A stretch of 64,000 nt of DNA from Faecalibacterium sp. I3-3-33 (lineage in GTDB: Bacteria; Bacillota; Clostridia; Oscillospirales; Ruminococcaceae): positions 124,001 to 188,000 of the forward strand of contig NZ_CP094469.1 in assembly GCF_023347295.1 (NCBI RefSeq), read 5' to 3'. A model generated the notes under the pieces. The model searched no databases. It saw nothing but the letters and a program-made list of their open reading frames with translations, and was not told the DNA's origin. The translations under genes were made by a program, and so were the position numbers. Below, in pieces: positions 1-64,000 of this stretch (positions are counted from its first letter, which is position 1; every line of letters begins with the position of its first letter).

Positions 1-86
1 TCGCCGCTTCGGTAGGCGGCTGCGGCAACGGCTGATTTGCCTTTTCCTCGGCTCACAATGCCGATGTTCCAATGGTAAATGGCTAT
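1..86 (-). CDS. MobA/MobL family relaxase, N-terminal fragment (continues past left edge)
   Basis: Reading leftward from 86, the translation begins with AIYHWNIGIVSRGKGKSA and continues with an alanine-rich helix. This is the conserved N-terminus of MobA/MobL relaxases, which nick the origin of transfer and lead mobilizable DNA into a recipient. A good ribosome-binding site (GGGAGG) lies 8 bases upstream of the expected start, but the codon there is ATA (84-86) rather than ATG. The next usable start in frame is a GTG at codon 11, which would remove the conserved N-terminal strand. Only 28 codons are visible. Family assignment is confident; whether the gene is expressed from ATA is open. Confidence 0.7.
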   Translation of the reverse strand, partial: MAIYHWNIGIVSRGKGKSAVAAAAYRSG

Positions 87-327
87 GGGTATCACCTCCC
101 GGATAGGATAATAAAACCCGCAAAAATGGTACAGACGCCAAAGGCGGGTGTACTGTTTTTGTGGGTGTGCAGGGATAGCCGCGAAGCGGCGCAAGGGGTG
201 CAGCCCCTTGTTGCGGCAAAGCCGCCAATCGGAGCGCGGGGAAATCTCCCTGTGCGGAGATAAGCCCTCGGCAGAGCGCACACGCCCGCAAGGGTGTATA
301 AGTGCGCCCTTAGTTCCTAAGGGATTT
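87..327. other. Non-coding leader upstream of the relaxase, candidate oriT
   Basis: No gene is supported here. The stretch has several short inverted repeats: AAGGGG...CCCCTT near 195-211, GCGGC-aaa-GCCGC near 213-225, and CCCTTAG-ttc-CTAAGGG near 308-324. It lies just upstream of the minus-strand relaxase, where mobilizable elements usually keep their origin of transfer. The oriT reading is inference from position and structure only; no nic-site consensus was recognised. Confidence 0.35.
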
Positions 328-621
328 TCAGCTTGTCGCTCCCTCTGCTCGTTTTTTCAGATATTCCCGCGCTGGTTCACTCGTCAAGGCAAGCCGGAGA
401 AGTGCTGTGGCTTCCTCGTCGGTCATGTTCTTTGCTTCCGGCACAATGCTTTCAAAGACCGCGCCCCGGACAATAAGGCGGTGGCTGCGCGTTCTGCGTT
501 CCTCTTTGGATAGCTTCTGACGCAACATCTTTTCTCGGTTCTCAAACTGCCGGATTTTCTTCTTTCCGTCCTCAATCTCGGCTTGCAACTCCTCGCGGGT
601 TTTCTCTCTTGGCTTTGTCAT
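328..621 (-). CDS. DUF3847 family mobile-element protein
   Basis: This 97-residue protein is charged and helical (TKPREKTREELQAEIE), matching the DUF3847 family of small proteins found beside relaxases in Firmicute mobile elements. Residues about 3-50 look like a coiled coil. A longer frame starts at 651, but the ATG at 619-621 has an AAGGAG box about 8 bases upstream and gives the usual family start MTKPREKT. It precedes the relaxase on the same strand. The biochemical role is unknown; a part in regulating or assisting mobilization is only guilt by association. Confidence 0.75.
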   Translation of the reverse strand: MTKPREKTREELQAEIEDGKKKIRQFENREKMLRQKLSKEERRTRSHRLIVRGAVFESIVPEAKNMTDEEATALLRLALTSEPAREYLKKRAEGATS

Positions 622-773
622 GGTTGGGCGCTCCTTTCTGCTCATAAGCATAGAAAAAGGACAGTCGATTTTCTCGGCTGCCCTTGTAAAATAGAAAACT
701 TATTTACTTTGCAAGAAGGTTTTGTTCGGATACTTTTTCATCAGAAGTATGGCTTGTTTGGGCGTGGGGCATA

Positions 774-1622
774 TCAGTCTGAGTTTCCGTCAAAGTCTGT
801 GTTATGATAGTGTTCATATAACCAGTATTTTCCCTCAAACTCAACGACAATGTTATCGCCGTACTGATAAACCGCAGCCCCTACAATATCATCATTTGCT
901 TGGAAATTTTCTTTTGGTTCTTCCGAAGAACTAACTGTGTTTTCGATTTTTCCTAACAAATTGAAAGAACTTTTTTCATCTGCGAAGTTGGGTTGAGAGT
1001 CAACGATTTGATAAAGCGTATCATTTACATAGACCATAGGAGCAATATCTCCAGAAATGGGAACCAATGCCTTTAGCAAATCTTCTCCTGTTACACCTAA
1101 TTGTGCTTCATCGCTTGCAAAAGGAATACGCAGCAGGTATTGTTGGTCTACTTCGTAAAGATAAATATAAATGCCTGAGCCAACATCTTGTGTGTCACCT
1201 AAAAGAGAAAGAACATCTTCTCTTGTCATGGTCGGTGTTAGTTCTTTAATTTGCTCAGATGTTACCTGCGTCGGTGTATCGAGCGGTTCTTTGTTTTCTG
1301 GTATTAGACTAAGGATTTCTTCAGTCAACGGGTTACTTTCTCCTGCGTCAATCGTTTTTGCAGCTTCTTTTATTTCTTTATGAGAATAGTCGCTCAAATC
1401 TTCAACAGCAATGCCGAGAGAATTGAGATAATCAACCGCTGCATTATATTGAATTATATCAACGGCAAATGCGGTCAATGGTATCATCAAGCACAAGCAA
1501 GCTGCAATAGCCCCCCACTTTACCCAAATGGGCTTTTTGGCTTTCTTCTTGTAGTTGAGAGCTTCATCGACATATTTTGTGTCAAGCTCGCTCATAGCGT
1601 CGGAAAACTTCTTTGCATTCAT
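774..1622 (-). CDS. Membrane-anchored anti-sigma-like protein
   Basis: This 282-residue protein has a cytoplasmic N-terminus of about 30 residues (FSDAMSELDTKYVDEAL), one transmembrane helix at about 34-53 and a large extracytoplasmic domain. The layout is typical of Firmicute anti-sigma factors encoded directly after an ECF sigma gene. Its start overlaps the stop of the sigma gene by four bases (ATGA), so the two are translationally coupled. The N-terminal segment would bind and hold the partner sigma factor until an external signal arrives. No catalytic motif is evident in the outer domain and the signal is unknown. Confidence 0.7.
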   Translation of the reverse strand: MNAKKFSDAMSELDTKYVDEALNYKKKAKKPIWVKWGAIAACLCLMIPLTAFAVDIIQYNAAVDYLNSLGIAVEDLSDYSHKEIKEAAKTIDAGESNPLTEEILSLIPENKEPLDTPTQVTSEQIKELTPTMTREDVLSLLGDTQDVGSGIYIYLYEVDQQYLLRIPFASDEAQLGVTGEDLLKALVPISGDIAPMVYVNDTLYQIVDSQPNFADEKSSFNLLGKIENTVSSSEEPKENFQANDDIVGAAVYQYGDNIVVEFEGKYWLYEHYHNTDFDGNSD

Positions 1623-2179
1623 ACGAATACCTCTCTTTCAATCAAATATTGCTTCATCTTCTCGCGGATACGGGTCAGCCGGACAGAAATGTTTTTTTCT
1701 GAAAGCCCCATAAACTCGGCTATGTCCTTATAGCTGTCGGAAAACCAATAGCGGCGCATGAAAATAACGCGGTTTTCGGTAGTCAGCGTGTCTAAAAATG
1801 CTTCAATGATACGGGCTAACTCTTTGGCTTCGATTTCTGCTTCTACTGTATTCGGGGCTGCTATACAGGCTTCAATTTCTTCCAAAGCAATCGTGTAATG
1901 GCTGCTCCGTTTGGCTGCTTCCTTTCTCCAATAGATTTTGAGTGAAATGTTCCGAACGATTTTAACAAGATAAGATAGCAGCGGGTTAGGTCGTGCCGGG
2001 GGAATGGCGTTCCATGCGCCTAAATAAGCGTCGTTTACACATTCCTCCGCGTCTTGTCTGCTGCCTACGATATGGTAGGAAAGATTGTGGCAGACCTTTC
2101 CGTATTTTATATCCAGCTCTCGTATGCCTTGTTCTGAACGTCCAAAAAACATTTCTATGATTTTTTCGTCGTCTATCAT
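1619..2179 (-). CDS. ECF-type RNA polymerase sigma factor
   Basis: At 186 residues the length fits an extracytoplasmic-function sigma-70 factor with region 2 and region 4 only. Region 2 is at about 20-90 (VGSRQDAEECVNDAYLGAWNAIPP), where it would contact core polymerase and the -10 element. Region 4 ends in a helix-turn-helix at about 150-180 (YKDIAEFMGLSEKNISVRLTRIREKM). The start has a strong AAGGAGG box. It is followed by an overlapping anti-sigma gene. It is carried as cargo or control circuitry on the Tn4451-type element, and its target promoters cannot be named from this sequence. Confidence 0.85.
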   Translation of the reverse strand: MIDDEKIIEMFFGRSEQGIRELDIKYGKVCHNLSYHIVGSRQDAEECVNDAYLGAWNAIPPARPNPLLSYLVKIVRNISLKIYWRKEAAKRSSHYTIALEEIEACIAAPNTVEAEIEAKELARIIEAFLDTLTTENRVIFMRRYWFSDSYKDIAEFMGLSEKNISVRLTRIREKMKQYLIEREVFV

Positions 2180-2263
2180 CTCACCGCCTCCTTTCGGGCT
2201 TCACCTATGTACTACGGTTTCAGCGGCAAATACTACATCTAATCCGAAACTTTTTCAAAAAAA

Positions 2264-2578
2264 TTATAGCACATCTTTTTGAATAGGGTGTGTCAAGTTG
2301 CCGGAATGTTTCTTTGCCGCTTTGCTGGCGGCGTTCCTCCGTTCCTCACTGTATGGGGCGGTCAGACGGAAAGAGAACCGCCCCTTGCGGATTTCAAACT
2401 CCATGCAGCCCGTGTCCGGGTCTGCGTCAGTCTGGCGGCACTGGTCGGGGGACTGTCCGGCGTAGGCGGCAAGCCGCTTCTTTAAGTCGGTGTTGTGGGT
2501 GCGGATATAGATCAGCGGGTCTTTCTCGTCAAACCATATATCGGTGGTCTTTTCCTGCTTCGTAAGCCCTGTTCTCAT
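2264..2578 (-). CDS. Conserved mobile-element protein of unknown function
   Basis: The 104-residue protein has a GAAAGGAGAG ribosome-binding site close upstream. Its sequence (DIWFDEKDPLIYIRTHNTDLKKRL, broken here as one continuous region near residues 14-38, then a strand-rich segment ending FRLTAPYSEERR) is a pattern I recognise from clostridial integrative elements, but I cannot assign a function. It appears cytoplasmic, with no signal peptide or membrane helix. It sits between TnpV and the sigma/anti-sigma pair on the same strand. A structural or regulatory role in the element is speculation. Confidence 0.6.
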   Translation of the reverse strand: MRTGLTKQEKTTDIWFDEKDPLIYIRTHNTDLKKRLAAYAGQSPDQCRQTDADPDTGCMEFEIRKGRFSFRLTAPYSEERRNAASKAAKKHSGNLTHPIQKDVL

Positions 2579-2679
2579 AAACTCTCCTTTCTGCGCCCCT
2601 GTTACGCAATAGGGGCATTTTTCGGGTGTTTTTCCCGGCTCTTGACTTGGGGAAAATGAGGATTTTCAAATAGAAAACG

Positions 2680-2722
2680 CTCCGGCGATACATTCCTCGT
2701 CCAGAGCGTTTCTATCGTGAAA
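2680..2722 (-). terminator. Probable terminator downstream of tnpX-tnpV
   Basis: An inverted repeat GAAACGCTC...GAGCGTTTTC separated by about 20 bases lies 30-70 bases after the TnpV stop in the minus direction and runs into a T-rich stretch (TTTTCTATTTG). The region also holds a 12-base direct repeat, CCGGCTCTTGAC, at 2635-2646 and 2735-2746, exactly 100 bases apart. Confidence 0.5.
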
Positions 2723-2748
2723 TATGGGATTTTTCCGGCTCTTGACGC

Positions 2749-6416
<3,668 letters not shown>

Positions 6417-6420
<4 letters not shown>

Positions 6421-7139
6421 GTTTCGTCCTCCTGTCCGTCCTCTGAATGAATTTCGATTTCAGCCGGTTCCTCGTCTGCATCTTCGTCCTCGCCAAAATC
6501 GTATTCGTCCAGATCATCGTGCCCGATGGTATCGGCCTTGGGCTTGCGGAACTTGAAATAGTAGAGTGCTGCGCCGCCGCCAGCCAGAGCCAGCACCAGC
6601 AGGATCATCAGACTGCCCATGTTGGACTTGGGCTTTTCCTGCGGCGTTTCGGTGTCAGTTTTCACCGCTTCCGGGGACGTGCAGTTGCGCAGGCTCTTTT
6701 CACACAAGGGGCAGTTTTTATTGACACTTCCGGCCTCACATTTCACGGTGCAGGTGCAGACTTCGGCGGCCTGCGGTTCTTCATCCAGCAGAGCCAGCAA
6801 GTCGGCATCGTCCACTTGGTTCAGGAAGTGAACGGACGTTTCCTTGTCCTCGTTGGCGCGGTCAATGAGAATGTAAAAATAATTCCCGGCCTTGGTGGTC
6901 ACAGTGATAAGCTGCTTGTCGCCGTAAAAATCATCCACCAGTGTTGCGTTGCCTTTGGGCGTGATAGGCACACCCTCCGGCTCCATGCCGCCCGTAGTGG
7001 GTTCTTCTTCGATAATCTCCGGCAGAGGTTCCGGGGCCGGGTCAGAGCCGCTTGCAAAAACAGGCATGGAGAACGAACAGAGGCAGAGCAGGATAGCTAG
7101 CAATCCGGCAGCAAAACGGCGGTTCCAATCAGGTTTCAT
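6417..7139 (-). CDS. DUF4366 (CD1107-type) membrane-anchored mobile-element protein
   Basis: This product of about 240 residues has an N-terminal signal peptide (about 8-30, AGLLAILLCLCSFSMPVFA). A proline/glutamate-rich linker follows, then an extracellular domain with a cysteine cluster (CTCTVKCEAG...CPLCEKSLRNC). A transmembrane helix at about 178-197 precedes a strongly acidic cytoplasmic tail. This order is typical of the DUF4366 proteins of Tn1549/CD1107-type elements, thought to be part of the transfer apparatus at the cell surface. An ATG at 7148 touches the AGGAGG box, so the ATG at 7139, nine bases from it, is the better start. It overlaps genes on both sides, as expected in one operon. 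Confidence 0.85.
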
Positions 7140-7380
7140 CGGCAGCATCCTCCTGTTTGTGGTACGGGGTGACGGTGGGTGCAGCGTTCAGCGCACCGCT
7201 GCGCAGGAAGGCTGCGAACTCGTCCGGTTTCATGTTCATGCTGCGCACCAGCTGAATGATCTGCAAGTTTTCCTGTTCAGTCTTTGCAGCTTCCAGTTCT
7301 TTCAACTGCTGCTGATATTCGCTGATTTTTTCTTTGAGCCGTTCAATATCGCGCTCAATGCGGGAAAGTCTTTTTGCCAT
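7129..7380 (-). CDS. DUF4315 family mobile-element protein
   Basis: An 83-residue protein with a long N-terminal coiled coil (RLSRIERDIERLKEKISEYQ, about 4-45) and a conserved end with VRSMNMKPDEFAAFLR. This is the DUF4315 family, always found between the NlpC/P60 hydrolase and DUF4366 genes in Tn1549-like elements. It has an AAAGGA box and overlaps the downstream gene. Its function in conjugation is unknown; coiled-coil scaffolding is a guess. Confidence 0.85.
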   Translation of the reverse strand: MAKRLSRIERDIERLKEKISEYQQQLKELEAAKTEQENLQIIQLVRSMNMKPDEFAAFLRSGALNAAPTVTPYHKQEDAADET

Positions 7381-7398
7381 ACAAAATCCTTTCTGACG

Positions 7399-9384
7399 TT
7401 ACGGTAAACGCCCATAGCTGTAAAAATGTTCCTGCCAATATTTTGAGTTGAGGTTTGTGTAAGAAATAGGGTCGCCGCAGTGCAGCATGATGGAATTGCC
7501 CACATAGATACCGCAATGGCTCACGCCGGGGGTATCGTAGGTACCCTTGAAAAACACAAGGTCGCCCGGTTTGACCTGTGCGGCCGAAACAGGAGTACAG
7601 AGGTTGTAAAGGCCCTGTGCGGTCTGGCGGCCCACGTTCCAGCCGGAGTGATTCAGCACCCACGAAATATAGCCGCTGCAATCAAAGCTGGTACTGGGCG
7701 AACTACCGCCCCACACATACGGGTAGCCGATGTACTTGGTTGCTTCCTCCATCATGGCGGCAAACCTATCATCCTTTAGCGCTTCCGGGGGAATATCGTA
7801 GTAGGTGGGCTGCTTGATGGTAGACGCATTGGGGTATTGCGCTTTGCCAAACAAATCCGGCCGGTTGCCCAGCGTGCGCATATAGAGCGAATAGGCACTA
7901 AGCTGTTCCTCAGTCAGCACTTCCACGGGCAGGTGGGACAAATCCTTGTTCTTCAGCTTGACGGTGCAGATGTAGTATTCATACGGTTCTTGGTAGGTGA
8001 TAACCTGCGGCACACCATACGGGCCAATAATGACCATCATTTTTGTACGGTAGCGTATCTGCATGGTCACGGTCTCGGTCAGGATGTATTGCTTTTCAAA
8101 GAGCATTTCAAGTTCGCCCTGTACCTCGGCCAGTGTGAACACACCATCATGCAGCGCGGACAAAATCGAGATCAGCACATAGGGGTCATGCTCGATTTCG
8201 TCCAGATAAAAGTGGTATTCATCGTAGTTGTGGGTGGCCTCGTAGGTGTCGAGATACCGTTGCAGTTTTTGTTCCAGCTTGGCGTAGGCTTTCTCTGCAC
8301 CCAGCATATCCTTGTCCTTGGAAAAGTAAGAGGATGCCGTCACGCCGGTTCCAGCGGTGCCCGCCATCACGGTGCAGGACTGCAAACCCGTTATCAAGAG
8401 CAGAGCCAGCAGACCGAACACCGCCACGATCAGAATGGTTTTCCAGTTCCGGGCCGCAAATTCGGCTACCCGTTCGCCGCCCTCGGCCGCCAGCTTTATT
8501 ACCCGGAAACCGTTCTCTGCGGTGGCGGCTGCACCCTGTGCGGCGGCTTGTCCGGCCTGCCGTGCAGCTTTGGCGTACTGTTGCTTGATACGCTGTTTCT
8601 GCCACATCCGGGAAATGGGATTGCTGGCGGACTGCGCGATCTGCGGATTGTCCCGCAAAGATTTCTGGTAAAAGTATTCTGCATTGGCAGACATGAGCTG
8701 ACGCTCTGCCTTTTCCACGGCCTTGTAGGGCTTCATCTTGTGGTGCCGGATGCCGCTGCGGATGACCTTGGCGGTCTGATGCTCCACCAGTTCTTCACCC
8801 TTGTGGCCACCCTCCACACCCACATTTTCGTGTTCGACCTCGTGGATTTTTCCGTGAGCGAACAGCAACGCTTCCGATAGCGGGCGGCTGGCCGGGTTTG
8901 GTTTCAGGCTGGGCGGACCTTTGTCCTGCTGCTCAAAACGCAGGGTGGATTTTGCCTTGCCGCTGGCTGCATCGTAAACTTTTTTCTTGACTGGGACGCG
9001 CTTTTTCGGCAAAGCGGCGCGGGCTGCATCCAGCTTGTCGGCTTTCGCTCCCGCCTTTTGGATATACGGCTGCAACGCCGGGTCTGCCCGTTCTTCTTCG
9101 GTCAGTTCCAGACGGGCGGCGGAACGGTGCAGACCATCTTCACTCTCGGCGGTGGCCGCTGTTTCTGCTGCCTTTTTCGCTTTCTTTTTATTTTTATGCC
9201 CGTCCTTGATGTCCTCGGCGCGTTCCAGAATTTTTTCGGTCTTGCCCTCGGCATCCGTGGAGTAATCCTGTTCTGCTTCCCGGCTGGAAATGTTCTCCAC
9301 AGTGCCGTCCGCTTGATTTTCCACCACCAGACCGTCACGGGTCATGGTCTGGGTGACTTTGGCTTTTGCCTGCAATTCTTTCAA
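7399..9384 (-). CDS. C40 (NlpC/P60) cell-wall hydrolase of the conjugation apparatus, CD1108 type
   Basis: This 661-residue protein has a charged cytoplasmic N-terminal region of about 300 residues. One transmembrane helix follows at about 316-336 (TILIVAVFGLLALLLITG). The C-terminal NlpC/P60 domain carries the catalytic cysteine in FDCSGY and the histidine in VSHCGIYVG. It would cut peptidoglycan outside the membrane to make room for the transfer channel, the role of VirB1-like enzymes. Its start overlaps the stop of the methyltransferase gene by four bases. The family and order match Tn1549-like elements. Confidence 0.9.
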   Translation of the reverse strand: MKELQAKAKVTQTMTRDGLVVENQADGTVENISSREAEQDYSTDAEGKTEKILERAEDIKDGHKNKKKAKKAAETAATAESEDGLHRSAARLELTEEERADPALQPYIQKAGAKADKLDAARAALPKKRVPVKKKVYDAASGKAKSTLRFEQQDKGPPSLKPNPASRPLSEALLFAHGKIHEVEHENVGVEGGHKGEELVEHQTAKVIRSGIRHHKMKPYKAVEKAERQLMSANAEYFYQKSLRDNPQIAQSASNPISRMWQKQRIKQQYAKAARQAGQAAAQGAAATAENGFRVIKLAAEGGERVAEFAARNWKTILIVAVFGLLALLLITGLQSCTVMAGTAGTGVTASSYFSKDKDMLGAEKAYAKLEQKLQRYLDTYEATHNYDEYHFYLDEIEHDPYVLISILSALHDGVFTLAEVQGELEMLFEKQYILTETVTMQIRYRTKMMVIIGPYGVPQVITYQEPYEYYICTVKLKNKDLSHLPVEVLTEEQLSAYSLYMRTLGNRPDLFGKAQYPNASTIKQPTYYDIPPEALKDDRFAAMMEEATKYIGYPYVWGGSSPSTSFDCSGYISWVLNHSGWNVGRQTAQGLYNLCTPVSAAQVKPGDLVFFKGTYDTPGVSHCGIYVGNSIMLHCGDPISYTNLNSKYWQEHFYSYGRLP

Positions 9385-10277
9385 AGTTCTTCACCTCCCA
9401 TCGGGCAGCAGCTTGTTTCAATGTCCGCAATGTATTTGAGAATCGGGAATACCTGCGGCGGCGAAACCGCATTGCCCAGCGTTTTCATCCGCTTGCTGCG
9501 GTTCGGCACATCTTCGGTCAGACGCGGGATGTCGGCGGGTTCTTCGGCCCAAAGGGAATGTCCGTCCATTTGCGCGGGAAACCCATCAGCCACTCTACCC
9601 AGTCCGGGTTGAGGTAGGGTTTTTCCAGCGTGGTGGGGGTCATGCGGTAGACCACATGGGAAAGCCGCGCCGTCCACGCCTTGCCGTCCTTGTTCATCTT
9701 GCGGTAGCTGCCGTTCGCAGAGATTTGGATGTCCAGTCCCTTGCCCACATCCCCGGTGTCGCTGGCAAGGGGCGTGGGAAGCAGCGGAGCCGATGATGAA
9801 TACTCGTTTCCGTTCGTGCCACGCGCCAACGGCAGCAGCAGGTAATACGAAAACCCGAACATCGTAACCTGCCTGCTCCAAGTCAATGAGCGTTTTGTCG
9901 AGCCCCATACGGAGGAAGCCAGCAACATTTTCTCCAAGCACCCAACGGGGCTGCAATTCCCGGATAACGCGCAGCATTTCGGGCCAGAGGTAGCGTTCAT
10001 CGTGGAAGCCGCGCTGCCGCCCTGCGGTGGAAAACGGCTGGCACGGGAAGCCACCTGAAATGAGGGTGACGGTGCGAAGTCCTGTTTTTTCAAAGAAAGC
10101 CTCCTTTGTTACGGTGGTGATGTCCTGAAATCGGGGCACCTCCGGCCAGTGGCTTGCCAGCACAGCGGCGGGGAAGGCCGCCCACTCGCATTGGCAGACC
10201 GAAGTGAAACCCGCTGCTTCTGCGGCAAGGTCGATGCCGCCGATGCCGGAAAACAAGCTGAAATGTGTTAGGCTCAT
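9381..10277 (-). CDS. DNA (cytosine-5) methyltransferase
   Basis: The 298-residue product carries the motif order of C5 methyltransferases: motif I FSLFSGIGGIDLAAEAAGF (AdoMet binding), motif IV GGFPCQPFS with the catalytic cysteine, motif VI ENVAG, motif VIII RKRVFIIG, and motif X TLGNAVSPPQ near the end. The variable target-recognition part (about 170-240) is short and weakly conserved. It lies inside the conjugation operon, overlapping VirB4 and the C40 gene by four bases each, where it could protect the incoming element from restriction. A second frame over the same DNA also looks protein-like (see findings), so a pair of compensating frameshifts in the target-recognition part is possible. 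Confidence 0.88.
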   Translation of the reverse strand: MSLTHFSLFSGIGGIDLAAEAAGFTSVCQCEWAAFPAAVLASHWPEVPRFQDITTVTKEAFFEKTGLRTVTLISGGFPCQPFSTAGRQRGFHDERYLWPEMLRVIRELQPRWVLGENVAGFLRMGLDKTLIDLEQAGYDVRVFVLPAAAVGAWHERKRVFIIGSAASHAPCQRHRGCGQGTGHPNLCERQLPQDEQGRQGVDGAAFPCGLPHDPHHAGKTLPQPGLGRVADGFPAQMDGHSLWAEEPADIPRLTEDVPNRSKRMKTLGNAVSPPQVFPILKYIADIETSCCPMGGEEL

Positions 10278-12676
10278 AGCTCCACCACCTCACTGAGCCG
10301 GGTGGTCATGATCTTATAGAGCTGGGTGTTTTTCGGGATGGGGTTTGAGAACGGCAACACCACGTTCTCAAAAATCAGCAGTCCTTCGCCCGGTTCGGAA
10401 TTGTCGATGTACTTCTGCTGGTCTGCGGAAAGGTTCAGCCGTTCCGAAAGGATTTTGCGGTCGCCGGATGCCTGATTCAGCAGCGTGATGAAGTCGCTGT
10501 TTTCCAGAATGTTCTCGATCTCCGGGGAAGAAAGAAGGTCCTTCACATTCTGGGTGGCGCCCGTGGGCACACCGCCCCATTTGCGGAAGCGTTTCCAAAT
10601 CTCGGCACTGTACGCGGCGGTCTGTTCCTCTTTCAAGAGCAAGTGGAACTCGTCTGCAAAATACCATGTAGCCCGGCCTTGGCTGCGGTTCTGGGTGACG
10701 CGGCCCCATATCTGGTCTTGGATAATGAGCATCCCCAGTTTTTTTAACTGCTTGCCTAACTCTTTGATGTCAAAGGCCACAAGCCGGTTGTGGATGTCCA
10801 CATTCGTTTTGTGATTAAACACATTCAGCGAGCCGGACACATACAAGTCCAATGCCTGCGCTACCCGGTCCGCTTCCGGCAAGTGCTGGTCGAGCAGGGC
10901 TTGGTGGAGGTCAGACAAAATCGGCATATTCTCCGGGCAGGGATTCGCCAGATAGGGGCGGTAGATGGCTTTCACGGCACGGTCTATCACGGTGCGTTCA
11001 ATCGCTTCCAGACCTGTTTTGCCTCCCATGACCAGCTCACAGAACGACAGCACAAAATCCGACTTCAAGGCCAGCGGGCTGTCATCTTCGGAATAATTCA
11101 GGTTGATGTCCAGAGGATTCACATAGTCCTTGCTGGTGGGCGAAAGTTTGATGACCTGCCCATGCAACCGCTTGACCAGCGGATAATATTCGGCCTCTGG
11201 GTCTGAAATAAAAATATCGTCAGCAGTCGTTAAAAACACACTGACGATTTCGGACTTGCAGCTCATGGATTTGCCGCTGCCGGGCGTGCCCAGCTTCAAG
11301 CCGTTGGGACACCGGGCCTGCTTGCGGTCCAGCATGATCATGTTGTGGGATTTTGCGTTGATGCCGTAGTACATGGCCGCACCGCTCTGGAAAAGCTCCT
11401 GCGTGACAAAGGGCACGAACACCGCCACGTTGGAGGTGGTAAGGCTGCGCTGAATCTTTATCTGGTTGATACCCAGCGGAAGGCTGGATACAAGGCCCTG
11501 TTCCTGCTGGTAGTCCAGCCGGACAAGAGAGCAGTTGTACTTCTGCGCCACGCCCGCCGCTTGGAACACATCGTTGCCCAGCTTTTGCTTGGTGTCGGCC
11601 ACGTTCAGCACTAAAAAGGTCAGCATGAAAAGCCGTTCGTTCCGGGTCTGCAATTTGTTCAGCAGCTTTTTGGCATCCTCGCCGTAGGTGGCAAGGTCGC
11701 TGGGCAGGATATCCATGTCGTACCCGGAACGGACAGCTTTTTTCTGCTCCTGAATCTTCATGGCATCAAGGTCTGTGATTTTCCGTTTGATGGTTTTGAT
11801 GGCCTCGGTCTGGTCAATGGCCTGCACATGGAGATTGACGAGAATCCCGCTTTCCGTTTTGAGGAAGTCGGCCAGCATTTCGTCCGAAAGTTCCGGCGCA
11901 AGGATTTGTAAAAAGCTCACAGCTCCATACTTGCCGCCCAAACCAAAGGTTTTGGCCGTACCGAAACAGAGGGAGGACGGGGCCACAAAATCCTTGGTAG
12001 ACAGGCCGGAGGGTGCCAGCCAGTCCCAGTCAAAGCGGAACGGTTCGCCGTCCGGGTGGAAGATGCCGTGCAGCACTTCCAAACGTTCCCGCCCATCCAT
12101 AACGTGCGCCACGCAGCCCATGGTCTTGAAGTAGCCCAGCAGGTCAAGACCAATGCGGGTCAGACGGGCCCGCGCTGTTTTCAGACTGTCGGCCTCGATG
12201 GTGAAGGTCAGGTATTTCGTTTTGACAATGCCGTTGTTTCCGCTGGCAAGCTGCTTTTGCAGGATGGCGGTGTACTCGGCGCGGATGTCGTCAAAATCAT
12301 CCCCCTGCGGTGCGATTTCAAAACTTTTTGCGTACTGTACCGGGTCAACCTTGCGATTCAAAAACGAAAGCTGCACATGGATGGAAGCATCCACATAGTT
12401 GTAGAGGTCGCACAGGTGTTCAAAGATGGCGGTTCTTGTTTCCGGCTGGGCCAGCTGATAACTGATGTCCTCAAAGGCAATGCACTTGGAGAATGTGCGT
12501 CGGTCAATGCGGCACACACCGTCCGGGTAGATGGCTTCATACGGGATGGTGGCCTGTGCTGTGCGGGGCTTGCCGTCACCCTTGTACTTGCGGATAACGG
12601 CATCAATTTCTTTTTTCTGGGCGCGGGTGAGCTTTTTGGGCTTTTCGGTTTCGCGGGGTATCGTTTTTCTGGACAA
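10274..12676 (-). CDS. VirB4/TraE-like conjugation ATPase
   Basis: At 800 residues this is a full-length VirB4-family ATPase, which powers assembly and substrate transport in type IV secretion. The Walker A motif GTPGSGKS is at 463-470 and a Walker B-like YFADEFHLLL segment lies near 650-665. The N-terminal 400 residues form the usual membrane-proximal domain. The chosen ATG lies inside the end of the PrgI gene (about 74 bases overlap), an arrangement often seen in these elements, though a shorter start cannot be excluded. The stop overlaps the methyltransferase start by four bases. Confidence 0.93.
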   Translation of the reverse strand: MSRKTIPRETEKPKKLTRAQKKEIDAVIRKYKGDGKPRTAQATIPYEAIYPDGVCRIDRRTFSKCIAFEDISYQLAQPETRTAIFEHLCDLYNYVDASIHVQLSFLNRKVDPVQYAKSFEIAPQGDDFDDIRAEYTAILQKQLASGNNGIVKTKYLTFTIEADSLKTARARLTRIGLDLLGYFKTMGCVAHVMDGRERLEVLHGIFHPDGEPFRFDWDWLAPSGLSTKDFVAPSSLCFGTAKTFGLGGKYGAVSFLQILAPELSDEMLADFLKTESGILVNLHVQAIDQTEAIKTIKRKITDLDAMKIQEQKKAVRSGYDMDILPSDLATYGEDAKKLLNKLQTRNERLFMLTFLVLNVADTKQKLGNDVFQAAGVAQKYNCSLVRLDYQQEQGLVSSLPLGINQIKIQRSLTTSNVAVFVPFVTQELFQSGAAMYYGINAKSHNMIMLDRKQARCPNGLKLGTPGSGKSMSCKSEIVSVFLTTADDIFISDPEAEYYPLVKRLHGQVIKLSPTSKDYVNPLDINLNYSEDDSPLALKSDFVLSFCELVMGGKTGLEAIERTVIDRAVKAIYRPYLANPCPENMPILSDLHQALLDQHLPEADRVAQALDLYVSGSLNVFNHKTNVDIHNRLVAFDIKELGKQLKKLGMLIIQDQIWGRVTQNRSQGRATWYFADEFHLLLKEEQTAAYSAEIWKRFRKWGGVPTGATQNVKDLLSSPEIENILENSDFITLLNQASGDRKILSERLNLSADQQKYIDNSEPGEGLLIFENVVLPFSNPIPKNTQLYKIMTTRLSEVVEL

Positions 12677-13028
12677 TGGCCTTTACCTCCTGTTCCATTT
12701 GGTATTGCCGCACAAGGGCGGCGTAAGCATTGTTGGTCTGATAGGGCCTTTCCTTGGGACGGATAAAGCAGCACTGAATCATTTGCTGAATCACCACTTC
12801 AAGGGGCTGGCCGTGCCGCTCGAACAGAGCGAACAGCAGCCCCGGCAGCATGGCAAAAATCATCAGCAGGGCCGCCGCACTGTTGGAAAGAAAGTTCCGG
12901 GCCAAAAAATAAAGCGGCCCGCCCGTAAGGAGCGCACCGCCGAAGCAGACCAGCTGCCGCTTGGTCAGCCCGAATAAGACTTTGGATTTTACATGGGTCA
13001 AATCTTTGGGAACGGTCACATACGCCAT
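12603..13028 (-). CDS. PrgI family type IV secretion membrane protein
   Basis: This 141-residue protein has the PrgI pattern: a short N-terminus with VTVPKDLTHVKSKVLFGLTKRQ, then two transmembrane helices at about 30-47 and 50-68, and a basic cytoplasmic tail. PrgI is the VirB3-like partner of VirB4 in Gram-positive conjugation machines and is always encoded just before it, as here. An AAAGGAGC box precedes the ATG. Confidence 0.88.
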   Translation of the reverse strand: MAYVTVPKDLTHVKSKVLFGLTKRQLVCFGGALLTGGPLYFLARNFLSNSAAALLMIFAMLPGLLFALFERHGQPLEVVIQQMIQCCFIRPKERPYQTNNAYAALVRQYQMEQEVKAIVQKNDTPRNRKAQKAHPRPEKRN

Positions 13029-13043
13029 TCAAATGCTCCTTTC

Positions 13044-13907
13044 TCAATGGGCACCGAACACCGACTTGCTGATGCTGCCGGTCTTGAACAGACAAAAGCA
13101 GAGCAGCACGGTGTAGCCCATGCAGCCCCAGATGGCCCCGGCAATGTCCGCCGCGCCCGAAATGTTGCGTATCAGCACCGCGTAAATGCCCACGACAATC
13201 ATAATCAGGAACGCTTGGAAACCCAGTGCCAGCAAAGACTTCAAGTAGTTCTGCCCGGTGCTGCGCCACTCGCTGCTGCCCATGGTCGCCAGCGGGATAG
13301 GCCCCAGTGCGGTCACAACATAAATCTCGATCATGCGGCCGTAGGTCACAAGGAAAATACAGATGGACAGGATGTTCATGGTCAGGCCCACTACAAGGGT
13401 CTGGAACCACAGGCTGAGCAGACTGCCGATGGTCATGCTTTCCAGCTGAAATTCCAGTCCGGGTATCAGGCGGTCAAAGTGGATGGATGTTTCACCGATG
13501 ATAACGCCGGAACTTTGGTTGACAACGCTCTGGGTGGCATCGAACACGCCCATGACGATGTTCCATGTGTTGCTGACAATGAGGATGGCAAAGGCAGACT
13601 TGAAAATCCAGCGGAAGAACATGGAGGTGTCAAAGTCGTGCATATTGTTCTTTTCGGTAATCATCTGGATAAGCTCATGGCACATCACAAGGGCAAGGAT
13701 GGCCGCTGCAATGGGCAGCACCACCGTTTCGGAAAGACTGCGCAGCATATTGAAAATGCCGCTGTTCCATGCCTGCGGGGTAGAACCGACATCCGAAGCG
13801 ATTTCGCCCACCTTGGCGTTCACGTTATCGAACAGGCCGGAGAGGTTGCCCGTGATGCCATCGATCAAAATGCCTTTTATCCATTTCTCGATGATCTCAC
13901 TAATCAA
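13044..13907 (-). CDS. VirB6/TrbL-like polytopic conjugation channel protein
   Basis: The product of 287 residues has six or so hydrophobic helices, including VVLPIAAAILALVMCHELI and ALGFQAFLIMIVVGIYAVL. It matches the VirB6/TrbL-like channel proteins of clostridial elements. The open frame extends upstream to 14042 but has no family sequence there. A TTG at 13905-13907 lies nine bases after a GGAAAGGAGG box and yields MISEIIEKWIKGILIDGI, the usual start of this family, so I use it. It would form part of the membrane channel together with PrgI and VirB4. Confidence 0.85.
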   Translation of the reverse strand: MISEIIEKWIKGILIDGITGNLSGLFDNVNAKVGEIASDVGSTPQAWNSGIFNMLRSLSETVVLPIAAAILALVMCHELIQMITEKNNMHDFDTSMFFRWIFKSAFAILIVSNTWNIVMGVFDATQSVVNQSSGVIIGETSIHFDRLIPGLEFQLESMTIGSLLSLWFQTLVVGLTMNILSICIFLVTYGRMIEIYVVTALGPIPLATMGSSEWRSTGQNYLKSLLALGFQAFLIMIVVGIYAVLIRNISGAADIAGAIWGCMGYTVLLCFCLFKTGSISKSVFGAH

Positions 13908-14010
13908 GCAAAGATACCTCCTTTCCCGCGCCCTCCCATGTGAGAGGGAGAGCGCGGAGTAGGATTTTAAGTGTTCGTTGTTCGGAAAATTGTGGGCAGC
14001 GATGCAGGAC

Positions 14011-14226
14011 TTAGCCCAGCAGCCCGGACAGCAGCGGGACAAGGGTCACGCCAATCAGGGCAACGCCGCCGCCCGCGACCAGCTGCTTCACGCCCTGGCT
14101 CTTGCTGCCGGGGTTATCCTGTCCGTAGCCCTCCAACAGGTTGATGCCGCCCCAGACACACAGGGCACCGCCCAGACCGACCACGATGGTCTGCAAAGTA
14201 TCGACTGCGCTGTTGAAAAATTCCAT
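14011..14226 (-). CDS. Maff2 family small membrane protein
   Basis: A 71-residue, two-helix membrane protein (MEFFNSAVDTLQTIVVGLGG...GGGVALIGVTLVPLLSGLLG). This matches the Maff2 family, which may be the VirB2 pilin-like component of these conjugation systems. The ATG at 14226 follows a GAGG box; a longer frame from 14340 is ignored because its extension overlaps the VirD4 gene and has no family likeness. It sits between VirD4 and the VirB6-like gene, its usual place. Confidence 0.88.
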   Translation of the reverse strand: MEFFNSAVDTLQTIVVGLGGALCVWGGINLLEGYGQDNPGSKSQGVKQLVAGGGVALIGVTLVPLLSGLLG

Positions 14227-14290
14227 AAGGTCCTCACTTTCTGCCGCTTGTTCTGCGGCACTCAAAATTGTTTTTTCAAAAAATACCGTC

Positions 14291-16099
14291 TTATTCGGCG
14301 GCTGCATCTTCATCCGACAGGTCGATTTCGTACAGGTCAAAACTTTCGTCCTGTGCGACTACCTGCTGCCGCTTCCGGCGCAGGGTGGATAAGAACCTGT
14401 CCACATCAAAGGTGTTTTTCTTGTCCGCGTCCGCAAGGTATTTGTAGTGCGGGTGCTTGGTGATGTCGAACTTCTCCGAGAAGAACGGCCTCACGCCCCG
14501 CAGCTGCAAAATGCACCTGCCGCCGTCCATGATTGCGATTTCGTCCTCTGACATCAACGCCTTTCCTAATTTTTGATAGTTCAGTCCGTGGGAGGTTTGA
14601 GAACCCCGGTTCTCGCTGGTGTTGAAACTGTCGATGGTCTCTTTCCCCAGCGCATCGGAGATCTCTTTGGCATTCTTACCCCGCCCACTCAAAAAGAGAA
14701 CAGAATCGCAGTTGTCCGAAATGATTTCGGCCGCATCCTTGTAGATAGCTTTCAGCTGCGACTGGCTCTGCAAAATGATGGATGCCGAGATTTCCCGGCT
14801 GCGGATGGTGGCAATCAGCTTGTCGAAGTTGGGTATCTGTCCGATGTTGGCGAACTCGTCCAGAATCAGCCGCACATGGACAGGCAGCCGACCGCCGTAT
14901 TTATCATCTGCACGGTCACACAGCAGGTTGATAAGCTGGCTTTGGAGCATGGCGAGAATGAAGTTGAACGTGGTATCCGTGTCGCTCATAATCAAAAACA
15001 GCACCGTCTTTTCATCCCCGATGGTATCCAGCTCCATTTCATCGTCCTCCATCAGCTCCCGCACCTCCCGGATGTCAAATGGGGCTAAACGGGCACCACA
15101 GCTTATCAGGATGGAAGAACGGGTCTTGCCCGCCGACAGCAAAAACTTTTTGTACTGCCGGACGGCGAAGTGGTCCGGGTCTTTCTGTTCCAGCCGTTCA
15201 AACATGAGGTCCACCGGGCTTTGAAACTCCGGGTCGTCCTCGCGGGCTTCACTGGCGTTTATCATTTCCAGCAGGGTGGTGAAGTTCATTTCCTCTACCG
15301 GGGCCTCGTACCAGATGTAGCCGATAAGCGCGGTGTAGAACAGCCGTTCCGACTTCACCCAAAAATCTTCTGCCGATTTTTCGCCCTCGCCCTTGGTGTT
15401 GGCGATAAGGGTATTTACCAGTTTCAGCACGTCCTTTTCCGAGTGGATGTAAACAAAGGGGTTGTACTTCATGGACTTGGAAAAGTTTATCGTGTTCAGG
15501 ATTTTCACCCGGTAGCCCGCCCGCTGGAACATTTGGCCTGTTTCGAGAACCAGTGTGCCTTTCGGGTCTGTGACTACGAATGAGGTGGGATAATCAGACG
15601 TGGGAAAGCATTGCATGAGGTTGGGCTTGACGTAAAACCGCGTCTTGCCGCTGCCGGAGCCGCCGATCACCAGCACATTCTTGTTCCGGGCCGTCTTGGG
15701 GTCTTTTGGCCGCCCGGTCATGGTCAGGCGTTCGGTCTGGGTCAGCAGGATATTGTTTTCAAACTTGGGGTCGATGTACGGGGCAATGTCTTTGGCGGTG
15801 CCCCACCGGGCAGAACCGTATTCCTCGCCCTTGCGGTACTTCTTGGCGTTCTTGCCCTTGCTGTACACGATGAGCCGGACAGCCACCGCACCAACAACAC
15901 CCACGCACAGGTCAAACGGATGCAGTCTGGGCAGCGGGCTTGCAAAGGCGGCGGAGATGCCGCTCGTTAGGTACAGCAGCTTTGCCGAAGCATCTGCGCC
16001 CGCCGCAAGACGGTACGCCTGCCCGCATTTGGCGAACAGGTACACGAACAGCAGATACGGCAGATTCAGCACCAGCAGCTTTTTCAGTTCAGGCTTCAT
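14291..16099 (-). CDS. VirD4/TraG-like type IV coupling protein
   Basis: The 602-residue ATPase has two or three N-terminal hydrophobic segments (about 8-22, 43-55, 62-80), the Walker A motif GGSGSGKT at 146-153, and a Walker B region with HVRLILDEFANIGQIPNF. Coupling proteins dock the relaxase-DNA complex at the transfer channel and drive DNA export. Its start overlaps the PcfB gene by four bases. The acidic C-terminus (DLSDEDAAAE) is common in Gram-positive members. Confidence 0.94.
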   Translation of the reverse strand: MKPELKKLLVLNLPYLLFVYLFAKCGQAYRLAAGADASAKLLYLTSGISAAFASPLPRLHPFDLCVGVVGAVAVRLIVYSKGKNAKKYRKGEEYGSARWGTAKDIAPYIDPKFENNILLTQTERLTMTGRPKDPKTARNKNVLVIGGSGSGKTRFYVKPNLMQCFPTSDYPTSFVVTDPKGTLVLETGQMFQRAGYRVKILNTINFSKSMKYNPFVYIHSEKDVLKLVNTLIANTKGEGEKSAEDFWVKSERLFYTALIGYIWYEAPVEEMNFTTLLEMINASEAREDDPEFQSPVDLMFERLEQKDPDHFAVRQYKKFLLSAGKTRSSILISCGARLAPFDIREVRELMEDDEMELDTIGDEKTVLFLIMSDTDTTFNFILAMLQSQLINLLCDRADDKYGGRLPVHVRLILDEFANIGQIPNFDKLIATIRSREISASIILQSQSQLKAIYKDAAEIISDNCDSVLFLSGRGKNAKEISDALGKETIDSFNTSENRGSQTSHGLNYQKLGKALMSEDEIAIMDGGRCILQLRGVRPFFSEKFDITKHPHYKYLADADKKNTFDVDRFLSTLRRKRQQVVAQDESFDLYEIDLSDEDAAAE

Positions 16100-16566
16100 C
16101 GTTCCAGCCCCCTTTGCTTGATTTTTTCTTTGGCGCGTTTCGGCTGCTGGGCGGCTTTCTGCTTGGCTGCTGTCAGCACCTTGCGGATGGAGGGCCGCTG
16201 CTCCTTGGTGAGCGTTTTGGCCGTGAACTCCCGGAACGCCTGTTCCAAATTGTCTGCATCCTTGGCCTTGAAGATCACGATGTAGTGGGGCGGCTGGGTG
16301 GTTTTGTCCTTGCGCAGGGTGAAGTCTACGCCGTACTTTTTGGCGCAGGGCTTGAACGCTCCGATGTTCGCCTCCGTGACTTCAATGTTGGTCAGGGCCG
16401 CGCCGTGGGCTTTCAGCTGTTTCAGGCTTTGCTTGCCGTGGTGCAGCTTTGGCCCCTTGGCCCGGTGCTGCAAATATTTTTTCAGGGCAGCTTGCAACGC
16501 TTGGGCGGTGAGCTTGCCCGTTTTCATGGACAGGGCAATAGTTTTCTGGGTGACTTCTTCCTGCAA
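16096..16566 (-). CDS. PcfB family (DUF3801) conjugation protein
   Basis: A 156-residue basic protein with the DUF3801/PcfB core: an N-terminal helix pair (TIALSMKTGKLTAQALQAAL), then VTEANIGAFKPCAKKYGVDF and HYIVIFKAKDADNLEQAF. The C-terminal tail is lysine/arginine-rich. PcfB is an accessory factor that helps the coupling protein recruit the relaxosome in pCF10-type systems. It is translationally coupled to VirD4 by a four-base overlap. Confidence 0.87.
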   Translation of the reverse strand: MQEEVTQKTIALSMKTGKLTAQALQAALKKYLQHRAKGPKLHHGKQSLKQLKAHGAALTNIEVTEANIGAFKPCAKKYGVDFTLRKDKTTQPPHYIVIFKAKDADNLEQAFREFTAKTLTKEQRPSIRKVLTAAKQKAAQQPKRAKEKIKQRGLER

Positions 16567-16666
16567 TATGAATCCCTCCTTGTTGCAGAAAATTCAGAGC
16601 GGCAGCTAGGGTGGAACCACCAGCCGCCGCAGGTAAAGGGTTCTCATTGGTGGACGCTCCTTTCGG

Positions 16667-17575
16667 TCAGGTGTTGGGCGGGCGGCCCCAATCGGGCTGC
16701 GCCATATCGTGCGCCACAAGGGACGCATAGTAGCTGTTGATGGTGCTGGGCGCGTTAAAAAGCATGGCCCGCAGGTATTGCTTGATGTTGCGGACTTTGG
16801 TGGTGTTATCCCGCAGGCAGTCCATGACGAACTCGATGTGATGGCTGTCCAGCTTCAAGAATTTCGCCTTGACCAACTCTGCCGGGTAATCGTCCCCGGC
16901 CACCCGGATGGACTTGCGGGAAGTGCAGACCGTTTCCAGCAGAATGTCCACGATCTCGTCCAGCTGTTCCCGGTCTATCCGGGGATTCTGGGTGAGGGTG
17001 TCATACTCGATGTTCTCCAAAATCAGGTCCCGGTAGATTTGATAGGTCGCTTCCTTTCGGCTTCCTGTCCGTTCCGGCGGCGATGCCGCTGCCTCGTCCA
17101 AAGGCAAGGGGTTTGGGGAATGGATAGGAATGGAATCGGTATTTAATCCCTCTTTCTTTTGTTTTTCTGTAATTAGTTTATCTTTATTTAATTGCATTGG
17201 ATTTTCCAACGTAGGGTTTTCCTGCGTGGGATTCTCCAACGTTGGATTTTCCAATGTAGGTGAAACCGATGCAGGAACGGGCTGCGGCAGCTCGAAGATC
17301 ACATAGTCTGCACCGCGCAGCCGCCCTTTCTCGTCCCGTTCTCTGGAACGCTGGATGTAGCCTGCCTGTTCCAGTTCCCGGATAGCCTGCCGTATCGCAT
17401 CGATGCTTTCCCGGTTGATACGGGCCAGCCCTTGCAGGGTGTAGTCCCAATCTTCCGGCAGGGAGAGCATTTGGGAGAGTAGGCCCTTGGCTTTCAGGGA
17501 CAAGGCTCGGTTCCGCAGGTGATGGTTCGACATGACCGTATAGCCGCTGTTCTTTTCTACCCGAAATACTGCCAT
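16667..17575 (-). CDS. RepA_N-like winged-helix protein with DUF6017 C-terminus
   Basis: The 302-residue protein opens with a winged-helix domain (about 1-95: NHHLRNRALSLKAKGLLSQM, then LQGLARINRESIDAIRQAIR) like replication initiators of the RepA_N group. A middle repeat of four TLENP-type units sits at about 105-126. The C-terminal domain (about 165-300) is of the DUF6017 type and contains DNTTKVRNIKQYLRAMLFN. It is the first gene of the conjugation operon. The ATG at 17575 is preferred over one at 17605 because it gives the family start MAVFRVEKNSGYTVM. It probably acts in replication of the circular element or as an operon regulator. The repeat-encoding DNA may be iterons (see findings). 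Confidence 0.8.
   Translation of the reverse strand: MAVFRVEKNSGYTVMSNHHLRNRALSLKAKGLLSQMLSLPEDWDYTLQGLARINRESIDAIRQAIRELEQAGYIQRSRERDEKGRLRGADYVIFELPQPVPASVSPTLENPTLENPTQENPTLENPMQLNKDKLITEKQKKEGLNTDSIPIHSPNPLPLDEAAASPPERTGSRKEATYQIYRDLILENIEYDTLTQNPRIDREQLDEIVDILLETVCTSRKSIRVAGDDYPAELVKAKFLKLDSHHIEFVMDCLRDNTTKVRNIKQYLRAMLFNAPSTINSYYASLVAHDMAQPDWGRPPNT
17196..17260. repeat. Four tandem 15-base repeats inside the RepA_N-like gene
   Basis: Four consecutive 15-base units resembling GTTGGATTTTCCAAC run through the coding sequence and encode the TLENP repeats. Each unit contains a short inverted repeat (TTGGA...TCCAA). Iteron-type origins inside the coding region are known for RepA_N plasmids such as pAD1, which makes a replication origin plausible here. 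Confidence 0.6.
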
Positions 17576-17603
17576 TTCACGGAGGCCTCCTTTCGTTGCA
17601 AAC

Positions 17604-17653
17604 AAAAAAAGCAGCGTCCATTTGCTCCCGGTGATGGGAGAAGTGAACGCTGC
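17604..17653 (-). terminator. Intrinsic terminator in the operon leader (attenuator)
   Basis: In the minus direction, GCAGCGT...ACGCTGC pairs around an inner CTCCC/GGGAG stem (17611-17653) and is followed at once by seven Ts, then the AAAGGAGG box of the RepA_N-like gene. A terminator in front of the first gene's ribosome-binding site implies control by attenuation or readthrough of the whole transfer operon. Confidence 0.65.
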
Positions 17654-17680
17654 GCGTACTTGATAATTTTTAGGTTGTGT

Positions 17681-17708
17681 GGTATATAAAAGGCAACTGT
17701 TTTTTCAA
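17681..17708 (-). promoter_or_regulatory. Candidate promoter for the conjugation operon
   Basis: On the minus strand TTGAAA (17703-17708) and TATACC (17681-17686) are separated by 16 bases, upstream of the leader attenuator. Both boxes are imperfect, so this is a tentative call. Confidence 0.35.
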
Positions 17709-17819
17709 TACAGCCGCCCATCGGGGTGCGATACAAGCAAGTTGCTATCCGATGACCTCAAAAACAAATTGTACTACGATGGTTTTTGAAAAGTTCTGTA
17801 TCACTACTCGCACCAAACA

Positions 17820-18179
17820 ATGAAAATCCGAACCTTTTCTCGATAGGAGAAGGGTTCGGATTTTTTGTTTTCTTCGGAAAGCAAAATGCCGCAGTTGCGC
17901 AGCAATGAAAGCCCCAGTGGGGCTTTTAAGCGGCAGAGCGGTCTGCGATAGCAGATGGAGGGGCCTTTCCCCGACAAGCTCCGGCCCCTTCCTGACGGCT
18001 GTGTGTCCAAAAGCTTATGGTCATCCTCTTTGTAGAGGATGACTTGGCTGTTGAGAGCTGATACCGGCTCTCAATGCTGATCGCACCCAAAACTTTGTTT
18101 TGGGTGCGATCAGCATCAAAAAAATCGTATCACAAAAGTCACAACTGTAAAGGTGCCATAAGGCGGAAAGGACACAAAC
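17820..18179. other. Hairpin-rich non-coding segment at the end of the conjugation module
   Basis: No gene is supported. The stretch packs several strong inverted repeats: AATCCGAACC...GGGTTCGGATT followed by TTTTTTG (about 17823-17870, a plus-strand terminator); AAAGCCCC-agt-GGGGCTTT at 17908-17926; a 10-base perfect stem at 18020-18043; an 8-base perfect stem at 18051-18074; and a 20-base perfect stem with a 3-base loop at 18074-18116. Such density suggests an origin, a folded RNA or a protein-binding region of the element rather than simple terminators. Confidence 0.6.
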
Positions 18180-18431
18180 ATGAAGTACGATGCAAGAGCT
18201 TGTCATTTCAACATGGACACTGGCTGCGTGGAGCTGCTGCTCCGGGATGGGAGAAAAATTTCCATTGACTGCACCGGGGTCGAGGATGCACTGGACGTGA
18301 CCATGGCGCAGAGGTCGGAGTTAGACTACCTCATCTACAATGACCCGCTGGGCTATGTGGACTTGATTTTGAATGGCGACCCAGAGGAATATTTGAAGAA
18401 TGCGGCCGGAAGCCATGGACTAGAAATCTAA
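18180..18431 (+). CDS. Small conserved protein of unknown function (DUF6061-like)
   Basis: The 83-residue, acidic, cytoplasmic protein has GCVELLLRDGRKISIDCTGV in its first half and ends in a helical stretch (DPEEYLKNAAG). It follows a GGAAAGGAC box. I believe it belongs to the DUF6061 group of small proteins common in gut Clostridia mobile elements, but this is from memory of the pattern and not certain. It reads opposite to the transfer operon and sits at the presumed edge of the conjugative element. Confidence 0.55.
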   Translation: MKYDARACHFNMDTGCVELLLRDGRKISIDCTGVEDALDVTMAQRSELDYLIYNDPLGYVDLILNGDPEEYLKNAAGSHGLEI

Positions 18432-18480
18432 ATGAATGCTGGACATTACCGCTTTTTTGCGCTGGTGATGTCCGGCATTT
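18432..18480 (+). terminator. Terminator after the DUF6061-like gene
   Basis: AATGCTGGACAT and ATGTCCGGCATT pair (one G-T wobble) just after the stop codon and are followed by TGTTATTTGG. Probably ends the small gene's transcript; the conjugative element may also end near here. Confidence 0.5.
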
Positions 18481-18599
18481 GTTATTTGGTGTTGCCCGAT
18501 CAATTTTAATGGAATCTTTATACTTCTACAATTTTCTTTACGGCTCTTTTATTTATTCCATGCTAATCTTTATGCACACGGATAGATAAAGGAGCTTTT

Positions 18600-19937
18600 A
18601 TGATTCAATATCCTCGTTACAGGCGGCACCGTTTTTCTTCTTTTCAGGTCATTATTGCAGGTTTTGCGGCAGTTGATCTGGTGGGCGCGTTGCTTCTGAT
18701 GCTTCCGATCGCTGCACAGCAGCGGTGCGTTACACCGTTTCATGAGGCACTGTTTACCTCCACCTCTGCCCTTTGCGTGACCGGACTGGTGGTACAGGAT
18801 ACCGGCAGCTACTGGTCGGTTTTTGGGCAAAGCGTAATTCTTCTTCTGATCCAGATCGGAGGATTGGGCGTCATTACAGTGGGCGCTGCCTTTGCGCTGC
18901 TTTCCGGGCGAAAGATCTCCCTCAAGCAGCGCAGCACAATGCAGGAAGCTACGGCTGCCCCACAGATGGGCGGCATCGTGCGGCTGACAGGCTTTATTCT
19001 GCGGATCACCGCCCTGTTTGAATTGGCCGGTGCTGCACTGCTGCTGCCGACATTTTGCGCCGATTATGGTTTGCGCGGGATCTGGTATGCACTGTTTCAT
19101 TCCATTTCGGCGTTCTGCAATGCTGGCTTTGACCTGCTGGGAACAGAGGGGGCAAAATTTGTTTCGCTGACACGGTATGCAAACAACCCATTGCTTACCA
19201 CAGTGATCGCGGCCCTGATCGTCTTTGGCGGCCTTGGCTTTCTGACATGGGAGGACATTTGTACATACCGCCTTGACTTTCACCGTTACCGGATGCAGAG
19301 CAAGGTGATCCTTGTCACAACGGCGTTTCTTCTGGTACTGCCGACGCTGTACTTTTATTGTTTCGAGTTCACGGCAGGTTCTGCCCGGCAGCGCATTTTA
19401 TTGTCGATGTTCCAATCCGTTACCCCTCGTACTGCCGGTTTTAACACCGCTGATCTTGCTGCGATGGGCAGCACTTCACAGGCATTGATGGTGGTTCTGA
19501 TGCTGTTGGGCGGTTCGCCCGGCTCTACGGCGGGCGGCATGAAAACCACAACGTTTGCCGTTCTGCTGGCCAATATGTGGGCAACCTTCCGCCGCAGAGA
19601 AGATGCGGAATTTTTCGGGCGGCGCATAGATGGTTCTGCGGTCAAGAATGCTGCCACGATTGCAGGGATGTATTTGACGCTGTTCTTCCTCGGAGCCTTT
19701 GTCATTGCTACGGCAGAGCAGCTGCCGATGTCGGTCTGTTTGTATGAGACTGCTTCGGCTGTGGCAACGGTAGGTCTGACATTGGGTATCACGCCGCAGT
19801 TGGGCATCCTTTCGCAGGGGGTGCTGATCGCACTGATGTTTTTGGGACGTGTTGGCGGATTGACGTTGATCTATGCGGCATTTGGCAGCAGCCCTGCCCA
19901 CTCTCGTCTGCCGCAGGAGAAAATCGCGATCGGATAA
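18600..19937 (+). CDS. ktrB: KtrB/TrkH family potassium channel subunit
   Basis: The 445-residue membrane protein has the four pore-loop repeats of the Ktr/Trk superfamily: SALCVTGLVV (about 58-67), AFCNAGFDLL (about 173), PRTAGFNT (about 276) and ASAVATVGLT (about 385). The flexible gate segment GGSPGSTAGGMKTT is present. It imports potassium (often with sodium) across the cytoplasmic membrane. An AAAGGAG box precedes the ATG. The KtrA-like regulatory subunit begins 11 bases after its stop. Length fits KtrB (about 440-460). The pair is followed by a KdpDE-like regulatory pair, suggesting potassium-responsive control. Confidence 0.9.
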   Translation: MIQYPRYRRHRFSSFQVIIAGFAAVDLVGALLLMLPIAAQQRCVTPFHEALFTSTSALCVTGLVVQDTGSYWSVFGQSVILLLIQIGGLGVITVGAAFALLSGRKISLKQRSTMQEATAAPQMGGIVRLTGFILRITALFELAGAALLLPTFCADYGLRGIWYALFHSISAFCNAGFDLLGTEGAKFVSLTRYANNPLLTTVIAALIVFGGLGFLTWEDICTYRLDFHRYRMQSKVILVTTAFLLVLPTLYFYCFEFTAGSARQRILLSMFQSVTPRTAGFNTADLAAMGSTSQALMVVLMLLGGSPGSTAGGMKTTTFAVLLANMWATFRRREDAEFFGRRIDGSAVKNAATIAGMYLTLFFLGAFVIATAEQLPMSVCLYETASAVATVGLTLGITPQLGILSQGVLIALMFLGRVGGLTLIYAAFGSSPAHSRLPQEKIAIG

Positions 19938-19948
19938 AGGAGACAAGT

Positions 19949-20596
19949 ATGAAATCGATTCTTTTGATTGGGCTTGGCCGTTTTGGCCGCCATATTGCAC
20001 GGGAACTGAATGAGCTGGGTCATCAGGTCATGGCCATCGACAGCAACGAAGACCGTGTGAACGCCGTGCTTTCCTATGTGACGAATGCACAGATCGGTGA
20101 CAGCACCAGCGAATACTTTCTGCGCTCCCTTGGCGTTGGCAATTTTGATGTGTGTATCGTAACTATCGGCGGCAATTTTCAAAGCTCGTTGGAAACAACA
20201 TCGCTGCTCAAGGAGCTGGGCGCAAAGCTTGTGGTCTCGCGTGCAGAGCGGGATGTACAAGCCAAGTTCCTGCTGCGCAACGGTGCGGATGAAGTGGTCT
20301 ACCCGGAAAAGCAGCTGGCAAAGTGGGCAGCGATCCGATACAGCTCCGAACACATTCTGGATTACATCGAGCTGCAGGACGACCACGCCATCATGGAAGT
20401 GACCATTCCGCCGGAATGGATGAATCGCACGATCGGCGAGATCAATATCCGAAAAAAGTATAACATCAATATTCTTGCACTGAAAAAAGATGGAAAGCTC
20501 GATATGAGCATTACGCCGGATACGCAGCTGTGCCGGGATGAAAGTATGCTGGTTTTGGGAAAATACGCATCGATCCAAAAGTGTTTCCGGCTCTGA
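19949..20596 (+). CDS. ktrA: KtrA/TrkA family potassium channel gating subunit
   Basis: A 215-residue cytoplasmic protein. The N-terminal RCK/TrkA-N Rossmann domain binds nucleotide (LLIGLGRFGRHIARELNELG, then the acidic residue in MAIDSNEDRV). A C-terminal RCK_C domain (about 135-215) follows. KtrA forms a ring under KtrB and opens it in response to ATP/ADP. It has an AAAGGAGA box and is in one operon with the channel gene. Confidence 0.92.
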   Translation: MKSILLIGLGRFGRHIARELNELGHQVMAIDSNEDRVNAVLSYVTNAQIGDSTSEYFLRSLGVGNFDVCIVTIGGNFQSSLETTSLLKELGAKLVVSRAERDVQAKFLLRNGADEVVYPEKQLAKWAAIRYSSEHILDYIELQDDHAIMEVTIPPEWMNRTIGEINIRKKYNINILALKKDGKLDMSITPDTQLCRDESMLVLGKYASIQKCFRL

Positions 20597-20615
20597 AAAG
20601 ATAGGACGGATTGGT

Positions 20616-20744
20616 ATGGATGTCGTTTTGTTGCTGATGGTTCTTGGAGTCATGTTGAGTGGCTTCCGGGCAGCAGATGCGCTGGATCACATACGGAGGG
20701 AGATCCTTCGACAGGAAGGAAAAAGACGCGGCTGGTGGTCGTGA
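20616..20744 (+). CDS. Small single-helix membrane peptide
   Basis: A 42-residue peptide begins MDVVLLLMVLGVMLSGFRAA and ends in a basic helix (ILRQEGKRRGWWS). One transmembrane helix is predicted at about 2-18. It lies between the channel gate and the sensor kinase genes with short gaps on both sides and a weak AGGACGG box. Position recalls KdpF-type small subunits or a peptide linking channel and sensor, but there is no sequence proof, and it could be non-genuine. Confidence 0.4.
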   Translation: MDVVLLLMVLGVMLSGFRAADALDHIRREILRQEGKRRGWWS

Positions 20745-20786
20745 CCATCAAATTGTGTTATACTGTGGGCAAGGCAGGTGATCTTT

Positions 20787-22760
20787 ATGAATCAGAACGA
20801 CCCACCCACCGAACATATTCTGGCGTGTCTGTCGTCCTCTCCCTCCAATGCAAAGATCGTGCGGACGGCGGCAACGATGGCAAAGGCGTTTGGCGGGACC
20901 TTTACAGCTCTGTATGTCCGAACTCCTGATTCGAATCAGATGGGAAAAGAAGATCGCCGGCGTTTGCAGCAGCATATTCGTATGGCAGAGCAGGCAGGTG
21001 CCGACATTTCTACGATCTACGGGGATGACATTCCGCAGCAGATCGCAGAGTTTGCCCGGATCTCCGGCATTACAAAAATCGTACTGGGGCGCTCCAGCAT
21101 ACATCGCCGCCATTTCTGGAGCGGGCCGTCACTGACCGAAAAATTGACGCTGACTGCCCCCAATCTGGATATTTATATCATCCCGGATGCTTCTGCAGAG
21201 AACGGCTACGGTTCAGGACGGAGGCTGTTCGCCCGTCCGCTTCTGCCGTCTGTCCGTGATCTGCTGATCACCGCAGGCATCCTGAGCTGCATCACGCTCA
21301 TCGGCTTCTTTTTCTTGCAACTGGACTTTGCACGCTATAATATTATTATGCTCTATATGCTGGGGGTGCTGTTCACCGCATTGTGTACCAGCGGCTACAC
21401 CTGCGGTGTGCTGGGCTCTGTTGCCGGTGTTGCGCTGTACAATTTTTTTCTGACGGAACCGCGCCTGACATTCCATGCGTATGACCCCGGTTATCAGGTC
21501 ACATTTGCCCTGATGCTGACCTCTGCAATCATTACCTGTGCGTTGACGACACGGTTGAAAGACCATGCAAAAATGTCTGCGCAGGCAGCATTCCGGACAA
21601 AGGTACTGTTTGATACGAATCAGCTTTTACAGAGAGCAAAAAGCGAGGAAGAAATCCTCTCTCAGACAGCGTCCCAGCTGATGAAGCTGCTGAACCGGAA
21701 CCTGATCGTCTACCCGGAACAAAACGGAAATCTTGGTTCAGAACAGCTTTTTTCGGTTGACGGGGAAGTGCCGTGTAACATCTTTTCTGCACCGGAAGAA
21801 CGGGATGCGGCAAACTGGACGTTTTCCAACAAAAAGCGTTCCGGCGCAGGCACGGATAGCTACCCGGATGCAAAGGGACTTTATCTTGCACTTCGGACCG
21901 GAGGCGGCGTGTTTGGAGTGATCGGGATCGATCTATCCGAAAAACCGCTGGATGCCTTTGAAAACAGTGTGCTGCTTTCCATTCTGGGCGAAGGTGCGCT
22001 GGCCATCGAAAACCGCAGAAATGCGCTGGAAAAAGAGCAGGCTGCATTGCAGGCAAGGAATGAAGAGCTGCGGGCAAACCTGCTGCGCACGATCTCCCAT
22101 GACCTGCGCACCCCGCTGACCTCTATTTCCGGCAATGCCAGCAATCTGCTTTCCAACGGAGAAACGCTGGATACAGAGACCCGGAACAAGATCTGCACCG
22201 ATATTTTTGACGATGCACAATGGCTGATCGGTCTGGTGGAAAATCTGCTTTCCATCACCCGCATTGAGGATGGGCGGATGAATCTGCAGATCTCACCGCA
22301 GCTGATGGACGAAATGATCGAAGAAGCACTGCATCATGTCAACCGGAAAAGCTGCGAACACACCATCACAACACAGTATGGGGACGAGATCCTCCTGGTC
22401 AATGTGGATGCACGGCTGATCATGCAGGTCGTTGTCAATCTGGTGGATAACGCCATCAAATACACCCCCGTGGGCTCGGTCATTCAGATCTCGGCTTACC
22501 GGAAAGACCATCAGGTCGTAGTGGAAGTTGCAGATAACGGCCCCGGCATTCCAGATCGCGCAAAAGCACAGGTGTTCGAGATGTTTTATACCGGGCAGAG
22601 CCGCATCGCAGACAGCCACCGCAGCCTTGGACTGGGCTTGCCCCTCTGCCGAGCGATCCTGACTGCCCACGGCGGAACATTGACCCTGCGTGACAACATT
22701 CCCAATGGCAGTGTCTTTTCCTTTGCATTGCCGCAAAGCGAGGTGAACATTCATGAATAA
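20787..22760 (+). CDS. KdpD-like sensor histidine kinase without the N-terminal KdpD ATP-binding domain
   Basis: The protein of 657 residues starts with a universal-stress-protein-like domain (about 5-130). Four transmembrane helices of the KdpD DUF4118 type follow (about 155-255), then a GAF-like region (about 275-405), a HisKA domain with the phospho-acceptor histidine in RTISHDLRTPL (about residue 438), and an HATPase domain (NLVDNAIKYTP, DNGPGIPD, GLGLPLC). Classic KdpD has a further N-terminal domain of about 210 residues with its own P-loop; it is absent here. I chose the ATG at 20787 over a GTG at 20778. It overlaps the response regulator gene by eight bases. It probably senses potassium or ionic stress and controls the neighbouring Ktr genes. 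Confidence 0.85.
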   Translation: MNQNDPPTEHILACLSSSPSNAKIVRTAATMAKAFGGTFTALYVRTPDSNQMGKEDRRRLQQHIRMAEQAGADISTIYGDDIPQQIAEFARISGITKIVLGRSSIHRRHFWSGPSLTEKLTLTAPNLDIYIIPDASAENGYGSGRRLFARPLLPSVRDLLITAGILSCITLIGFFFLQLDFARYNIIMLYMLGVLFTALCTSGYTCGVLGSVAGVALYNFFLTEPRLTFHAYDPGYQVTFALMLTSAIITCALTTRLKDHAKMSAQAAFRTKVLFDTNQLLQRAKSEEEILSQTASQLMKLLNRNLIVYPEQNGNLGSEQLFSVDGEVPCNIFSAPEERDAANWTFSNKKRSGAGTDSYPDAKGLYLALRTGGGVFGVIGIDLSEKPLDAFENSVLLSILGEGALAIENRRNALEKEQAALQARNEELRANLLRTISHDLRTPLTSISGNASNLLSNGETLDTETRNKICTDIFDDAQWLIGLVENLLSITRIEDGRMNLQISPQLMDEMIEEALHHVNRKSCEHTITTQYGDEILLVNVDARLIMQVVVNLVDNAIKYTPVGSVIQISAYRKDHQVVVEVADNGPGIPDRAKAQVFEMFYTGQSRIADSHRSLGLGLPLCRAILTAHGGTLTLRDNIPNGSVFSFALPQSEVNIHE

Positions 22761-23463
22761 GCCGTCCATTCTGGTCGTAGAGGATGATGTTCCTGTACGG
22801 TGTCTGATCACAACGACCCTGAAGGCCCACGGCTATAAATATCTGACTGCTTCCAATGGGGAAACGGCGATCATGATGACAACCAGCCACAACCCGGACA
22901 TCATGCTGCTGGATCTTGGACTGCCCGATATAGACGGCATTGAGGTCATCCGCAGCGTCCGCACATGGTCGAACCTGCCCATCATCGTCCTGAGTGCCCG
23001 GAGCGAAGATTCCGATAAGATCGAAGCCCTTGACAACGGCGCAGATGATTATCTGACGAAGCCGTTTTCCGTAGATGAACTGTTGGCAAGACTGCGTGTA
23101 ACGCAGCGCAGATTGAATCTGCTGGCTTCTGACGGCATCAATAGCCCGGTTTTTGTCAATGGTCCTTTGAAGATCGACTTCTCGGCCGGGTGCGTCTGGC
23201 TGAGCGAGAATGAATTGCATTTGACCCCCATCGAGTACAAACTGCTGTGTGTGCTGGCGCATAATGTGGGCAAAGTGCTGACGCATACCTCCCTCACGCA
23301 GAAAGTATGGGGCAGTACGCAGGAAAATGACATTGCCTCCTTGCGTGTTTATATGGCATCCCTGCGCAAAAAACTGGAACGATGCCCGAATGCGCCGCAT
23401 TTGATCCAGACCCATGTTGGTGTCGGATACCGGATGCTGCGCGCAGAAAACGATGAAGCATAG
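22753..23463 (+). CDS. KdpE-like response regulator (OmpR/PhoB family)
   Basis: The 236-residue regulator has a receiver domain (about 1-120) with the acidic pair at 10-12, the phospho-acceptor Asp54 in LLDLGLPDIDG and the conserved lysine in YLTKPF. A C-terminal winged helix follows (about 130-232, LTPIEYKLLCVLAHNVGKVL). It overlaps the end of the sensor kinase gene, so the two form a coupled pair. Likely target: the Ktr operon upstream. Confidence 0.92.
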   Translation: MNKPSILVVEDDVPVRCLITTTLKAHGYKYLTASNGETAIMMTTSHNPDIMLLDLGLPDIDGIEVIRSVRTWSNLPIIVLSARSEDSDKIEALDNGADDYLTKPFSVDELLARLRVTQRRLNLLASDGINSPVFVNGPLKIDFSAGCVWLSENELHLTPIEYKLLCVLAHNVGKVLTHTSLTQKVWGSTQENDIASLRVYMASLRKKLERCPNAPHLIQTHVGVGYRMLRAENDEA

Positions 23464-24058
23464 TAAAAAAACAGGGTGTGTCCAACTGCTGGGTATCCGT
23501 AAAACAGTTTTCGAAAAATGACACGGCAACTGCCTGTCAGGATTGGTTACGGAGTACCCGGCTAGGCCGAGGAAGCATCAAGTCCCATGTCCGCACCGTC
23601 AAGGTGTTGGGTATGGGGCTTTTTGCATTTCAGGAACGTGTACATCTCTGGAAAGGTGTAACACACTAGACTTTGTACCAAAGTCGTGTGCCAAGGGTGC
23701 TGCGCCCCTTTGGAATCCCTGCTCACATCGCCTGTGGGCGATGTGGATTCGCCGGACAGAAAGCTCTCACAAAGGTGCACCGGGCTGTCTGCGGCGAGGA
23801 AAAGGCACTTCTGCGGAAGTGTAATAACCCACTATGACGCTTTCAGCCCTGCGGTCTGCAAAGTGTAGTGGGCTCTCCGAGTGGGAAACGGCTATATAGG
23901 GTGCGCTTCGGGCAAATCGCTGCGTACGTGCGTACCAATCTCTCGTACGCACGTACGCAGTAAAACGGCTAAAATCTCCTATATAGGGGTGTTCTTCTGG
24001 AAATCAATATGATATACTCAACTTAACCAACCATCAACTAATAGGAGGCGGTAATATT
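23464..24058. other. Non-coding region with strong inverted repeats upstream of the second recombinase element
   Basis: Short open frames exist on both strands but none resembles a protein. A stem CACATCGCC-tgtg-GGCGATGTG lies at 23724-23745. A perfect 16-base inverted repeat, CTGCGTACGTGCGTAC and its complement, lies at 23920-23960 with a 9-base loop. It is flanked by the motif CTATATAGGG at about 23892 and 23980, and AAACGGCT is repeated at about 23886 and 23963. The last 60 bases hold the AT-rich promoter region and an AGGAGGCGG box of the next gene. The region is probably the left end, origin or control region of the recombinase element. Confidence 0.5.
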
Positions 24059-24343
24059 ATGGGAAAAACTTTTGTGTGTAGCTTATGCCGTAATGGAATC
24101 ATTGGCGGTGGTTTGTACATTGATGAACAGAGCATTACATATTCAACTCAAAAGCTCACAGTCAGTCCACTGTATCGCAACCTTGTATTGCCCATGAACG
24201 AGATAAGGGAGCTTTCATGGAGTCAGATGGTCGTTCCTGTTGCAGCAATTTCCATGAAAGATGGAGAATGTTATAAATTTATCATATATAACAAATCAGG
24301 ATTTGAAAAGGCATATAAGCAATATAGCAACCACCAAGAATGA
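24059..24343 (+). CDS. Small protein of unknown function, possibly PH/GRAM-like
   Basis: A 94-residue soluble protein with alternating beta-strand pattern (GGLYIDEQSITYSTQKLTV, IRELSWSQMVVPVAAISMKD) and a C-terminal helix (SGFEKAYKQYSNHQE). The strand-helix order resembles bacterial PH or GRAM-like domains, but I do not recognise the family. AGGAGGCGG precedes the start. It is the first gene after the 16-base inverted repeat. Function not assigned. Confidence 0.55.
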   Translation: MGKTFVCSLCRNGIIGGGLYIDEQSITYSTQKLTVSPLYRNLVLPMNEIRELSWSQMVVPVAAISMKDGECYKFIIYNKSGFEKAYKQYSNHQE

Positions 24344-24357
24344 AATCACCTAGCAGG

Positions 24358-24456
24358 GTTTGGGGCAGGCACGCCCCAACAAGAAGCTGTCCCAAAAGGG
24401 CAAGAATTTTCAAGAATTGAAAATTTGTGGCCACGGGACGATTCTTGCTCTCACGA
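24358..24456. other. Nested inverted repeats upstream of the TnpW-like gene, candidate oriT
   Basis: TTGGGGC...GCCCCAA (24360-24379) is followed by GCAAGAAT (24400-24407) pairing with ATTCTTGC (24441-24448). Nested inside is a perfect AATTTTCAA-gaa-TTGAAAATT palindrome (24405-24425) and a GTGGCCAC palindrome (24427-24434). Nested repeats of this type are typical of origins of transfer in mobilizable elements; no relaxase lies next to it, so the call is tentative. Confidence 0.4.
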
Positions 24457-24507
24457 AAACCCATACTTTTTGAAAATCCGCTTTTCGCAGCCAAAGGAGG
24501 ATGCACC

Positions 24508-24972
24508 ATGAAAAAAGAGATCGAAGCCTTCGTCAACGCAGCCAACGAGCAGGAGTTGGAAGCCGCATGGAATAACCTCTCGGCAGAGGAACAGCGAGTT
24601 TTCGAGCAGCTCATGGAGGAAGAACCACCCGAAGATGCACTGGCATTTTTCGCACAGCTGTATGATGATGCCCCGAAAGAGCAGACCAGCGAGACTGTGA
24701 ACATCTCCGAAAATGAAATCTATTTCAAGCGGAAGCCCTTGACCGAAGAGCAGAAGAAACACAGCTCTTATGTGGACGAGAACGGCAACCTCCATGTCAA
24801 GAACCTGTCCGCCTTCTGGATTCCAGAACTGACCACCACGGAGAAAGTCGGTCACACCACCTACACCGTGACCGGCAGCTATGAGGGCAAGGAGTCCTTT
24901 TTGAAGAAGCTGGAGCGCATTGTTGCCAAGAACGCCCAGCAAAAATTTGAAGATGAGGGTGCAGACGAATGA
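24508..24972 (+). CDS. TnpW-like transposon-encoded protein with extra N-terminal domain
   Basis: The 154-residue protein has an acidic helical N-terminal half (EELEAAWNNLSAEEQRVFEQ-like, about 8-60). Its C-terminal segment, KVGHTTYTVTGSYEGKESFL followed by a helix, resembles TnpW proteins that accompany TnpX-type recombinases. TnpW proteins are usually about 60 residues, so this would be a longer form. The ATG at 24508 follows AAAGGAGG. Its end overlaps the upstream extension of the recombinase frame. Function unknown; the TnpW link is tentative. Confidence 0.5.
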   Translation: MKKEIEAFVNAANEQELEAAWNNLSAEEQRVFEQLMEEEPPEDALAFFAQLYDDAPKEQTSETVNISENEIYFKRKPLTEEQKKHSSYVDENGNLHVKNLSAFWIPELTTTEKVGHTTYTVTGSYEGKESFLKKLERIVAKNAQQKFEDEGADE

Positions 24973-25055
24973 CAACTGCGCCCAATTCTGCTATACTTGA
25001 CCCGGTAACCAATCCTGTACCGACAGTTGCTCCACAGAGTAAGGAGGACACAACA

Positions 25056-26693
25056 ATGTCTGGAGCAACGAATAAAATCACCGCACTTTACTGCCGACTG
25101 TCGCAAGAGGACGCACGGCTCGGCGAAAGCCTGTCCATTGAGAACCAGAAGGCTATTCTTCTGGAATACGCTAAGAAGAATCACTTTCCGAACCCGGTGT
25201 TCTTTGTGGACGATGGATATTCCGGCACGAACTACGACCGCCCCGGCTTTCAGAGTATGCTGACCGAGATCGAAGTAGGGCATATAGGAATCGTTATCAC
25301 GAAGGATTTGTCCCGACTGGGACGCAATTCTGCCTTGACAGGTCTGTACACAAACTTCACTTTTCCCCAGTATGGCGTTCGCTACATTGCCATTAACGAC
25401 AACTACGACACCATTGACCCAAACAGCGTAAACAACGATTTTGCGGGCATTAAGAACTGGTTCAACGAGTTTTACGCCCGTGATACCAGCCGCAAGATTC
25501 GGGCTGTTCAGAAGGCCAAGGGAGAGCGTGGAGTACCGCTGACGGTCAATGTGCCGTACGGCTATGTGAAAGACCCGGAGAACCCGAAACATTGGCTTGT
25601 TGATCCAGAAGCGGCTGCAATCGTGAAGCGCATCTTCTCCATGTGCATGGAAGGCCGTGGCCCGACCCAAATTGCAAACCAACTGTGGGTGGACAAAGTT
25701 CTGACTCCCACCGCCTATAAGTTGAGCCATGGCCTGAGTACGAACTCACCCGCCCCGGAAGACCCTTATCGCTGGGATAAAAGAGCAGTAAGTTCGATTC
25801 TGGAACGCCTGGAGTACACTGGCTGCACAGTCAACTTTAAGACCTATACTAACTCTATCTGGGATAAAAAGAGACATCTGAATCCCGTGGAAAATCAGGC
25901 TATCTTCCCGGATACACATGAGCGCATTATTGACGATGATGTGTTTGAAAAGGTTCAGGAGATTCGTAGCCAGCGTCACCGCATGACCCGGACAGGCAAG
26001 AGCAGCATTTTCTCCGGTATGGTCTACTGCGCTGACTGCGGTTCCAAGATGCAATATGGTTCGTCCAATCACAGGAACTTCAGTCAAGACTTCTTTGATT
26101 GCTCTCTGCACAAGAAGAACGGGAGCAAGTGCAAGGGACACTTCATCCGGGTAAAGGTTTTGGAGGGCCGTGTGCTAAGCCATGTTCAGCGGGTGACGGA
26201 CTACATCCTCTGTCATGAGGACTACTTCCGCAAGGTCATGGAGGAGCAGCTTCGGGTGGAAAGCACCGAAAAGCTGATTGTCCTGAAGAAGCAGCTTGCC
26301 CGGAATGAGAAGCGGATCGCAGACCTCAAACGGCTGTTCATGAAGATTTACGAGGACAATGTTAACGGAAAGCTTAGCGATGACCGCTTCGACATGATGA
26401 GTCAGAGCTACGATGCCGAACAGAAGCAGCTGGAAGAGGAAGTTCTCTCCATCCAGCAGGAAATTGAAGTACAGGAACAGCAGATCGAGAATATTGAAAA
26501 GTTCGTCCAGAAAGCGCACAAGTACGTTCATATTGAAGAACTCACCCCTTATGCTCTCCGTGAACTGGTGTCGGCCATCTATGTGGATGCCCCGGATAAG
26601 TCCAGCGGAAAGCGGGTGCAGCACATCCATATCAAGTACGATGGGCTGGGGTACATCCCTCTGGATGAACTGGAAGCAAAAGAAAAGGCGTGA
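25056..26693 (+). CDS. Large serine recombinase (TnpX-like)
   Basis: This recombinase of 545 residues has a resolvase domain (about 6-165) with the catalytic serine in YCRLSQED and the helix IVITKDLSRLGRN. A recombinase domain follows (about 180-290), then a zinc ribbon (CADCGSKMQYG...CSLHKKNGSKC, about 320-365), a long coiled coil and a DUF4368-like end. An upstream ATG at 24969 overlaps the previous gene, but the ATG at 25056 has a strong AAGGAGG box eight bases away and gives the usual family start. It would integrate and excise the local element; it is distinct in sequence from the recombinase at 3072-4943. Confidence 0.93.
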   Translation: MSGATNKITALYCRLSQEDARLGESLSIENQKAILLEYAKKNHFPNPVFFVDDGYSGTNYDRPGFQSMLTEIEVGHIGIVITKDLSRLGRNSALTGLYTNFTFPQYGVRYIAINDNYDTIDPNSVNNDFAGIKNWFNEFYARDTSRKIRAVQKAKGERGVPLTVNVPYGYVKDPENPKHWLVDPEAAAIVKRIFSMCMEGRGPTQIANQLWVDKVLTPTAYKLSHGLSTNSPAPEDPYRWDKRAVSSILERLEYTGCTVNFKTYTNSIWDKKRHLNPVENQAIFPDTHERIIDDDVFEKVQEIRSQRHRMTRTGKSSIFSGMVYCADCGSKMQYGSSNHRNFSQDFFDCSLHKKNGSKCKGHFIRVKVLEGRVLSHVQRVTDYILCHEDYFRKVMEEQLRVESTEKLIVLKKQLARNEKRIADLKRLFMKIYEDNVNGKLSDDRFDMMSQSYDAEQKQLEEEVLSIQQEIEVQEQQIENIEKFVQKAHKYVHIEELTPYALRELVSAIYVDAPDKSSGKRVQHIHIKYDGLGYIPLDELEAKEKA

Positions 26694-26706
26694 CCGAAGT
26701 CACGCC
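26683..26706 (+). terminator. Short hairpin at the recombinase stop codon
   Basis: GGCGTGAC-cgaa-GTCACGCC forms a perfect 8-base stem overlapping the stop codon. It lacks a T-run, so it may be a processing hairpin, with the stronger terminator at 26811 doing the termination. Confidence 0.4.
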
Positions 26707-26810
26707 AAATCTTCCCCATTTAGGGAGCTTTTGCAAATACTGTTTTATGGGAACTCTGCTACTGGACGCACCCTGCCAAAAGCCACAGACAACAGCGATC
26801 TGTACAACAG

Positions 26811-26848
26811 GGCGTTCCCCGTCGGGAACGCTCTGTTTCTCTTTGCTG
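26811..26848 (+). terminator. Intrinsic terminator after the second recombinase
   Basis: CAGGGCGTTCCC-cgtc-GGGAACGCTCTG makes a stem of about 12 bases followed by TTTCTCTTT. It closes the recombinase transcript. Confidence 0.75.
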
Positions 26849-26929
26849 GGGGTGTGATGAGCTGGTAGATATAGGATAACACAACTTAAAAAGGCACTCG
26901 AAAAATAAAGAATATACAAACAGAAAAAA

Positions 26930-26980
26930 TAAGACCGTAATTCCCGCTCATAATTTTTACGAGTAGGAATTACGGTCTAA
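26930..26980 (-). terminator. Intrinsic terminator of the first kinase-STAND gene
   Basis: In the minus direction AGACCGTAATTCC pairs with GGAATTACGGTCT and is followed by TATTTTTTCTG. It lies directly after the stop codon at 26993. Confidence 0.75.
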
Positions 26981-26992
26981 AAAATAAAAGGA

Positions 26993-29900
26993 TCAAGAAA
27001 GGATGTCGGAGGGATTGTTGGCGCTGTAAAAACTGCTCTTACGAGCGTTGTTCTTTCCTTGCTGTGCTTCAAACTCCTTGTGGAGGGCTGCCTGTATGGC
27101 TTTGTCGCGCTTTTCGGAATCTGCGGCACGCTTCTTAAACAGTGCGGCCTTCTTGGTCTCGCCCTGCTGTTTGAGAATTTTTGCACAAAAACGGTATGCG
27201 ATGGATATTTCCCGTGGCGGAGTACCCCCTGATTCGAGGATCTGCTCTGCTGATGCAATTGCGGTCATGTAGTACTGAAATGCCAGCTGTTGATCGTAAT
27301 CTCGCGCATGATTCCCGAAGATCCAATAGTCCTCGCAGGTCAATTTCTTTCCGGTCTGTTTTGCTTTCTCCTCCAAATATTTGTCCTTTCGGAGCCATTC
27401 TGCGGCGTGCTTTCGGTTGTAATGATCTGCCGCTTCATAATAAAGACAATTTAGGCTAAATGTGCTGCAAAGCGCAGAATAGTAGGTGCAGATCTCGGAG
27501 AAGAAATCTTCCGCATCGTTGTCAAAGTGTTTCAGAACAAAGGCTTCTCCTTCGGCGGCGATATCCAGGACATGGCGGACAAACGCTTGGTCAAAAGAGC
27601 GGTCAGGATCTTGGCGGATAAGGCGGTCAACGCAGGAAAGATAGATGTCTTTCCCTAAGTTCCGGTATTCCTCCGCATGTTCACCGGCAAGCGCCTCCTC
27701 TTCTGAGAGCGAAAAGAAAAGCGTCTCCAGTTCCGCTTCTTTCTCAAAGCTTTTTGCCTGATCTTCACGGCTTGCCGTTCCGACATAAGCATCGCGCAGT
27801 TCTTCCAGTTCATGCACCCGCTGCCAGATATCCCGCTGTTCATCCTGAGGGGCTAGCTTTTGCGTCAGCAAAAGGCGCTTTAAGCGGCAGCGTCTGCATA
27901 TGACTTCGATATCGATAACACTGTCGGAATCATCGTTGAGATAGAACCACTTGCTTTCTGAATAGTGATCCAAGGCTTTGCCCAGCCATGCCGCTTTTAT
28001 CGCATCCGGGACAAAAGGCAGGTCTGCCGCAGTTTCATAAAGGCAGCCAAGGTCGTATTCAAAATCATAGTTCGGATCTTTGGGATAAGGATCAGCCCGG
28101 ATGGTCTCGGGGGTCGTGGTATAGCCGGTTTCTTCCAGCAGCTCCACATAATCCGTGAAGGAACGCTCCAACTGCGCAAAGAAAGCGCTGCATTCGTCCA
28201 CAGAGGGGGCTAATTCGTTCAGGATAAGCTGGCGGATCAGCGAATGCGTCGTCAGAAAATAGATATCCTTGTTTAACCGGTTCCGCCCGATCCAACCGCG
28301 TTCGACCAGCTCGATCAGGGCGTTCTGTTCCTCCGGCGTTTCTCCATCGAGAAAAAGCTTGGTGTCAAGCCCCTTGGGGGGAAGCAGCACCGTATGGCAC
28401 AATACCGTGCGATATGCGCCGGTCATCCGGCTCAGGTCAAATAATACTTTCAGATGACCGTAGATCGTATCTTTTGTGTAGCCGCGGTCTTTGTCGCTGG
28501 TGACAGGCCGCTGCTTCAGGGACTGGAGATCGTATTGCTTCAAAGCGTCCAGTACATCCTGCGCAGTCAACCTGCCCCAAGAACAGCGGATGCTCTTTGC
28601 AATGAGATGACAGGTCAAAGTGTGGCCATGGACTGCAAGGATGAGTTCGCGGAGCGTGGACGCAAGGCGGGGGTCCTCTTTTTCCGTAATTTGCAGTTCT
28701 TTCAGCATCATTTTCAGCAGCAGCTCTTTCGGCAGAGGACAAATCTCCACGGAAGAATCGCCCTCCGGGATGAACCGCGTAGTGATAATGAGGTGAGGCC
28801 CACCCAAATTGATCAGATCCTGATAGGCGGGTTCGCGGCGGAGGTCGTCGAGCGTTTGGCTGTTGCTGTCGAAGTTGTCCATCACGACTACGCTGTCCGG
28901 CCCCATTGCCGCCAGAAGCTTTAAGTTTTCGTAATAGTGCTCTTCCTCCTGCTGCTGCAAGGACAGATGGGGAGTGGAGGGCGTATACCGGTAGTTGGTA
29001 AATTCCAGATGCAAAATCGTGTCCCGCACGGATTGCTCGTAGTTGAAAAAAGCAACACGCATCCCGTCCTTCTTGCACTGCCGCAGAAGGGCGCGGGCGG
29101 TCTCCGTTTTGCCCAAGCCGCCCAGACCATAAAGGAAGATGGGACGGACGCCGGAATCCATTTGTTTGCGGATGGCCTTCAATTCGTTATCGCGGCTGTG
29201 CGGGATAAAGCTCTCCGGGCTGGAAAGGTTCTCTGCCAGCGGGAAACGCGGCGCAGAAAGCTGCTCGATGAGGGCGTTTATCTCTTTCAGCATTTCAGCC
29301 ACAGGGATGCGCTTTTCCGGGTCTGGTTCTGCGGCGGCAGAGAGGATATGATTCAGCTGGGGCAGCACAGGCCGCGCGGAGGGAACGGTATCGGAAGGAT
29401 AGATCTCTGCGGGCTTCAATTCCTCTGCCAGATCCTCCGGGAACTTCCGGTATGCTGCCAGCGCTTCTTTTCGCAGCAGAAGCCGCAGCAGGACGCCGAC
29501 GGAATACACGTCTGCCGCAGGGGTCAGACAAAATGGCTCGCCGCTGCGGGCACCGGTAAAAATTTCCGGCGCGCAGAACAGGGGTGTGGTGTAGAGCTTC
29601 TCGCTGGGCAGGATCGGCGCGGTCTTACCGTTGGGAGCGTCCAGCAGGCGCGCAGAACCAAAATCCAGAAAGACTGCACCGCGCAGCGTACCGGTATGCA
29701 GATCGCCGTCAATGAAAAGGTTCCCTAAGGAAATGTCTCCGTGGATCGCCGTTTTATGAAGCGTTGCAAGGGCATCCAGGATCAGGCGGATCAGATGCAG
29801 GGTGGTCAGAATATGCGGCGCAGCGATGGAGCGCGGCTCGTCCGGCATCAAAGCACCGAAAGGGTGCTCCTTGTCCCGGGGATAGGCGGCACACTCGGCA

Positions 29901-30379
29901 AGAAGATCGGACAGGAAAAAGCCTTTGGAAGGGTTCAGCGTGGGCAGATACAGAAAGGTGCAGGGCAAAGCGGTGCCGTCAGCGGAGCGATGCACGGGCT
30001 CTTCGGGCTGGGAGATGGAACAGACCTCCAGCTGCTCCAAATGGGGCAATGCGTGGAAGGAACCGTTATAGGCCAGCTGGCTCAGTTCCAGTTCGTGCTG
30101 TGCCATCCGCTCCAGCCGCTGGTAAAATGCCTGCCGCAATGCGGGAGAGGCATCCGGTGCGGCAAGGCCGGGGTCCAGCGCGACCCCGTTCACGCGGACA
30201 CAACCGGCGGGGTAAAATTCTTTAAGGGTAACATCCAGCGAGGACCCGTCCAGATGCGCGGAATAAAGGATCGCGCTTCCGCCAATAGAGGTGCTGTGCA
30301 GGATATGAAAACGCTTTCCGTCTGTGGTGTGCAGAACTGTGCCGTCTTTCAGCGGAACGCGGTCGTTGTATGCGGCCAT
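26993..30379 (-). CDS. Ser/Thr protein kinase fused to a STAND (NB-ARC-like) ATPase and helical C-terminus
   Basis: This is a 1128-residue cytoplasmic protein. The kinase domain (about 12-375) looks intact: glycine loop STSIGGSA, Lys53 in TLKEFYP, catalytic HGDISLGN at 213-220, DFG at 239-241 and an APE-like CAPE at 269-272. A STAND ATPase follows: Walker A GLGGLGKT at 418-425, Walker B VVVMDNFD at about 497-504 and the NB-ARC-type LIITTR at about 530-535. A winged-helix region and a long helical, TPR-like C-terminus (about 760-1110) come next. STAND proteins switch from a closed to an oligomeric form when the C-terminal sensor binds a ligand; here the output would be phosphorylation. An AAAGGAGG box precedes the ATG. 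It is the last gene in an operon with PP2C and YbjN-like genes. Confidence 0.85.
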   Translation of the reverse strand: MAAYNDRVPLKDGTVLHTTDGKRFHILHSTSIGGSAILYSAHLDGSSLDVTLKEFYPAGCVRVNGVALDPGLAAPDASPALRQAFYQRLERMAQHELELSQLAYNGSFHALPHLEQLEVCSISQPEEPVHRSADGTALPCTFLYLPTLNPSKGFFLSDLLAECAAYPRDKEHPFGALMPDEPRSIAAPHILTTLHLIRLILDALATLHKTAIHGDISLGNLFIDGDLHTGTLRGAVFLDFGSARLLDAPNGKTAPILPSEKLYTTPLFCAPEIFTGARSGEPFCLTPAADVYSVGVLLRLLLRKEALAAYRKFPEDLAEELKPAEIYPSDTVPSARPVLPQLNHILSAAAEPDPEKRIPVAEMLKEINALIEQLSAPRFPLAENLSSPESFIPHSRDNELKAIRKQMDSGVRPIFLYGLGGLGKTETARALLRQCKKDGMRVAFFNYEQSVRDTILHLEFTNYRYTPSTPHLSLQQQEEEHYYENLKLLAAMGPDSVVVMDNFDSNSQTLDDLRREPAYQDLINLGGPHLIITTRFIPEGDSSVEICPLPKELLLKMMLKELQITEKEDPRLASTLRELILAVHGHTLTCHLIAKSIRCSWGRLTAQDVLDALKQYDLQSLKQRPVTSDKDRGYTKDTIYGHLKVLFDLSRMTGAYRTVLCHTVLLPPKGLDTKLFLDGETPEEQNALIELVERGWIGRNRLNKDIYFLTTHSLIRQLILNELAPSVDECSAFFAQLERSFTDYVELLEETGYTTTPETIRADPYPKDPNYDFEYDLGCLYETAADLPFVPDAIKAAWLGKALDHYSESKWFYLNDDSDSVIDIEVICRRCRLKRLLLTQKLAPQDEQRDIWQRVHELEELRDAYVGTASREDQAKSFEKEAELETLFFSLSEEEALAGEHAEEYRNLGKDIYLSCVDRLIRQDPDRSFDQAFVRHVLDIAAEGEAFVLKHFDNDAEDFFSEICTYYSALCSTFSLNCLYYEAADHYNRKHAAEWLRKDKYLEEKAKQTGKKLTCEDYWIFGNHARDYDQQLAFQYYMTAIASAEQILESGGTPPREISIAYRFCAKILKQQGETKKAALFKKRAADSEKRDKAIQAALHKEFEAQQGKNNARKSSFYSANNPSDILS

Positions 30380-30410
30380 GGGGATTCCTCCTTTATACTT
30401 CTTTGGGCAT

Positions 30411-30416
30411 ATTATA
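30411..30416 (-). promoter_or_regulatory. Possible internal -10 box for the kinase-STAND gene
   Basis: A consensus TATAAT on the minus strand lies in the 68-base gap between the PP2C stop and the kinase start, about 30 bases before the start codon. No matching -35 at normal spacing is clear (TTGACG is too close), so use of this promoter is uncertain. Confidence 0.3.
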
Positions 30417-30447
30417 AAACGTTTATCGTCAAAAAGAAAGGCGCGGC

Positions 30448-31140
30448 TCAGGAAATTGTAACGATGGCGGCGCTGTAATCGTCAAGGGGATGCTGTTCGT
30501 CCAGATAGCACTCCAGCTCCGGGCCGGAAAAGGGACAGAGGAGCCGGTCTTTCGGAAGTTTGCTTCGCAGCAGGTCGTCTGCGCCATCGGTAAGCAGAAG
30601 GAATTTTCCCCGCACAGGCCGGAGAGAACGATATACTTTCAGGTGCTGCATCATGTTGGTGTTCATGGTCAGATAGGTAGAATGCGGCGCGATCCCGCAG
30701 GAAGGGGCAGAGATCGTTGAAAATGCGGCTGCCTCCGCGCCCGACGGCTGCATCAGGATGCAGCCATCGCCCAGATGGGCGCAGAGATAGCGGCCGGTAT
30801 CGTCCGCAGCAAAGACGATCAGGGTCGCTGCCAGCGCTTCCGGTTCAACGCCCTGCTGTTTGGCAAAGGCGCGCAGTGCCGGTTGGAGAACGGCGCAGAT
30901 CTTCCGGCGCACGGTGTCGGGGTCGTCCAGCAGCAGGTCGTAAAACTGCTCGTAAAACATCCGGGCAGTCAGGGTGACGATCTGCTGCGCCGCTGCCAGA
31001 CCATGGGACGCGGTGCTGCATCCATCGCTCAGGCAGACCGCGATACGGTCACGGCTGCGGATGCCGAACAACTGATCCTGATTCTTCTCGCCGTTTTTCA
31101 GGTGGAGGCGGCCGGGCTTTGTAAAACTGTAACATTCCAT
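30448..31140 (-). CDS. PP2C family protein phosphatase
   Basis: The 230-residue phosphatase has the PP2C metal-site motifs in order: KNGEKNQDQLFGI, IAVCLSDGCSTASHG, CAHLGDGCIL, KFLLLTDGADDLL and DDYSAAIV. These place the acidic residues that hold the two Mn/Mg ions. It has no membrane helix. I use the ATG at 31140; a frame extending to 31272 would overlap the upstream gene's 3' end and has no family sequence. It sits between the YbjN-like and kinase-STAND genes on one strand, so it probably removes phosphates placed by one or both kinases. PP2C/kinase gene pairs are a common bacterial arrangement. Confidence 0.85.
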   Translation of the reverse strand: MECYSFTKPGRLHLKNGEKNQDQLFGIRSRDRIAVCLSDGCSTASHGLAAAQQIVTLTARMFYEQFYDLLLDDPDTVRRKICAVLQPALRAFAKQQGVEPEALAATLIVFAADDTGRYLCAHLGDGCILMQPSGAEAAAFSTISAPSCGIAPHSTYLTMNTNMMQHLKVYRSLRPVRGKFLLLTDGADDLLRSKLPKDRLLCPFSGPELECYLDEQHPLDDYSAAIVTIS

Positions 31141-31162
31141 ATCCGTGTTGGCTCCCTTCAGC

Positions 31163-31894
31163 TTAGTCCTCGTTTTCGTCCTTGTCCCCGTCAGCGCTAT
31201 CGGGCTCTTTAGAGATGTGCAGCAGCTTTTCAAAGAGCTGCTGATCCTCTTCCGAAAGTTCAGGCGCTGCACCGGGCTCTTCCGTCGCTTCCTCGTCCAG
31301 CTTTACCGCAAACGGAAAGTGGAACGGCTTGTCCGCGGAACCGTCCTCCTTGGAACTGTCCTCCGATTTCTCCGTCGGATGGATGGAACGCAGGAGCTCT
31401 TCCAGAAAACCGTCCACAAGGGAGGAGTCCGGGGCGGACGGCGCGGGCTTTTTCGGCTCCGAGGCATCCGTGAGCAGGCGAAGCAGATCCTTGCAGTGGA
31501 GGTCCATCATAGCGCAGGCATACGTCAGTGCACGGGACAGAACCGCGTCCGTGGGGATGCGCTCAACGCAGTCGATATAGATATGGAACAGCAGCCGACC
31601 GCTCATGGAGTTCAGATGGAAGCAGCCGTTCTTTATCGTGCTGTTAAGGTCCGAGATAAACGCCTTGACCGGAGCGCGGTGAGGGGGATCGATGATCAGC
31701 GGAAACTCGGCGTCCAAGAGGATGCAGTCGTCCTCCATGTGAAGAGAAAACATGGTGAAAAAGAACGAGGAGAACGCTGCATAAATGGGGAAATGGAAGC
31801 AGTCGGCATCTTCATCGAACATATACTTCATGTGGTTCTTGTCAAGATGCTCCTGAACGCGCTGTACAAGTTTCTGCGAATGGTTGATCTTCAT
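31163..31894 (-). CDS. YbjN-like small protein with acidic C-terminal tail
   Basis: A 243-residue protein. Residues about 8-140 alternate strands and helices (FHFPIYAAFSSFFFTMFSLH, GRLLFHIYIDCVERIPTDAV) in a pattern like YbjN/type III secretion chaperone-fold domains, which bind protein partners. From about 145 onward the sequence is low-complexity and highly acidic, ending DGDKDENED. It is the first gene of the minus-strand operon with PP2C and the kinase. The family call is by pattern only. It may act as an adaptor or substrate of the kinase. Confidence 0.5.
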   Translation of the reverse strand: MKINHSQKLVQRVQEHLDKNHMKYMFDEDADCFHFPIYAAFSSFFFTMFSLHMEDDCILLDAEFPLIIDPPHRAPVKAFISDLNSTIKNGCFHLNSMSGRLLFHIYIDCVERIPTDAVLSRALTYACAMMDLHCKDLLRLLTDASEPKKPAPSAPDSSLVDGFLEELLRSIHPTEKSEDSSKEDGSADKPFHFPFAVKLDEEATEEPGAAPELSEEDQQLFEKLLHISKEPDSADGDKDENED

Positions 31895-31949
31895 AAGAAA
31901 TACCTCCGTTTTTTGGGGTTCGGCGGGCGTTTCCCGCTTCAGTGAGTAC

Positions 31950-31980
31950 AGTATAGCGTAAGCGGATACCCTGCCCCCAA
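31950..31980 (-). promoter_or_regulatory. Candidate promoter for the YbjN-PP2C-kinase operon
   Basis: On the minus strand TATACT (31950-31955) lies 19 bases from TTGGGG (31975-31980), about 55 bases upstream of the first gene. The -10 is good and the -35 weak. Confidence 0.4.
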
Positions 31981-32060
31981 AAAATTAGTTTCGCAGTCAA
32001 CCTGCATAAGAAACTGGTAAAAAGTTGTGCGTATTTGCCATAGAGCCGAAGGCTTAGGTG

Positions 32061-32069
32061 TGGTACACT
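32061..32069 (+). promoter_or_regulatory. Candidate extended -10 promoter for the second kinase-STAND gene
   Basis: TGG followed by TACACT (32064-32069) fits an extended -10 element, 33 bases before the TTG start. No convincing -35 at 17 bases. The two kinase operons are therefore divergent and share a control region of about 200 bases. Confidence 0.35.
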
Positions 32070-32101
32070 GAAAAAAACGGCGAACAGGGAGGAATGGAAC
32101 A

Positions 32102-35100
32102 TTGCGGAAGAAATGGGCGGAAGGGACTGTCCTGTACACACGGGATGGAGCAGAGTACAAAATAACAGCCTCCAACGAAGCGGGCGGGACGGCGATCATT
32201 TATTATGCGGAAAAAGCCGGCAGCGGCATCCGCGCCGTGCTGAAGGAGTTTTACCCCCAAGAGTGGGAGCGCCGGAAGGGGGTCCCGGTCGAGCGTGCGT
32301 GTGTAGACAGCCCGGACGAAGATCCGGGTCTGCTGAGCTGCTATGAAAAGCTTGCCAAGCAGGCGGCGCGGGAAATGGAGATCAGTCAGGAGGTCGCGCG
32401 GGAAACCGTTCATGTGTGGCCGGTGCGCGGGATGCTGGAGGTGCAGAGCATCCGGGAGCCGGACGGCACGGTATGGCAGGCAGAGGGCACGCTCCCCTGC
32501 TGCATTCTGGAAATGGACAACCTGAACCACAAGGACGGCCTGTGGTTACAGGATATCCTGCGGGAAGCCGGAAAGAAAAAGAGCAAAGAAACCCCTTTGG
32601 GCAATTTGCAGCCGAACAGCAAGCCGGTGCTGGCGGTGCCGCCGCTGCAAGTGACGCTGATGCTGGTCTGGCGTCTGCTGATCCTGCTTGCAAAGATCCA
32701 TGAGGCGGGCTACCTGCATGGAGATATCAACTTGGGCAATGTGTTTTTGGCAATGGATGATAAGGGCGCAAACGTTCTGAACGCCATGCTCATTGATTTT
32801 GGCAGCGCCCGCGCACTGGTGGACGGGAAAACTGCGCCGCTCGGCGAAGAGTCGGTCATGGCGACCCCGGGCTTTGCCGCCCCGGAGCTGAAGGGCGGCG
32901 GTGAGCAGCGCCTGACCCCCAAGGCAGACGTTTACGCAGTGGGCAAGCTGATGCACTGCCTGCTGGATCAGAACATTCTGGAAGCGCTGCGGAAGGGCTG
33001 GTATTCGGATCTCGAGAGGGATCTGAAAGCCCCGACGCTCAATGCCAGCGGCATCAACGACCCGCAGCTCACACCGGCGGTGCAGAAAAGTCTGGATCAG
33101 ATCCTTTCCGGCGCGGCAGAAATAAAGCCGGAAAAGCGCAGCTCCGTGCAGGAAATGATGGAACAGATCATGCAGCTGTACCGCAAGATCGAGCCGCCCG
33201 CTTGGCAGATGAGTCTTGGCCTTTTGCAGCTGAACGGCGACGAGGTGCTGGGGCGCGATAAAGATATCAAAAAAATCGAAGCAAAACTGTGGGCCGAGGG
33301 AAAACTGGTGCTGCACGGCTTTTCCGGCATCGGCAAAACCAAGCTGGTAACGCTGCTGGGGCACAAATGGCAGAGGAACTATCCCTGTTCGCAGGTGTAC
33401 TATGCCTTTTACCCGGGCAGCATGACCGGCCTTGCGGTGGATACGCTGGCGCGGAATATGTCCACGGTGGCATTTACCGAGCAGAAGGACGGAAAGGAAG
33501 TCCCCCGCCCTGTGGCCGGGATCATTGATGATATGTTCCGGGAACTGAATGCCCACATGCACGAAAACGACCTGCTGATCATCGACAATGTGGATGACGA
33601 CACACAAGAGTACTGGGATTCTGTGGTGCACGAGGAAACGGTGCAGGGACAGACCGATCTTTTTACCCGTCTGTGCCAGCTGAATTGCAAGGTGCTGTTC
33701 GTGACCCGTCTGGATGTGTCGAATGTCACCGGGATCGTTCCTTTCGAGGTGGACAGGCTGGAATTGGAGCCGCTGCGCGCGATCCTGCGCGAAAACAGCA
33801 AAGATGCCAAGGGGCGCAGTGATGCGCAAAAGCGCAGTGACGAAGAGCTGGACAGGCTTATTGCGTTGGTAGACCGCCACACCATGACGGTGGATATGAT
33901 CGCCCGCACCATGCGGGAGAGCCGACTGACCGTCCCGGAGATCTACAAGGAGTTGAGCTGTGACGGCTATGGCTCGGGCGCCTTTGTGGAGATCAGCGGT
34001 CAGAAGGACACCGACTATTCAAAAAACCGGATCGAGGGGCATCTGATCCGGCTGTTCCGTCTGGCAAATTTTAATGAGTGGGAGCAGGATATGCTGCGCT
34101 ATGCGCAGCTCATCGGCGAGAACAGCGGCATGTACGAAACGCTGTTTCTCTCCTGCTGCCCGCATGAATCGAAAGACGAAAACACCAAGAACCTTGAGGC
34201 GCTGAATCATCTGCTCCGGCTGGGATATGTGCAGCAGAAAACGGAAGAGGATTCAGAAGAAGTTATTTTAAACCTGCATACGCTGGTGCGGGTGGTGGCA
34301 AGGAAAGTGCTGGCGATTACGCTGGAACAGTGTGATATCTTTTTGAGTGCGTTGCCGCTTCCGTATAGAAGATATGGCGTGCAAATTTCTCCTCAGAACC
34401 GTATTGCGATGGCAGAAGCCTATATTCAAGCGCGAAAAATTGCGGAGAAAGAAACATTTCTGTTTGGCTATTGGTCCAGCTGTGCGGCGGCGTGGCTTTT
34501 TAATGTAAAAAATCGCAGTCGAAAAGAAAATTATGTTCTCCGTATAGTGGAATATCTTCCGGATGCAATGTGCATCTACAATGCTTTGAATGACGGTTTG
34601 CTGTCTGTTGCGGGTGTCTCGGATATACAGAAAAAAGTAATTTGCCTACACTGGAATTTGTGGAATGTTTTGAGCTATGTGACACCTGAGTATGTACGGA
34701 AAAACTATGAAACGACGGAATTGGCGCGAGAATATTGGACAGTCTGTCTGGAAGAGCCAGATCGAAAACTGACGTATCCGGTGCTGTTTCAGGAATATGA
34801 AAAGTATAGTGAACGGTTAGAAGAAATTAAACGAAAGCTTTCGGAGGAACTTCATCCGGATAATTATTTGGATTACTGGCCTTATACGGATATCGCCAGC
34901 AATGAAAAACAGATTCAGGTTGGAAAAGAATTGCTGGAACATTTTGAGAGAAAAACAAATGAGGATTACGAACATTATCTGAGAATCTGTAAATGGCTTG
35001 CAGAAAAAGCAAAGGAAATTGACTATGAGAAAAATCCAGATAAAGTTCAGATTTATGTACAGGAAGAAAAACAAGCGGCACAAGAGTATCTGGAATTTCT

Positions 35101-36802
35101 ACAAGAGCAGGAGCCAATAAACTATGAGGAAATTATAGAACTTTGCTGGGATCGTATAGAACGTTTTGAAAAATTTTTTGCATTTTTTATTTCGGATGAT
35201 GAGGAAACGCTTCGAGAAGAATCTGTTCAGTATGAAAAAATTCTTCTGGAAACTCGGTGTGATTATTCGGACTTTTTGATGAAGAAAGAACCAAGTGATG
35301 TAATTGCGCAGATGGAGTGCTGCGATTATATAGCATATCGGTTTAAGGATGAAGAAAAAAGCCGACAATATAAAAACCGTGCCTTTCAAGTTCAGTTGGA
35401 TTTTGTAGAACATCCGAAAAAGTATCTCCCAATACAGGATCCACTGGAAGAGATGAGGGTTTATTGGCAAGTTGCAGATTGGGCAAGCCAACAGCCCAAT
35501 AAAGAAGCATTGAAACAAAAACTTTGCAAAAAAATATTAAAAGTTGGACAAGCAAATGAAGAAAGGGTGCATATAGGCTTAACGAAGAAAGAAATGGATA
35601 ACGATCCCAAAAATGAAGAAGAAGACTACATAGTTCCAGCCAGTTTAAGCGAGAAAGTAAACTATGAAGCAATTCCAATGCGCTATAGGCGCAAAAAAGC
35701 TGAGTTTTATGATATCTTACGAAAAGCAGCTTATCAGCTAGGAGAAGAAAAAAGAGCAGAAATATATGCAGAAAAGTGTAGATATATAATATATGGAACG
35801 CATAGACGAGATCTTTTTTCGAGACGGAAGGTGATAGGCGACAAGATTTTTTATGAACAACCGAAGCGTGTATCCATCATTGACGAGGAAACAAAGTCTC
35901 TTCTGAGTGATTTACAGAATGGGGAGATGACAAAGCAAAAAGACCGGAAGTATTGCCAGGCGATTTTTGAGAAAGCAAGGAAGAATAATGGTGGCAGTAT
36001 AGCATCTGAATTCATGGATGACTTACAGAAAATCGTGGATGCTTATGAAAAAGTAAAAGATTATGACAAAGAACTGAAATGGCTCAAGCAAATCATCCTT
36101 TTGCAGTCTGCAGGTCGGTGGTTTGATAATCCGGTCGTGACAGTAAGAACGCCAGACGGAAAAACGACGACGGAATTTTATCCGGGGCATTACTTTATGG
36201 AGCCGTACTATGAAAGAGCAATTTGTACGGCACGGAAAAATCACGATGAAAAAAGTGTGATTGAACTGACAGAGGAATTGTTTGATATTCTCTCAAAGGA
36301 CAATCAGGCAAGAAATCGTGATGGACTGTTTCCAAGGATTTCGGATTTGCTGATTTGGCTGCGGGCATGTGGTCTATACATTTATTGCTGCTGTGTACAA
36401 AAGAAATATGACGGTGCAAAGGATGCTTTGCTTAAAGCAGAAAAAGACTTGGGAGACTATATTAAAAACTGGAATAGAGGGATGACCAAAGTAACTGAAC
36501 AAGTCAAACAGGCTGAGCAATTTGAGGAACAATGGTATGCGTCTGACTTACAAAACTACGTGTCGATTATAGAGGAGTATAATAAGCAAAAAGAACCGAT
36601 GTTCCGTTTTTTTGAAGAACAGTTGTCTTTACTAAAAAAAATTCTTCCAGAGCATCATCCTATTCTTTATATGCAACGTGACTTGCAGATTTGGTTCTGT
36701 GAAGACGAGGAACAGCTCAAAACGCTTGAAACACTGAACGAAAAGGAAAAGCTCATTGCGATTGAGAATGGATGGGCTTCTTGGTGGGAGCCTGACACCT
36801 GA
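32102..36802 (+). CDS. Second Ser/Thr kinase-STAND ATPase fusion with long AT-rich C-terminal region
   Basis: At 1566 residues this is a paralogue of the protein at 26993-30379. The kinase (about 8-360) has Lys48 in VLKEFYP, HGDINLGN at 206-213, DFG at 232-234 and APE at 260-262. The STAND ATPase has Walker A GFSGIGKT at 406-413, Walker B LLIIDNVDDD at about 491-500 and LFVTR at about 532-536. From about residue 716 the C-terminus is long, helical and lysine/glutamate-rich, and its DNA is much more AT-rich than the front half. The start is a TTG nine bases after GGGAGG. It is divergent from the YbjN-PP2C-kinase operon. The C-terminal half is the likely sensor and appears to have a different history from the front half. 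Confidence 0.85.
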   Translation: MRKKWAEGTVLYTRDGAEYKITASNEAGGTAIIYYAEKAGSGIRAVLKEFYPQEWERRKGVPVERACVDSPDEDPGLLSCYEKLAKQAAREMEISQEVARETVHVWPVRGMLEVQSIREPDGTVWQAEGTLPCCILEMDNLNHKDGLWLQDILREAGKKKSKETPLGNLQPNSKPVLAVPPLQVTLMLVWRLLILLAKIHEAGYLHGDINLGNVFLAMDDKGANVLNAMLIDFGSARALVDGKTAPLGEESVMATPGFAAPELKGGGEQRLTPKADVYAVGKLMHCLLDQNILEALRKGWYSDLERDLKAPTLNASGINDPQLTPAVQKSLDQILSGAAEIKPEKRSSVQEMMEQIMQLYRKIEPPAWQMSLGLLQLNGDEVLGRDKDIKKIEAKLWAEGKLVLHGFSGIGKTKLVTLLGHKWQRNYPCSQVYYAFYPGSMTGLAVDTLARNMSTVAFTEQKDGKEVPRPVAGIIDDMFRELNAHMHENDLLIIDNVDDDTQEYWDSVVHEETVQGQTDLFTRLCQLNCKVLFVTRLDVSNVTGIVPFEVDRLELEPLRAILRENSKDAKGRSDAQKRSDEELDRLIALVDRHTMTVDMIARTMRESRLTVPEIYKELSCDGYGSGAFVEISGQKDTDYSKNRIEGHLIRLFRLANFNEWEQDMLRYAQLIGENSGMYETLFLSCCPHESKDENTKNLEALNHLLRLGYVQQKTEEDSEEVILNLHTLVRVVARKVLAITLEQCDIFLSALPLPYRRYGVQISPQNRIAMAEAYIQARKIAEKETFLFGYWSSCAAAWLFNVKNRSRKENYVLRIVEYLPDAMCIYNALNDGLLSVAGVSDIQKKVICLHWNLWNVLSYVTPEYVRKNYETTELAREYWTVCLEEPDRKLTYPVLFQEYEKYSERLEEIKRKLSEELHPDNYLDYWPYTDIASNEKQIQVGKELLEHFERKTNEDYEHYLRICKWLAEKAKEIDYEKNPDKVQIYVQEEKQAAQEYLEFLQEQEPINYEEIIELCWDRIERFEKFFAFFISDDEETLREESVQYEKILLETRCDYSDFLMKKEPSDVIAQMECCDYIAYRFKDEEKSRQYKNRAFQVQLDFVEHPKKYLPIQDPLEEMRVYWQVADWASQQPNKEALKQKLCKKILKVGQANEERVHIGLTKKEMDNDPKNEEEDYIVPASLSEKVNYEAIPMRYRRKKAEFYDILRKAAYQLGEEKRAEIYAEKCRYIIYGTHRRDLFSRRKVIGDKIFYEQPKRVSIIDEETKSLLSDLQNGEMTKQKDRKYCQAIFEKARKNNGGSIASEFMDDLQKIVDAYEKVKDYDKELKWLKQIILLQSAGRWFDNPVVTVRTPDGKTTTEFYPGHYFMEPYYERAICTARKNHDEKSVIELTEELFDILSKDNQARNRDGLFPRISDLLIWLRACGLYIYCCCVQKKYDGAKDALLKAEKDLGDYIKNWNRGMTKVTEQVKQAEQFEEQWYASDLQNYVSIIEEYNKQKEPMFRFFEEQLSLLKKILPEHHPILYMQRDLQIWFCEDEEQLKTLETLNEKEKLIAIENGWASWWEPDT

Positions 36803-36809
36803 CAACAAA

Positions 36810-36840
36810 ACTCCCCCTGCGGAAGCCGCAGAGGGAGAAA
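36810..36840 (-). terminator. Terminator between the converging kinase-STAND and Lon-like genes
   Basis: CTCCCTCTGCGG-ctt-CCGCAGGGGGAG on the minus strand is followed by TTTTGTTGT, ending the Lon-like transcript. The same stem can serve the plus-strand gene that stops at 36802. Confidence 0.7.
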
Positions 36841-36858
36841 GCATCATTCTAAATCCGT

Positions 36859-39477
36859 TTACAACTCCATGCACTTTGCCCAGATCTCGGCCAGCGTATC
36901 CGCAAACAGGATCTCCATGCCCTGTGCATCGGCCTGCTCCCGGAGCTCCGGCGGCAGGTCGTCGCGGTTTTCGCCGGGCAGAAAAAGCAGCTTGCAGTCG
37001 GCGGCAAGGGCGGCTTCGGTCTTTTCCGGGATGCCGCCGACCTTTCCGACACTGCCCAGAAGATCGACCGTGCCGGTCAGGGCAAAGGTGCGGGGGACGG
37101 GCGTTCCGGTCAGCAGGCTGGCAAGCGCCAGCGCAATGGCGCAGCCGCCGGAGGCGCCGTTCTTGGGCTCATCGCCGCAGAAATGGATGTGCACCCCCTT
37201 GCCCTCCGGCAGTGTTTTGCCGGTCAGCTGTTCGGCGGCGGTCAGGGCGGTCTGCACGCTCTCCCGCAGAGCGTCCTGTGCAAAGCCGGTGATGGTAATG
37301 CCGGGGCGTTCCGTCAGAACGGCCTGTACGGCATCGCGCGAGCCGAAGCTCACACCGGCAGAGCTGCGCATGACTGCCAGCGTACTTACAAGCCCGGTCG
37401 TATCCTCCGGGAGGTGCGCCGGGTAGTGGTTCAATGCGGCGGGCGGGGCACCAAGCACGGTCTCCAGCAGCGCTTCGTTTACCGTCAGTTCCTTTTCCTG
37501 TGCCCGGTACAGGGTCAGGGTCTCGCACAGGCGGTTCAGCATGCTTTCCATGTCACGGCAGCCGGGTGCGCGGCAGTAGCGGCGCACCAAAAGGTCCGTG
37601 ACGTTTTCCGGGAACAGCGCATCGGGCAGGCCGTATTTTTTCAGCGCGGCAGGGAGCATGGCCTGCTGTGCAATGGCCTTTTTCTCGGCCAGCGTATAGC
37701 CGTACATCGGCATCAGGTCGCAGCGGTCCCGGAGAATGGGAGAGACCTTTTCCAGATCGTTTGCGGTCAGAACAGGGACCAGCTGGTGCAGGTCGATATC
37801 GCAGTCCAGATGCTTTTCGTAAAAACTGCGGTGGCCGTCCAGCAGGTCCAGCAGGGCAAACTGGGATTCTGCCGGCAGCTTGTCCACCTCATCCAGCAAA
37901 AGAACGGCACGGGTGCTGCCTGCGCGCTTGAGCGCCTGCGCAATGACACCAGCGCAGCTGTTGTTGTAAACGATGCTGGTGCCTTTCAGGTCGGCGGGCT
38001 GAAGCCCGGCGCAGCTGATCTTCTCGAACGGAAGGTTCAGGGACTGGGCAAATACACGGCAGAAGTGCGTCTTGCCCGTACCGGCGGGGCCGACAAAAAG
38101 CAGCGGACGGCCTGCCTCGTTGGAGGCTTCCATACCGGCAAGCCGGGCGCGCATCGTGTCCTTTACATTGTCCAGACCGATGATCTGCTTCACACCGCAT
38201 TCAAAGGAGGGCAGGTCGAACCGGAAGGGCAGCTGAGAGCGCTGGAAGCGTGCAATGTAGGAAAAGCGCTCCATGGCATCGGAACGATTGGTGCTGCTGC
38301 GCTCCGAGAAAGAGCCGCGGTTCTCGTTGATGGTCTGCATCAGCGCCTGACCGACCTTGCGCATACTGTCGGAATAGACCCCCTGACGGAATGCCAGCAC
38401 GTTCTTCTCGTATTCGCTCAGCTGTGCCGCGCCAAGGAATTTTTCAGCGGCAGGGATCGTGATGGGCAGCGCCGGGTCGGGCGCGTTGGAGGCGGCATGG
38501 AAAAGCCGCTCCACGCTGGTTTTCAGGTTCGTCATGCCCTCGTCCGGGCAGTAATGATCCAGCAGCCAGGGAAGGACGTCCGGCTCCAGAACAAGGCCGC
38601 TGCGCGTGTTGAGGGTGTCGAACAGCGCCTTGCCGAATGCGAGACGCTCCTCCCGCGTGGGTGCGGGCATGGCGATCACCGCGTCAAAGGCACTGATCAG
38701 GTCGGCGGGCAGCGAAGCGGTGCTTTCGGCTTCGGCGATGATGTTGGCGTTTACATGTACGGAGGTGCCAAGGTAAAGGTCGTGCACGGTATGCTCGCGC
38801 ACCAGCTGGATCAGCGCAGGGAACGGGTTGCCGTTCTGCCCGCCGAACGTAATGCGGTCTACCCCGGTAAACTGCAAAAGATCCGCCTGATCAAGCGCCG
38901 CATCCGCCAACATGCCATAGGTGGAATTGTTGTACCCGGATTCCTCTCCCGCCAGTGCGACGGGGGAGCTGATGGAACCGCAGTCGATGCGCCGCGGCTT
39001 GTAGTGTGCGGCGAGGATGTCGCCAAGCAGGGTCTTGCCGATGCCGGACGGGCCGACCAGCAGCACACGGAAAGGAACGGCAGTGCGGTTGGTGCGGCTT
39101 ACCAGATCCAGCAGGGTCTGCTTGGCGGGTCCACAACCGGTCACCTGTTCCATTTCGGTGCGCAGCGCCTCGATATCGACCTGACGAAGGATGTGAGGCT
39201 TCTGGCACTGCCCCAGAAGGATCAGGGCGCGGCGGATCTTGTCCGTGCCGCAGCTGTCCAGAATGGTCCGAACGTCGGAGGGATACAAAAACGCATTCAG
39301 CTGATAAAATTCATTCAGCGCCCTGACGTTCAGGTGAAAAAGCGGGTCGTCCAGTGCGTCCTTTTTGCAGTCGGACTGAAGATACGACAGGTGCATGGTC
39401 AGATGACGCCGCATGGCAGGGGTCATTTTCGAGAAATTTTCGGACATTTTATCGTGACTTTTTTCGAGATCGGGCAT
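36859..39477 (-). CDS. Tandem-AAA ATPase with C-terminal Lon-type (S16) protease domain
   Basis: The 872-residue protein has two AAA modules. The first has Walker A GPSGIGKT at 142-149 and a weak Walker B. The second has Walker A GPAGTGKT at 463-470 and Walker B LLLDEVDK at 526-533. The C-terminal domain (about 680-872) carries the Lon catalytic serine in NGASGG (about 776). The lysine in GGIPEKTEAA sits exactly 43 residues later, the same spacing as Ser679/Lys722 of E. coli Lon. It lacks the usual N-terminal Lon domain. The ATG at 39477 follows AAAGGAGG. It would unfold and degrade proteins in the cytoplasm. It is convergent with the second kinase-STAND gene and divergent from the helical protein to its right, suggesting a shared system. 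Confidence 0.85.
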   Translation of the reverse strand: MPDLEKSHDKMSENFSKMTPAMRRHLTMHLSYLQSDCKKDALDDPLFHLNVRALNEFYQLNAFLYPSDVRTILDSCGTDKIRRALILLGQCQKPHILRQVDIEALRTEMEQVTGCGPAKQTLLDLVSRTNRTAVPFRVLLVGPSGIGKTLLGDILAAHYKPRRIDCGSISSPVALAGEESGYNNSTYGMLADAALDQADLLQFTGVDRITFGGQNGNPFPALIQLVREHTVHDLYLGTSVHVNANIIAEAESTASLPADLISAFDAVIAMPAPTREERLAFGKALFDTLNTRSGLVLEPDVLPWLLDHYCPDEGMTNLKTSVERLFHAASNAPDPALPITIPAAEKFLGAAQLSEYEKNVLAFRQGVYSDSMRKVGQALMQTINENRGSFSERSSTNRSDAMERFSYIARFQRSQLPFRFDLPSFECGVKQIIGLDNVKDTMRARLAGMEASNEAGRPLLFVGPAGTGKTHFCRVFAQSLNLPFEKISCAGLQPADLKGTSIVYNNSCAGVIAQALKRAGSTRAVLLLDEVDKLPAESQFALLDLLDGHRSFYEKHLDCDIDLHQLVPVLTANDLEKVSPILRDRCDLMPMYGYTLAEKKAIAQQAMLPAALKKYGLPDALFPENVTDLLVRRYCRAPGCRDMESMLNRLCETLTLYRAQEKELTVNEALLETVLGAPPAALNHYPAHLPEDTTGLVSTLAVMRSSAGVSFGSRDAVQAVLTERPGITITGFAQDALRESVQTALTAAEQLTGKTLPEGKGVHIHFCGDEPKNGASGGCAIALALASLLTGTPVPRTFALTGTVDLLGSVGKVGGIPEKTEAALAADCKLLFLPGENRDDLPPELREQADAQGMEILFADTLAEIWAKCMEL

Positions 39478-39599
39478 AAAGCAGCCTCCTTTTGAATGGT
39501 CTGGGATCACGAGCGTTCCTTGGGAACGATACCAGATTAGCATACAAAAGAGACGCTGCCCGAAAAAATGTCGGAAGGCTTTTAGGTTATTTGAGATTT

Positions 39600-39630
39600 T
39601 TGAGACCAGATATAAAAGATGTGCTATAAT
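39600..39630 (+). promoter_or_regulatory. Promoter of the 501-residue helical protein gene
   Basis: A consensus TATAAT at 39625-39630 is preceded by TGC (extended -10) and by TTGAGA at 39600-39605 with 19-base spacing. It lies 60 bases upstream of the start codon at 39691. Confidence 0.6.
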
Positions 39631-39690
39631 AAGGGCAGTTGAATGGGGAGACTATACCCTTCAGCCAGAAATTCAGAGGAGGTCAACAAA

Positions 39691-41196
39691 ATGGAAGACA
39701 ACATGATGCCCCAAACGCGCGAATCGGAGCGGCAGCTGAACGAGTGGATCGAACAGACGCGGGATAACGAAAACGCGGTGCTGATGAATGCAGAAAATCT
39801 GCTGGAAACGCTGACGGATTGGAGAACGGTGATGACGCCCGGCTTCTGCGTCTGCCGTGCATTGCAGACCCATTATCCTGAAATTTTGGAAGGGCTGGAC
39901 TGCCCGGATCTCAAGCAGCTGGACCATTCGAGGGGATGGTCGGCAGCGGTCCGCCGTCAAGTTGCCCGGCGGCTGGAAGAAGCGCCGAATATTGGCCCTC
40001 TGCATGATGCGGCATGGGGCACGGTGCTGAACCGCGGTTATACGGAAAGCCGTGTTGGCTCGAAGAGCGAGATCTACAAAATGGCGACGGTTTTTCACCT
40101 GACGGATGAAGAGGTCGAGCGGCTGTTCATGCTCTACAACCAGAACTGGAACCCGCATAATCTGCTGGACGCTGTATTTCTGGCAATGCGCAGGCACTAC
40201 CGCGACAACCTTACATGGCGGGATATGATGGAGGTGCTCAAGGGCTTTTTGCGCCAGACCAATGGCACCCGGAACGCTGCTGCGGGCACGGAGAGCGGCG
40301 GCACGCAGGCGCTCCTCCGCATGGTCGATACCGTCCCGGATACGGAGGAGAGCCGGGCTGGTGATAGTGCCTTCAATGCAAAGCTGGTAGAAGAACTGGT
40401 GAAGAATGCCGACTCGCTTGACCAGGCAACGCTTATGGATGCGGACGGAACGGACCCGCTGTCCGGGCATTATACCAGCAATTACACGCGGGAGTACACG
40501 CGCACGGCAAGCTTGGCGCTCAAGGGGCTGCTGCAGGCACTGGTGATCCTCTTCCCGAAAGTCCCTCCGTATGTGCTGACGAAGGATGGCTTGCCGGAGG
40601 AACTTGCCGCGCTGTTTAATGAGATGTATGCCTATGTGGGCACCCGTGTGAATGACAACAACGAGGAGCACATGGAACGGGAAGATGATGCAATGGAGGA
40701 AAAGCTCCGGGCGTATCTGAATGGACGCTTGCGGTCTCTCCCGAATGAGGTGAGCCAGACGCTGAGACCGCTGCATGGCGCAGAACCCACGAACCGGGTA
40801 CTGGATCATGACGGCATCCTGCTGTTGGGCTGGTTTATGATCCTTGCAGCCAGATTCAACGAAGAAAGCTGGGAAAAGCTGGTCGAATATGAAAAGGAGC
40901 ATGAGGAAGACCCGGACGCAGACCTGTTCACGAAGAAGTCTGGAAGGCTCCTCCGGGAGATCGCAAAGATCGACAGCAGCAGCGATCCGAAGGAACAGAC
41001 GGAGCACATGGTCAAGGCGCTCAACGACCTGCTGAGTATTTTTGAGCAAGCAGGTCTGAAGGGTATCGGCCGGGTCTATCTGGCGCGCATGATGGATCGC
41101 CTGATCGTAGCAACGATGCTTTATGCAAGCACGCGCAATGACGTTTCCAAGAACATGGATCTGGTGGAAGCACTGCTTCATCCTGAGACCTGCTGA
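39691..41196 (+). CDS. Large helical protein of unknown function beside the Lon-like gene
   Basis: A 501-residue, acidic, all-helical soluble protein with no signal peptide or clear membrane helix. I do not recognise a family. A segment at about 105-150 (SRVGSKSEIYKMATVFHLTDEEVERLF) has the spacing of a helix-turn-helix or of repeat regulators that count L-E-E helices, but this is weak. The ATG at 39691 follows an AGAGGAGG box and gives MEDNMMPQTRESERQL. It is transcribed divergently from the Lon-like protease gene and ends at a strong terminator that also marks the right limit of the kinase/ATPase island. It might be a substrate, adaptor or regulator of that system. Confidence 0.6.
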   Translation: MEDNMMPQTRESERQLNEWIEQTRDNENAVLMNAENLLETLTDWRTVMTPGFCVCRALQTHYPEILEGLDCPDLKQLDHSRGWSAAVRRQVARRLEEAPNIGPLHDAAWGTVLNRGYTESRVGSKSEIYKMATVFHLTDEEVERLFMLYNQNWNPHNLLDAVFLAMRRHYRDNLTWRDMMEVLKGFLRQTNGTRNAAAGTESGGTQALLRMVDTVPDTEESRAGDSAFNAKLVEELVKNADSLDQATLMDADGTDPLSGHYTSNYTREYTRTASLALKGLLQALVILFPKVPPYVLTKDGLPEELAALFNEMYAYVGTRVNDNNEEHMEREDDAMEEKLRAYLNGRLRSLPNEVSQTLRPLHGAEPTNRVLDHDGILLLGWFMILAARFNEESWEKLVEYEKEHEEDPDADLFTKKSGRLLREIAKIDSSSDPKEQTEHMVKALNDLLSIFEQAGLKGIGRVYLARMMDRLIVATMLYASTRNDVSKNMDLVEALLHPETC

Positions 41197-41329
41197 TAGC
41201 GAGCTTCCGGTCTGCCGTGGTCACACCCCGGCGAAAGATACTGTTCCATCTCCCCTCTCGGCACCATCCGGGCACCGATGGGACTGAAGATCTACCGTAA
41301 CTTTGCACAAGATACAACCAAGGCACGGA

Positions 41330-41366
41330 AAAGGCCGGACCCATTCAAAGGGGTCCGGCCTTTTCT
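41330..41366. terminator. Bidirectional terminator at the right end of the island
   Basis: AAAAGGCCGGACCC and GGGTCCGGCCTTTT form a perfect 14-base stem with an 8-base loop, with A and T runs inside the stem ends. It can end both the helical-protein gene (+) and the AraC gene (-). Confidence 0.85.
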
Positions 41367-41402
41367 GCATACACGCGAAGAAAAACAGGCGCAGCGGTAA
41401 GC

Positions 41403-42287
41403 CTACTGCATCCGGTGCTGTGTGCGGTATTCGGCGGGGGTGATGCCGTACAGGCGGCGGAAAGTTTTCAGGAAGCTGCTGTAATCCGGGAAGCCACTCT
41501 CGGTGCAGGCGTTCAGGACGGAAACGCCCTCTTCCAGCGCCTTGCGGCAGTGCTGCATCCGCAGATAGGTCAGGTAATTGTGGATGCTCTCCATGGTGCA
41601 CTCCTTGAATGCGCGGGAAAGGTGCTCCCGGCTGGCGTAAAGTTCCTGTGCCAGCTGCGCGGTGGTCAGGGTCGGGTCCTGATAATGGGCCTGCAGGTAG
41701 GCCACCGCGCGCGCGACCAGCACACTGGTGCTGCTGGGGGCAGCGGTCTGTCCGCTGCCGGTGGCCTGCGTGATGAGCAGCAGCATCTCAGCGACCTGCG
41801 CCTCAAAAACGGTGTCCCGGATAGAGCCCGGCAGCTCCAGACTTTGCCCCATACGGACGAAAAGCCCCGCAAAATCCCACTTGCGGCAGGCTTCGCTGTC
41901 CAGCACGGTGAGCTGCTGCAGCCAGCCTGTGTTTTTCAGGTTCACGCGCCGACGGGTGGCCTGCCAGAGGGCGTCATCGATCTGGACGACCAGACGATCC
42001 GACTGGTCGTCATCAATGTTGAAGTTGCCGGAGTGGTAGACCTGAGAGGGAAAGTAGATCAACTCCCCCACATGGACCAGATACACGCTGCCGTCCACCG
42101 AGTAGCGCACCGTGCTGCCGCCGATGGGGAGCACCAACTCGTGATACGGGTGGGAGTGCACCACAGACTGCTTGTTTTCCCGGTTCGTGTACCATGCGAC
42201 CAGAAGCCGGGTGTTGCTCAGCCCCATCCGCGCCTGCGCTTCCGTAAGGACATTATCGATATAATGTGTGACCCGGTCGATGCCCAT
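41403..42287 (-). CDS. AraC family transcriptional regulator
   Basis: The 294-residue regulator has an N-terminal cupin-type ligand-binding region (about 25-150: HSHPYHELVLPIGGSTVRYS) and a C-terminal pair of helix-turn-helix motifs (about 190-290). The second motif has the AraC signature FPDYSSFLKTFRRLYGITPAEYR. It probably binds a sugar or sugar acid and controls nearby genes, most likely the divergent membrane-protein/TRAP/GH31 set, but no operator was identified. Confidence 0.92.
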   Translation of the reverse strand: MGIDRVTHYIDNVLTEAQARMGLSNTRLLVAWYTNRENKQSVVHSHPYHELVLPIGGSTVRYSVDGSVYLVHVGELIYFPSQVYHSGNFNIDDDQSDRLVVQIDDALWQATRRRVNLKNTGWLQQLTVLDSEACRKWDFAGLFVRMGQSLELPGSIRDTVFEAQVAEMLLLITQATGSGQTAAPSSTSVLVARAVAYLQAHYQDPTLTTAQLAQELYASREHLSRAFKECTMESIHNYLTYLRMQHCRKALEEGVSVLNACTESGFPDYSSFLKTFRRLYGITPAEYRTQHRMQ

Positions 42288-42536
42288 AGCCGCTCCTGCT
42301 CCTTGTTAAAAAAATAAGAATCATTCTTTTACGTCCTTTTTTGCCCTAGTATATCAGTACATATCACATTTTGCAACATTTAAATCACAAAATCTGCGGA
42401 AAATCCATGTGTTTTTTAGTATGATAAGGGTGCGAGGAGACGAGATTGACCAAATACACAAAAATGTTTCAACGTTTTTGTGCTTATCGACAAATGCACC
42501 GGTCGCATTTCGTGACCGCCTGAAAGGAGTCCGTCC
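42288..42536. promoter_or_regulatory. Divergent control region between the AraC and YcxB-like genes
   Basis: No gene is seen. The stretch is AT-rich, with a TATGAT -10-like box at 42420-42425 on the plus strand and a GAAAGGAG box just before the YcxB-like gene. AraC binding sites are expected here but no clear repeat was found. Confidence 0.4.
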
Positions 42537-43112
42537 ATGCAGACCTCAAAGAATCATTTTGAAGCCAAGGTGGTCTTTAATGATGAGACCATCCGCCGGA
42601 TGTTCCGCACAGAGTTCTACACCTACGAGGGGATGCGGCATCTGCTGTGGCTTGCAGCGGCCTTTGTGCTGGTGATGGCGGCGCTGTTCACCGCTATCCC
42701 TACCGTTATAAAGGTGCTCTGCCTGCTGGTGGGCTGTGCCATGTTCGCCATGCCGGACTTTTTGAGCCGGGTGGCGGCTGAGGGCGTCATCATGCAGCGG
42801 GGCGGCGCGGAAACCACCGTGAGCTGCCGGGTCAACGATAACGGCGTGGACGTGGAAAACGGTGCCCACATCCCCTTTGCAAAGATCGACCGGCTGGTGG
42901 AGGATGACCAGTATTTCTACATCTTCCAGAGCCGTCAGATGGCAGTGATGATCCCCAAGGGCAGCCTGCTGCCCGCAAACCCGGAGCGGTTCGCAAAGGT
43001 GCTTGCCAAGGAGACCGGCAAGGACTGGCAGCGCTCCAAGAGCCTGTGGGGGCTCAACCTGAAAGATCTGATCCAGATGGGAAAGGACCGCTTTCAGCGC
43101 AGCGCATCCTGA
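42537..43112 (+). CDS. YcxB-like membrane protein
   Basis: A 191-residue protein with two transmembrane helices at about 38-55 and 60-75 (LLWLAAAFVLVMAALFTAIP and IKVLCLLVGCAMFAMP). They are followed by a cytoplasmic beta-rich domain containing AHIPFAKIDRLVEDDQYFYI and a conserved MIPKGSL. This is the arrangement of YcxB-family proteins of unknown function. GAAAGGAG precedes the start. It is followed by TRAP transporter genes on the same strand; whether it belongs to their operon is unclear. Confidence 0.65.
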   Translation: MQTSKNHFEAKVVFNDETIRRMFRTEFYTYEGMRHLLWLAAAFVLVMAALFTAIPTVIKVLCLLVGCAMFAMPDFLSRVAAEGVIMQRGGAETTVSCRVNDNGVDVENGAHIPFAKIDRLVEDDQYFYIFQSRQMAVMIPKGSLLPANPERFAKVLAKETGKDWQRSKSLWGLNLKDLIQMGKDRFQRSAS

Positions 43113-43136
43113 GCGCTGCACCGCTACTATGTTGTT

Positions 43137-43170
43137 TCACAGCCGGTTGGCTGTGATCGTGGGACACGAT
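43137..43170. promoter_or_regulatory. Two adjacent short hairpins upstream of dctP
   Basis: TCACAGCC-ggtt-GGCTGTGA (43137-43156) is followed directly by ATCGTG-gga-CACGAT (43156-43170). There is no T-run; they lie 28 bases before the dctP start and may be operator sites or an mRNA-stabilising structure. Confidence 0.35.
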
Positions 43171-43197
43171 AAAACAAGATAAGGAAGGAAAAACACT

Positions 43198-44232
43198 ATG
43201 AAAATCACTCGCAGACAGTTCGTACAGGTCATGGCAGTTGCTGGTGCATCTGCCCTGCTCACCGCTTGCGGCGGTTCTTCGGGCAGCACTGCCGGTTCCG
43301 GCGCAGCTGCTGCCACCGGCGGCAGCTTCAACCTGAAGCTGGGCCACAATCTGGCCGAGGATCACGCTGTGCACATCCAGCTGACCAGCTTTGCAGAGCA
43401 GGTCAAGGAAAAGACCGGCGGCAGCATCAACATCCAGATCATCCCCAACGGCACCCTGGGCAGCGAGGCTGACATGATCTCCCAGATCCAGGCAGGCGCA
43501 CTGGATATGGCAAAGGTCTCCGCTTCCACCCTGGGCAACTTCAGCGAGAAGTACAACGCCTTCTCCGTGCCTTATGTGTTCAACGATCAGGCACACTACT
43601 ACGGCTACATGGACAGCGACTCTGCAAAGGCAGTCTTTGAGTCCACCGACGATCAGGGCTTCCGCGGCCTGACCTGGCTGGATTCCGGCGCACGTTCTTT
43701 CTACACCAAGGCTACTGCCATCCGCACCCCGGCTGACCTGAAGGGTCTGAAGATCCGCACCATGGACAGCCAGATGGCTATCGACATGATGAACTGCCTG
43801 GGCGGCTCCGCTACCGTTATGGGTTACAGCGATATCTACACCGGTATGCAGCAGGGCGTCATCGACGGTGCCGAGAACAACGTCACCGCACTGCGTGACC
43901 ACGGCGACGTGACCAAGTACTACTGCTTCGACGAGCACACCCGCATCCCCGATATGGTGGTCATCGCTTCCAGCGTGTGGAACAAGTTCTCTGACGAGCA
44001 GAAGTCCATCGTGTCCGAGTGCGCCAAGACTGCTACCGAGGAGTACAAGGACGCTTGGAAGAAGTTCGAGGACGAGGTTCTGGACAAGGCTGTGAACCAG
44101 AACGGCGTCGAGCTGGTCAAGGATGTGGACATCGCCGCATTCCAGGCCGCTGTGCAGCCCATCTACGAGAACCTCAAGACCTCTAACCCCACCACCTACG
44201 CGGTCGTGGAAGAGATCCGCGCAATGGCCTAA
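43198..44232 (+). CDS. dctP: TRAP transporter substrate-binding lipoprotein, DctP family
   Basis: The 344-residue protein begins with a lipoprotein signal: a twin-arginine-like KITRRQF, a hydrophobic stretch and the lipobox LTAC with the lipidated cysteine near residue 23. A Gly/Ser/Ala-rich linker follows. The mature DctP fold includes GLKIRTMDSQMA, with the arginine that usually pairs with the substrate carboxylate, and MGYSDIYTGMQQGVIDGAENN. It captures an organic acid outside the membrane and delivers it to DctQM. AAGGAAGG precedes the start. The actual substrate cannot be read from sequence; nearby GH31 genes make a sugar acid possible. Confidence 0.9.
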   Translation: MKITRRQFVQVMAVAGASALLTACGGSSGSTAGSGAAAATGGSFNLKLGHNLAEDHAVHIQLTSFAEQVKEKTGGSINIQIIPNGTLGSEADMISQIQAGALDMAKVSASTLGNFSEKYNAFSVPYVFNDQAHYYGYMDSDSAKAVFESTDDQGFRGLTWLDSGARSFYTKATAIRTPADLKGLKIRTMDSQMAIDMMNCLGGSATVMGYSDIYTGMQQGVIDGAENNVTALRDHGDVTKYYCFDEHTRIPDMVVIASSVWNKFSDEQKSIVSECAKTATEEYKDAWKKFEDEVLDKAVNQNGVELVKDVDIAAFQAAVQPIYENLKTSNPTTYAVVEEIRAMA

Positions 44233-44266
44233 ACGCCAACGCATTGCTTTCCATCCTTATCTCCCA

Positions 44267-44299
44267 AGCTGCGGGCAGCGCACGGTGCTGCCCGCAGCT
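44267..44299 (+). promoter_or_regulatory. Perfect intercistronic hairpin between dctP and dctQ
   Basis: AGCTGCGGGCAGC and GCTGCCCGCAGCT pair over 13 bases around a 7-base loop, without a following T-run. Such a hairpin can shield the 3' end of the dctP transcript and raise the amount of binding protein over the permeases. Confidence 0.6.
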
Positions 44300-44333
44300 G
44301 CGCGGGAGGGAATGAGTTCAAGGAGATGATCTT

Positions 44334-44822
44334 GTGAAAAAACTGGATAAAATTCTGGATAATGTCATGCGCTTCCTCATGGCAGTGGCAATGTTCGCCC
44401 TGCTGGCAGGCGGCACTTGGCAGATCTTTACCCGCTGGATCCTGCGCAACCCCTCCACTGTGACGGACGAGTTTTTGCGCTATGTCCTGATCTGGGCTTC
44501 CATGATCGGTTCCGCCTACTGCTTCTACAAGGATAAGCATCTGGCACTGGATCTGGTCAAGGGCCGCGCAAAGGGTGCGTTCAACGTTGTGCTCAGCGTG
44601 TTCATCGAGGCCGCCATCGTGTTCTTTGTGGGCTACGTCTTTGTTTACGGCGGCTGGAAGCTGACTGCAAACGCCACCAACGTTTCCTCGGTCATGCGCA
44701 TCCCCTTCAAGTTCCTGTATTCCATCCTGCCGATCTCCGGCGTGTTCATCATTCTGGCCCGCGTGCTGAAGTATGTACAGCTCTTCGCGGAGCGTAAGGA
44801 AAAGAAAGGAGAAAACGCATAA
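44334..44822 (+). CDS. dctQ: TRAP transporter small permease, DctQ family
   Basis: A 162-residue membrane protein with four helices at about 12-32, 48-66, 87-107 and 128-148, the DctQ layout. The start is a GTG with an AAGGAGATG box. It overlaps the dctM start by one base (TAATG). With DctM it forms the sodium-driven membrane part of the transporter. Confidence 0.9.
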   Translation: MKKLDKILDNVMRFLMAVAMFALLAGGTWQIFTRWILRNPSTVTDEFLRYVLIWASMIGSAYCFYKDKHLALDLVKGRAKGAFNVVLSVFIEAAIVFFVGYVFVYGGWKLTANATNVSSVMRIPFKFLYSILPISGVFIILARVLKYVQLFAERKEKKGENA

Positions 44823-46141
44823 TGGTTGCACAGGCTACGTTACTGCTGTTCGGTTCCTTCTTTGTCATGCTGCTGGCCGGTGTGCCCATCTCGGCAGGCA
44901 TTGGCATTGCATCCATCTTCACGGCACTGTTCAGCATGGACCCCGCAATTTTTGCCCTGACCGCCGCACAGCGCTGCTTCTCGGGCATTGACTCCTTCTC
45001 TCTGCTGGCGCTGCCCTTCTTCTCTCTGGGCGGCAACATCATGAACAAGGGCGGCATTGCAAAGCGCCTTGTCCGTCTGGCACGTCTGGCTGTGGGCAAG
45101 ATGCCCGGCTATCTGGCTGCCACCAACGTTCTGGCCAATATGTTCTTCGGTGCCGTTTCCGGTTCCTCCGTGGCAGCTACTTCTGCCATGGGCTCCATCA
45201 TGGCTCCGCTGGAGCTGGATGAGGGCTACGACCCCAACTACTCCGCAGCCGTCAACATCTGCTCTGCCCCCACCGGCATCCTGATCCCCCCGTCCGGCCC
45301 GCTGATCCTTTACTCCATCACCGCCGGCGGTGTTTCTGTGGCTGCTCTGTTCATGGGCGGCTACCTGCCCGGCATCCTGATGGGTCTGTGCGTGGCTGGT
45401 CTGGCTGTGTTCATCGCCGTCAAGAAGGGCTATAAGTCCTCCGACGTCAAGGACCCCGACCCCGCCATCAAGATCATCATTGATGCAGTGCCCTCTCTGC
45501 TGGCCGTCATCATCGTCATGGGCGGCATTCTGGCAGGCTTCTTCACCGCCACCGAGGCCGGTGTGGTGCTTTGCCTGTACTGCGGCCTGCTGTCCATCCT
45601 GTACAAGGAGATGACCTTCAAGAGCTTCTATAATCTGCTGGCAGACACCATGGAGAGCAGCGCCACCATCCTGTTCCTGATCGCCGCTTCCTCCATCATG
45701 TCCTACGTCATGAGTTACTCCGGCATCCCTGCCGCTATCAGCAACGCGCTGATGAGCATTTCCAACAACCGCTACGTCATCCTGCTGGTCATGAACGTGT
45801 TCCTGCTGGTCATGGGTATGTTCCTGGATCTGACCCCCGCAGTTCTGATCTTCACTCCCATCTTCCTGCCCATCACCCGCAGCATCGGCATGAGCGATGT
45901 GCAGTTCGGCATCATGCTTATCATGAACCTGGGCATCGGCTCGGTCACCCCGCCGGTCGGTTCCTGCCTGTTCGTGGGCTGCGGTGTCGGCAAGGTCAAG
46001 ATCGAAGGCGTTACCAAGTACATTGTGCCGCTGTTCACCGCCATGGTCGTGGCACTGTTCCTTGTCACCTTCATCCCTGCCATTTCGCTGTGCGTCCCGT
46101 ACCTGTGCGGTCTGGTGCCCAGCCTTGGCTGGACGTTCTAA
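44822..46141 (+). CDS. dctM: TRAP transporter large permease, DctM family
   Basis: The 439-residue, 11-12-helix permease has the conserved SGSSVAATSAMGSIMAPLEL and PTGILIPPSGPLILYSITAGG segments of DctM and ends in the paired SVTPPVGSCLFVGCGV motif. It moves the substrate delivered by DctP into the cell using the sodium gradient. It is the last gene of the dctPQM operon, closed by a strong terminator. Confidence 0.94.
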   Translation: MVAQATLLLFGSFFVMLLAGVPISAGIGIASIFTALFSMDPAIFALTAAQRCFSGIDSFSLLALPFFSLGGNIMNKGGIAKRLVRLARLAVGKMPGYLAATNVLANMFFGAVSGSSVAATSAMGSIMAPLELDEGYDPNYSAAVNICSAPTGILIPPSGPLILYSITAGGVSVAALFMGGYLPGILMGLCVAGLAVFIAVKKGYKSSDVKDPDPAIKIIIDAVPSLLAVIIVMGGILAGFFTATEAGVVLCLYCGLLSILYKEMTFKSFYNLLADTMESSATILFLIAASSIMSYVMSYSGIPAAISNALMSISNNRYVILLVMNVFLLVMGMFLDLTPAVLIFTPIFLPITRSIGMSDVQFGIMLIMNLGIGSVTPPVGSCLFVGCGVGKVKIEGVTKYIVPLFTAMVVALFLVTFIPAISLCVPYLCGLVPSLGWTF

Positions 46142-46175
46142 GCCCTGACTGTTCCGGGTAAAGCAACGAATACGT

Positions 46176-46234
46176 TGCCCCCATTTCTCTGAAGATATCC
46201 TGCATCTGAGGGGGAATGGGGGCATTTTTTTATC
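46176..46234 (+). terminator. Terminator of the dctPQM operon
   Basis: TGCCCCCATT pairs with AATGGGGGCA and is followed by TTTTTTTATC. The first GH31 gene starts about 30 bases later with its own GAGAGGAG box, so partial readthrough could link the two units. Confidence 0.8.
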
Positions 46235-46261
46235 AAGAATCAACTGAGAGGAGTAAAAACA

Positions 46262-48757
46262 ATGGAGATCTGCTCCCGTTTTACCGGCATGGAGCGCAAA
46301 GACGGCGCTTTCCTGCTGCATACTGATAACGCTGATATCAAGGTCTGCTTTGTGACCGATGAGATCGTCCGCGTCCGCGCAAGCTTTGACCACGAGCTGG
46401 CAGAAGAGTCCTATGTCCTGATGACCACCGCATGGGAGGATCGGATGGACGAGCTGTTCAAGGGTGAGCGCACCCGTGTGGAGCCCTTTGCCGCACAGGT
46501 CACCGAGGATGACAGCACCCTCACCTTTGCCACCGGCAAGGTGACGCTGGTGGTGGACAAAGACCCCATCAACTTCAAGCTGCTGGCTGCCGACGGTTCC
46601 GAGCTGTACAGCACCCTGCCCGGCAACCCCTTCGTCAAGGATTCCAACAACCGCGTGGTGGCTTACAGCCGGATGAAGGAGGACGATTGCTTCTACGGCT
46701 TTGGCGAAAAGACCGGCCTGCTGGATAAGAACAAGACCTTCCAGCGGGAGCGCGCCACCGATGCCATGGGCTACGATGCCGAGAAGATGGATACCCTTTA
46801 TAAGCACATCCCCTTCTACATCCGTCTGGACCGCGACACCCACAAGGCTGTGGGCGTGTTCTACCACAACTTCTACGAGTCCGTGTTCAACATGGGCTGC
46901 GAAAAGAGCAACTACTGGCCCCGCTACACCTATTTTCAGGCAGACGGCGGCGATCTGGACTGCTTCCTGATCGGCGGCGACACCATTGCCCGCATCGTGG
47001 ACAACTACACCCTGCTGACCGGCCGTCCGGCCCTGCTGCCCAAGCGTGCACTGGGCTATCAGGGCTCCAGCATGTACTACCCCGAGCTGGAGAAGGACAG
47101 CGATGACGCTGTGCTGGGCTTCATCGACACCATCAAGGAAGAGGGCTTCCCCATCGACGGCTTCCACCTGTCCAGCGGCTACACCAGCCAGAACAACAAG
47201 CGCTGCGTCTTTACATGGAACACCGAACGCTTCAAGGACCCCAGCGCCTACTTCCACGCCATGAACGAAAAGCACGCCCAGAACGTGCCCAACGTCAAGC
47301 CGGGTGTCCTGCTGTGCAACCCCCGTTTCGACGAGTTCAACGCAGATGACGTATTCGTGAAGGATAGCAAGAACCCCGAGACCTACGGTGTCGGCAAATG
47401 GTGGGGCGGCGACGGCGCATTCTGGGACTTCACCAAGCCCGAAGGCCGTGCAGCCTGGAAAAAGTACCTCACCGAGTCCATCATTGCCGTGGGCACCGAC
47501 TCCGTCTGGAACGACAACTGCGAGTACGACAGCCTGATGGACAAGGACTGCACCTGCGATTTTGACGGCAAGGGCGGCACCATCGGCCAGCTGAAGCCCC
47601 TCATGAGCACCCTGATGTGCAAGGTGGGTGCCGATGCTGTGGTGGAGCACAACGCCAAGGCACGCCCCTACATGGTCTGCCGCAGCGGCAGCGCCGGCAT
47701 CCAGCGCTATGCCCAGACCTGGTGCGGCGACAACTATACCAGCTGGAAGAGCCTGAAGTACAATATCCCCATCATCGCCGGCATGGGTCTGTCCGGTCAG
47801 CCCAACGAGGGCGCGGACATCGGCGGCTTTGCCGGTCCCGCACCCACCGAGGAGCTGTTCGTGCGCTGGGTGCAGAACGGCATCTTCCAGGCCCGCTTCT
47901 CCATCCACTCCGCCTCCAACGACAACACCGTTACCGAGCCGTGGATGTTCCGGGAGTCTGCGGACACCATCCGGGACGCCATCCTGCTGCGTTACCGCTT
48001 TACCCCCTATCTCTACAGCGCTGAGTACGAGGCCAGCCAGACCGGTGCGCCCATCATGCGTGCTCTGGTCTACGACTTCCAGAACGACCCCAAGGCATGG
48101 GAGGAGAGCTTCGAGTTCCTGTTCGGCCGGGATATTCTGGTGGCTAACGTTCTGGAAGAGGGCGCCAAGACCCGCACCGTCTACCTGCCCGCAGGCTGCA
48201 AGTGGTACGACTGGAACGATAAGTTCCGCTGCTACGAGGGCGGCCAGACCATCGAAGTGCCGGTCACCATGGCTACCATCCCCATGTTCGTCCGCGAGGG
48301 CGCAGTGATCGCCATGGCAGACAACCAGCTGATGACCATGGAGGGCGACCACACCACCGCCCTGCACCTCATCGTGGCACCCAAGGGCACCACCACCACG
48401 ACCCTGTACGATGACGACGGCATCACCAACGATTTCAAGAGCGGCGTGTACCGCAAGACCACCATCACCACCACCGCAGGCGAGCGGGTGACCATGAACT
48501 TTGCCTCCGAGGGCAGCTACAAGGACACCGTGGAAACCATCAAGGTGGAGATGATCGCCAAGGAAAAGAGCCCCTTCTGGGTCACGCTGGATGGCCGCAA
48601 GATCGAGCACTTCCTCAACCGCCGCAAGTTCGACGCCGCTGCCGAGGGCTGGTATTACAGCCAGAGCAAAAAGGCTGTGGAGGTCAAGTACGCCAACCCT
48701 GCCAAGGATCACGAGCTGACCGTTTCGTTTGAACAGTTCGACCTGATCGGTATGTAA
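46262..48757 (+). CDS. GH31 family alpha-glycosidase
   Basis: At 831 residues this is a full GH31 enzyme. It has an N-terminal beta-sandwich (about 1-235), a catalytic barrel (about 240-590) with the expected nucleophile in VWNDNCEYD (Asp418), a conserved GADIGGFAGPAPTEEL segment, and C-terminal beta domains. It probably removes alpha-linked glucose (or xylose) from oligosaccharide ends. No signal peptide, so it acts in the cytoplasm on imported sugars. It is followed 21 bases later by a paralogue, suggesting a two-gene operon. Confidence 0.9.
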   Translation: MEICSRFTGMERKDGAFLLHTDNADIKVCFVTDEIVRVRASFDHELAEESYVLMTTAWEDRMDELFKGERTRVEPFAAQVTEDDSTLTFATGKVTLVVDKDPINFKLLAADGSELYSTLPGNPFVKDSNNRVVAYSRMKEDDCFYGFGEKTGLLDKNKTFQRERATDAMGYDAEKMDTLYKHIPFYIRLDRDTHKAVGVFYHNFYESVFNMGCEKSNYWPRYTYFQADGGDLDCFLIGGDTIARIVDNYTLLTGRPALLPKRALGYQGSSMYYPELEKDSDDAVLGFIDTIKEEGFPIDGFHLSSGYTSQNNKRCVFTWNTERFKDPSAYFHAMNEKHAQNVPNVKPGVLLCNPRFDEFNADDVFVKDSKNPETYGVGKWWGGDGAFWDFTKPEGRAAWKKYLTESIIAVGTDSVWNDNCEYDSLMDKDCTCDFDGKGGTIGQLKPLMSTLMCKVGADAVVEHNAKARPYMVCRSGSAGIQRYAQTWCGDNYTSWKSLKYNIPIIAGMGLSGQPNEGADIGGFAGPAPTEELFVRWVQNGIFQARFSIHSASNDNTVTEPWMFRESADTIRDAILLRYRFTPYLYSAEYEASQTGAPIMRALVYDFQNDPKAWEESFEFLFGRDILVANVLEEGAKTRTVYLPAGCKWYDWNDKFRCYEGGQTIEVPVTMATIPMFVREGAVIAMADNQLMTMEGDHTTALHLIVAPKGTTTTTLYDDDGITNDFKSGVYRKTTITTTAGERVTMNFASEGSYKDTVETIKVEMIAKEKSPFWVTLDGRKIEHFLNRRKFDAAAEGWYYSQSKKAVEVKYANPAKDHELTVSFEQFDLIGM

Positions 48758-48778
48758 CACTGCACGGAGGAACCTCTT

Positions 48779-51295
48779 ATGCTGCTGCGTAGTTTTGAAT
48801 CCTTTGAAAAGACCGAAAACGGCTACCTCATCCACGGCGATGCCGCCGATGTGAAGCTGGTTTTCATGACAGACGATATCATCCGCATCCGGGTGCACTT
48901 CGACAAGGGCACTCCCATGGAGGAGGAGTCCTACACGCTGGTGACCACCGCGTGGGAGGACCGGATGGACACCCTGCTCAAGGACGAGCGCACCCGCATC
49001 ACCGCGCTGGACGTCCCCTGCACTGAGGACGATAAGACCCTGACCTTTGAGACCGCACACCTGACTTTGAAGCTGTTCAAAAAGCCTTTCCACTTTGAAC
49101 TGTTCGATAAGTCCGGCAAGCTGATCTATCAGGATCTGCGGGAGCGCGCCTTTGAGAAGGATCAGATCGGCCGTCTGAGCCACTTCTCCAAGGTGGACCG
49201 GGAATTTGACCACTTCTACGGCTTTGGCGAAAAGACCGGCCATCTGGATAAAAAGGGACGCCGCCTGCGGATGTCCCCCAAGGATGCCATCGGCCACGAC
49301 CCCGAGACCGGCGACCCCATGTATAAGCACATCCCCTTCTATATCCGGGTAAATGAGCACGACCTGCGCCCTGTCGGTCTGTTCTACCACAACTCCTACG
49401 ACTGCGTGTTCGACCTTGGCGAGGAGCTGTCCGGCTACTGGGAGCGCTACTGCTACTACCAGACCGACGGCGGCGACATCGACCTGTTCCTGCTGGCCGG
49501 TGAGACCCTGCCCGAGATCCTGAACGAGTACACCCTGCTGACCGGCCGCAGCGCCCTGCCCACCAAGCAGTCTCTGGGCTACTGCGCCTCCACCATGTAC
49601 TACGCCGAGCTGGAAAAGAACTGCGACGAGGAGATCTACAAGGTCATCGACAAGCACGAAAAAGAGGGCATCCTCATCGACAACTTCTGGCTGGCTTCCG
49701 GCTATTCCAGCGGCGAAAAGGACAACCTGCGCTATGTGTTCAACTGGAACTACAAGCGCTTCCCGGAGCCGGAAAAGTTCTTTGAGAACATGAACGCCCG
49801 GGGCATCAATGTCATCCCCAACCTGAAGCCCGGCATCCTGAAGCACCACCCCTACATCGACCTGTTTGAAAAGAACGATGTCTTTATCAAGACCCCGGAC
49901 GGCAAGGCTCCGTACTACGGCCGCTGGTGGGGCGGCGAGGGACGCTTCTTCGACTTCACCGGCCCCAATGGCCGCAACACATGGAAGCAGCTGCTGGAAG
50001 AGAACATCCTCAAAAAGGGCACCAAGACCGTCTGGAACGACAACTGCGAGATGGACGGCGTGGAGGACCGCGATGCCCAGTGCGACTTTGAGGGCAAAAA
50101 GGGCACCATGGCAGAGCTGAAGATCCTGCACTCCAACCTGATGGCCTACACCGCCAAGCAGGCGCTGGCAGATGTGTACCCCGGCGAGCGCCCCTATATC
50201 ATCAACCGCGCAGGCTACGCCGGTATCCAGCGCTACGCACAGGTGTGGGGCGGCGATAACCTGACCGACTGGCGCACCGTCAAGTTCAACATTGCCACCA
50301 TTCTGGGCATGGGTCTGTCCGGCTGCTCCAACATGGGCTGCGATATCGGCGGCTTTGCCGGCCCTGCACCCGAGGCAGAGCTGCTGCTCCGCTGGCTGCA
50401 GAACGGCATCTTCCAGCCGCGCTTCTGCCTGAACTCCGCCAACAACGACAACACCGTCACCCAGCCGTGGATGTACGAGGAGAACCTGCCCTACATCCGT
50501 GCAGCTTACCAGCTGCGCTACCGTCTGATGCCCACTTTGTACTCCCTGATGTACGAGTCCAACCAGAACGGTATGCCGGCATGGCGTCCGCTGTTCCTGG
50601 AGTTCCCGGAGGACCCCAAGTGCTACACCGACAAGAACCTGACCTTTATGTTCGGCAAGAGCATTCTGGTGGCAAACGTGGTGGAAAAGGGCGCAACTAC
50701 CCGCACCGTCTACCTGCCCGCAGGCTGCACTTGGTACGATATGAACGATAATCTGCGCGCATACGAGGGCGGCCAGACCATCGAGGTTCCGGTCACGCTG
50801 GCAAGCATCCCCATGTTCCTGCGCGGCTCTGCCGTTGTGGTAACCACCGAGGACGTCAAGCACATCCTCAAGGACACCATGCGCCAGATCGACCTGCTGG
50901 TGGCTGCCGAGACCGACACCAGCTTTGTGCTGTACGATGACGACGGCCACACCGAGGACTACAAAAACGGTGTTTACGCCAAGACCACCATCACCGTCAA
51001 GGCCGGCGACCGCACCGACATCCGCTTTGCCACCGAGGGCAGCTACGCTTCCCCTGTGGAGCGCATGACCCTGAAGCTGGTCAGCAAGAAAAAGGGTGCG
51101 CTCTGGGCCAGCGTGGACGGACAGCAGCTCCCCCAGTACATCGTCCGCGACGGCTGGGAGGCCGCAGAGTCCGGCTGGTACTACAACCTGCCTGACCGCA
51201 CCATCTGGGTCAAGTTCGCAAAGCCTGCCAAGAAGGACTTTACGGTGACTGTCTCCACCGAAAAGTTTGACCTGATCGGTATGGCAGAGGACTAA
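48779..51295 (+). CDS. GH31 family alpha-glycosidase, paralogue of the preceding gene
   Basis: The 838-residue enzyme is alignable end to end with the preceding GH31 protein (shared VTTAWEDRMDTLLK, FYGFGEKTGHLDKK, VWNDNCEMDG with the nucleophile aspartate, CDIGGFAGPAPEAELL, and an identical FDLIGM near the end). It arose by tandem duplication and diverged, so the pair may split linkage types or chain lengths. Cytoplasmic, no signal peptide. A GGAGG box precedes the ATG. Confidence 0.9.
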   Translation: MLLRSFESFEKTENGYLIHGDAADVKLVFMTDDIIRIRVHFDKGTPMEEESYTLVTTAWEDRMDTLLKDERTRITALDVPCTEDDKTLTFETAHLTLKLFKKPFHFELFDKSGKLIYQDLRERAFEKDQIGRLSHFSKVDREFDHFYGFGEKTGHLDKKGRRLRMSPKDAIGHDPETGDPMYKHIPFYIRVNEHDLRPVGLFYHNSYDCVFDLGEELSGYWERYCYYQTDGGDIDLFLLAGETLPEILNEYTLLTGRSALPTKQSLGYCASTMYYAELEKNCDEEIYKVIDKHEKEGILIDNFWLASGYSSGEKDNLRYVFNWNYKRFPEPEKFFENMNARGINVIPNLKPGILKHHPYIDLFEKNDVFIKTPDGKAPYYGRWWGGEGRFFDFTGPNGRNTWKQLLEENILKKGTKTVWNDNCEMDGVEDRDAQCDFEGKKGTMAELKILHSNLMAYTAKQALADVYPGERPYIINRAGYAGIQRYAQVWGGDNLTDWRTVKFNIATILGMGLSGCSNMGCDIGGFAGPAPEAELLLRWLQNGIFQPRFCLNSANNDNTVTQPWMYEENLPYIRAAYQLRYRLMPTLYSLMYESNQNGMPAWRPLFLEFPEDPKCYTDKNLTFMFGKSILVANVVEKGATTRTVYLPAGCTWYDMNDNLRAYEGGQTIEVPVTLASIPMFLRGSAVVVTTEDVKHILKDTMRQIDLLVAAETDTSFVLYDDDGHTEDYKNGVYAKTTITVKAGDRTDIRFATEGSYASPVERMTLKLVSKKKGALWASVDGQQLPQYIVRDGWEAAESGWYYNLPDRTIWVKFAKPAKKDFTVTVSTEKFDLIGMAED

Positions 51296-51330
51296 AAAGC
51301 TATTTCCAATCTTCTTTGATTCTTCTTCAG

Positions 51331-51378
51331 AAACACAAAGGCCCGTGGGGAGTTCCCCACGGGTCTTCGTGTTTTTTA
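51331..51378. terminator. Bidirectional terminator between GH31 and MATE genes
   Basis: CCCGTGGGG-agtt-CCCCACGGG, extended by AAACAC...GTGTTT, ends in TTTTTTATA. It separates the converging GH31 and MATE transcripts. Confidence 0.85.
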
Positions 51379-51384
51379 TAGGTT

Positions 51385-52761
51385 TCAGGCTTCGGTCTGC
51401 GTCTCCCGCCGGAGGATGCGGCAGACCATGAACAGGCAGTAGAACATCGCCAAGCCCCAAGCAAAGGGGTTGGAAAGGCAGATGCCCAGATACCCAAGGC
51501 CGGTCTTTACCGCCAGCACGCCGCCAAGGCTGCGGCCGATGAGCTCGCCCACGCCGGAAACGATGGCCAGCACGCTGTAACCAAGCCCCTGCAACGTGTT
51601 GCGGAAGATCATCAGCAGGCCGTGGAAGCAAAACAGCATACTCATGACGCTGAGGTACTGGATAGCACCTGCTGTGACGGCGGGGTCGGCATCGCCCAGC
51701 ACAAGCCCCACCGCGTAGGGCTTGATAAAAAAGATCACGCCCCATGCCACGGCGCAGTAGAGCAGCTGCACCATGCAGCCGTCCTTGATGCCCTGCCGGA
51801 TGCGGTCGGTGCGGCGGGCGCCGTGGTTTTGCCCCACATAGGTAGCCATGGCCATGCCTACGCTCTCCATGGGCAGGGTGAACATCTGACGGATCTTTTC
51901 GCCTGCTGTCTGGGCTGCCACAGCGGTGCTGCCCAGCAGGTTGATGGCGTCCTGCATGATGACTGCGCCGATGGCAGAGACCGAGTATTCAAACCCCATG
52001 GGCAGGCCGATATAGGCCAGCCGCTTGCAGTGCCCTGCCGAAAGCAGGGTGCGCGGCTGCCGGAAGGAAAGCTCCTCCAGCTTTGCCGTGCGGGTAAAGA
52101 ACCAGTAGGCGCACAGCCCGCCGCTGAGCAGCTGGCTGAGCACGGTGGCAATGGCAGCACCGTCCACCCCCATGCCCAGCGGCACGATGAAGAGGTAGTC
52201 CAGCAGAATGTTCACCACGCTGGCGACCAGCAGGAAGTAAAAGGGGTGCCGGGAATCCCCCAGTGCCCGCAGCACGCTGGAGGCGTAGTTGTACAGCACC
52301 GTAGCCGGGATGCCCAGAAAAATGAGCCGGATGTAGAGCACGGCATCGGCGTACAGCTCCTCCGGCGTATGGATGAGCCGGAGCAGCGGCCCTGCCATCA
52401 GGGTGGTAAACACGGTGAACACCACGCTCAGTACCAGACAGAGCAGTGCGCCGTTCAGCAGGTATTTTTGCAGTCCGTCCTTATCCTTTGCGCCAAAGGT
52501 CTCTGCCGCCGGGATGCCAAAGCCCACGCAGGCACCCTGCACAAAGCCCAGAATGAGAAAGTTGAGGGAGTAGGTGGTGCCCACCGCGCCCAGCGCGTCG
52601 GTGCCCAGACACCGCCCTACGATGACGGTGTCCGCAAAGCTGTACAACTGCTGGAACAAGGTGCCCAGCACCAGCGGCAAGGCGAACCGCAGGATCTGGA
52701 ACAGCGGCTTGCCCACGGTAAGGTCGGTGGTGCCGGAGCGCTTTTGAGAAGTAGCTGCCAT
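51385..52761 (-). CDS. MATE family multidrug/cation exporter
   Basis: A 458-residue protein with twelve hydrophobic helices in two similar halves. The N-terminal TVGKPLFQILRFALPLVLGT and LYSFADTVIVGRCLGTDAL are characteristic of MATE (DinF/NorM-like) exporters. It uses ion gradients to expel organic cations or metabolites. It is a stand-alone gene between terminators and shows no obvious link to the sugar genes. Confidence 0.92.
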   Translation of the reverse strand: MAATSQKRSGTTDLTVGKPLFQILRFALPLVLGTLFQQLYSFADTVIVGRCLGTDALGAVGTTYSLNFLILGFVQGACVGFGIPAAETFGAKDKDGLQKYLLNGALLCLVLSVVFTVFTTLMAGPLLRLIHTPEELYADAVLYIRLIFLGIPATVLYNYASSVLRALGDSRHPFYFLLVASVVNILLDYLFIVPLGMGVDGAAIATVLSQLLSGGLCAYWFFTRTAKLEELSFRQPRTLLSAGHCKRLAYIGLPMGFEYSVSAIGAVIMQDAINLLGSTAVAAQTAGEKIRQMFTLPMESVGMAMATYVGQNHGARRTDRIRQGIKDGCMVQLLYCAVAWGVIFFIKPYAVGLVLGDADPAVTAGAIQYLSVMSMLFCFHGLLMIFRNTLQGLGYSVLAIVSGVGELIGRSLGGVLAVKTGLGYLGICLSNPFAWGLAMFYCLFMVCRILRRETQTEA

Positions 52762-52860
52762 AAAGAAAACTCCTTATTATGGTATTTTCTTTATTCTACC
52801 ATGGACAGCCGCTTTTCCCAAAGTGGTTTTGTGACAGGAAGTTGTCTTTTTGTGACGGAA

Positions 52861-52902
52861 GAGCCGAGCCTTTCCCCAATCGGGAAAAGGTTTGGCTCTT
52901 TG
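52861..52902 (-). terminator. Probable terminator after the LacI-type regulator gene
   Basis: AGAGCCAAACCTTTTCCC pairs imperfectly with GGGGAAAGGCTCGGCTCT around a short loop in the 167-base gap between lacI-type and MATE genes. The T-run is poor, so the call is moderate. Confidence 0.45.
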
Positions 52903-52928
52903 GTTTCTCTGAAAAAGAGGATATTTGA

Positions 52929-53954
52929 TCAGACCTCCGGCGGCGGGCAGCAGCTCTCCCGCGGGATGAGCTTGTGCGGCACGATGATCTTTGTTGCCAG
53001 AAGGTTCGGGTTCTCAATGTGGTTGATGGTCTGGCTGGCGGCTTCCATGCCCAGCTGGTAGGGGTTGACGTCCACGGTGGTCAGCTGCGGGCTGGTGATG
53101 CGGGAGAACAGCGAGTTATTGAAGGATACGATGGACAAATCTTTCGGGACGCGCAGTCCCAGCTTGCCGCAGAACTGTTCCAGCACCACGGCAAGGATGT
53201 CATCGCTGACCAGCATGGCGGTGGGGTGATTCGGGGCGGTGAGCAGAGCTTTCAACGCCCCCTCGTAGGCATCGTTCAGGGTGTTGACCTCCACACAGTC
53301 CTCTTCGCGCGGGGTGATGCCGTGCTTGAGCAGGGACATCTGATAGCCCCGCTTGCGCTCTGCGGAAAACAGCATAGCGTTGCTGACCCCGAAATACGCA
53401 ATACGGCGGTGGCCCATCTCATAAAGGTAATCGGTGGCTTCCTCTCCGGCAAGGGCATTGTCGTTGTCGATGTAGATGGTCTGGTTCGCGGACTGCGCCG
53501 CCTTGCCTACAATGACATGGAGCAGCCCTTCATTGCGCAGATACGCCGCCACCGGACAGTCCTTTTTGGAATAGAGCAGGATAAAGCCGTCCGCCTGTGC
53601 GTTGGCCACCATGCTCTGGATGGCGTCCAGCACCTCGGCATCGTCCTGCCCGGTGATGACCGTGTTCACATACCGCCGCTGGTTGCAGAACTGCCCGATG
53701 CCGCGGATGATCTCCAGATGAAAGGCGTTTTCGTAGACGTCCCGCTGGGAGGAGGGCAGAATGATGCCGATGGTCTTGGAAAAAGCCTCCACCGGTTCGG
53801 CCTCAAAATTCGGCTCGTAGCCCAGCTGTGCCATGATGCGGCGCACCCGCTCCTTGGTCTCCCGGCTGATGGAAGGGCTGTCCTTGCAGGTGCGGGACAC
53901 CGTGGAGGGCGAGACCCCCGCTGCCGCTGCGACATCTTTGATGGTAACTGCCAT
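52929..53954 (-). CDS. LacI family transcriptional regulator
   Basis: The 341-residue repressor has an N-terminal LacI helix-turn-helix (VTIKDVAAAAGVSPSTVSRT, about 2-21) with the hinge helix, and a periplasmic-binding-protein-like sugar-sensing domain (about 60-330). It is divergent from a PTS EIICB gene and most likely represses that PTS/MalQ unit until an alpha-glucoside signal binds. Confidence 0.93.
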   Translation of the reverse strand: MAVTIKDVAAAAGVSPSTVSRTCKDSPSISRETKERVRRIMAQLGYEPNFEAEPVEAFSKTIGIILPSSQRDVYENAFHLEIIRGIGQFCNQRRYVNTVITGQDDAEVLDAIQSMVANAQADGFILLYSKKDCPVAAYLRNEGLLHVIVGKAAQSANQTIYIDNDNALAGEEATDYLYEMGHRRIAYFGVSNAMLFSAERKRGYQMSLLKHGITPREEDCVEVNTLNDAYEGALKALLTAPNHPTAMLVSDDILAVVLEQFCGKLGLRVPKDLSIVSFNNSLFSRITSPQLTTVDVNPYQLGMEAASQTINHIENPNLLATKIIVPHKLIPRESCCPPPEV

Positions 53955-54013
53955 TGTCTGTTCCTCCCTGATATAGTGGTTCTATTGTAAAGCCGTTTGC
54001 ACGCAATGTCAAT

Positions 54014-54218
54014 GTTTGCGCACGGGATTGCGTAAACTGTGCAACACTGAGCTTGCGTACCTTCGACAATTTCCACAAATAAGCGTGCATTCGCTTGTGC
54101 GAAACACAGAAAAATTATTTTCGCTCCAAAAAACTCTTGTAAAAACTGCGGAGTTGGATTATTCTTGTTGCGTAAAGTAGTGCAAAAGCAACGCAACGTT
54201 TGCACAAAACGATGCAAA
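54014..54218. promoter_or_regulatory. LacI-PTS divergent control region with candidate operators
   Basis: Two imperfect palindromes lie between the genes: TTTGCGCA-n6-TGCGTAAA (54014-54035, 7 of 8 positions pair) and TTTGCA-n8-TGCAAA (54199-54218). Both share a TTTGCnnA half-site, suggesting binding by the divergent LacI-type protein. The second lies about 20 bases before the PTS start, where it would block initiation. Confidence 0.4.
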
Positions 54219-54238
54219 AAGGAACAAGGAGGAACATC

Positions 54239-55921
54239 ATGGCAACAACAAAAGCGGCCCCGGGCAAAAAGGGGCTCATCAACTTCGACTTCTTACAGAA
54301 GCTGGGCAAGGTGCTGATGACGGTCATCGCCGTCATGCCGGCTGCCGGTCTGATGATCAGTCTGGGCAAGCTGGTGCAGATGGGCGGCGGCGACATCGCA
54401 GCGGTCATGACCATCGGCACCACGATGGAGAATATCGGCTGGGCGGTCATCAATAACCTGCACATCCTGTTCGCCGTTGCCATCGGCGGCAGCTGGGCAA
54501 AGGAGCGTGCGGGCGGTGCCTTTGCCGCCGTGCTGGCGTTCGCCCTCATCAACGTCATCACCGGCAACATCTTCGGCGTCACCAGCGCCATGCTGGCAGA
54601 CCCCAACGCCGTGACCCACACCCTGTTCGGGCAGGAGATCGCCGTCAACGGCTACTTCACCTCTGTGCTGGGCGCACCGGCGCTGAACATGGGTGTGTTC
54701 GTGGGTATCATCGCCGGTTTTGTTGGCGGCGTGGCTTACAATAAATACTACAACTTCCGCAAGCTGCCGGATGCGCTGGCCTTCTTCAACGGCAAGCGCT
54801 TCGTGCCCATGGTGGTCATTGCCTACTCGGTGGTCATCTCGCTGGTGCTGGCGCTGTTCTGGCCTGTGGTGCAGACCGGCATTAACAACTTTGGCATCTG
54901 GATCGCCAACTCTTCCGAGACTTCTCCCATTCTGGCTCCGTTCATCTATGGTACGCTGGAGCGTCTGCTGCTGCCCTTCGGCCTGCACCACATGCTGACC
55001 ATCCCCATGAACTACACCTCCTTCGGCGGCACCTACACCATCGCTACCGGCGTCAACGCAGGCAGTCAGGTGTTTGGTCAGGACCCGCTGTGGCTGGCAT
55101 GGGCAAACGACCTCATCAACTTCAAAAAGGCCGGCGATATGGCCGCTTACAACAACCTGCTGGCTACTGTCACCCCCGCCCGCTTCAAGGTGGGCCAGAT
55201 GATCGGTGCCACCGGTCTGCTGCTGGGCATTGCACTGGCTATGTTCCGTCGGGTGGATGCCGACAAGCGCGCAAACTATAAGTCCATGTTCATCTCCACC
55301 GCGCTGGCAGTGTTCCTGACCGGCGTCACCGAGCCGCTGGAATTCATGTTCATGTTCTGCGCTATGCCGCTGTACATCGTGTACGCACTGCTGCAGGGCT
55401 GCGCCTTCGCCATGGCGGGCATCATCCATCTGCGTCTGCACTCCTTCGGCAATCTGGAGTTCATCACCCGCATCCCCATGTCCCTGCAGGCGGGTCTGGG
55501 CGGCGATATCATCAACTTTGTGATTTGCGTGATCGCGTTCTTTGTTATCGGCTACTTCGTGGCCTACTTTATGATCGGCAAGCTTCAGCTGGCAACGCCG
55601 GGTCGTCTGGGCAACTACACCGATGACAACGCGGACGATTCTGCCGCCGCCGCAAAGACCGAGAAGAAGGCCGACAAAAAGGCTGATAACGGTCAGGCCG
55701 AGCGCATTATCGCCCTGCTGGGCGGCCGGGAGAACATCGTGCTGGTGGACGCCTGCATGACCCGTCTGCGCGTTACCGTGAAGGACCCCGCCAAGGTGGC
55801 CGACCTTGCCGCATGGAAGGCCGAGGGTGCTCTGAGCCTGCTGGTGAAGGGCGATGGCATTCAGGCCGTGTACGGCCCCAAGGCAGACGTTTTGAAATCT
55901 GACATCAACGATATTCTGTAA
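54239..55921 (+). CDS. PTS glucose/maltose-family EIICB transporter
   Basis: The 560-residue protein has an EIIC membrane domain (about 15-450; KVLMTVIAVMPAAGLMISLG, PFGLHHMLTIPMNYTSFGGT, LTGVTEPLEFMFMF). An alanine/lysine-rich linker and a C-terminal EIIB domain follow, with the phosphorylated cysteine in DACMTRLRV. It imports and phosphorylates a glucose-type sugar, possibly maltose; the EIIA partner is not encoded here. The ATG at 54239 follows AAGGAGG; a start at 54200 has none. It heads a unit with the EEP and malQ genes. Confidence 0.93.
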   Translation: MATTKAAPGKKGLINFDFLQKLGKVLMTVIAVMPAAGLMISLGKLVQMGGGDIAAVMTIGTTMENIGWAVINNLHILFAVAIGGSWAKERAGGAFAAVLAFALINVITGNIFGVTSAMLADPNAVTHTLFGQEIAVNGYFTSVLGAPALNMGVFVGIIAGFVGGVAYNKYYNFRKLPDALAFFNGKRFVPMVVIAYSVVISLVLALFWPVVQTGINNFGIWIANSSETSPILAPFIYGTLERLLLPFGLHHMLTIPMNYTSFGGTYTIATGVNAGSQVFGQDPLWLAWANDLINFKKAGDMAAYNNLLATVTPARFKVGQMIGATGLLLGIALAMFRRVDADKRANYKSMFISTALAVFLTGVTEPLEFMFMFCAMPLYIVYALLQGCAFAMAGIIHLRLHSFGNLEFITRIPMSLQAGLGGDIINFVICVIAFFVIGYFVAYFMIGKLQLATPGRLGNYTDDNADDSAAAAKTEKKADKKADNGQAERIIALLGGRENIVLVDACMTRLRVTVKDPAKVADLAAWKAEGALSLLVKGDGIQAVYGPKADVLKSDINDIL

Positions 55922-55927
55922 AAAACT

Positions 55928-56746
55928 ATGAAACTGCTGACATTGAATACCCACAGCCTTATCATCCCGGAGTATGAGGCAAAGCGGGAGATTTTTGTAG
56001 ACTTCATCGCAAAGGAGCAGCCGGAGGTGTTCGCCCTGCAGGAGGTGAACCAGACCGCCGCTGCGCCGCTGCTGGCAGAGGCTCCGGCGGGGTACTACCC
56101 CTGCCCCGGCAATATGGTGCTGCTGAAAGCGGACAACCACGCCGCAGCCGTGGCAAAAATGCTGGAAGCACGGGGTGTGCACTATTATTGGAGCTGGCTC
56201 CCGGCAAAGATAGGCTACGACAAATACGATGAGGGCATGGCGGTGTTCAGCCGTGCACCCATCACCGCCGCCGAGAACCTGCTACTGAGCCAGTCTAGCG
56301 ATTACAACAACTGGAAGACCCGCCGCACGCTGGGCGTCTGTGCAGGAGACGTCTGGTATTATACGGTGCATCTGGGCTGGTGGAAGGACGAAGTAGAACC
56401 TTTCGCTCCCCAGTGGGAAAAGCTTTCAAAGGCGGCGGGCGCAAAAAAGACCGCCTTTCTGCTGGGCGACTTCAACAGTGAAGCCGATGTGCGGGGCGAG
56501 GGCTACGACCTTGTCCGGCGCAGCGGCTGGCAGGATACCTACTGCTTGGCGCAGCAGCGGGACGCAGGCTACACGGTGGTGGAAGCCATTGATGGCTGGC
56601 GGGATGCCCCGGATGCAGCGGCCAAAAAGCGCATCGACCAGATCTGGTGCTCCAAGGCGGTGGCTGTAAAGAGCAGCCGGGTGGTGTTTGGCGGCCTGCA
56701 GGAGCCGCAGGTGTCTGACCATGCCGGTGTTATGATCGAGTTATAA
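55928..56746 (+). CDS. Endonuclease/exonuclease/phosphatase (EEP) family hydrolase
   Basis: A 272-residue enzyme with the EEP core: LLTLNTHSLI, FALQEVNQT (metal-binding glutamate), LLGDFNSEADV and the C-terminal SDHAGVMIEL. The fold cleaves phosphodiesters or phosphate esters. It begins six bases after the PTS gene stop with no strong ribosome-binding site of its own, so it is probably translationally coupled. The substrate is unknown; in this operon a sugar-phosphate or nucleotide substrate is as likely as DNA. Confidence 0.85.
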   Translation: MKLLTLNTHSLIIPEYEAKREIFVDFIAKEQPEVFALQEVNQTAAAPLLAEAPAGYYPCPGNMVLLKADNHAAAVAKMLEARGVHYYWSWLPAKIGYDKYDEGMAVFSRAPITAAENLLLSQSSDYNNWKTRRTLGVCAGDVWYYTVHLGWWKDEVEPFAPQWEKLSKAAGAKKTAFLLGDFNSEADVRGEGYDLVRRSGWQDTYCLAQQRDAGYTVVEAIDGWRDAPDAAAKKRIDQIWCSKAVAVKSSRVVFGGLQEPQVSDHAGVMIEL

Positions 56747-56762
56747 AGGAAGGTAAAAGAAG

Positions 56763-58265
56763 ATGCAGAGAAGCGCAGGCATTTTGCTGCCCATCAGCAG
56801 TCTGCCGTCCCCTTACGGCATCGGCTGCTTTTCGCAGGAAGCATACGACTTTGTGGATTGGCTCAAGGAAGCCAGGCAGACCTATTGGCAGATTTTACCG
56901 CTGGGTGTGACCAGCTACGGCGACAGCCCGTACCAGAGCTTTTCCGCCTTTGCGGGCAACCCCTATTTCATCAGTCTGGACGCACTGGTGGAGGAAGGGG
57001 TGCTGACCGCCGCCGAGTGCAAAAAGGCAAACTTCGGCCGCAAGGCAGACGACATTGATTACAGCCGCCTGTATACCGAGCGCGGCCGCCTGCTGCGGCT
57101 GGCGTACTCCCGCAGCGACATCGGCCACAACGAAGCATTTGCGGCATTCTGCGAGAAAAACAAGTGGTGGCTGGACGATTTTGCCCTGTTCATGGCGGTA
57201 AAGGACCGCTTTGAGGGCAAGCCGTGGATCGAGTGGGCAGAGGATATCCGTCTGCGCTGGCAGCCCGCCATGGACTACTACCGCCGGGAGCTGTACTTTG
57301 AGGTGGAGTACCACAAGTATCTTCAGTTCAAGTTCGAGGAGCAGTGGCGCAAACTGAAAGCCTACGCCAACAGCAAGGGCATCCAGATCATCGGTGATAT
57401 CCCCATCTATGTGGCGCTGGATTCTGCGGACGCTTGGGCAAACCCGGGCCTGTTCCAGCTGGACAAGGACAACGTTCCCACGGCAGTGGCGGGCGTTCCC
57501 CCGGATGGCTTCTCCCCCACCGGTCAGCTCTGGGGCAACCCGCTTTATCGCTGGGAAGCACACCGCGCGACCGGCTATCAGTGGTGGATCACCCGGCTGT
57601 GGTACTGCTTCGAGCTGTACGATGTGGTGCGCATCGACCACTTCCGCGGCTTCGACGAGTATTTCTCCATCCCCTACGGCAGCGAGACCGCCGTGGATGG
57701 CCACTGGGAAAAAGGCCCCGGCATCGAGCTGTTCCGCGCGGTGGAGCAGGCACTGGGCAAGCGGGAGATCATCGCAGAGGATCTCGGCTACATGAGCGAC
57801 ACCGTGCGGCAGCTGGTGCGGGACAGCGGTTTCCCCGGCATGAAGGTGCTGGAATTTGCCTTTGACTCCCGCGATACTGGCAGCGCCAGCGACTATCTGC
57901 CCCACAACTACCCGGTGAACAGCGTGGCGTATACCGGCACCCACGACAACGAGACACTGGTCTCCTGGTACCAGACCATCTCGGACGCCGAGCGCGCCAT
58001 GGTGCGGGATTACCTGTACGACTACGCCACCCCGGACGAGCAGCTTTATAAAAGCATGATCGCACTGATCCTGCGCAGCGCAGCGGCAAAGTGCATCATC
58101 CCTATGCAGGACTGGCTGGGGCTGGACAACGCTGCCCGCATCAATAAGCCCTCCACCGTAGGGCAGAACTGGCGCTGGCGGCTGAAAAAGACCCAGCTGA
58201 CCAAGAAGCTCCAAAAAGAGATCTGCCAGCTGACCACCCGCTACGGCCGGATGAACTGGGCGTAA
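56763..58265 (+). CDS. malQ: 4-alpha-glucanotransferase (GH77)
   Basis: At 500 residues it has the full GH77 signature set: SSLPSPYGIGCF, YGDSPYQSFSAFAGNPYFIS, PIYVALDSADAWANP, the nucleophile in RIDHFRGFDEYF, the acid/base in IAEDLGYMS and the third carboxylate in GTHDNETLVSW. It transfers maltosyl and longer alpha-1,4-glucan units, feeding maltodextrins to central metabolism. GGAAGG precedes the start. It fits with the PTS and GH31 genes. Confidence 0.96.
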   Translation: MQRSAGILLPISSLPSPYGIGCFSQEAYDFVDWLKEARQTYWQILPLGVTSYGDSPYQSFSAFAGNPYFISLDALVEEGVLTAAECKKANFGRKADDIDYSRLYTERGRLLRLAYSRSDIGHNEAFAAFCEKNKWWLDDFALFMAVKDRFEGKPWIEWAEDIRLRWQPAMDYYRRELYFEVEYHKYLQFKFEEQWRKLKAYANSKGIQIIGDIPIYVALDSADAWANPGLFQLDKDNVPTAVAGVPPDGFSPTGQLWGNPLYRWEAHRATGYQWWITRLWYCFELYDVVRIDHFRGFDEYFSIPYGSETAVDGHWEKGPGIELFRAVEQALGKREIIAEDLGYMSDTVRQLVRDSGFPGMKVLEFAFDSRDTGSASDYLPHNYPVNSVAYTGTHDNETLVSWYQTISDAERAMVRDYLYDYATPDEQLYKSMIALILRSAAAKCIIPMQDWLGLDNAARINKPSTVGQNWRWRLKKTQLTKKLQKEICQLTTRYGRMNWA

Positions 58266-58284
58266 CCGAAAGAAACTTCAATAC

Positions 58285-58324
58285 AAAGGGCAGGGCAGCC
58301 TGTGGGCTGCCCTGCCCTTTGTTG
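58285..58324 (+). terminator. Terminator of the PTS-EEP-malQ unit
   Basis: AAAGGGCAGGGCAGCC pairs perfectly over 16 bases around TGTG and ends in TTTGTTG, just after the malQ stop. Confidence 0.88.
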
Positions 58325-58410
58325 CGGAGTGCCCCTTGGCAAACCCGGCGTGATTGCGCTATAATAGAGCCGTAACAGTTCCACAAAGGTGTGGTAAGGG
58401 AGGTGCGGTC

Positions 58411-59121
58411 ATGATCCGGGTGGCGATCGTAGAGGATGACGCGGAGGTACAGGGAGTATTGCAGGAGTATGTCCGGCGGTATACCCGGCAGTACGGGACA
58501 GAGTTTGAGGTAACGGTCTTTGCGGACGGCGTGGACATTCTGGAGGATTACCGCGCGGTCTACGATATTATTTTTCTGGATGTGGAGATGAAGCATCTGG
58601 ACGGCATGGCCACGGCAGAGCGCATCCGGCAGATGGATGCAGATGTCATCCTGATCTTCATCACCAACATGGCGCAGTATGCCATCCGGGGCTACTCGGT
58701 GGGAGCGCTGGACTATGTGCTGAAGCCGGTGCCCTACTTTGCCTTTTCGCAGCAGCTGCTCAAGGCCGTTACCCGGCTGGAAAAGCGGGCAAAGCGCTAC
58801 CTGACCGTGCCGGTGGAGGGCGGGCTGCGGCGGCTGGACACTGCAAGCATTTATTATTTGGAAAGCGAGGGGCATCGGGTGCACTTTTACACCGATGAGG
58901 GCGATTTTTCTGCCCCCGGTGCCCTCAAGGCCTTTGAGGAAAAGCTGGCAGACTGCCCCTTTGCCCGATGCAACAGCGGCTATCTTGTCAATCTGGCACA
59001 GGTGCGGGAGCTGCGGCAGAGCACCGTACAGGTGGGCCCCTGCGAGCTGCAGGTCAGCCGCCCCAAGCGCAAGGCCTTTCTTGCCGCACTGACCGATTAC
59101 ATCGGAGGTGAGGGCTCATGA
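58411..59121 (+). CDS. LytTR family response regulator
   Basis: The 236-residue regulator has a receiver domain (about 1-125) with acidic residues EDD at 8-10, the phospho-acceptor Asp57 in IFLDVEM and the lysine in YVLKPV. A C-terminal LytTR DNA-binding domain follows (about 140-235; SIYYLESEGHRVHFY, FARCNSGYLVNLAQV). AAGGGAGG precedes the ATG. It overlaps the sensor kinase by four bases. Targets are probably the adjacent GH3 genes, but no LytTR box was identified. Confidence 0.92.
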   Translation: MIRVAIVEDDAEVQGVLQEYVRRYTRQYGTEFEVTVFADGVDILEDYRAVYDIIFLDVEMKHLDGMATAERIRQMDADVILIFITNMAQYAIRGYSVGALDYVLKPVPYFAFSQQLLKAVTRLEKRAKRYLTVPVEGGLRRLDTASIYYLESEGHRVHFYTDEGDFSAPGALKAFEEKLADCPFARCNSGYLVNLAQVRELRQSTVQVGPCELQVSRPKRKAFLAALTDYIGGEGS

Positions 59122-60392
59122 CCGCGCTGCCGGATATCCCCCGGCTGTACACCGCCCTTGCCGAGTGTCTGGCGGTGCTGCTGGTCACACCGGCGCTTGC
59201 ACCCCGCTTTTCCAAGGCAGTTACCGTGGGTGTCACCCTGCTGTGGGCGGCGGTGCTGTCGGCCTTTCTGGGGCTGACGGGCAACGTGCCCGGCGGGCTC
59301 TGGATCCCCTGCATGGCGGCGGCCATCGGGTTTTCCTACCTATATCTATGGGGTGTGTGGAGCATCACCCTGCTGGAAGCCGGGTATCACTGCGCCCGGG
59401 CGTTCATTCTGGCAGAACTTGCCGCCAGCGTGGAATGGCAGCTGCACTGCGCCCTCTGGCCCGCCCGCAGCCCGTGGGAGCCGCTGTCTTTGCTGCTGCT
59501 GGCGCTGGTGTACGGGGCGCTGTTCGGGGGGATGAGCTATTGGCTGCACATCAGACCCCAGCCTGCCGGGCATCTGCAGATCAGCGGCAGCGCTGCCCTG
59601 ACGGCGGTCATGTTGGCGCTGACCGCCTTTGCGGTGAGCAATCTGGGCTTTCTGCCGGGCAGCGATATCAACATGAGCATCTTTTCCATCCGCACACTGG
59701 TGGATTTTTCCGGCGTGTTGATCCTGACCGTGCAGCACGAGCAGCTGCGGGAAAACGCTTTGCACAGCGAGCTTACCGCCATGGACGAGGTGCTGCACCG
59801 CCAGTACGAGCAGTACAAGCGCAGCAAGGAGGGCATCAACCTCATCAACCGGCGGTACCATGAACTGAAAGTCCAGCTTGCCCGCATCCGGGAGGAGCAG
59901 GACCAGACCAAGCAGAACGCCGCCATTGCCGCCATGGAGCAGAACATCCGCCAGTACGAGGCCGAGAACAAGACCGGCAACCCGGTGCTGGACACCATCC
60001 TTACCGCCAAGACCATGGAGTGTCAGCAGGAGAACATTACCATCACCAGCGTAGCGGACGGCAGAATGCTGGGCTTTCTCACCATCCGGGAGCTGTGCAC
60101 CATCGTGGGCGTGGCGCTGGACAACGCCATTGCCGCCGTCCGCGCCGAGCCGGACCCCGAAAAGCGGCTGGTCAAGGTGGCGGTTTACAGTCAGGGCGGT
60201 TTTGCCATGCTGCGGTTCGAGCACTATACAGAGGCCGCCCCCGCACTGGATGCGGACGGCCTGCCGCAGCAGGGGTCGGACCTGAAAAGCGTCCGCACCA
60301 CCGTCGGGCAGCACGGCGGCAGCATGACGCTGCACTGGGAAAACAACTGGTGCATCCTGCGGATCTTATTTCCGCTGTCAAAAAACAAATGA
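59118..60392 (+). CDS. AgrC/GHKL-type sensor histidine kinase
   Basis: A 424-residue sensor with about six transmembrane helices in the first 210 residues. A coiled-coil linker then contains RRYHELKVQLARIREEQDQ (the histidine is the likely phosphorylation site), and a GHKL ATPase domain has GVALDNAIAAV (N box). It pairs with the LytTR regulator and probably senses an extracellular signal. An overlap of four bases couples translation. Confidence 0.9.
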   Translation: MTALPDIPRLYTALAECLAVLLVTPALAPRFSKAVTVGVTLLWAAVLSAFLGLTGNVPGGLWIPCMAAAIGFSYLYLWGVWSITLLEAGYHCARAFILAELAASVEWQLHCALWPARSPWEPLSLLLLALVYGALFGGMSYWLHIRPQPAGHLQISGSAALTAVMLALTAFAVSNLGFLPGSDINMSIFSIRTLVDFSGVLILTVQHEQLRENALHSELTAMDEVLHRQYEQYKRSKEGINLINRRYHELKVQLARIREEQDQTKQNAAIAAMEQNIRQYEAENKTGNPVLDTILTAKTMECQQENITITSVADGRMLGFLTIRELCTIVGVALDNAIAAVRAEPDPEKRLVKVAVYSQGGFAMLRFEHYTEAAPALDADGLPQQGSDLKSVRTTVGQHGGSMTLHWENNWCILRILFPLSKNK

Positions 60393-60398
60393 ATTTTT

Positions 60399-60426
60399 AC
60401 GGCAGGTATCCCCTGCCGTTTTTTGT
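60399..60426 (+). terminator. Terminator after the LytTR/GHKL pair
   Basis: ACGGCAGG pairs with CCTGCCGT and is followed by TTTTTTG a few bases after the kinase stop. Confidence 0.8.
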
Positions 60427-60543
60427 TGTCTGGCAGGGTGCACAAATGCAACGGGGCGATATTTGTGTATTAGCACAATAAAATTTGAAACCTTATTGTA
60501 ACTTTTGCAAATTATGCGTTCAAAACGACAGATTATGAACAAA

Positions 60544-60574
60544 TTGAAAATTCCTCGTCAGCTTCTGGTATCAT
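60544..60574 (+). promoter_or_regulatory. Candidate promoter of the first GH3 gene
   Basis: TTGAAA (60544-60549) and TATCAT (60569-60574) are separated by 19 bases, about 65 bases upstream of the start codon at 60640. The 60426-60639 stretch is AT-rich and otherwise holds no gene. Confidence 0.4.
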
Positions 60575-60639
60575 ATAGCCAAGCTGGCAGGGGCGTCCTC
60601 TGCCTTTGTCCGATTCGACAAAACAAGGAGGAGAAAACT

Positions 60640-63498
60640 ATGTTGTCCATCAATATGGATGACGTCATCAAGGTTCTCAACTCGATCAAATCGCAGTTGA
60701 TCGGCTTTGGTGTCGTAGCAGTTCTGCTGATCGCAGTCATGATCGCCTGCCGTAAGCAGAGCAAGTCCAAAAAGTATCTGATCCGCTGGCAGGCGGGTCT
60801 GGGCATGGTGCTGGCGCTGGCTATCACCGTGAACCTGATCCTGACCGGCCCCATGTACTCCATGGTCACCCTTGCCACCGGCGGCGGCAAGGTCAGCGAG
60901 GAGAACGTGGCATCCGCTACCCAGCTGTGCGAGGACATTGCCGATGAGGGCATCGTCCTGCTGGATAACGACGGCACCCTGCCCATGGCAAAGAACAGCA
61001 AGCTGAACGTCTTTGGCTGGGCTTCCACCAACCCCTGCTACGGCGGCACCGGTTCCGGTGCACTGTCCGATGCTTATCCCACCGTCACCCTGCTGGAGGG
61101 CCTGAAGAATGCCGGCTTTGAGCTGAACACCGAGCTCTCCGACTTCTACACCGCCTACCGTGCAGACCGCCCGGTGGTGGGCATGTTCTCTCAGGACTGG
61201 ACCCTGCCGGAGCCGGAGGCCGCACAGTACACCGACGAGATGATGAACAACGCCAAGGCTTTCTCTGATACCGCCATGGTAGTCATCACCCGCGTGGGCG
61301 GCGAGGGTGCTGACCTGCCCACCGATGTGTCTCAGGTCACCTACGACGCAGGCCACAGCTACAACGATTTTGAGCCCGGCGACCACTACCTGCAGCTGTC
61401 CAAGACCGAGAAGGACATGATCGATCTGGTCTGCAAGAACTTTGATAAGGTCGTTGTGGTCTACAACGGCGCCAACGCTATGGAGCTGGGCTGGGTCAAG
61501 GATTACAGCCAGATCAAGAGCGTTGTCTGGTGCGCAGGCACCGGTCAGAGCGGCTTCAACGCTCTGGGCTCCATCCTCTGCGGCGATGTGAACCCCTCCG
61601 GCCGTACCATTGATACCTTTGTGTACGACCTGACCCAGACCCCCACCGCGAACAACTTTGGCAACTTCAACTACACCAACATGGACGAGTTCAAGGCCAA
61701 TTCCTTTGGTGCTGATACCATCCCCGCCTTTGTCAACTATGTTGAGGGCATCTATGTCGGCTACAAGTTCTACGAAACTGCTGCCGCCGAGGGCCTCATC
61801 GACTACGACAAGACTGTGGTGTATCCCTTCGGCCGCGGCCTGAGCTACACCACCTTCACCCAGACCCTGAACAGCGTTACCGAGGCGGACGGCACCATCA
61901 CCGTGGATGTCACCGTCACCAACACCGGTTCTGCCTCCGGTAAGGAGGTCGTGGAGGTCTACTATAATCCTCCGTACACCAACGGCGGCATTGAGAAGGC
62001 TTCTGCAAACCTGATCGGCTTTGCCAAGACCTCTGAGCTGGCTCCCGGCGCTTCCGAGAACGTCACCGTTACCTTCAAGGCCGAGGATATGGCCTCCTAC
62101 GACACCTACGGCAAGGGCTGCTATGTGCTGGAAAAGGGCGATTACGTCATCAGCATCAACGCCGATTCCCACACCGTTCTGGATTCCAAGGTCTACAATG
62201 TGGCTTCCGACATCGTCTACGACGCTTCCAACAAGCGTGAGAGCGATGTGGAGGTGGCTGACAACAAGTTCGACTTTGCCGAGGGCAATGTGACCTACCT
62301 GTCCCGCGCCGACGGCTTTGCCAACTACGCCGAGGCTACCGCTGCTCCCGCAGACTTCGAACTGCCGGCAGAGGCTAAGGCAACCTTCTACAACAACTCC
62401 AACTGGAACCCCGAGGACTTCAACAACGCCGACGACGTGGCTCCCACCACCGGTGCCAAGAACGGCCTGAAGCTGAAGGACATGGTGGGCGTGGATTACA
62501 ACGACGCCCAGTGGGATGCCTTCCTCGATCAGCTGACCGTTGCCGATATGGACAAGCTCATTGCTCTGGGCGGCTATCAGTCCGTGGCAGTGGATTCCAT
62601 CGGCAAGGTGCAGGCCATCGACTGCGACGGCCCCGCCTCCATCAACAACAACTTTACTAAGCAGGGCTCCATCGGCTTCCCCTCCGCTGTGATGATCGCA
62701 GCTACCTGGAACACCGATCTGGCACATGACTTCGGCACCTCCATCGGCAAGATGGCGGACGACATGGACGTTTCCGGCTGGTACGCACCGGCTATGAACA
62801 TCCACCGCTCCGCTTTCGCAGGCCGTAACTTCGAGTACTACTCTGAGGACGGCGTGCTGTCCGGCGCAATGGCTGCCAATGCCATCATGGGCTCTCAGGA
62901 GCAGGGCGTCTACGCCTTCATGAAGCACTTTGCTCTGAACGATCAGGAGACCAACCGCTGCGGTATGCTCTGCACCTGGTCCAACGAGCAGGCCATCCGC
63001 GAGATCTACCTCAAGCCCTTCGAGCAGTGCATCAAGGCAGCTGACTGCCATGCCGTTATGTCCTCCTTCAACTACATCGGCAACACCTACGCCGGTAACT
63101 GCTCTGCCCTGCTGAACGACGTTCTGCGCGGCGAGTGGGGCTTCGTGGGCATGGTGCTGACCGACTACTACGGTGTCTACGGCTATCAGGATTCTGACCG
63201 CCTGATCCGCAACGGCGGCGACTTCTGCCTGGTCAACTACGACACCGAGACCAACCACCTGACCGATACCACCAGCGCTACCGCTCTGGTGTCCGCACGT
63301 CAGGCCTGCAAGAACATCCTGTACACTGTGGCAAACTCCCGTGCTTACTACCCTGAGAACCTGAACCCCGGTATGCCCGGTTGGGAAAAGGTGATGATCG
63401 GTGTGGACGTTGTACTGGCAGCCGCTCTGATCGCACTGGAAGTTCTGGTGGTCAAAAAGGGCTATGCAAAGCGCAAGGAAGAGGAAGTCAACGCCTGA
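60640..63498 (+). CDS. Membrane-anchored, domain-permuted GH3 glycoside hydrolase
   Basis: A 952-residue protein. Two transmembrane helices lie near 17-36 and 52-72, with a positively charged loop between them (RKQSKSKKYLIRW). Then come the GH3 C-terminal alpha/beta domain (about 100-410), a fibronectin-III-like domain (about 430-530) and, last, the GH3 catalytic barrel (about 615-910) with the expected nucleophile aspartate in GMVLTDYYG. A third helix and a basic tail end the protein. The domain order is the reverse of typical GH3 enzymes but known from some ruminococcal beta-glucosidases. The positive-inside rule places the catalytic part outside the cell. AAGGAGG precedes the ATG. Confidence 0.88.
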   Translation: MLSINMDDVIKVLNSIKSQLIGFGVVAVLLIAVMIACRKQSKSKKYLIRWQAGLGMVLALAITVNLILTGPMYSMVTLATGGGKVSEENVASATQLCEDIADEGIVLLDNDGTLPMAKNSKLNVFGWASTNPCYGGTGSGALSDAYPTVTLLEGLKNAGFELNTELSDFYTAYRADRPVVGMFSQDWTLPEPEAAQYTDEMMNNAKAFSDTAMVVITRVGGEGADLPTDVSQVTYDAGHSYNDFEPGDHYLQLSKTEKDMIDLVCKNFDKVVVVYNGANAMELGWVKDYSQIKSVVWCAGTGQSGFNALGSILCGDVNPSGRTIDTFVYDLTQTPTANNFGNFNYTNMDEFKANSFGADTIPAFVNYVEGIYVGYKFYETAAAEGLIDYDKTVVYPFGRGLSYTTFTQTLNSVTEADGTITVDVTVTNTGSASGKEVVEVYYNPPYTNGGIEKASANLIGFAKTSELAPGASENVTVTFKAEDMASYDTYGKGCYVLEKGDYVISINADSHTVLDSKVYNVASDIVYDASNKRESDVEVADNKFDFAEGNVTYLSRADGFANYAEATAAPADFELPAEAKATFYNNSNWNPEDFNNADDVAPTTGAKNGLKLKDMVGVDYNDAQWDAFLDQLTVADMDKLIALGGYQSVAVDSIGKVQAIDCDGPASINNNFTKQGSIGFPSAVMIAATWNTDLAHDFGTSIGKMADDMDVSGWYAPAMNIHRSAFAGRNFEYYSEDGVLSGAMAANAIMGSQEQGVYAFMKHFALNDQETNRCGMLCTWSNEQAIREIYLKPFEQCIKAADCHAVMSSFNYIGNTYAGNCSALLNDVLRGEWGFVGMVLTDYYGVYGYQDSDRLIRNGGDFCLVNYDTETNHLTDTTSATALVSARQACKNILYTVANSRAYYPENLNPGMPGWEKVMIGVDVVLAAALIALEVLVVKKGYAKRKEEEVNA

Positions 63499-63550
63499 TT
63501 CTAGGTAAGACGCTCTGAACGTTTGCAGCACCTGAACTGAAACCAGACCA

Positions 63551-63585
63551 AAGGCCCGCTGCGTAAAAAACAGCGGGCCTTTTCT
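63551..63585 (+). terminator. Terminator between the two GH3 genes
   Basis: AAGGCCCGCTG and CAGCGGGCCTT pair around a 9-base A-rich loop and end in TTTTC. It lies 50 bases after the first GH3 stop. Confidence 0.8.
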
Positions 63586-63614
63586 GGATTTGAAAAGGCA
63601 AAGAGGAAAATGCC

Positions 63615-64000
63615 ATGAAACATACAGATATCATCAACAGCCTGAGTCTGGAACAAAAATGCGCCCTGCTGAGCGGCGGCACGGTGTTCACCACCCGGGC
63701 GCTGCCGGGCAAGGGCATCCCGGCCATTACCCTGTCGGACGGCCCCAACGGCGTGCGCAAGCAGGCGGGCGCTGCCGACCATCTGGGCCTGAACCCCAGT
63801 GTGCCCGCCACCTGCTTCCCCACCTCGGCCACCGTTGCCAACAGCTGGGACCCGGAGCTTGGCGAGGCTGTGGGCGCAGCCATGGGCGAGGAGGCCGCAG
63901 CACAGGGCGTATCGGTGCTGCTGGGTCCCGGCCTGAACATCAAGCGCAGCCCCCTGTGCGGCCGCAACTTCGAGTATTTCTCGGAGGACCCCTACCTTTC
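63615..64000 (+). CDS. GH3 family glycoside hydrolase, N-terminal part (cut by right edge)
   Basis: The visible 128 residues are the start of a GH3 catalytic barrel in the usual order: SLEQKCALLSGGTVF, IPAITLSDGPNGVRKQ (substrate-binding aspartate), CFPTSATVANSWDPEL, LLGPGLNIKRSPLCGRNFEYFSEDP. It has no signal peptide or membrane helix, unlike its neighbour, so it is probably a cytoplasmic beta-glucosidase acting on imported products. AAGAGGA precedes the start. Length and C-terminus are outside the window. Confidence 0.92.
   Translation, partial: MKHTDIINSLSLEQKCALLSGGTVFTTRALPGKGIPAITLSDGPNGVRKQAGAADHLGLNPSVPATCFPTSATVANSWDPELGEAVGAAMGEEAAAQGVSVLLGPGLNIKRSPLCGRNFEYFSEDPYL

Follow-up and report, generated by a model that had tools for sequence, protein, structure and literature searches.

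An accessory kinase-STAND island in Faecalibacterium, a candidate phosphorylation switch whose core pair recurs in other Clostridia

Introduction

Avs and other STAND or NLR-like sensors are built from an N-terminal effector, a central STAND module and a C-terminal putative sensor. The locus described here, from Faecalibacterium sp. I3-3-33, raises the question of what such a plan may serve when the effector is a protein kinase, as in two giant proteins encoded together with a PP2C phosphatase in the window (the whole stretch of 64,000 nucleotides that was analysed). A preliminary description of this DNA had proposed a candidate sensing or defence system of six genes, named A to F below. All six were recovered where it had placed them, with small corrections of the starts, and its domain calls were borne out by Pfam and, for C, by Foldseek: kinase plus STAND in A and D, PP2C in B, YbjN-like in C and tandem-AAA Lon in E.

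Results

The gene set is accessory and rare, and by orientation it comprises four transcription units (a C-B-A operon, D, E and F), the starts of E and F having been chosen by the lengths of their relatives. The strongest terminator-like hairpin found in a terminator scan (36811..36837, reported as 36837-36811) lies between the convergent genes D and E. The right edge spans 41328..41411, where an inverted repeat (41328-41365) is followed by homology to congeners, which starts abruptly at 41411-41417 in three of these genomes, as expected of an accessory island. The bidirectional terminator originally placed at this edge does correspond to an existing inverted repeat, but one absent from the listing of the terminator scan. 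On the left, a serine-recombinase element (23467..26822, plus strand, by Pfam and copy alignment) adjoins the island, as had been noted; its aligned copy stops at 26765, and an inverted-repeat match reaches 26822. Since this element is separate and multi-copy (a congener genome holds a second copy elsewhere, 99.1% identical over 3,299 bp), it is a mere neighbour and gives no evidence on the way in which the island travelled; carriage of the island by the element was rejected, and we judge it unrelated to the island's function. A Pfam scan of the 20 flanking proteins of the window, 2 of them without any match, recognised neither a defence gene nor a BREX-type gene, and no prophage was recognised around the island. 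A promoter scan was uninformative (12 sites versus 7.8 +/- 2.5 in shuffles).

Proteins A (1128 aa, 26993..30379, minus strand) and D (1566 aa, 32102..36802, plus strand) are kinase-STAND proteins according to Pfam, motifs and alignment. A consists of a kinase (residues ~1-380), a STAND ATPase (385-745) and a C-terminal region (760-1128); it matches Pkinase (7.7e-12), with AAA_16 under its cut-off, and although it falls below the cut-off of P-loop models, it is homologous to D across kinase and STAND. The conserved part of D (32102..34381, plus strand) holds a kinase (~1-365; Pkinase 9.9e-15) and a STAND ATPase (375-745; nSTAND6 1.2e-6, over its cut-off). Kinase and STAND motifs occur in both A (HGD213, DFG239, Walker A GLGGLGKT418, TTR533) and D (HGD206, DFG232, Walker A GFSGIGKT406), those of the kinases being intact, consistent with the apparently active kinases previously ascribed to them. 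Among relatives, the kinase-STAND part is conserved and the C-terminal region is divergent: residues 7-779 are the sole part of A that aligns with D and with the proteins of Ca. Pseudoruminococcus (G060) and of a same-genus genome (G632), and each of the six pairwise alignments of these four proteins stops between residues 737 and 797. The C-terminal 806 residues of D (34382..36802, plus strand), a candidate sensor delimited by alignment, GC3 and GC, contain the window's lowest-GC 2-kb stretch (0.408), and GC3 goes from 0.71-0.79 over residues 1-700 to 0.31-0.42 over residues 801-1566, a drop that resembles a swapped sensor region; this break is clear in D only, milder in A and in the G632 protein at locus L102, and absent in G060. 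The same region of D found no credible match in the PDB (best E 0.35) and none on plasmids. The C-terminal regions of both giants probably sense a trigger.

Protein B (229 aa, 30448..31137, minus strand, with an alternative longer GTG start possible at 31272) is a PP2C phosphatase by Pfam and by alignment to the solved PP2C 5d2u. It meets the PF13672 (PP2C_2) cut-off (9.1e-21; 74.8 versus 24 bits), and its NQD, DG and GD motifs, including the metal-site Asp, align with 5d2u. Homologues of B adjoin kinase-STAND genes or their fragments in G060 and G632. Protein C (243 aa, 31163..31894, minus strand) matches Pfam YbjN weakly in sequence (0.012; 16.3 bits, under the cut-off of 22), and its profile retrieved nothing credible from the PDB (best E 0.25). 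The AlphaFold model of C has a mean pLDDT of 60.6, with 61-84 in the ten-residue blocks to residue 140 and low values thereafter. C is predicted to adopt the YbjN fold, followed by a low-confidence acidic tail, since the seven top Foldseek matches of this model are YbjN/AmyR crystal structures (5fr7/6vu7; 1.3e-5 to 5.8e-5). Outside its close cluster, the relatives of C are weak matches in scattered places (in 5 of 394 order genomes, host included), and no STAND match was found near the C-like places of G595, G060, G350 and G294 in the stretches fetched. In G595, some kilobases separate the C-like gene from a STAND-less kinase/FHA/PP2C cluster. In another genome, G898, a 333-aa ORF adjoining a STAND gene looks YbjN-like by eye, and searches gave this likeness no backing.

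Protein E (873 aa, 36859..39480, minus strand) joins two AAA+ domains to a Lon protease domain, according to Pfam (AAA 5.8e-20; Lon_C 3.2e-22) and alignment to human Lon (7ksl). It retains Ser777 and Lys820 with a 43-residue spacing, which we take to be the catalytic Lon pair, and in its first AAA domain the acidic pair of Walker B is missing (LLQFTG). E falls under the TIGR00763 Lon (endopeptidase La) cut-off (227 versus 608 bits), and a further match of Lon size lies elsewhere in the host genome (G000:C1:1726765-1728105). Its alignment pattern found nothing in the genome contig and viral contig collections. An AAA ORF of G898 located past the 333-aa ORF and cut by the contig end matches E at 2.2e-20, a match that generic AAA/Lon similarity may explain; with the E profile it scores 98 bits and the Lon of G898 scores 222, values that are not comparable because the ORF is cut. 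Both C and E are almost unique to the window, and with E-family proteins absent from all 30 other same-genus genomes searched and C relatives as sparse as described, the six genes do not form the conserved unit that had been supposed.

Protein F (501 aa, 39691..41196, plus strand) has no Pfam match, and its structure prediction is poor (mean pLDDT 54.8), so no fold is claimed for it. It is present as the divergent helical protein described earlier, but a possible kinship had been missed. Searched against 802 ORFs, the F-family profile found as its best two non-self matches a 769-aa ORF of G060 (5.3e-4) and an ORF on contig C21 of G632 (1.1e-3), both pointing to a family of kinase-STAND partners with which F has, by eye, a C-terminal Y-x5-D spacing in common. 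As a single query F retrieved nothing from the partner family, and the 769-aa protein reached F at 0.05 only; the link thus needs profiles, and with weak to moderate confidence F may be regarded as a divergent member of this family. The partner class of ~380 aa is itself coherent, each of 14 single queries retrieving the remaining 13. The partner family profile gave nothing credible in the PDB (2.5), and nothing was found for F in the viral contig collection.

In other genomes, all 15 of the separately fetched loci with an intact kinase-STAND gene have an F-family partner no more than three ORFs away, against 0 of 9 loci with a kinase-less STAND. The 15 loci share common descent, so they are not independent of one another, and some of them are on contigs of just 6.6-12 kb. 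Left out of both counts were loci with short flanks (L024-L031, L074-L079, L082), contig-end fragments (L083, L103-L106), a duplicate (L080) and L102, whose 5.6-kb contig in G632 bears an intact kinase-STAND and no partner; adding L102 and L024 (cut partner present) makes the count 16 of 17. Fourteen of the 15 loci have the partner and lack a PP2C gene within three ORFs. What constantly accompanies the kinase-STAND gene is thus the partner rather than the phosphatase, and the conserved core is made up of a kinase-STAND and its F-family partner, a PP2C being added in some cases only. In G060 the PP2C occurs together with a kinase-STAND and the 769-aa partner; in G632 it occurs with a STAND fragment and a cut partner on contig C21, and with a contig-edge kinase and a partner on contig C201.

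The pair is also carried by plasmids, one of Butyrivibrio and one of Ruminococcus albus 7, the latter bearing it (partner WP_013483441.1, kinase-STAND WP_013483440.1) near BrxL, ThiF/Mov34 and PIN/Phd genes. Homologues of the core are therefore found together, at the 15 loci and on plasmids, rather than scattered or in fixed core-genome positions. Their spread is sparse: among the other 30 genus genomes, matches including the STAND part occur in G632 only, and in the phylum sample 0 of 328 other genomes passed 1e-35 in the kinase-STAND search. A kinase-STAND scan of the genome contig collection gave the G060 locus and one weak kinase-only match, and the phage collection gave one short match to the kinase-STAND part of D, in the kinase only. 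Scanning viral contigs for kinase-STAND gave two candidates (L089, L090), which were dropped, having no kinase, STAND, PP2C or partner profile match. Of 97 proteins encoded near the kinase-STAND pair at the 15 loci, some match defence models strongly, such as PsyrT/PsyrA and a type I methyltransferase, among the matches listed (25 of 47 matching families) and with no control set beside them; one neighbour checked for a defence name had no plasmid match. The recurrence of the pair in other Clostridia and on plasmids suggests a phosphorylation-based alarm or defence system.

Discussion

As first supposed, no described system of this composition was found in the defence model sets and literature searched. 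A and D may share the effector, STAND and C-terminal putative sensor plan of Avs, but their effector is a protein kinase, and neither matches the Avs family models of PADLOC at E 0.1. Matches to MADS mad6, PD-T4-6 and PglW are limited to the kinase domain, with A far under the curated MADS6 (MAD6) cut-off (40.9 versus 460 bits). E resembles BrxL in its AAA+ plus Lon-type domains and matches the BrxL model weakly (8.2e-4), with no significant BLASTP similarity to R. albus BrxL; E has two AAA domains and a Ser-Lys pair, whereas BrxL is without the pair (PMC12839542). The predicted GAP1-N2 conflict systems likewise set an active kinase beside an active PP2C, but together with GTPase and vWA components (PMC7159879), neither of which Pfam recognised in the six island proteins.

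On balance, we lean modestly towards an accessory, STAND-gated and PP2C-reset phosphorylation switch, most probably for defence. The gating of a kinase by STAND against a PP2C, already put forward as the logic of the island, seems likely. A and D would combine a protein kinase with a STAND module, acting as an ATP-driven oligomerisation switch, and with a sensing C-terminal region; upon sensing a trigger, the STAND modules would assemble, bringing the kinase domains together and switching them on. The active kinases would then phosphorylate targets, with F as prime candidate substrate or, instead, as an adaptor, and B would hold the switch off or reset it. C could be a clade-specific addition, probably an adaptor or chaperone, and E a clade-specific extra Lon-type protease, probably acting as proteolytic output or reset. 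Kinases escaping the PP2C would cause growth arrest or cell death, and so protect against phages or other mobile DNA, a defence role that is plausible on indirect evidence.

An unlikely but serious alternative is a toxin-antitoxin or abortive infection module similar to KKP, where the PP2C would restrain two toxic kinases, STAND would act as trigger, and C, E and F would be accessories. KKP is described as a kinase-kinase-phosphatase module for defence or toxin-antitoxin action operating in this manner, with two kinases balanced by a phosphatase (PMC11341870), and the island too has two Ser/Thr kinases and one PP2C (PF13672), with phosphorylation balance as a possible switch. However, the contiguous kinase-kinase-phosphatase order and the FHA domain on PfkB in KKP (PMC11341870) differ from the island, where gene order is another and Pfam found no FHA domain in A or D. 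Moreover, unlike in KKP, each island kinase is fused to a STAND ATPase and a large C-terminal region, and there is a dedicated partner family; in 14 of 15 related loci it is this partner that is present, and the PP2C that is missing within three ORFs.

Somewhat less probable still is a stress or envelope signalling module, in which the STAND-kinase would tune growth in response to a metabolite or to damage and the PP2C would be its usual counterpart, on the model of PrkC/PrpC-type pairs. Both YbjN and Lon belong to families linked to stress, kinase/PP2C pairs without STAND were found in the same family (L027, L029, L030), and the flanks of the island hold no recognised defence gene; the sparse spread of the kinase-STAND genes, their carriage on plasmids and the compositional break in D argue otherwise. 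A signalling role apart from defence would yield identical anatomy. A chance cluster of independent accessory genes in one variable locus, which would suit the four transcription units, the differing compositions within D and the finding of E and C with the core in the window alone (leaving aside the cut AAA ORF and 333-aa ORF of G898), is quite improbable given that A and D are homologous, that B-, F- and kinase-STAND-type genes recur jointly in G060 and in fragmentary form at two loci of G632, and that the largest F, E and C clusters are similar in member counts (1079, 1267 and 1019).

Returning to the STAND-gated switch, a broader reading, tentative and held with less than even confidence, is that of an undescribed immune architecture of Clostridia, in which NLR-like STAND sensors, with sensor regions swapped among lineages, would control a reversible kinase effector in place of a nuclease, protease or NADase, with a dedicated partner as substrate or adaptor and a PP2C reset. 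In this species a second kinase-STAND would have been acquired, together with a YbjN adaptor and a Lon-type protease as output. If true, bacteria would couple an NLR-like switch to reversible phosphorylation, comparable to the receptor and kinase relays of eukaryotic immunity, and a tractable two-gene core of partner and kinase-STAND would be at hand on the plasmids of named isolates, Ruminococcus albus 7 among them. It would also become testable whether, in commensal Clostridia, the response driven by STAND sensors may be reversible rather than suicidal.

The kinase-STAND protein and its partner

The main result of this analysis is a conserved pair, composed of a kinase-STAND protein and a partner encoded next to it. 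Matches to A, one of the two kinase-STAND proteins of the six-gene island (A to F, 26993..41196), occur in 33 of 247 family genomes, host counted, and a kinase-STAND profile detected 11 of 391 genomes of a class sample at 1e-30 and 1 of 329 genomes of a phylum sample at 1e-35, which is the host itself. The 25 loci fetched around A or kinase-STAND matches are of two kinds, encoding either kinase-less STAND proteins or kinase-STAND proteins. The genes of the latter neighbour a protein of ~350-410 aa (769 aa in G060, Ca. Pseudoruminococcus merdavium, Acutalibacteraceae), mostly directly upstream and on the same strand, with two intervening ORFs in locus L036; none of four scanned shorter partners reached a Pfam cut-off. 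Leaving out locus L083, which ends at a contig edge, the partner lies within three ORFs in 15/15 fetched loci with an intact kinase-STAND gene and in 0/9 kinase-less STAND loci, a difference for which no p-value is claimed because the loci are related by descent. As most of the neighbours had served to train the partner profile, the partners were also run as single queries: each of 14 ~380-aa proteins recovers all 13 others (E < 1e-3), and no ORF from outside the family falls under 0.02, short duplicate loci left out (L050 is absent from this set, its identical sequence being present under another name). In G632, a bin of the same genus, kinase, STAND or kinase-STAND pieces are found on five contigs (L102-L106), two of which also bear PP2C and partner-type genes, which suggests a local expansion.

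Profile evidence suggests that F, the helical protein of the island, belongs with these partners. When a profile built from F with five relatives was run against 802 ORFs, the best match after F was the 769-aa ORF beside PP2C and kinase-STAND genes in G060 (5.3e-4), followed by a cut G632 ORF beside PP2C and STAND genes (1.1e-3), the next being at 0.089. As a single query, the 769-aa protein matches a 662-aa ORF of G632 (3.2e-15), the cut ORF (1.2e-9) and two ~400-aa partners (3.5e-6 and 2.6e-4), with F at just 0.05. The combined family (F and its relatives together with the 769-aa, 662-aa and cut ORFs) aligns with the ~380-aa partners at 94% probability and E 1.2e-7 over 310 columns in a single comparison, and a Y-x5-D spacing is common to 10/10 partner-family C-termini inspected by eye. 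On the other hand, F alone as a query detects no partner-family member, which counts against its membership.

The PP2C phosphatase and the candidate sensor region

A PP2C gene adjoins the kinase-STAND/partner core in the window, in G060 and in two G632 loci, on contigs C21 (a STAND fragment) and C201 (a kinase fragment at the contig edge); within three ORFs, none was found in 14 of the 15 fetched intact kinase-STAND loci. The phosphatases of G060 (31% identity over 210 residues) and C21 (1.2e-35) are close to B, the PP2C of the island, the match of the C201 protein being weaker (6.4e-6). Adjoining the G060 set, L033:14968-17976 holds a group of four ORFs, among them one with an OmpA domain and one that looks by eye like a membrane protein.

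The BLASTP alignments among A, D (the second kinase-STAND protein) and the G060 and G632 proteins stop at residues 737-797 in 6/6 pairs. Past the aligned part there are Sel1 repeats in the G060 protein and TPR repeats in that of G898, and no credible PDB match was obtained for the C-terminal regions of A and D. The third-position GC of D falls from 0.71-0.79 at residues 1-700 to 0.31-0.42 at residues 801-1566, a region with the lowest GC of any 2-kb stretch in the window; the drop is milder in A (0.65-0.74 to 0.53-0.56), slight in the intact G632 protein of locus L102 and absent in G060. In D, such a compositional break is the trace that replacement of the sensor would leave, but the break is not general. 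G898 has a STAND-TPR gene truncated by the contig edge and, after it, genes for an acidic-tailed and an AAA+ protein (L083:3321-6133), which may be distant analogues of the island proteins C and E.

Layout and domains of the island

Judged by gene orientation, the six genes probably make up four transcription units. C-B-A and, separately, E are read leftward, and D and F, each on its own, rightward; D and E converge on a terminator-like hairpin. In Pfam, A and D both match Pkinase and D also nSTAND6, the P-loop matches of A staying under cut-off; B matches PP2C, E matches both AAA and Lon_C, C matches YbjN weakly, and F has no match. With PADLOC models, kinase-domain matches are found in A and D (A also with weak P-loop ones), AAA- and Lon-type matches in E, one weak model in B and none in C or F, and no protein of the six reaches an NCBIfam cut-off among the matches listed (for E, 25 of 82). 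The HGD and DFG motifs are conserved in the two kinases, as are Walker A and TTR/VTR in the two STAND parts. In B, the NQD, DG and GD motifs align with a solved PP2C structure. E, the tandem-AAA Lon-type protease, retains the Ser-Lys pair (S777, K820, aligned with human Lon); its first AAA domain is without the acidic Walker B pair (LLQFTG), the second having LLLDE. The predicted structure of C is most similar to YbjN and the related AmyR, which account for its top seven PDB matches (E 1.3e-5 to 5.8e-5); YbjN-like and type III chaperone folds come next.

Genomic setting of the island

The host genome (2.99 Mb, one contig) has kinase-STAND genes at two places, A and D, and, away from the island, a separate Lon-sized match. 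Among the 31 genus genomes searched, STAND-including matches are limited to the host and G632, with a weak kinase-domain match alone in 24 and none in 5. An E-family protein was found in the host alone among the genus genomes searched, some just 77-90% complete, the others giving Lon-level or weaker matches. DNA homology to three other species starts sharply at 41411 (G637, 96.8%; G171, 85.7%) or 41417 (G617, 67.0%), where an AraC-type gene has its 3′ end, the sequence differing on the other side. To the left of the island lies a multi-copy serine-recombinase element of ~3.3 kb (23467-26822), nearly identical copies of which, complete or partial, occur in several other genus genomes, and further left a Trk/histidine-kinase operon kept at 91-96% identity in 8/9 other genomes checked, the ninth (G617) having only part of it at 67%. 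At its left end, the Trk region has a short repeat (18300-18425) with many copies across congeners. A conjugative element (3072-17605) carries serine recombinase, NlpC/P60, TraG-type and T4SS coupling protein genes, and about half of 6000-18000 matches transfer regions of Enterococcus faecium plasmids at ~81% identity. In a Pfam scan of 20 flanking proteins, no defence gene was recognised. The close relatives of F, E and C are of few kinds yet abundant in sequences: the protein database holds 18 of F, 12 of E (both scored among the best 7996 candidates) and 28 of C, the largest clusters of relatives having 1079, 1267 and 1019 member sequences, respectively.

Elsewhere, the mobilizable plasmid (PLSDB typing) pRUMAL01 of R. 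albus 7 carries a partner and a kinase-STAND gene, annotated as hypothetical and NB-ARC, near PIN/Phd toxin-antitoxin, BrxL, ThiF and Mov34 genes (the last three at L119:12901-16596). The pair is found again in the Butyrivibrio plasmid pCY186, which is not an independent case because it was detected through the partner. Among 97 neighbour proteins (180-1100 aa) of the 15 loci, a set without controls, 47 PADLOC families have matches of 1e-12 or better; the best of the 25 listed are PsyrT (2.8e-248), a type I methyltransferase (2.6e-242), DpdF (1.9e-94) and PsyrA (1.2e-89). Our guess, from motifs and from plasmid matches annotated as RecQ helicase and methyltransferase, is that the strong ones lie in L046 and L036.

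Relation to known systems and possible role

KKP, a published kinase-kinase-phosphatase module, serves in defence, its kinases being the toxin and its PP2C the antitoxin (PMC11341870), actinobacterial GAP1-N2 neighbourhoods combine an active kinase, PP2C and vWA (Kaur et al., PMC7159879), BrxL is devoid of the protease dyad (PMC12839542), and a system of this kind is not described in the passages covered of PMC13373217 and PMC13092281. No paper on kinase-STAND proteins was found, nor is this gene set described in the title or abstract opening of any paper listed in broader literature searches, an absence that is not proven, with most subscription papers and preprints outside the coverage.

The most economical reading of the island is a ligand-gated kinase, a variation on the known STAND sensors and kinase/PP2C switches. 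Assembly of the STAND part would switch on the kinase, the partner would act as its substrate or adaptor, and the PP2C would reset the switch, E and C being local additions with presumptive roles. The sparse distribution, the presence on plasmids, the break in composition within D and some neighbours of defence type at other loci favour defence as the putative function of the island.
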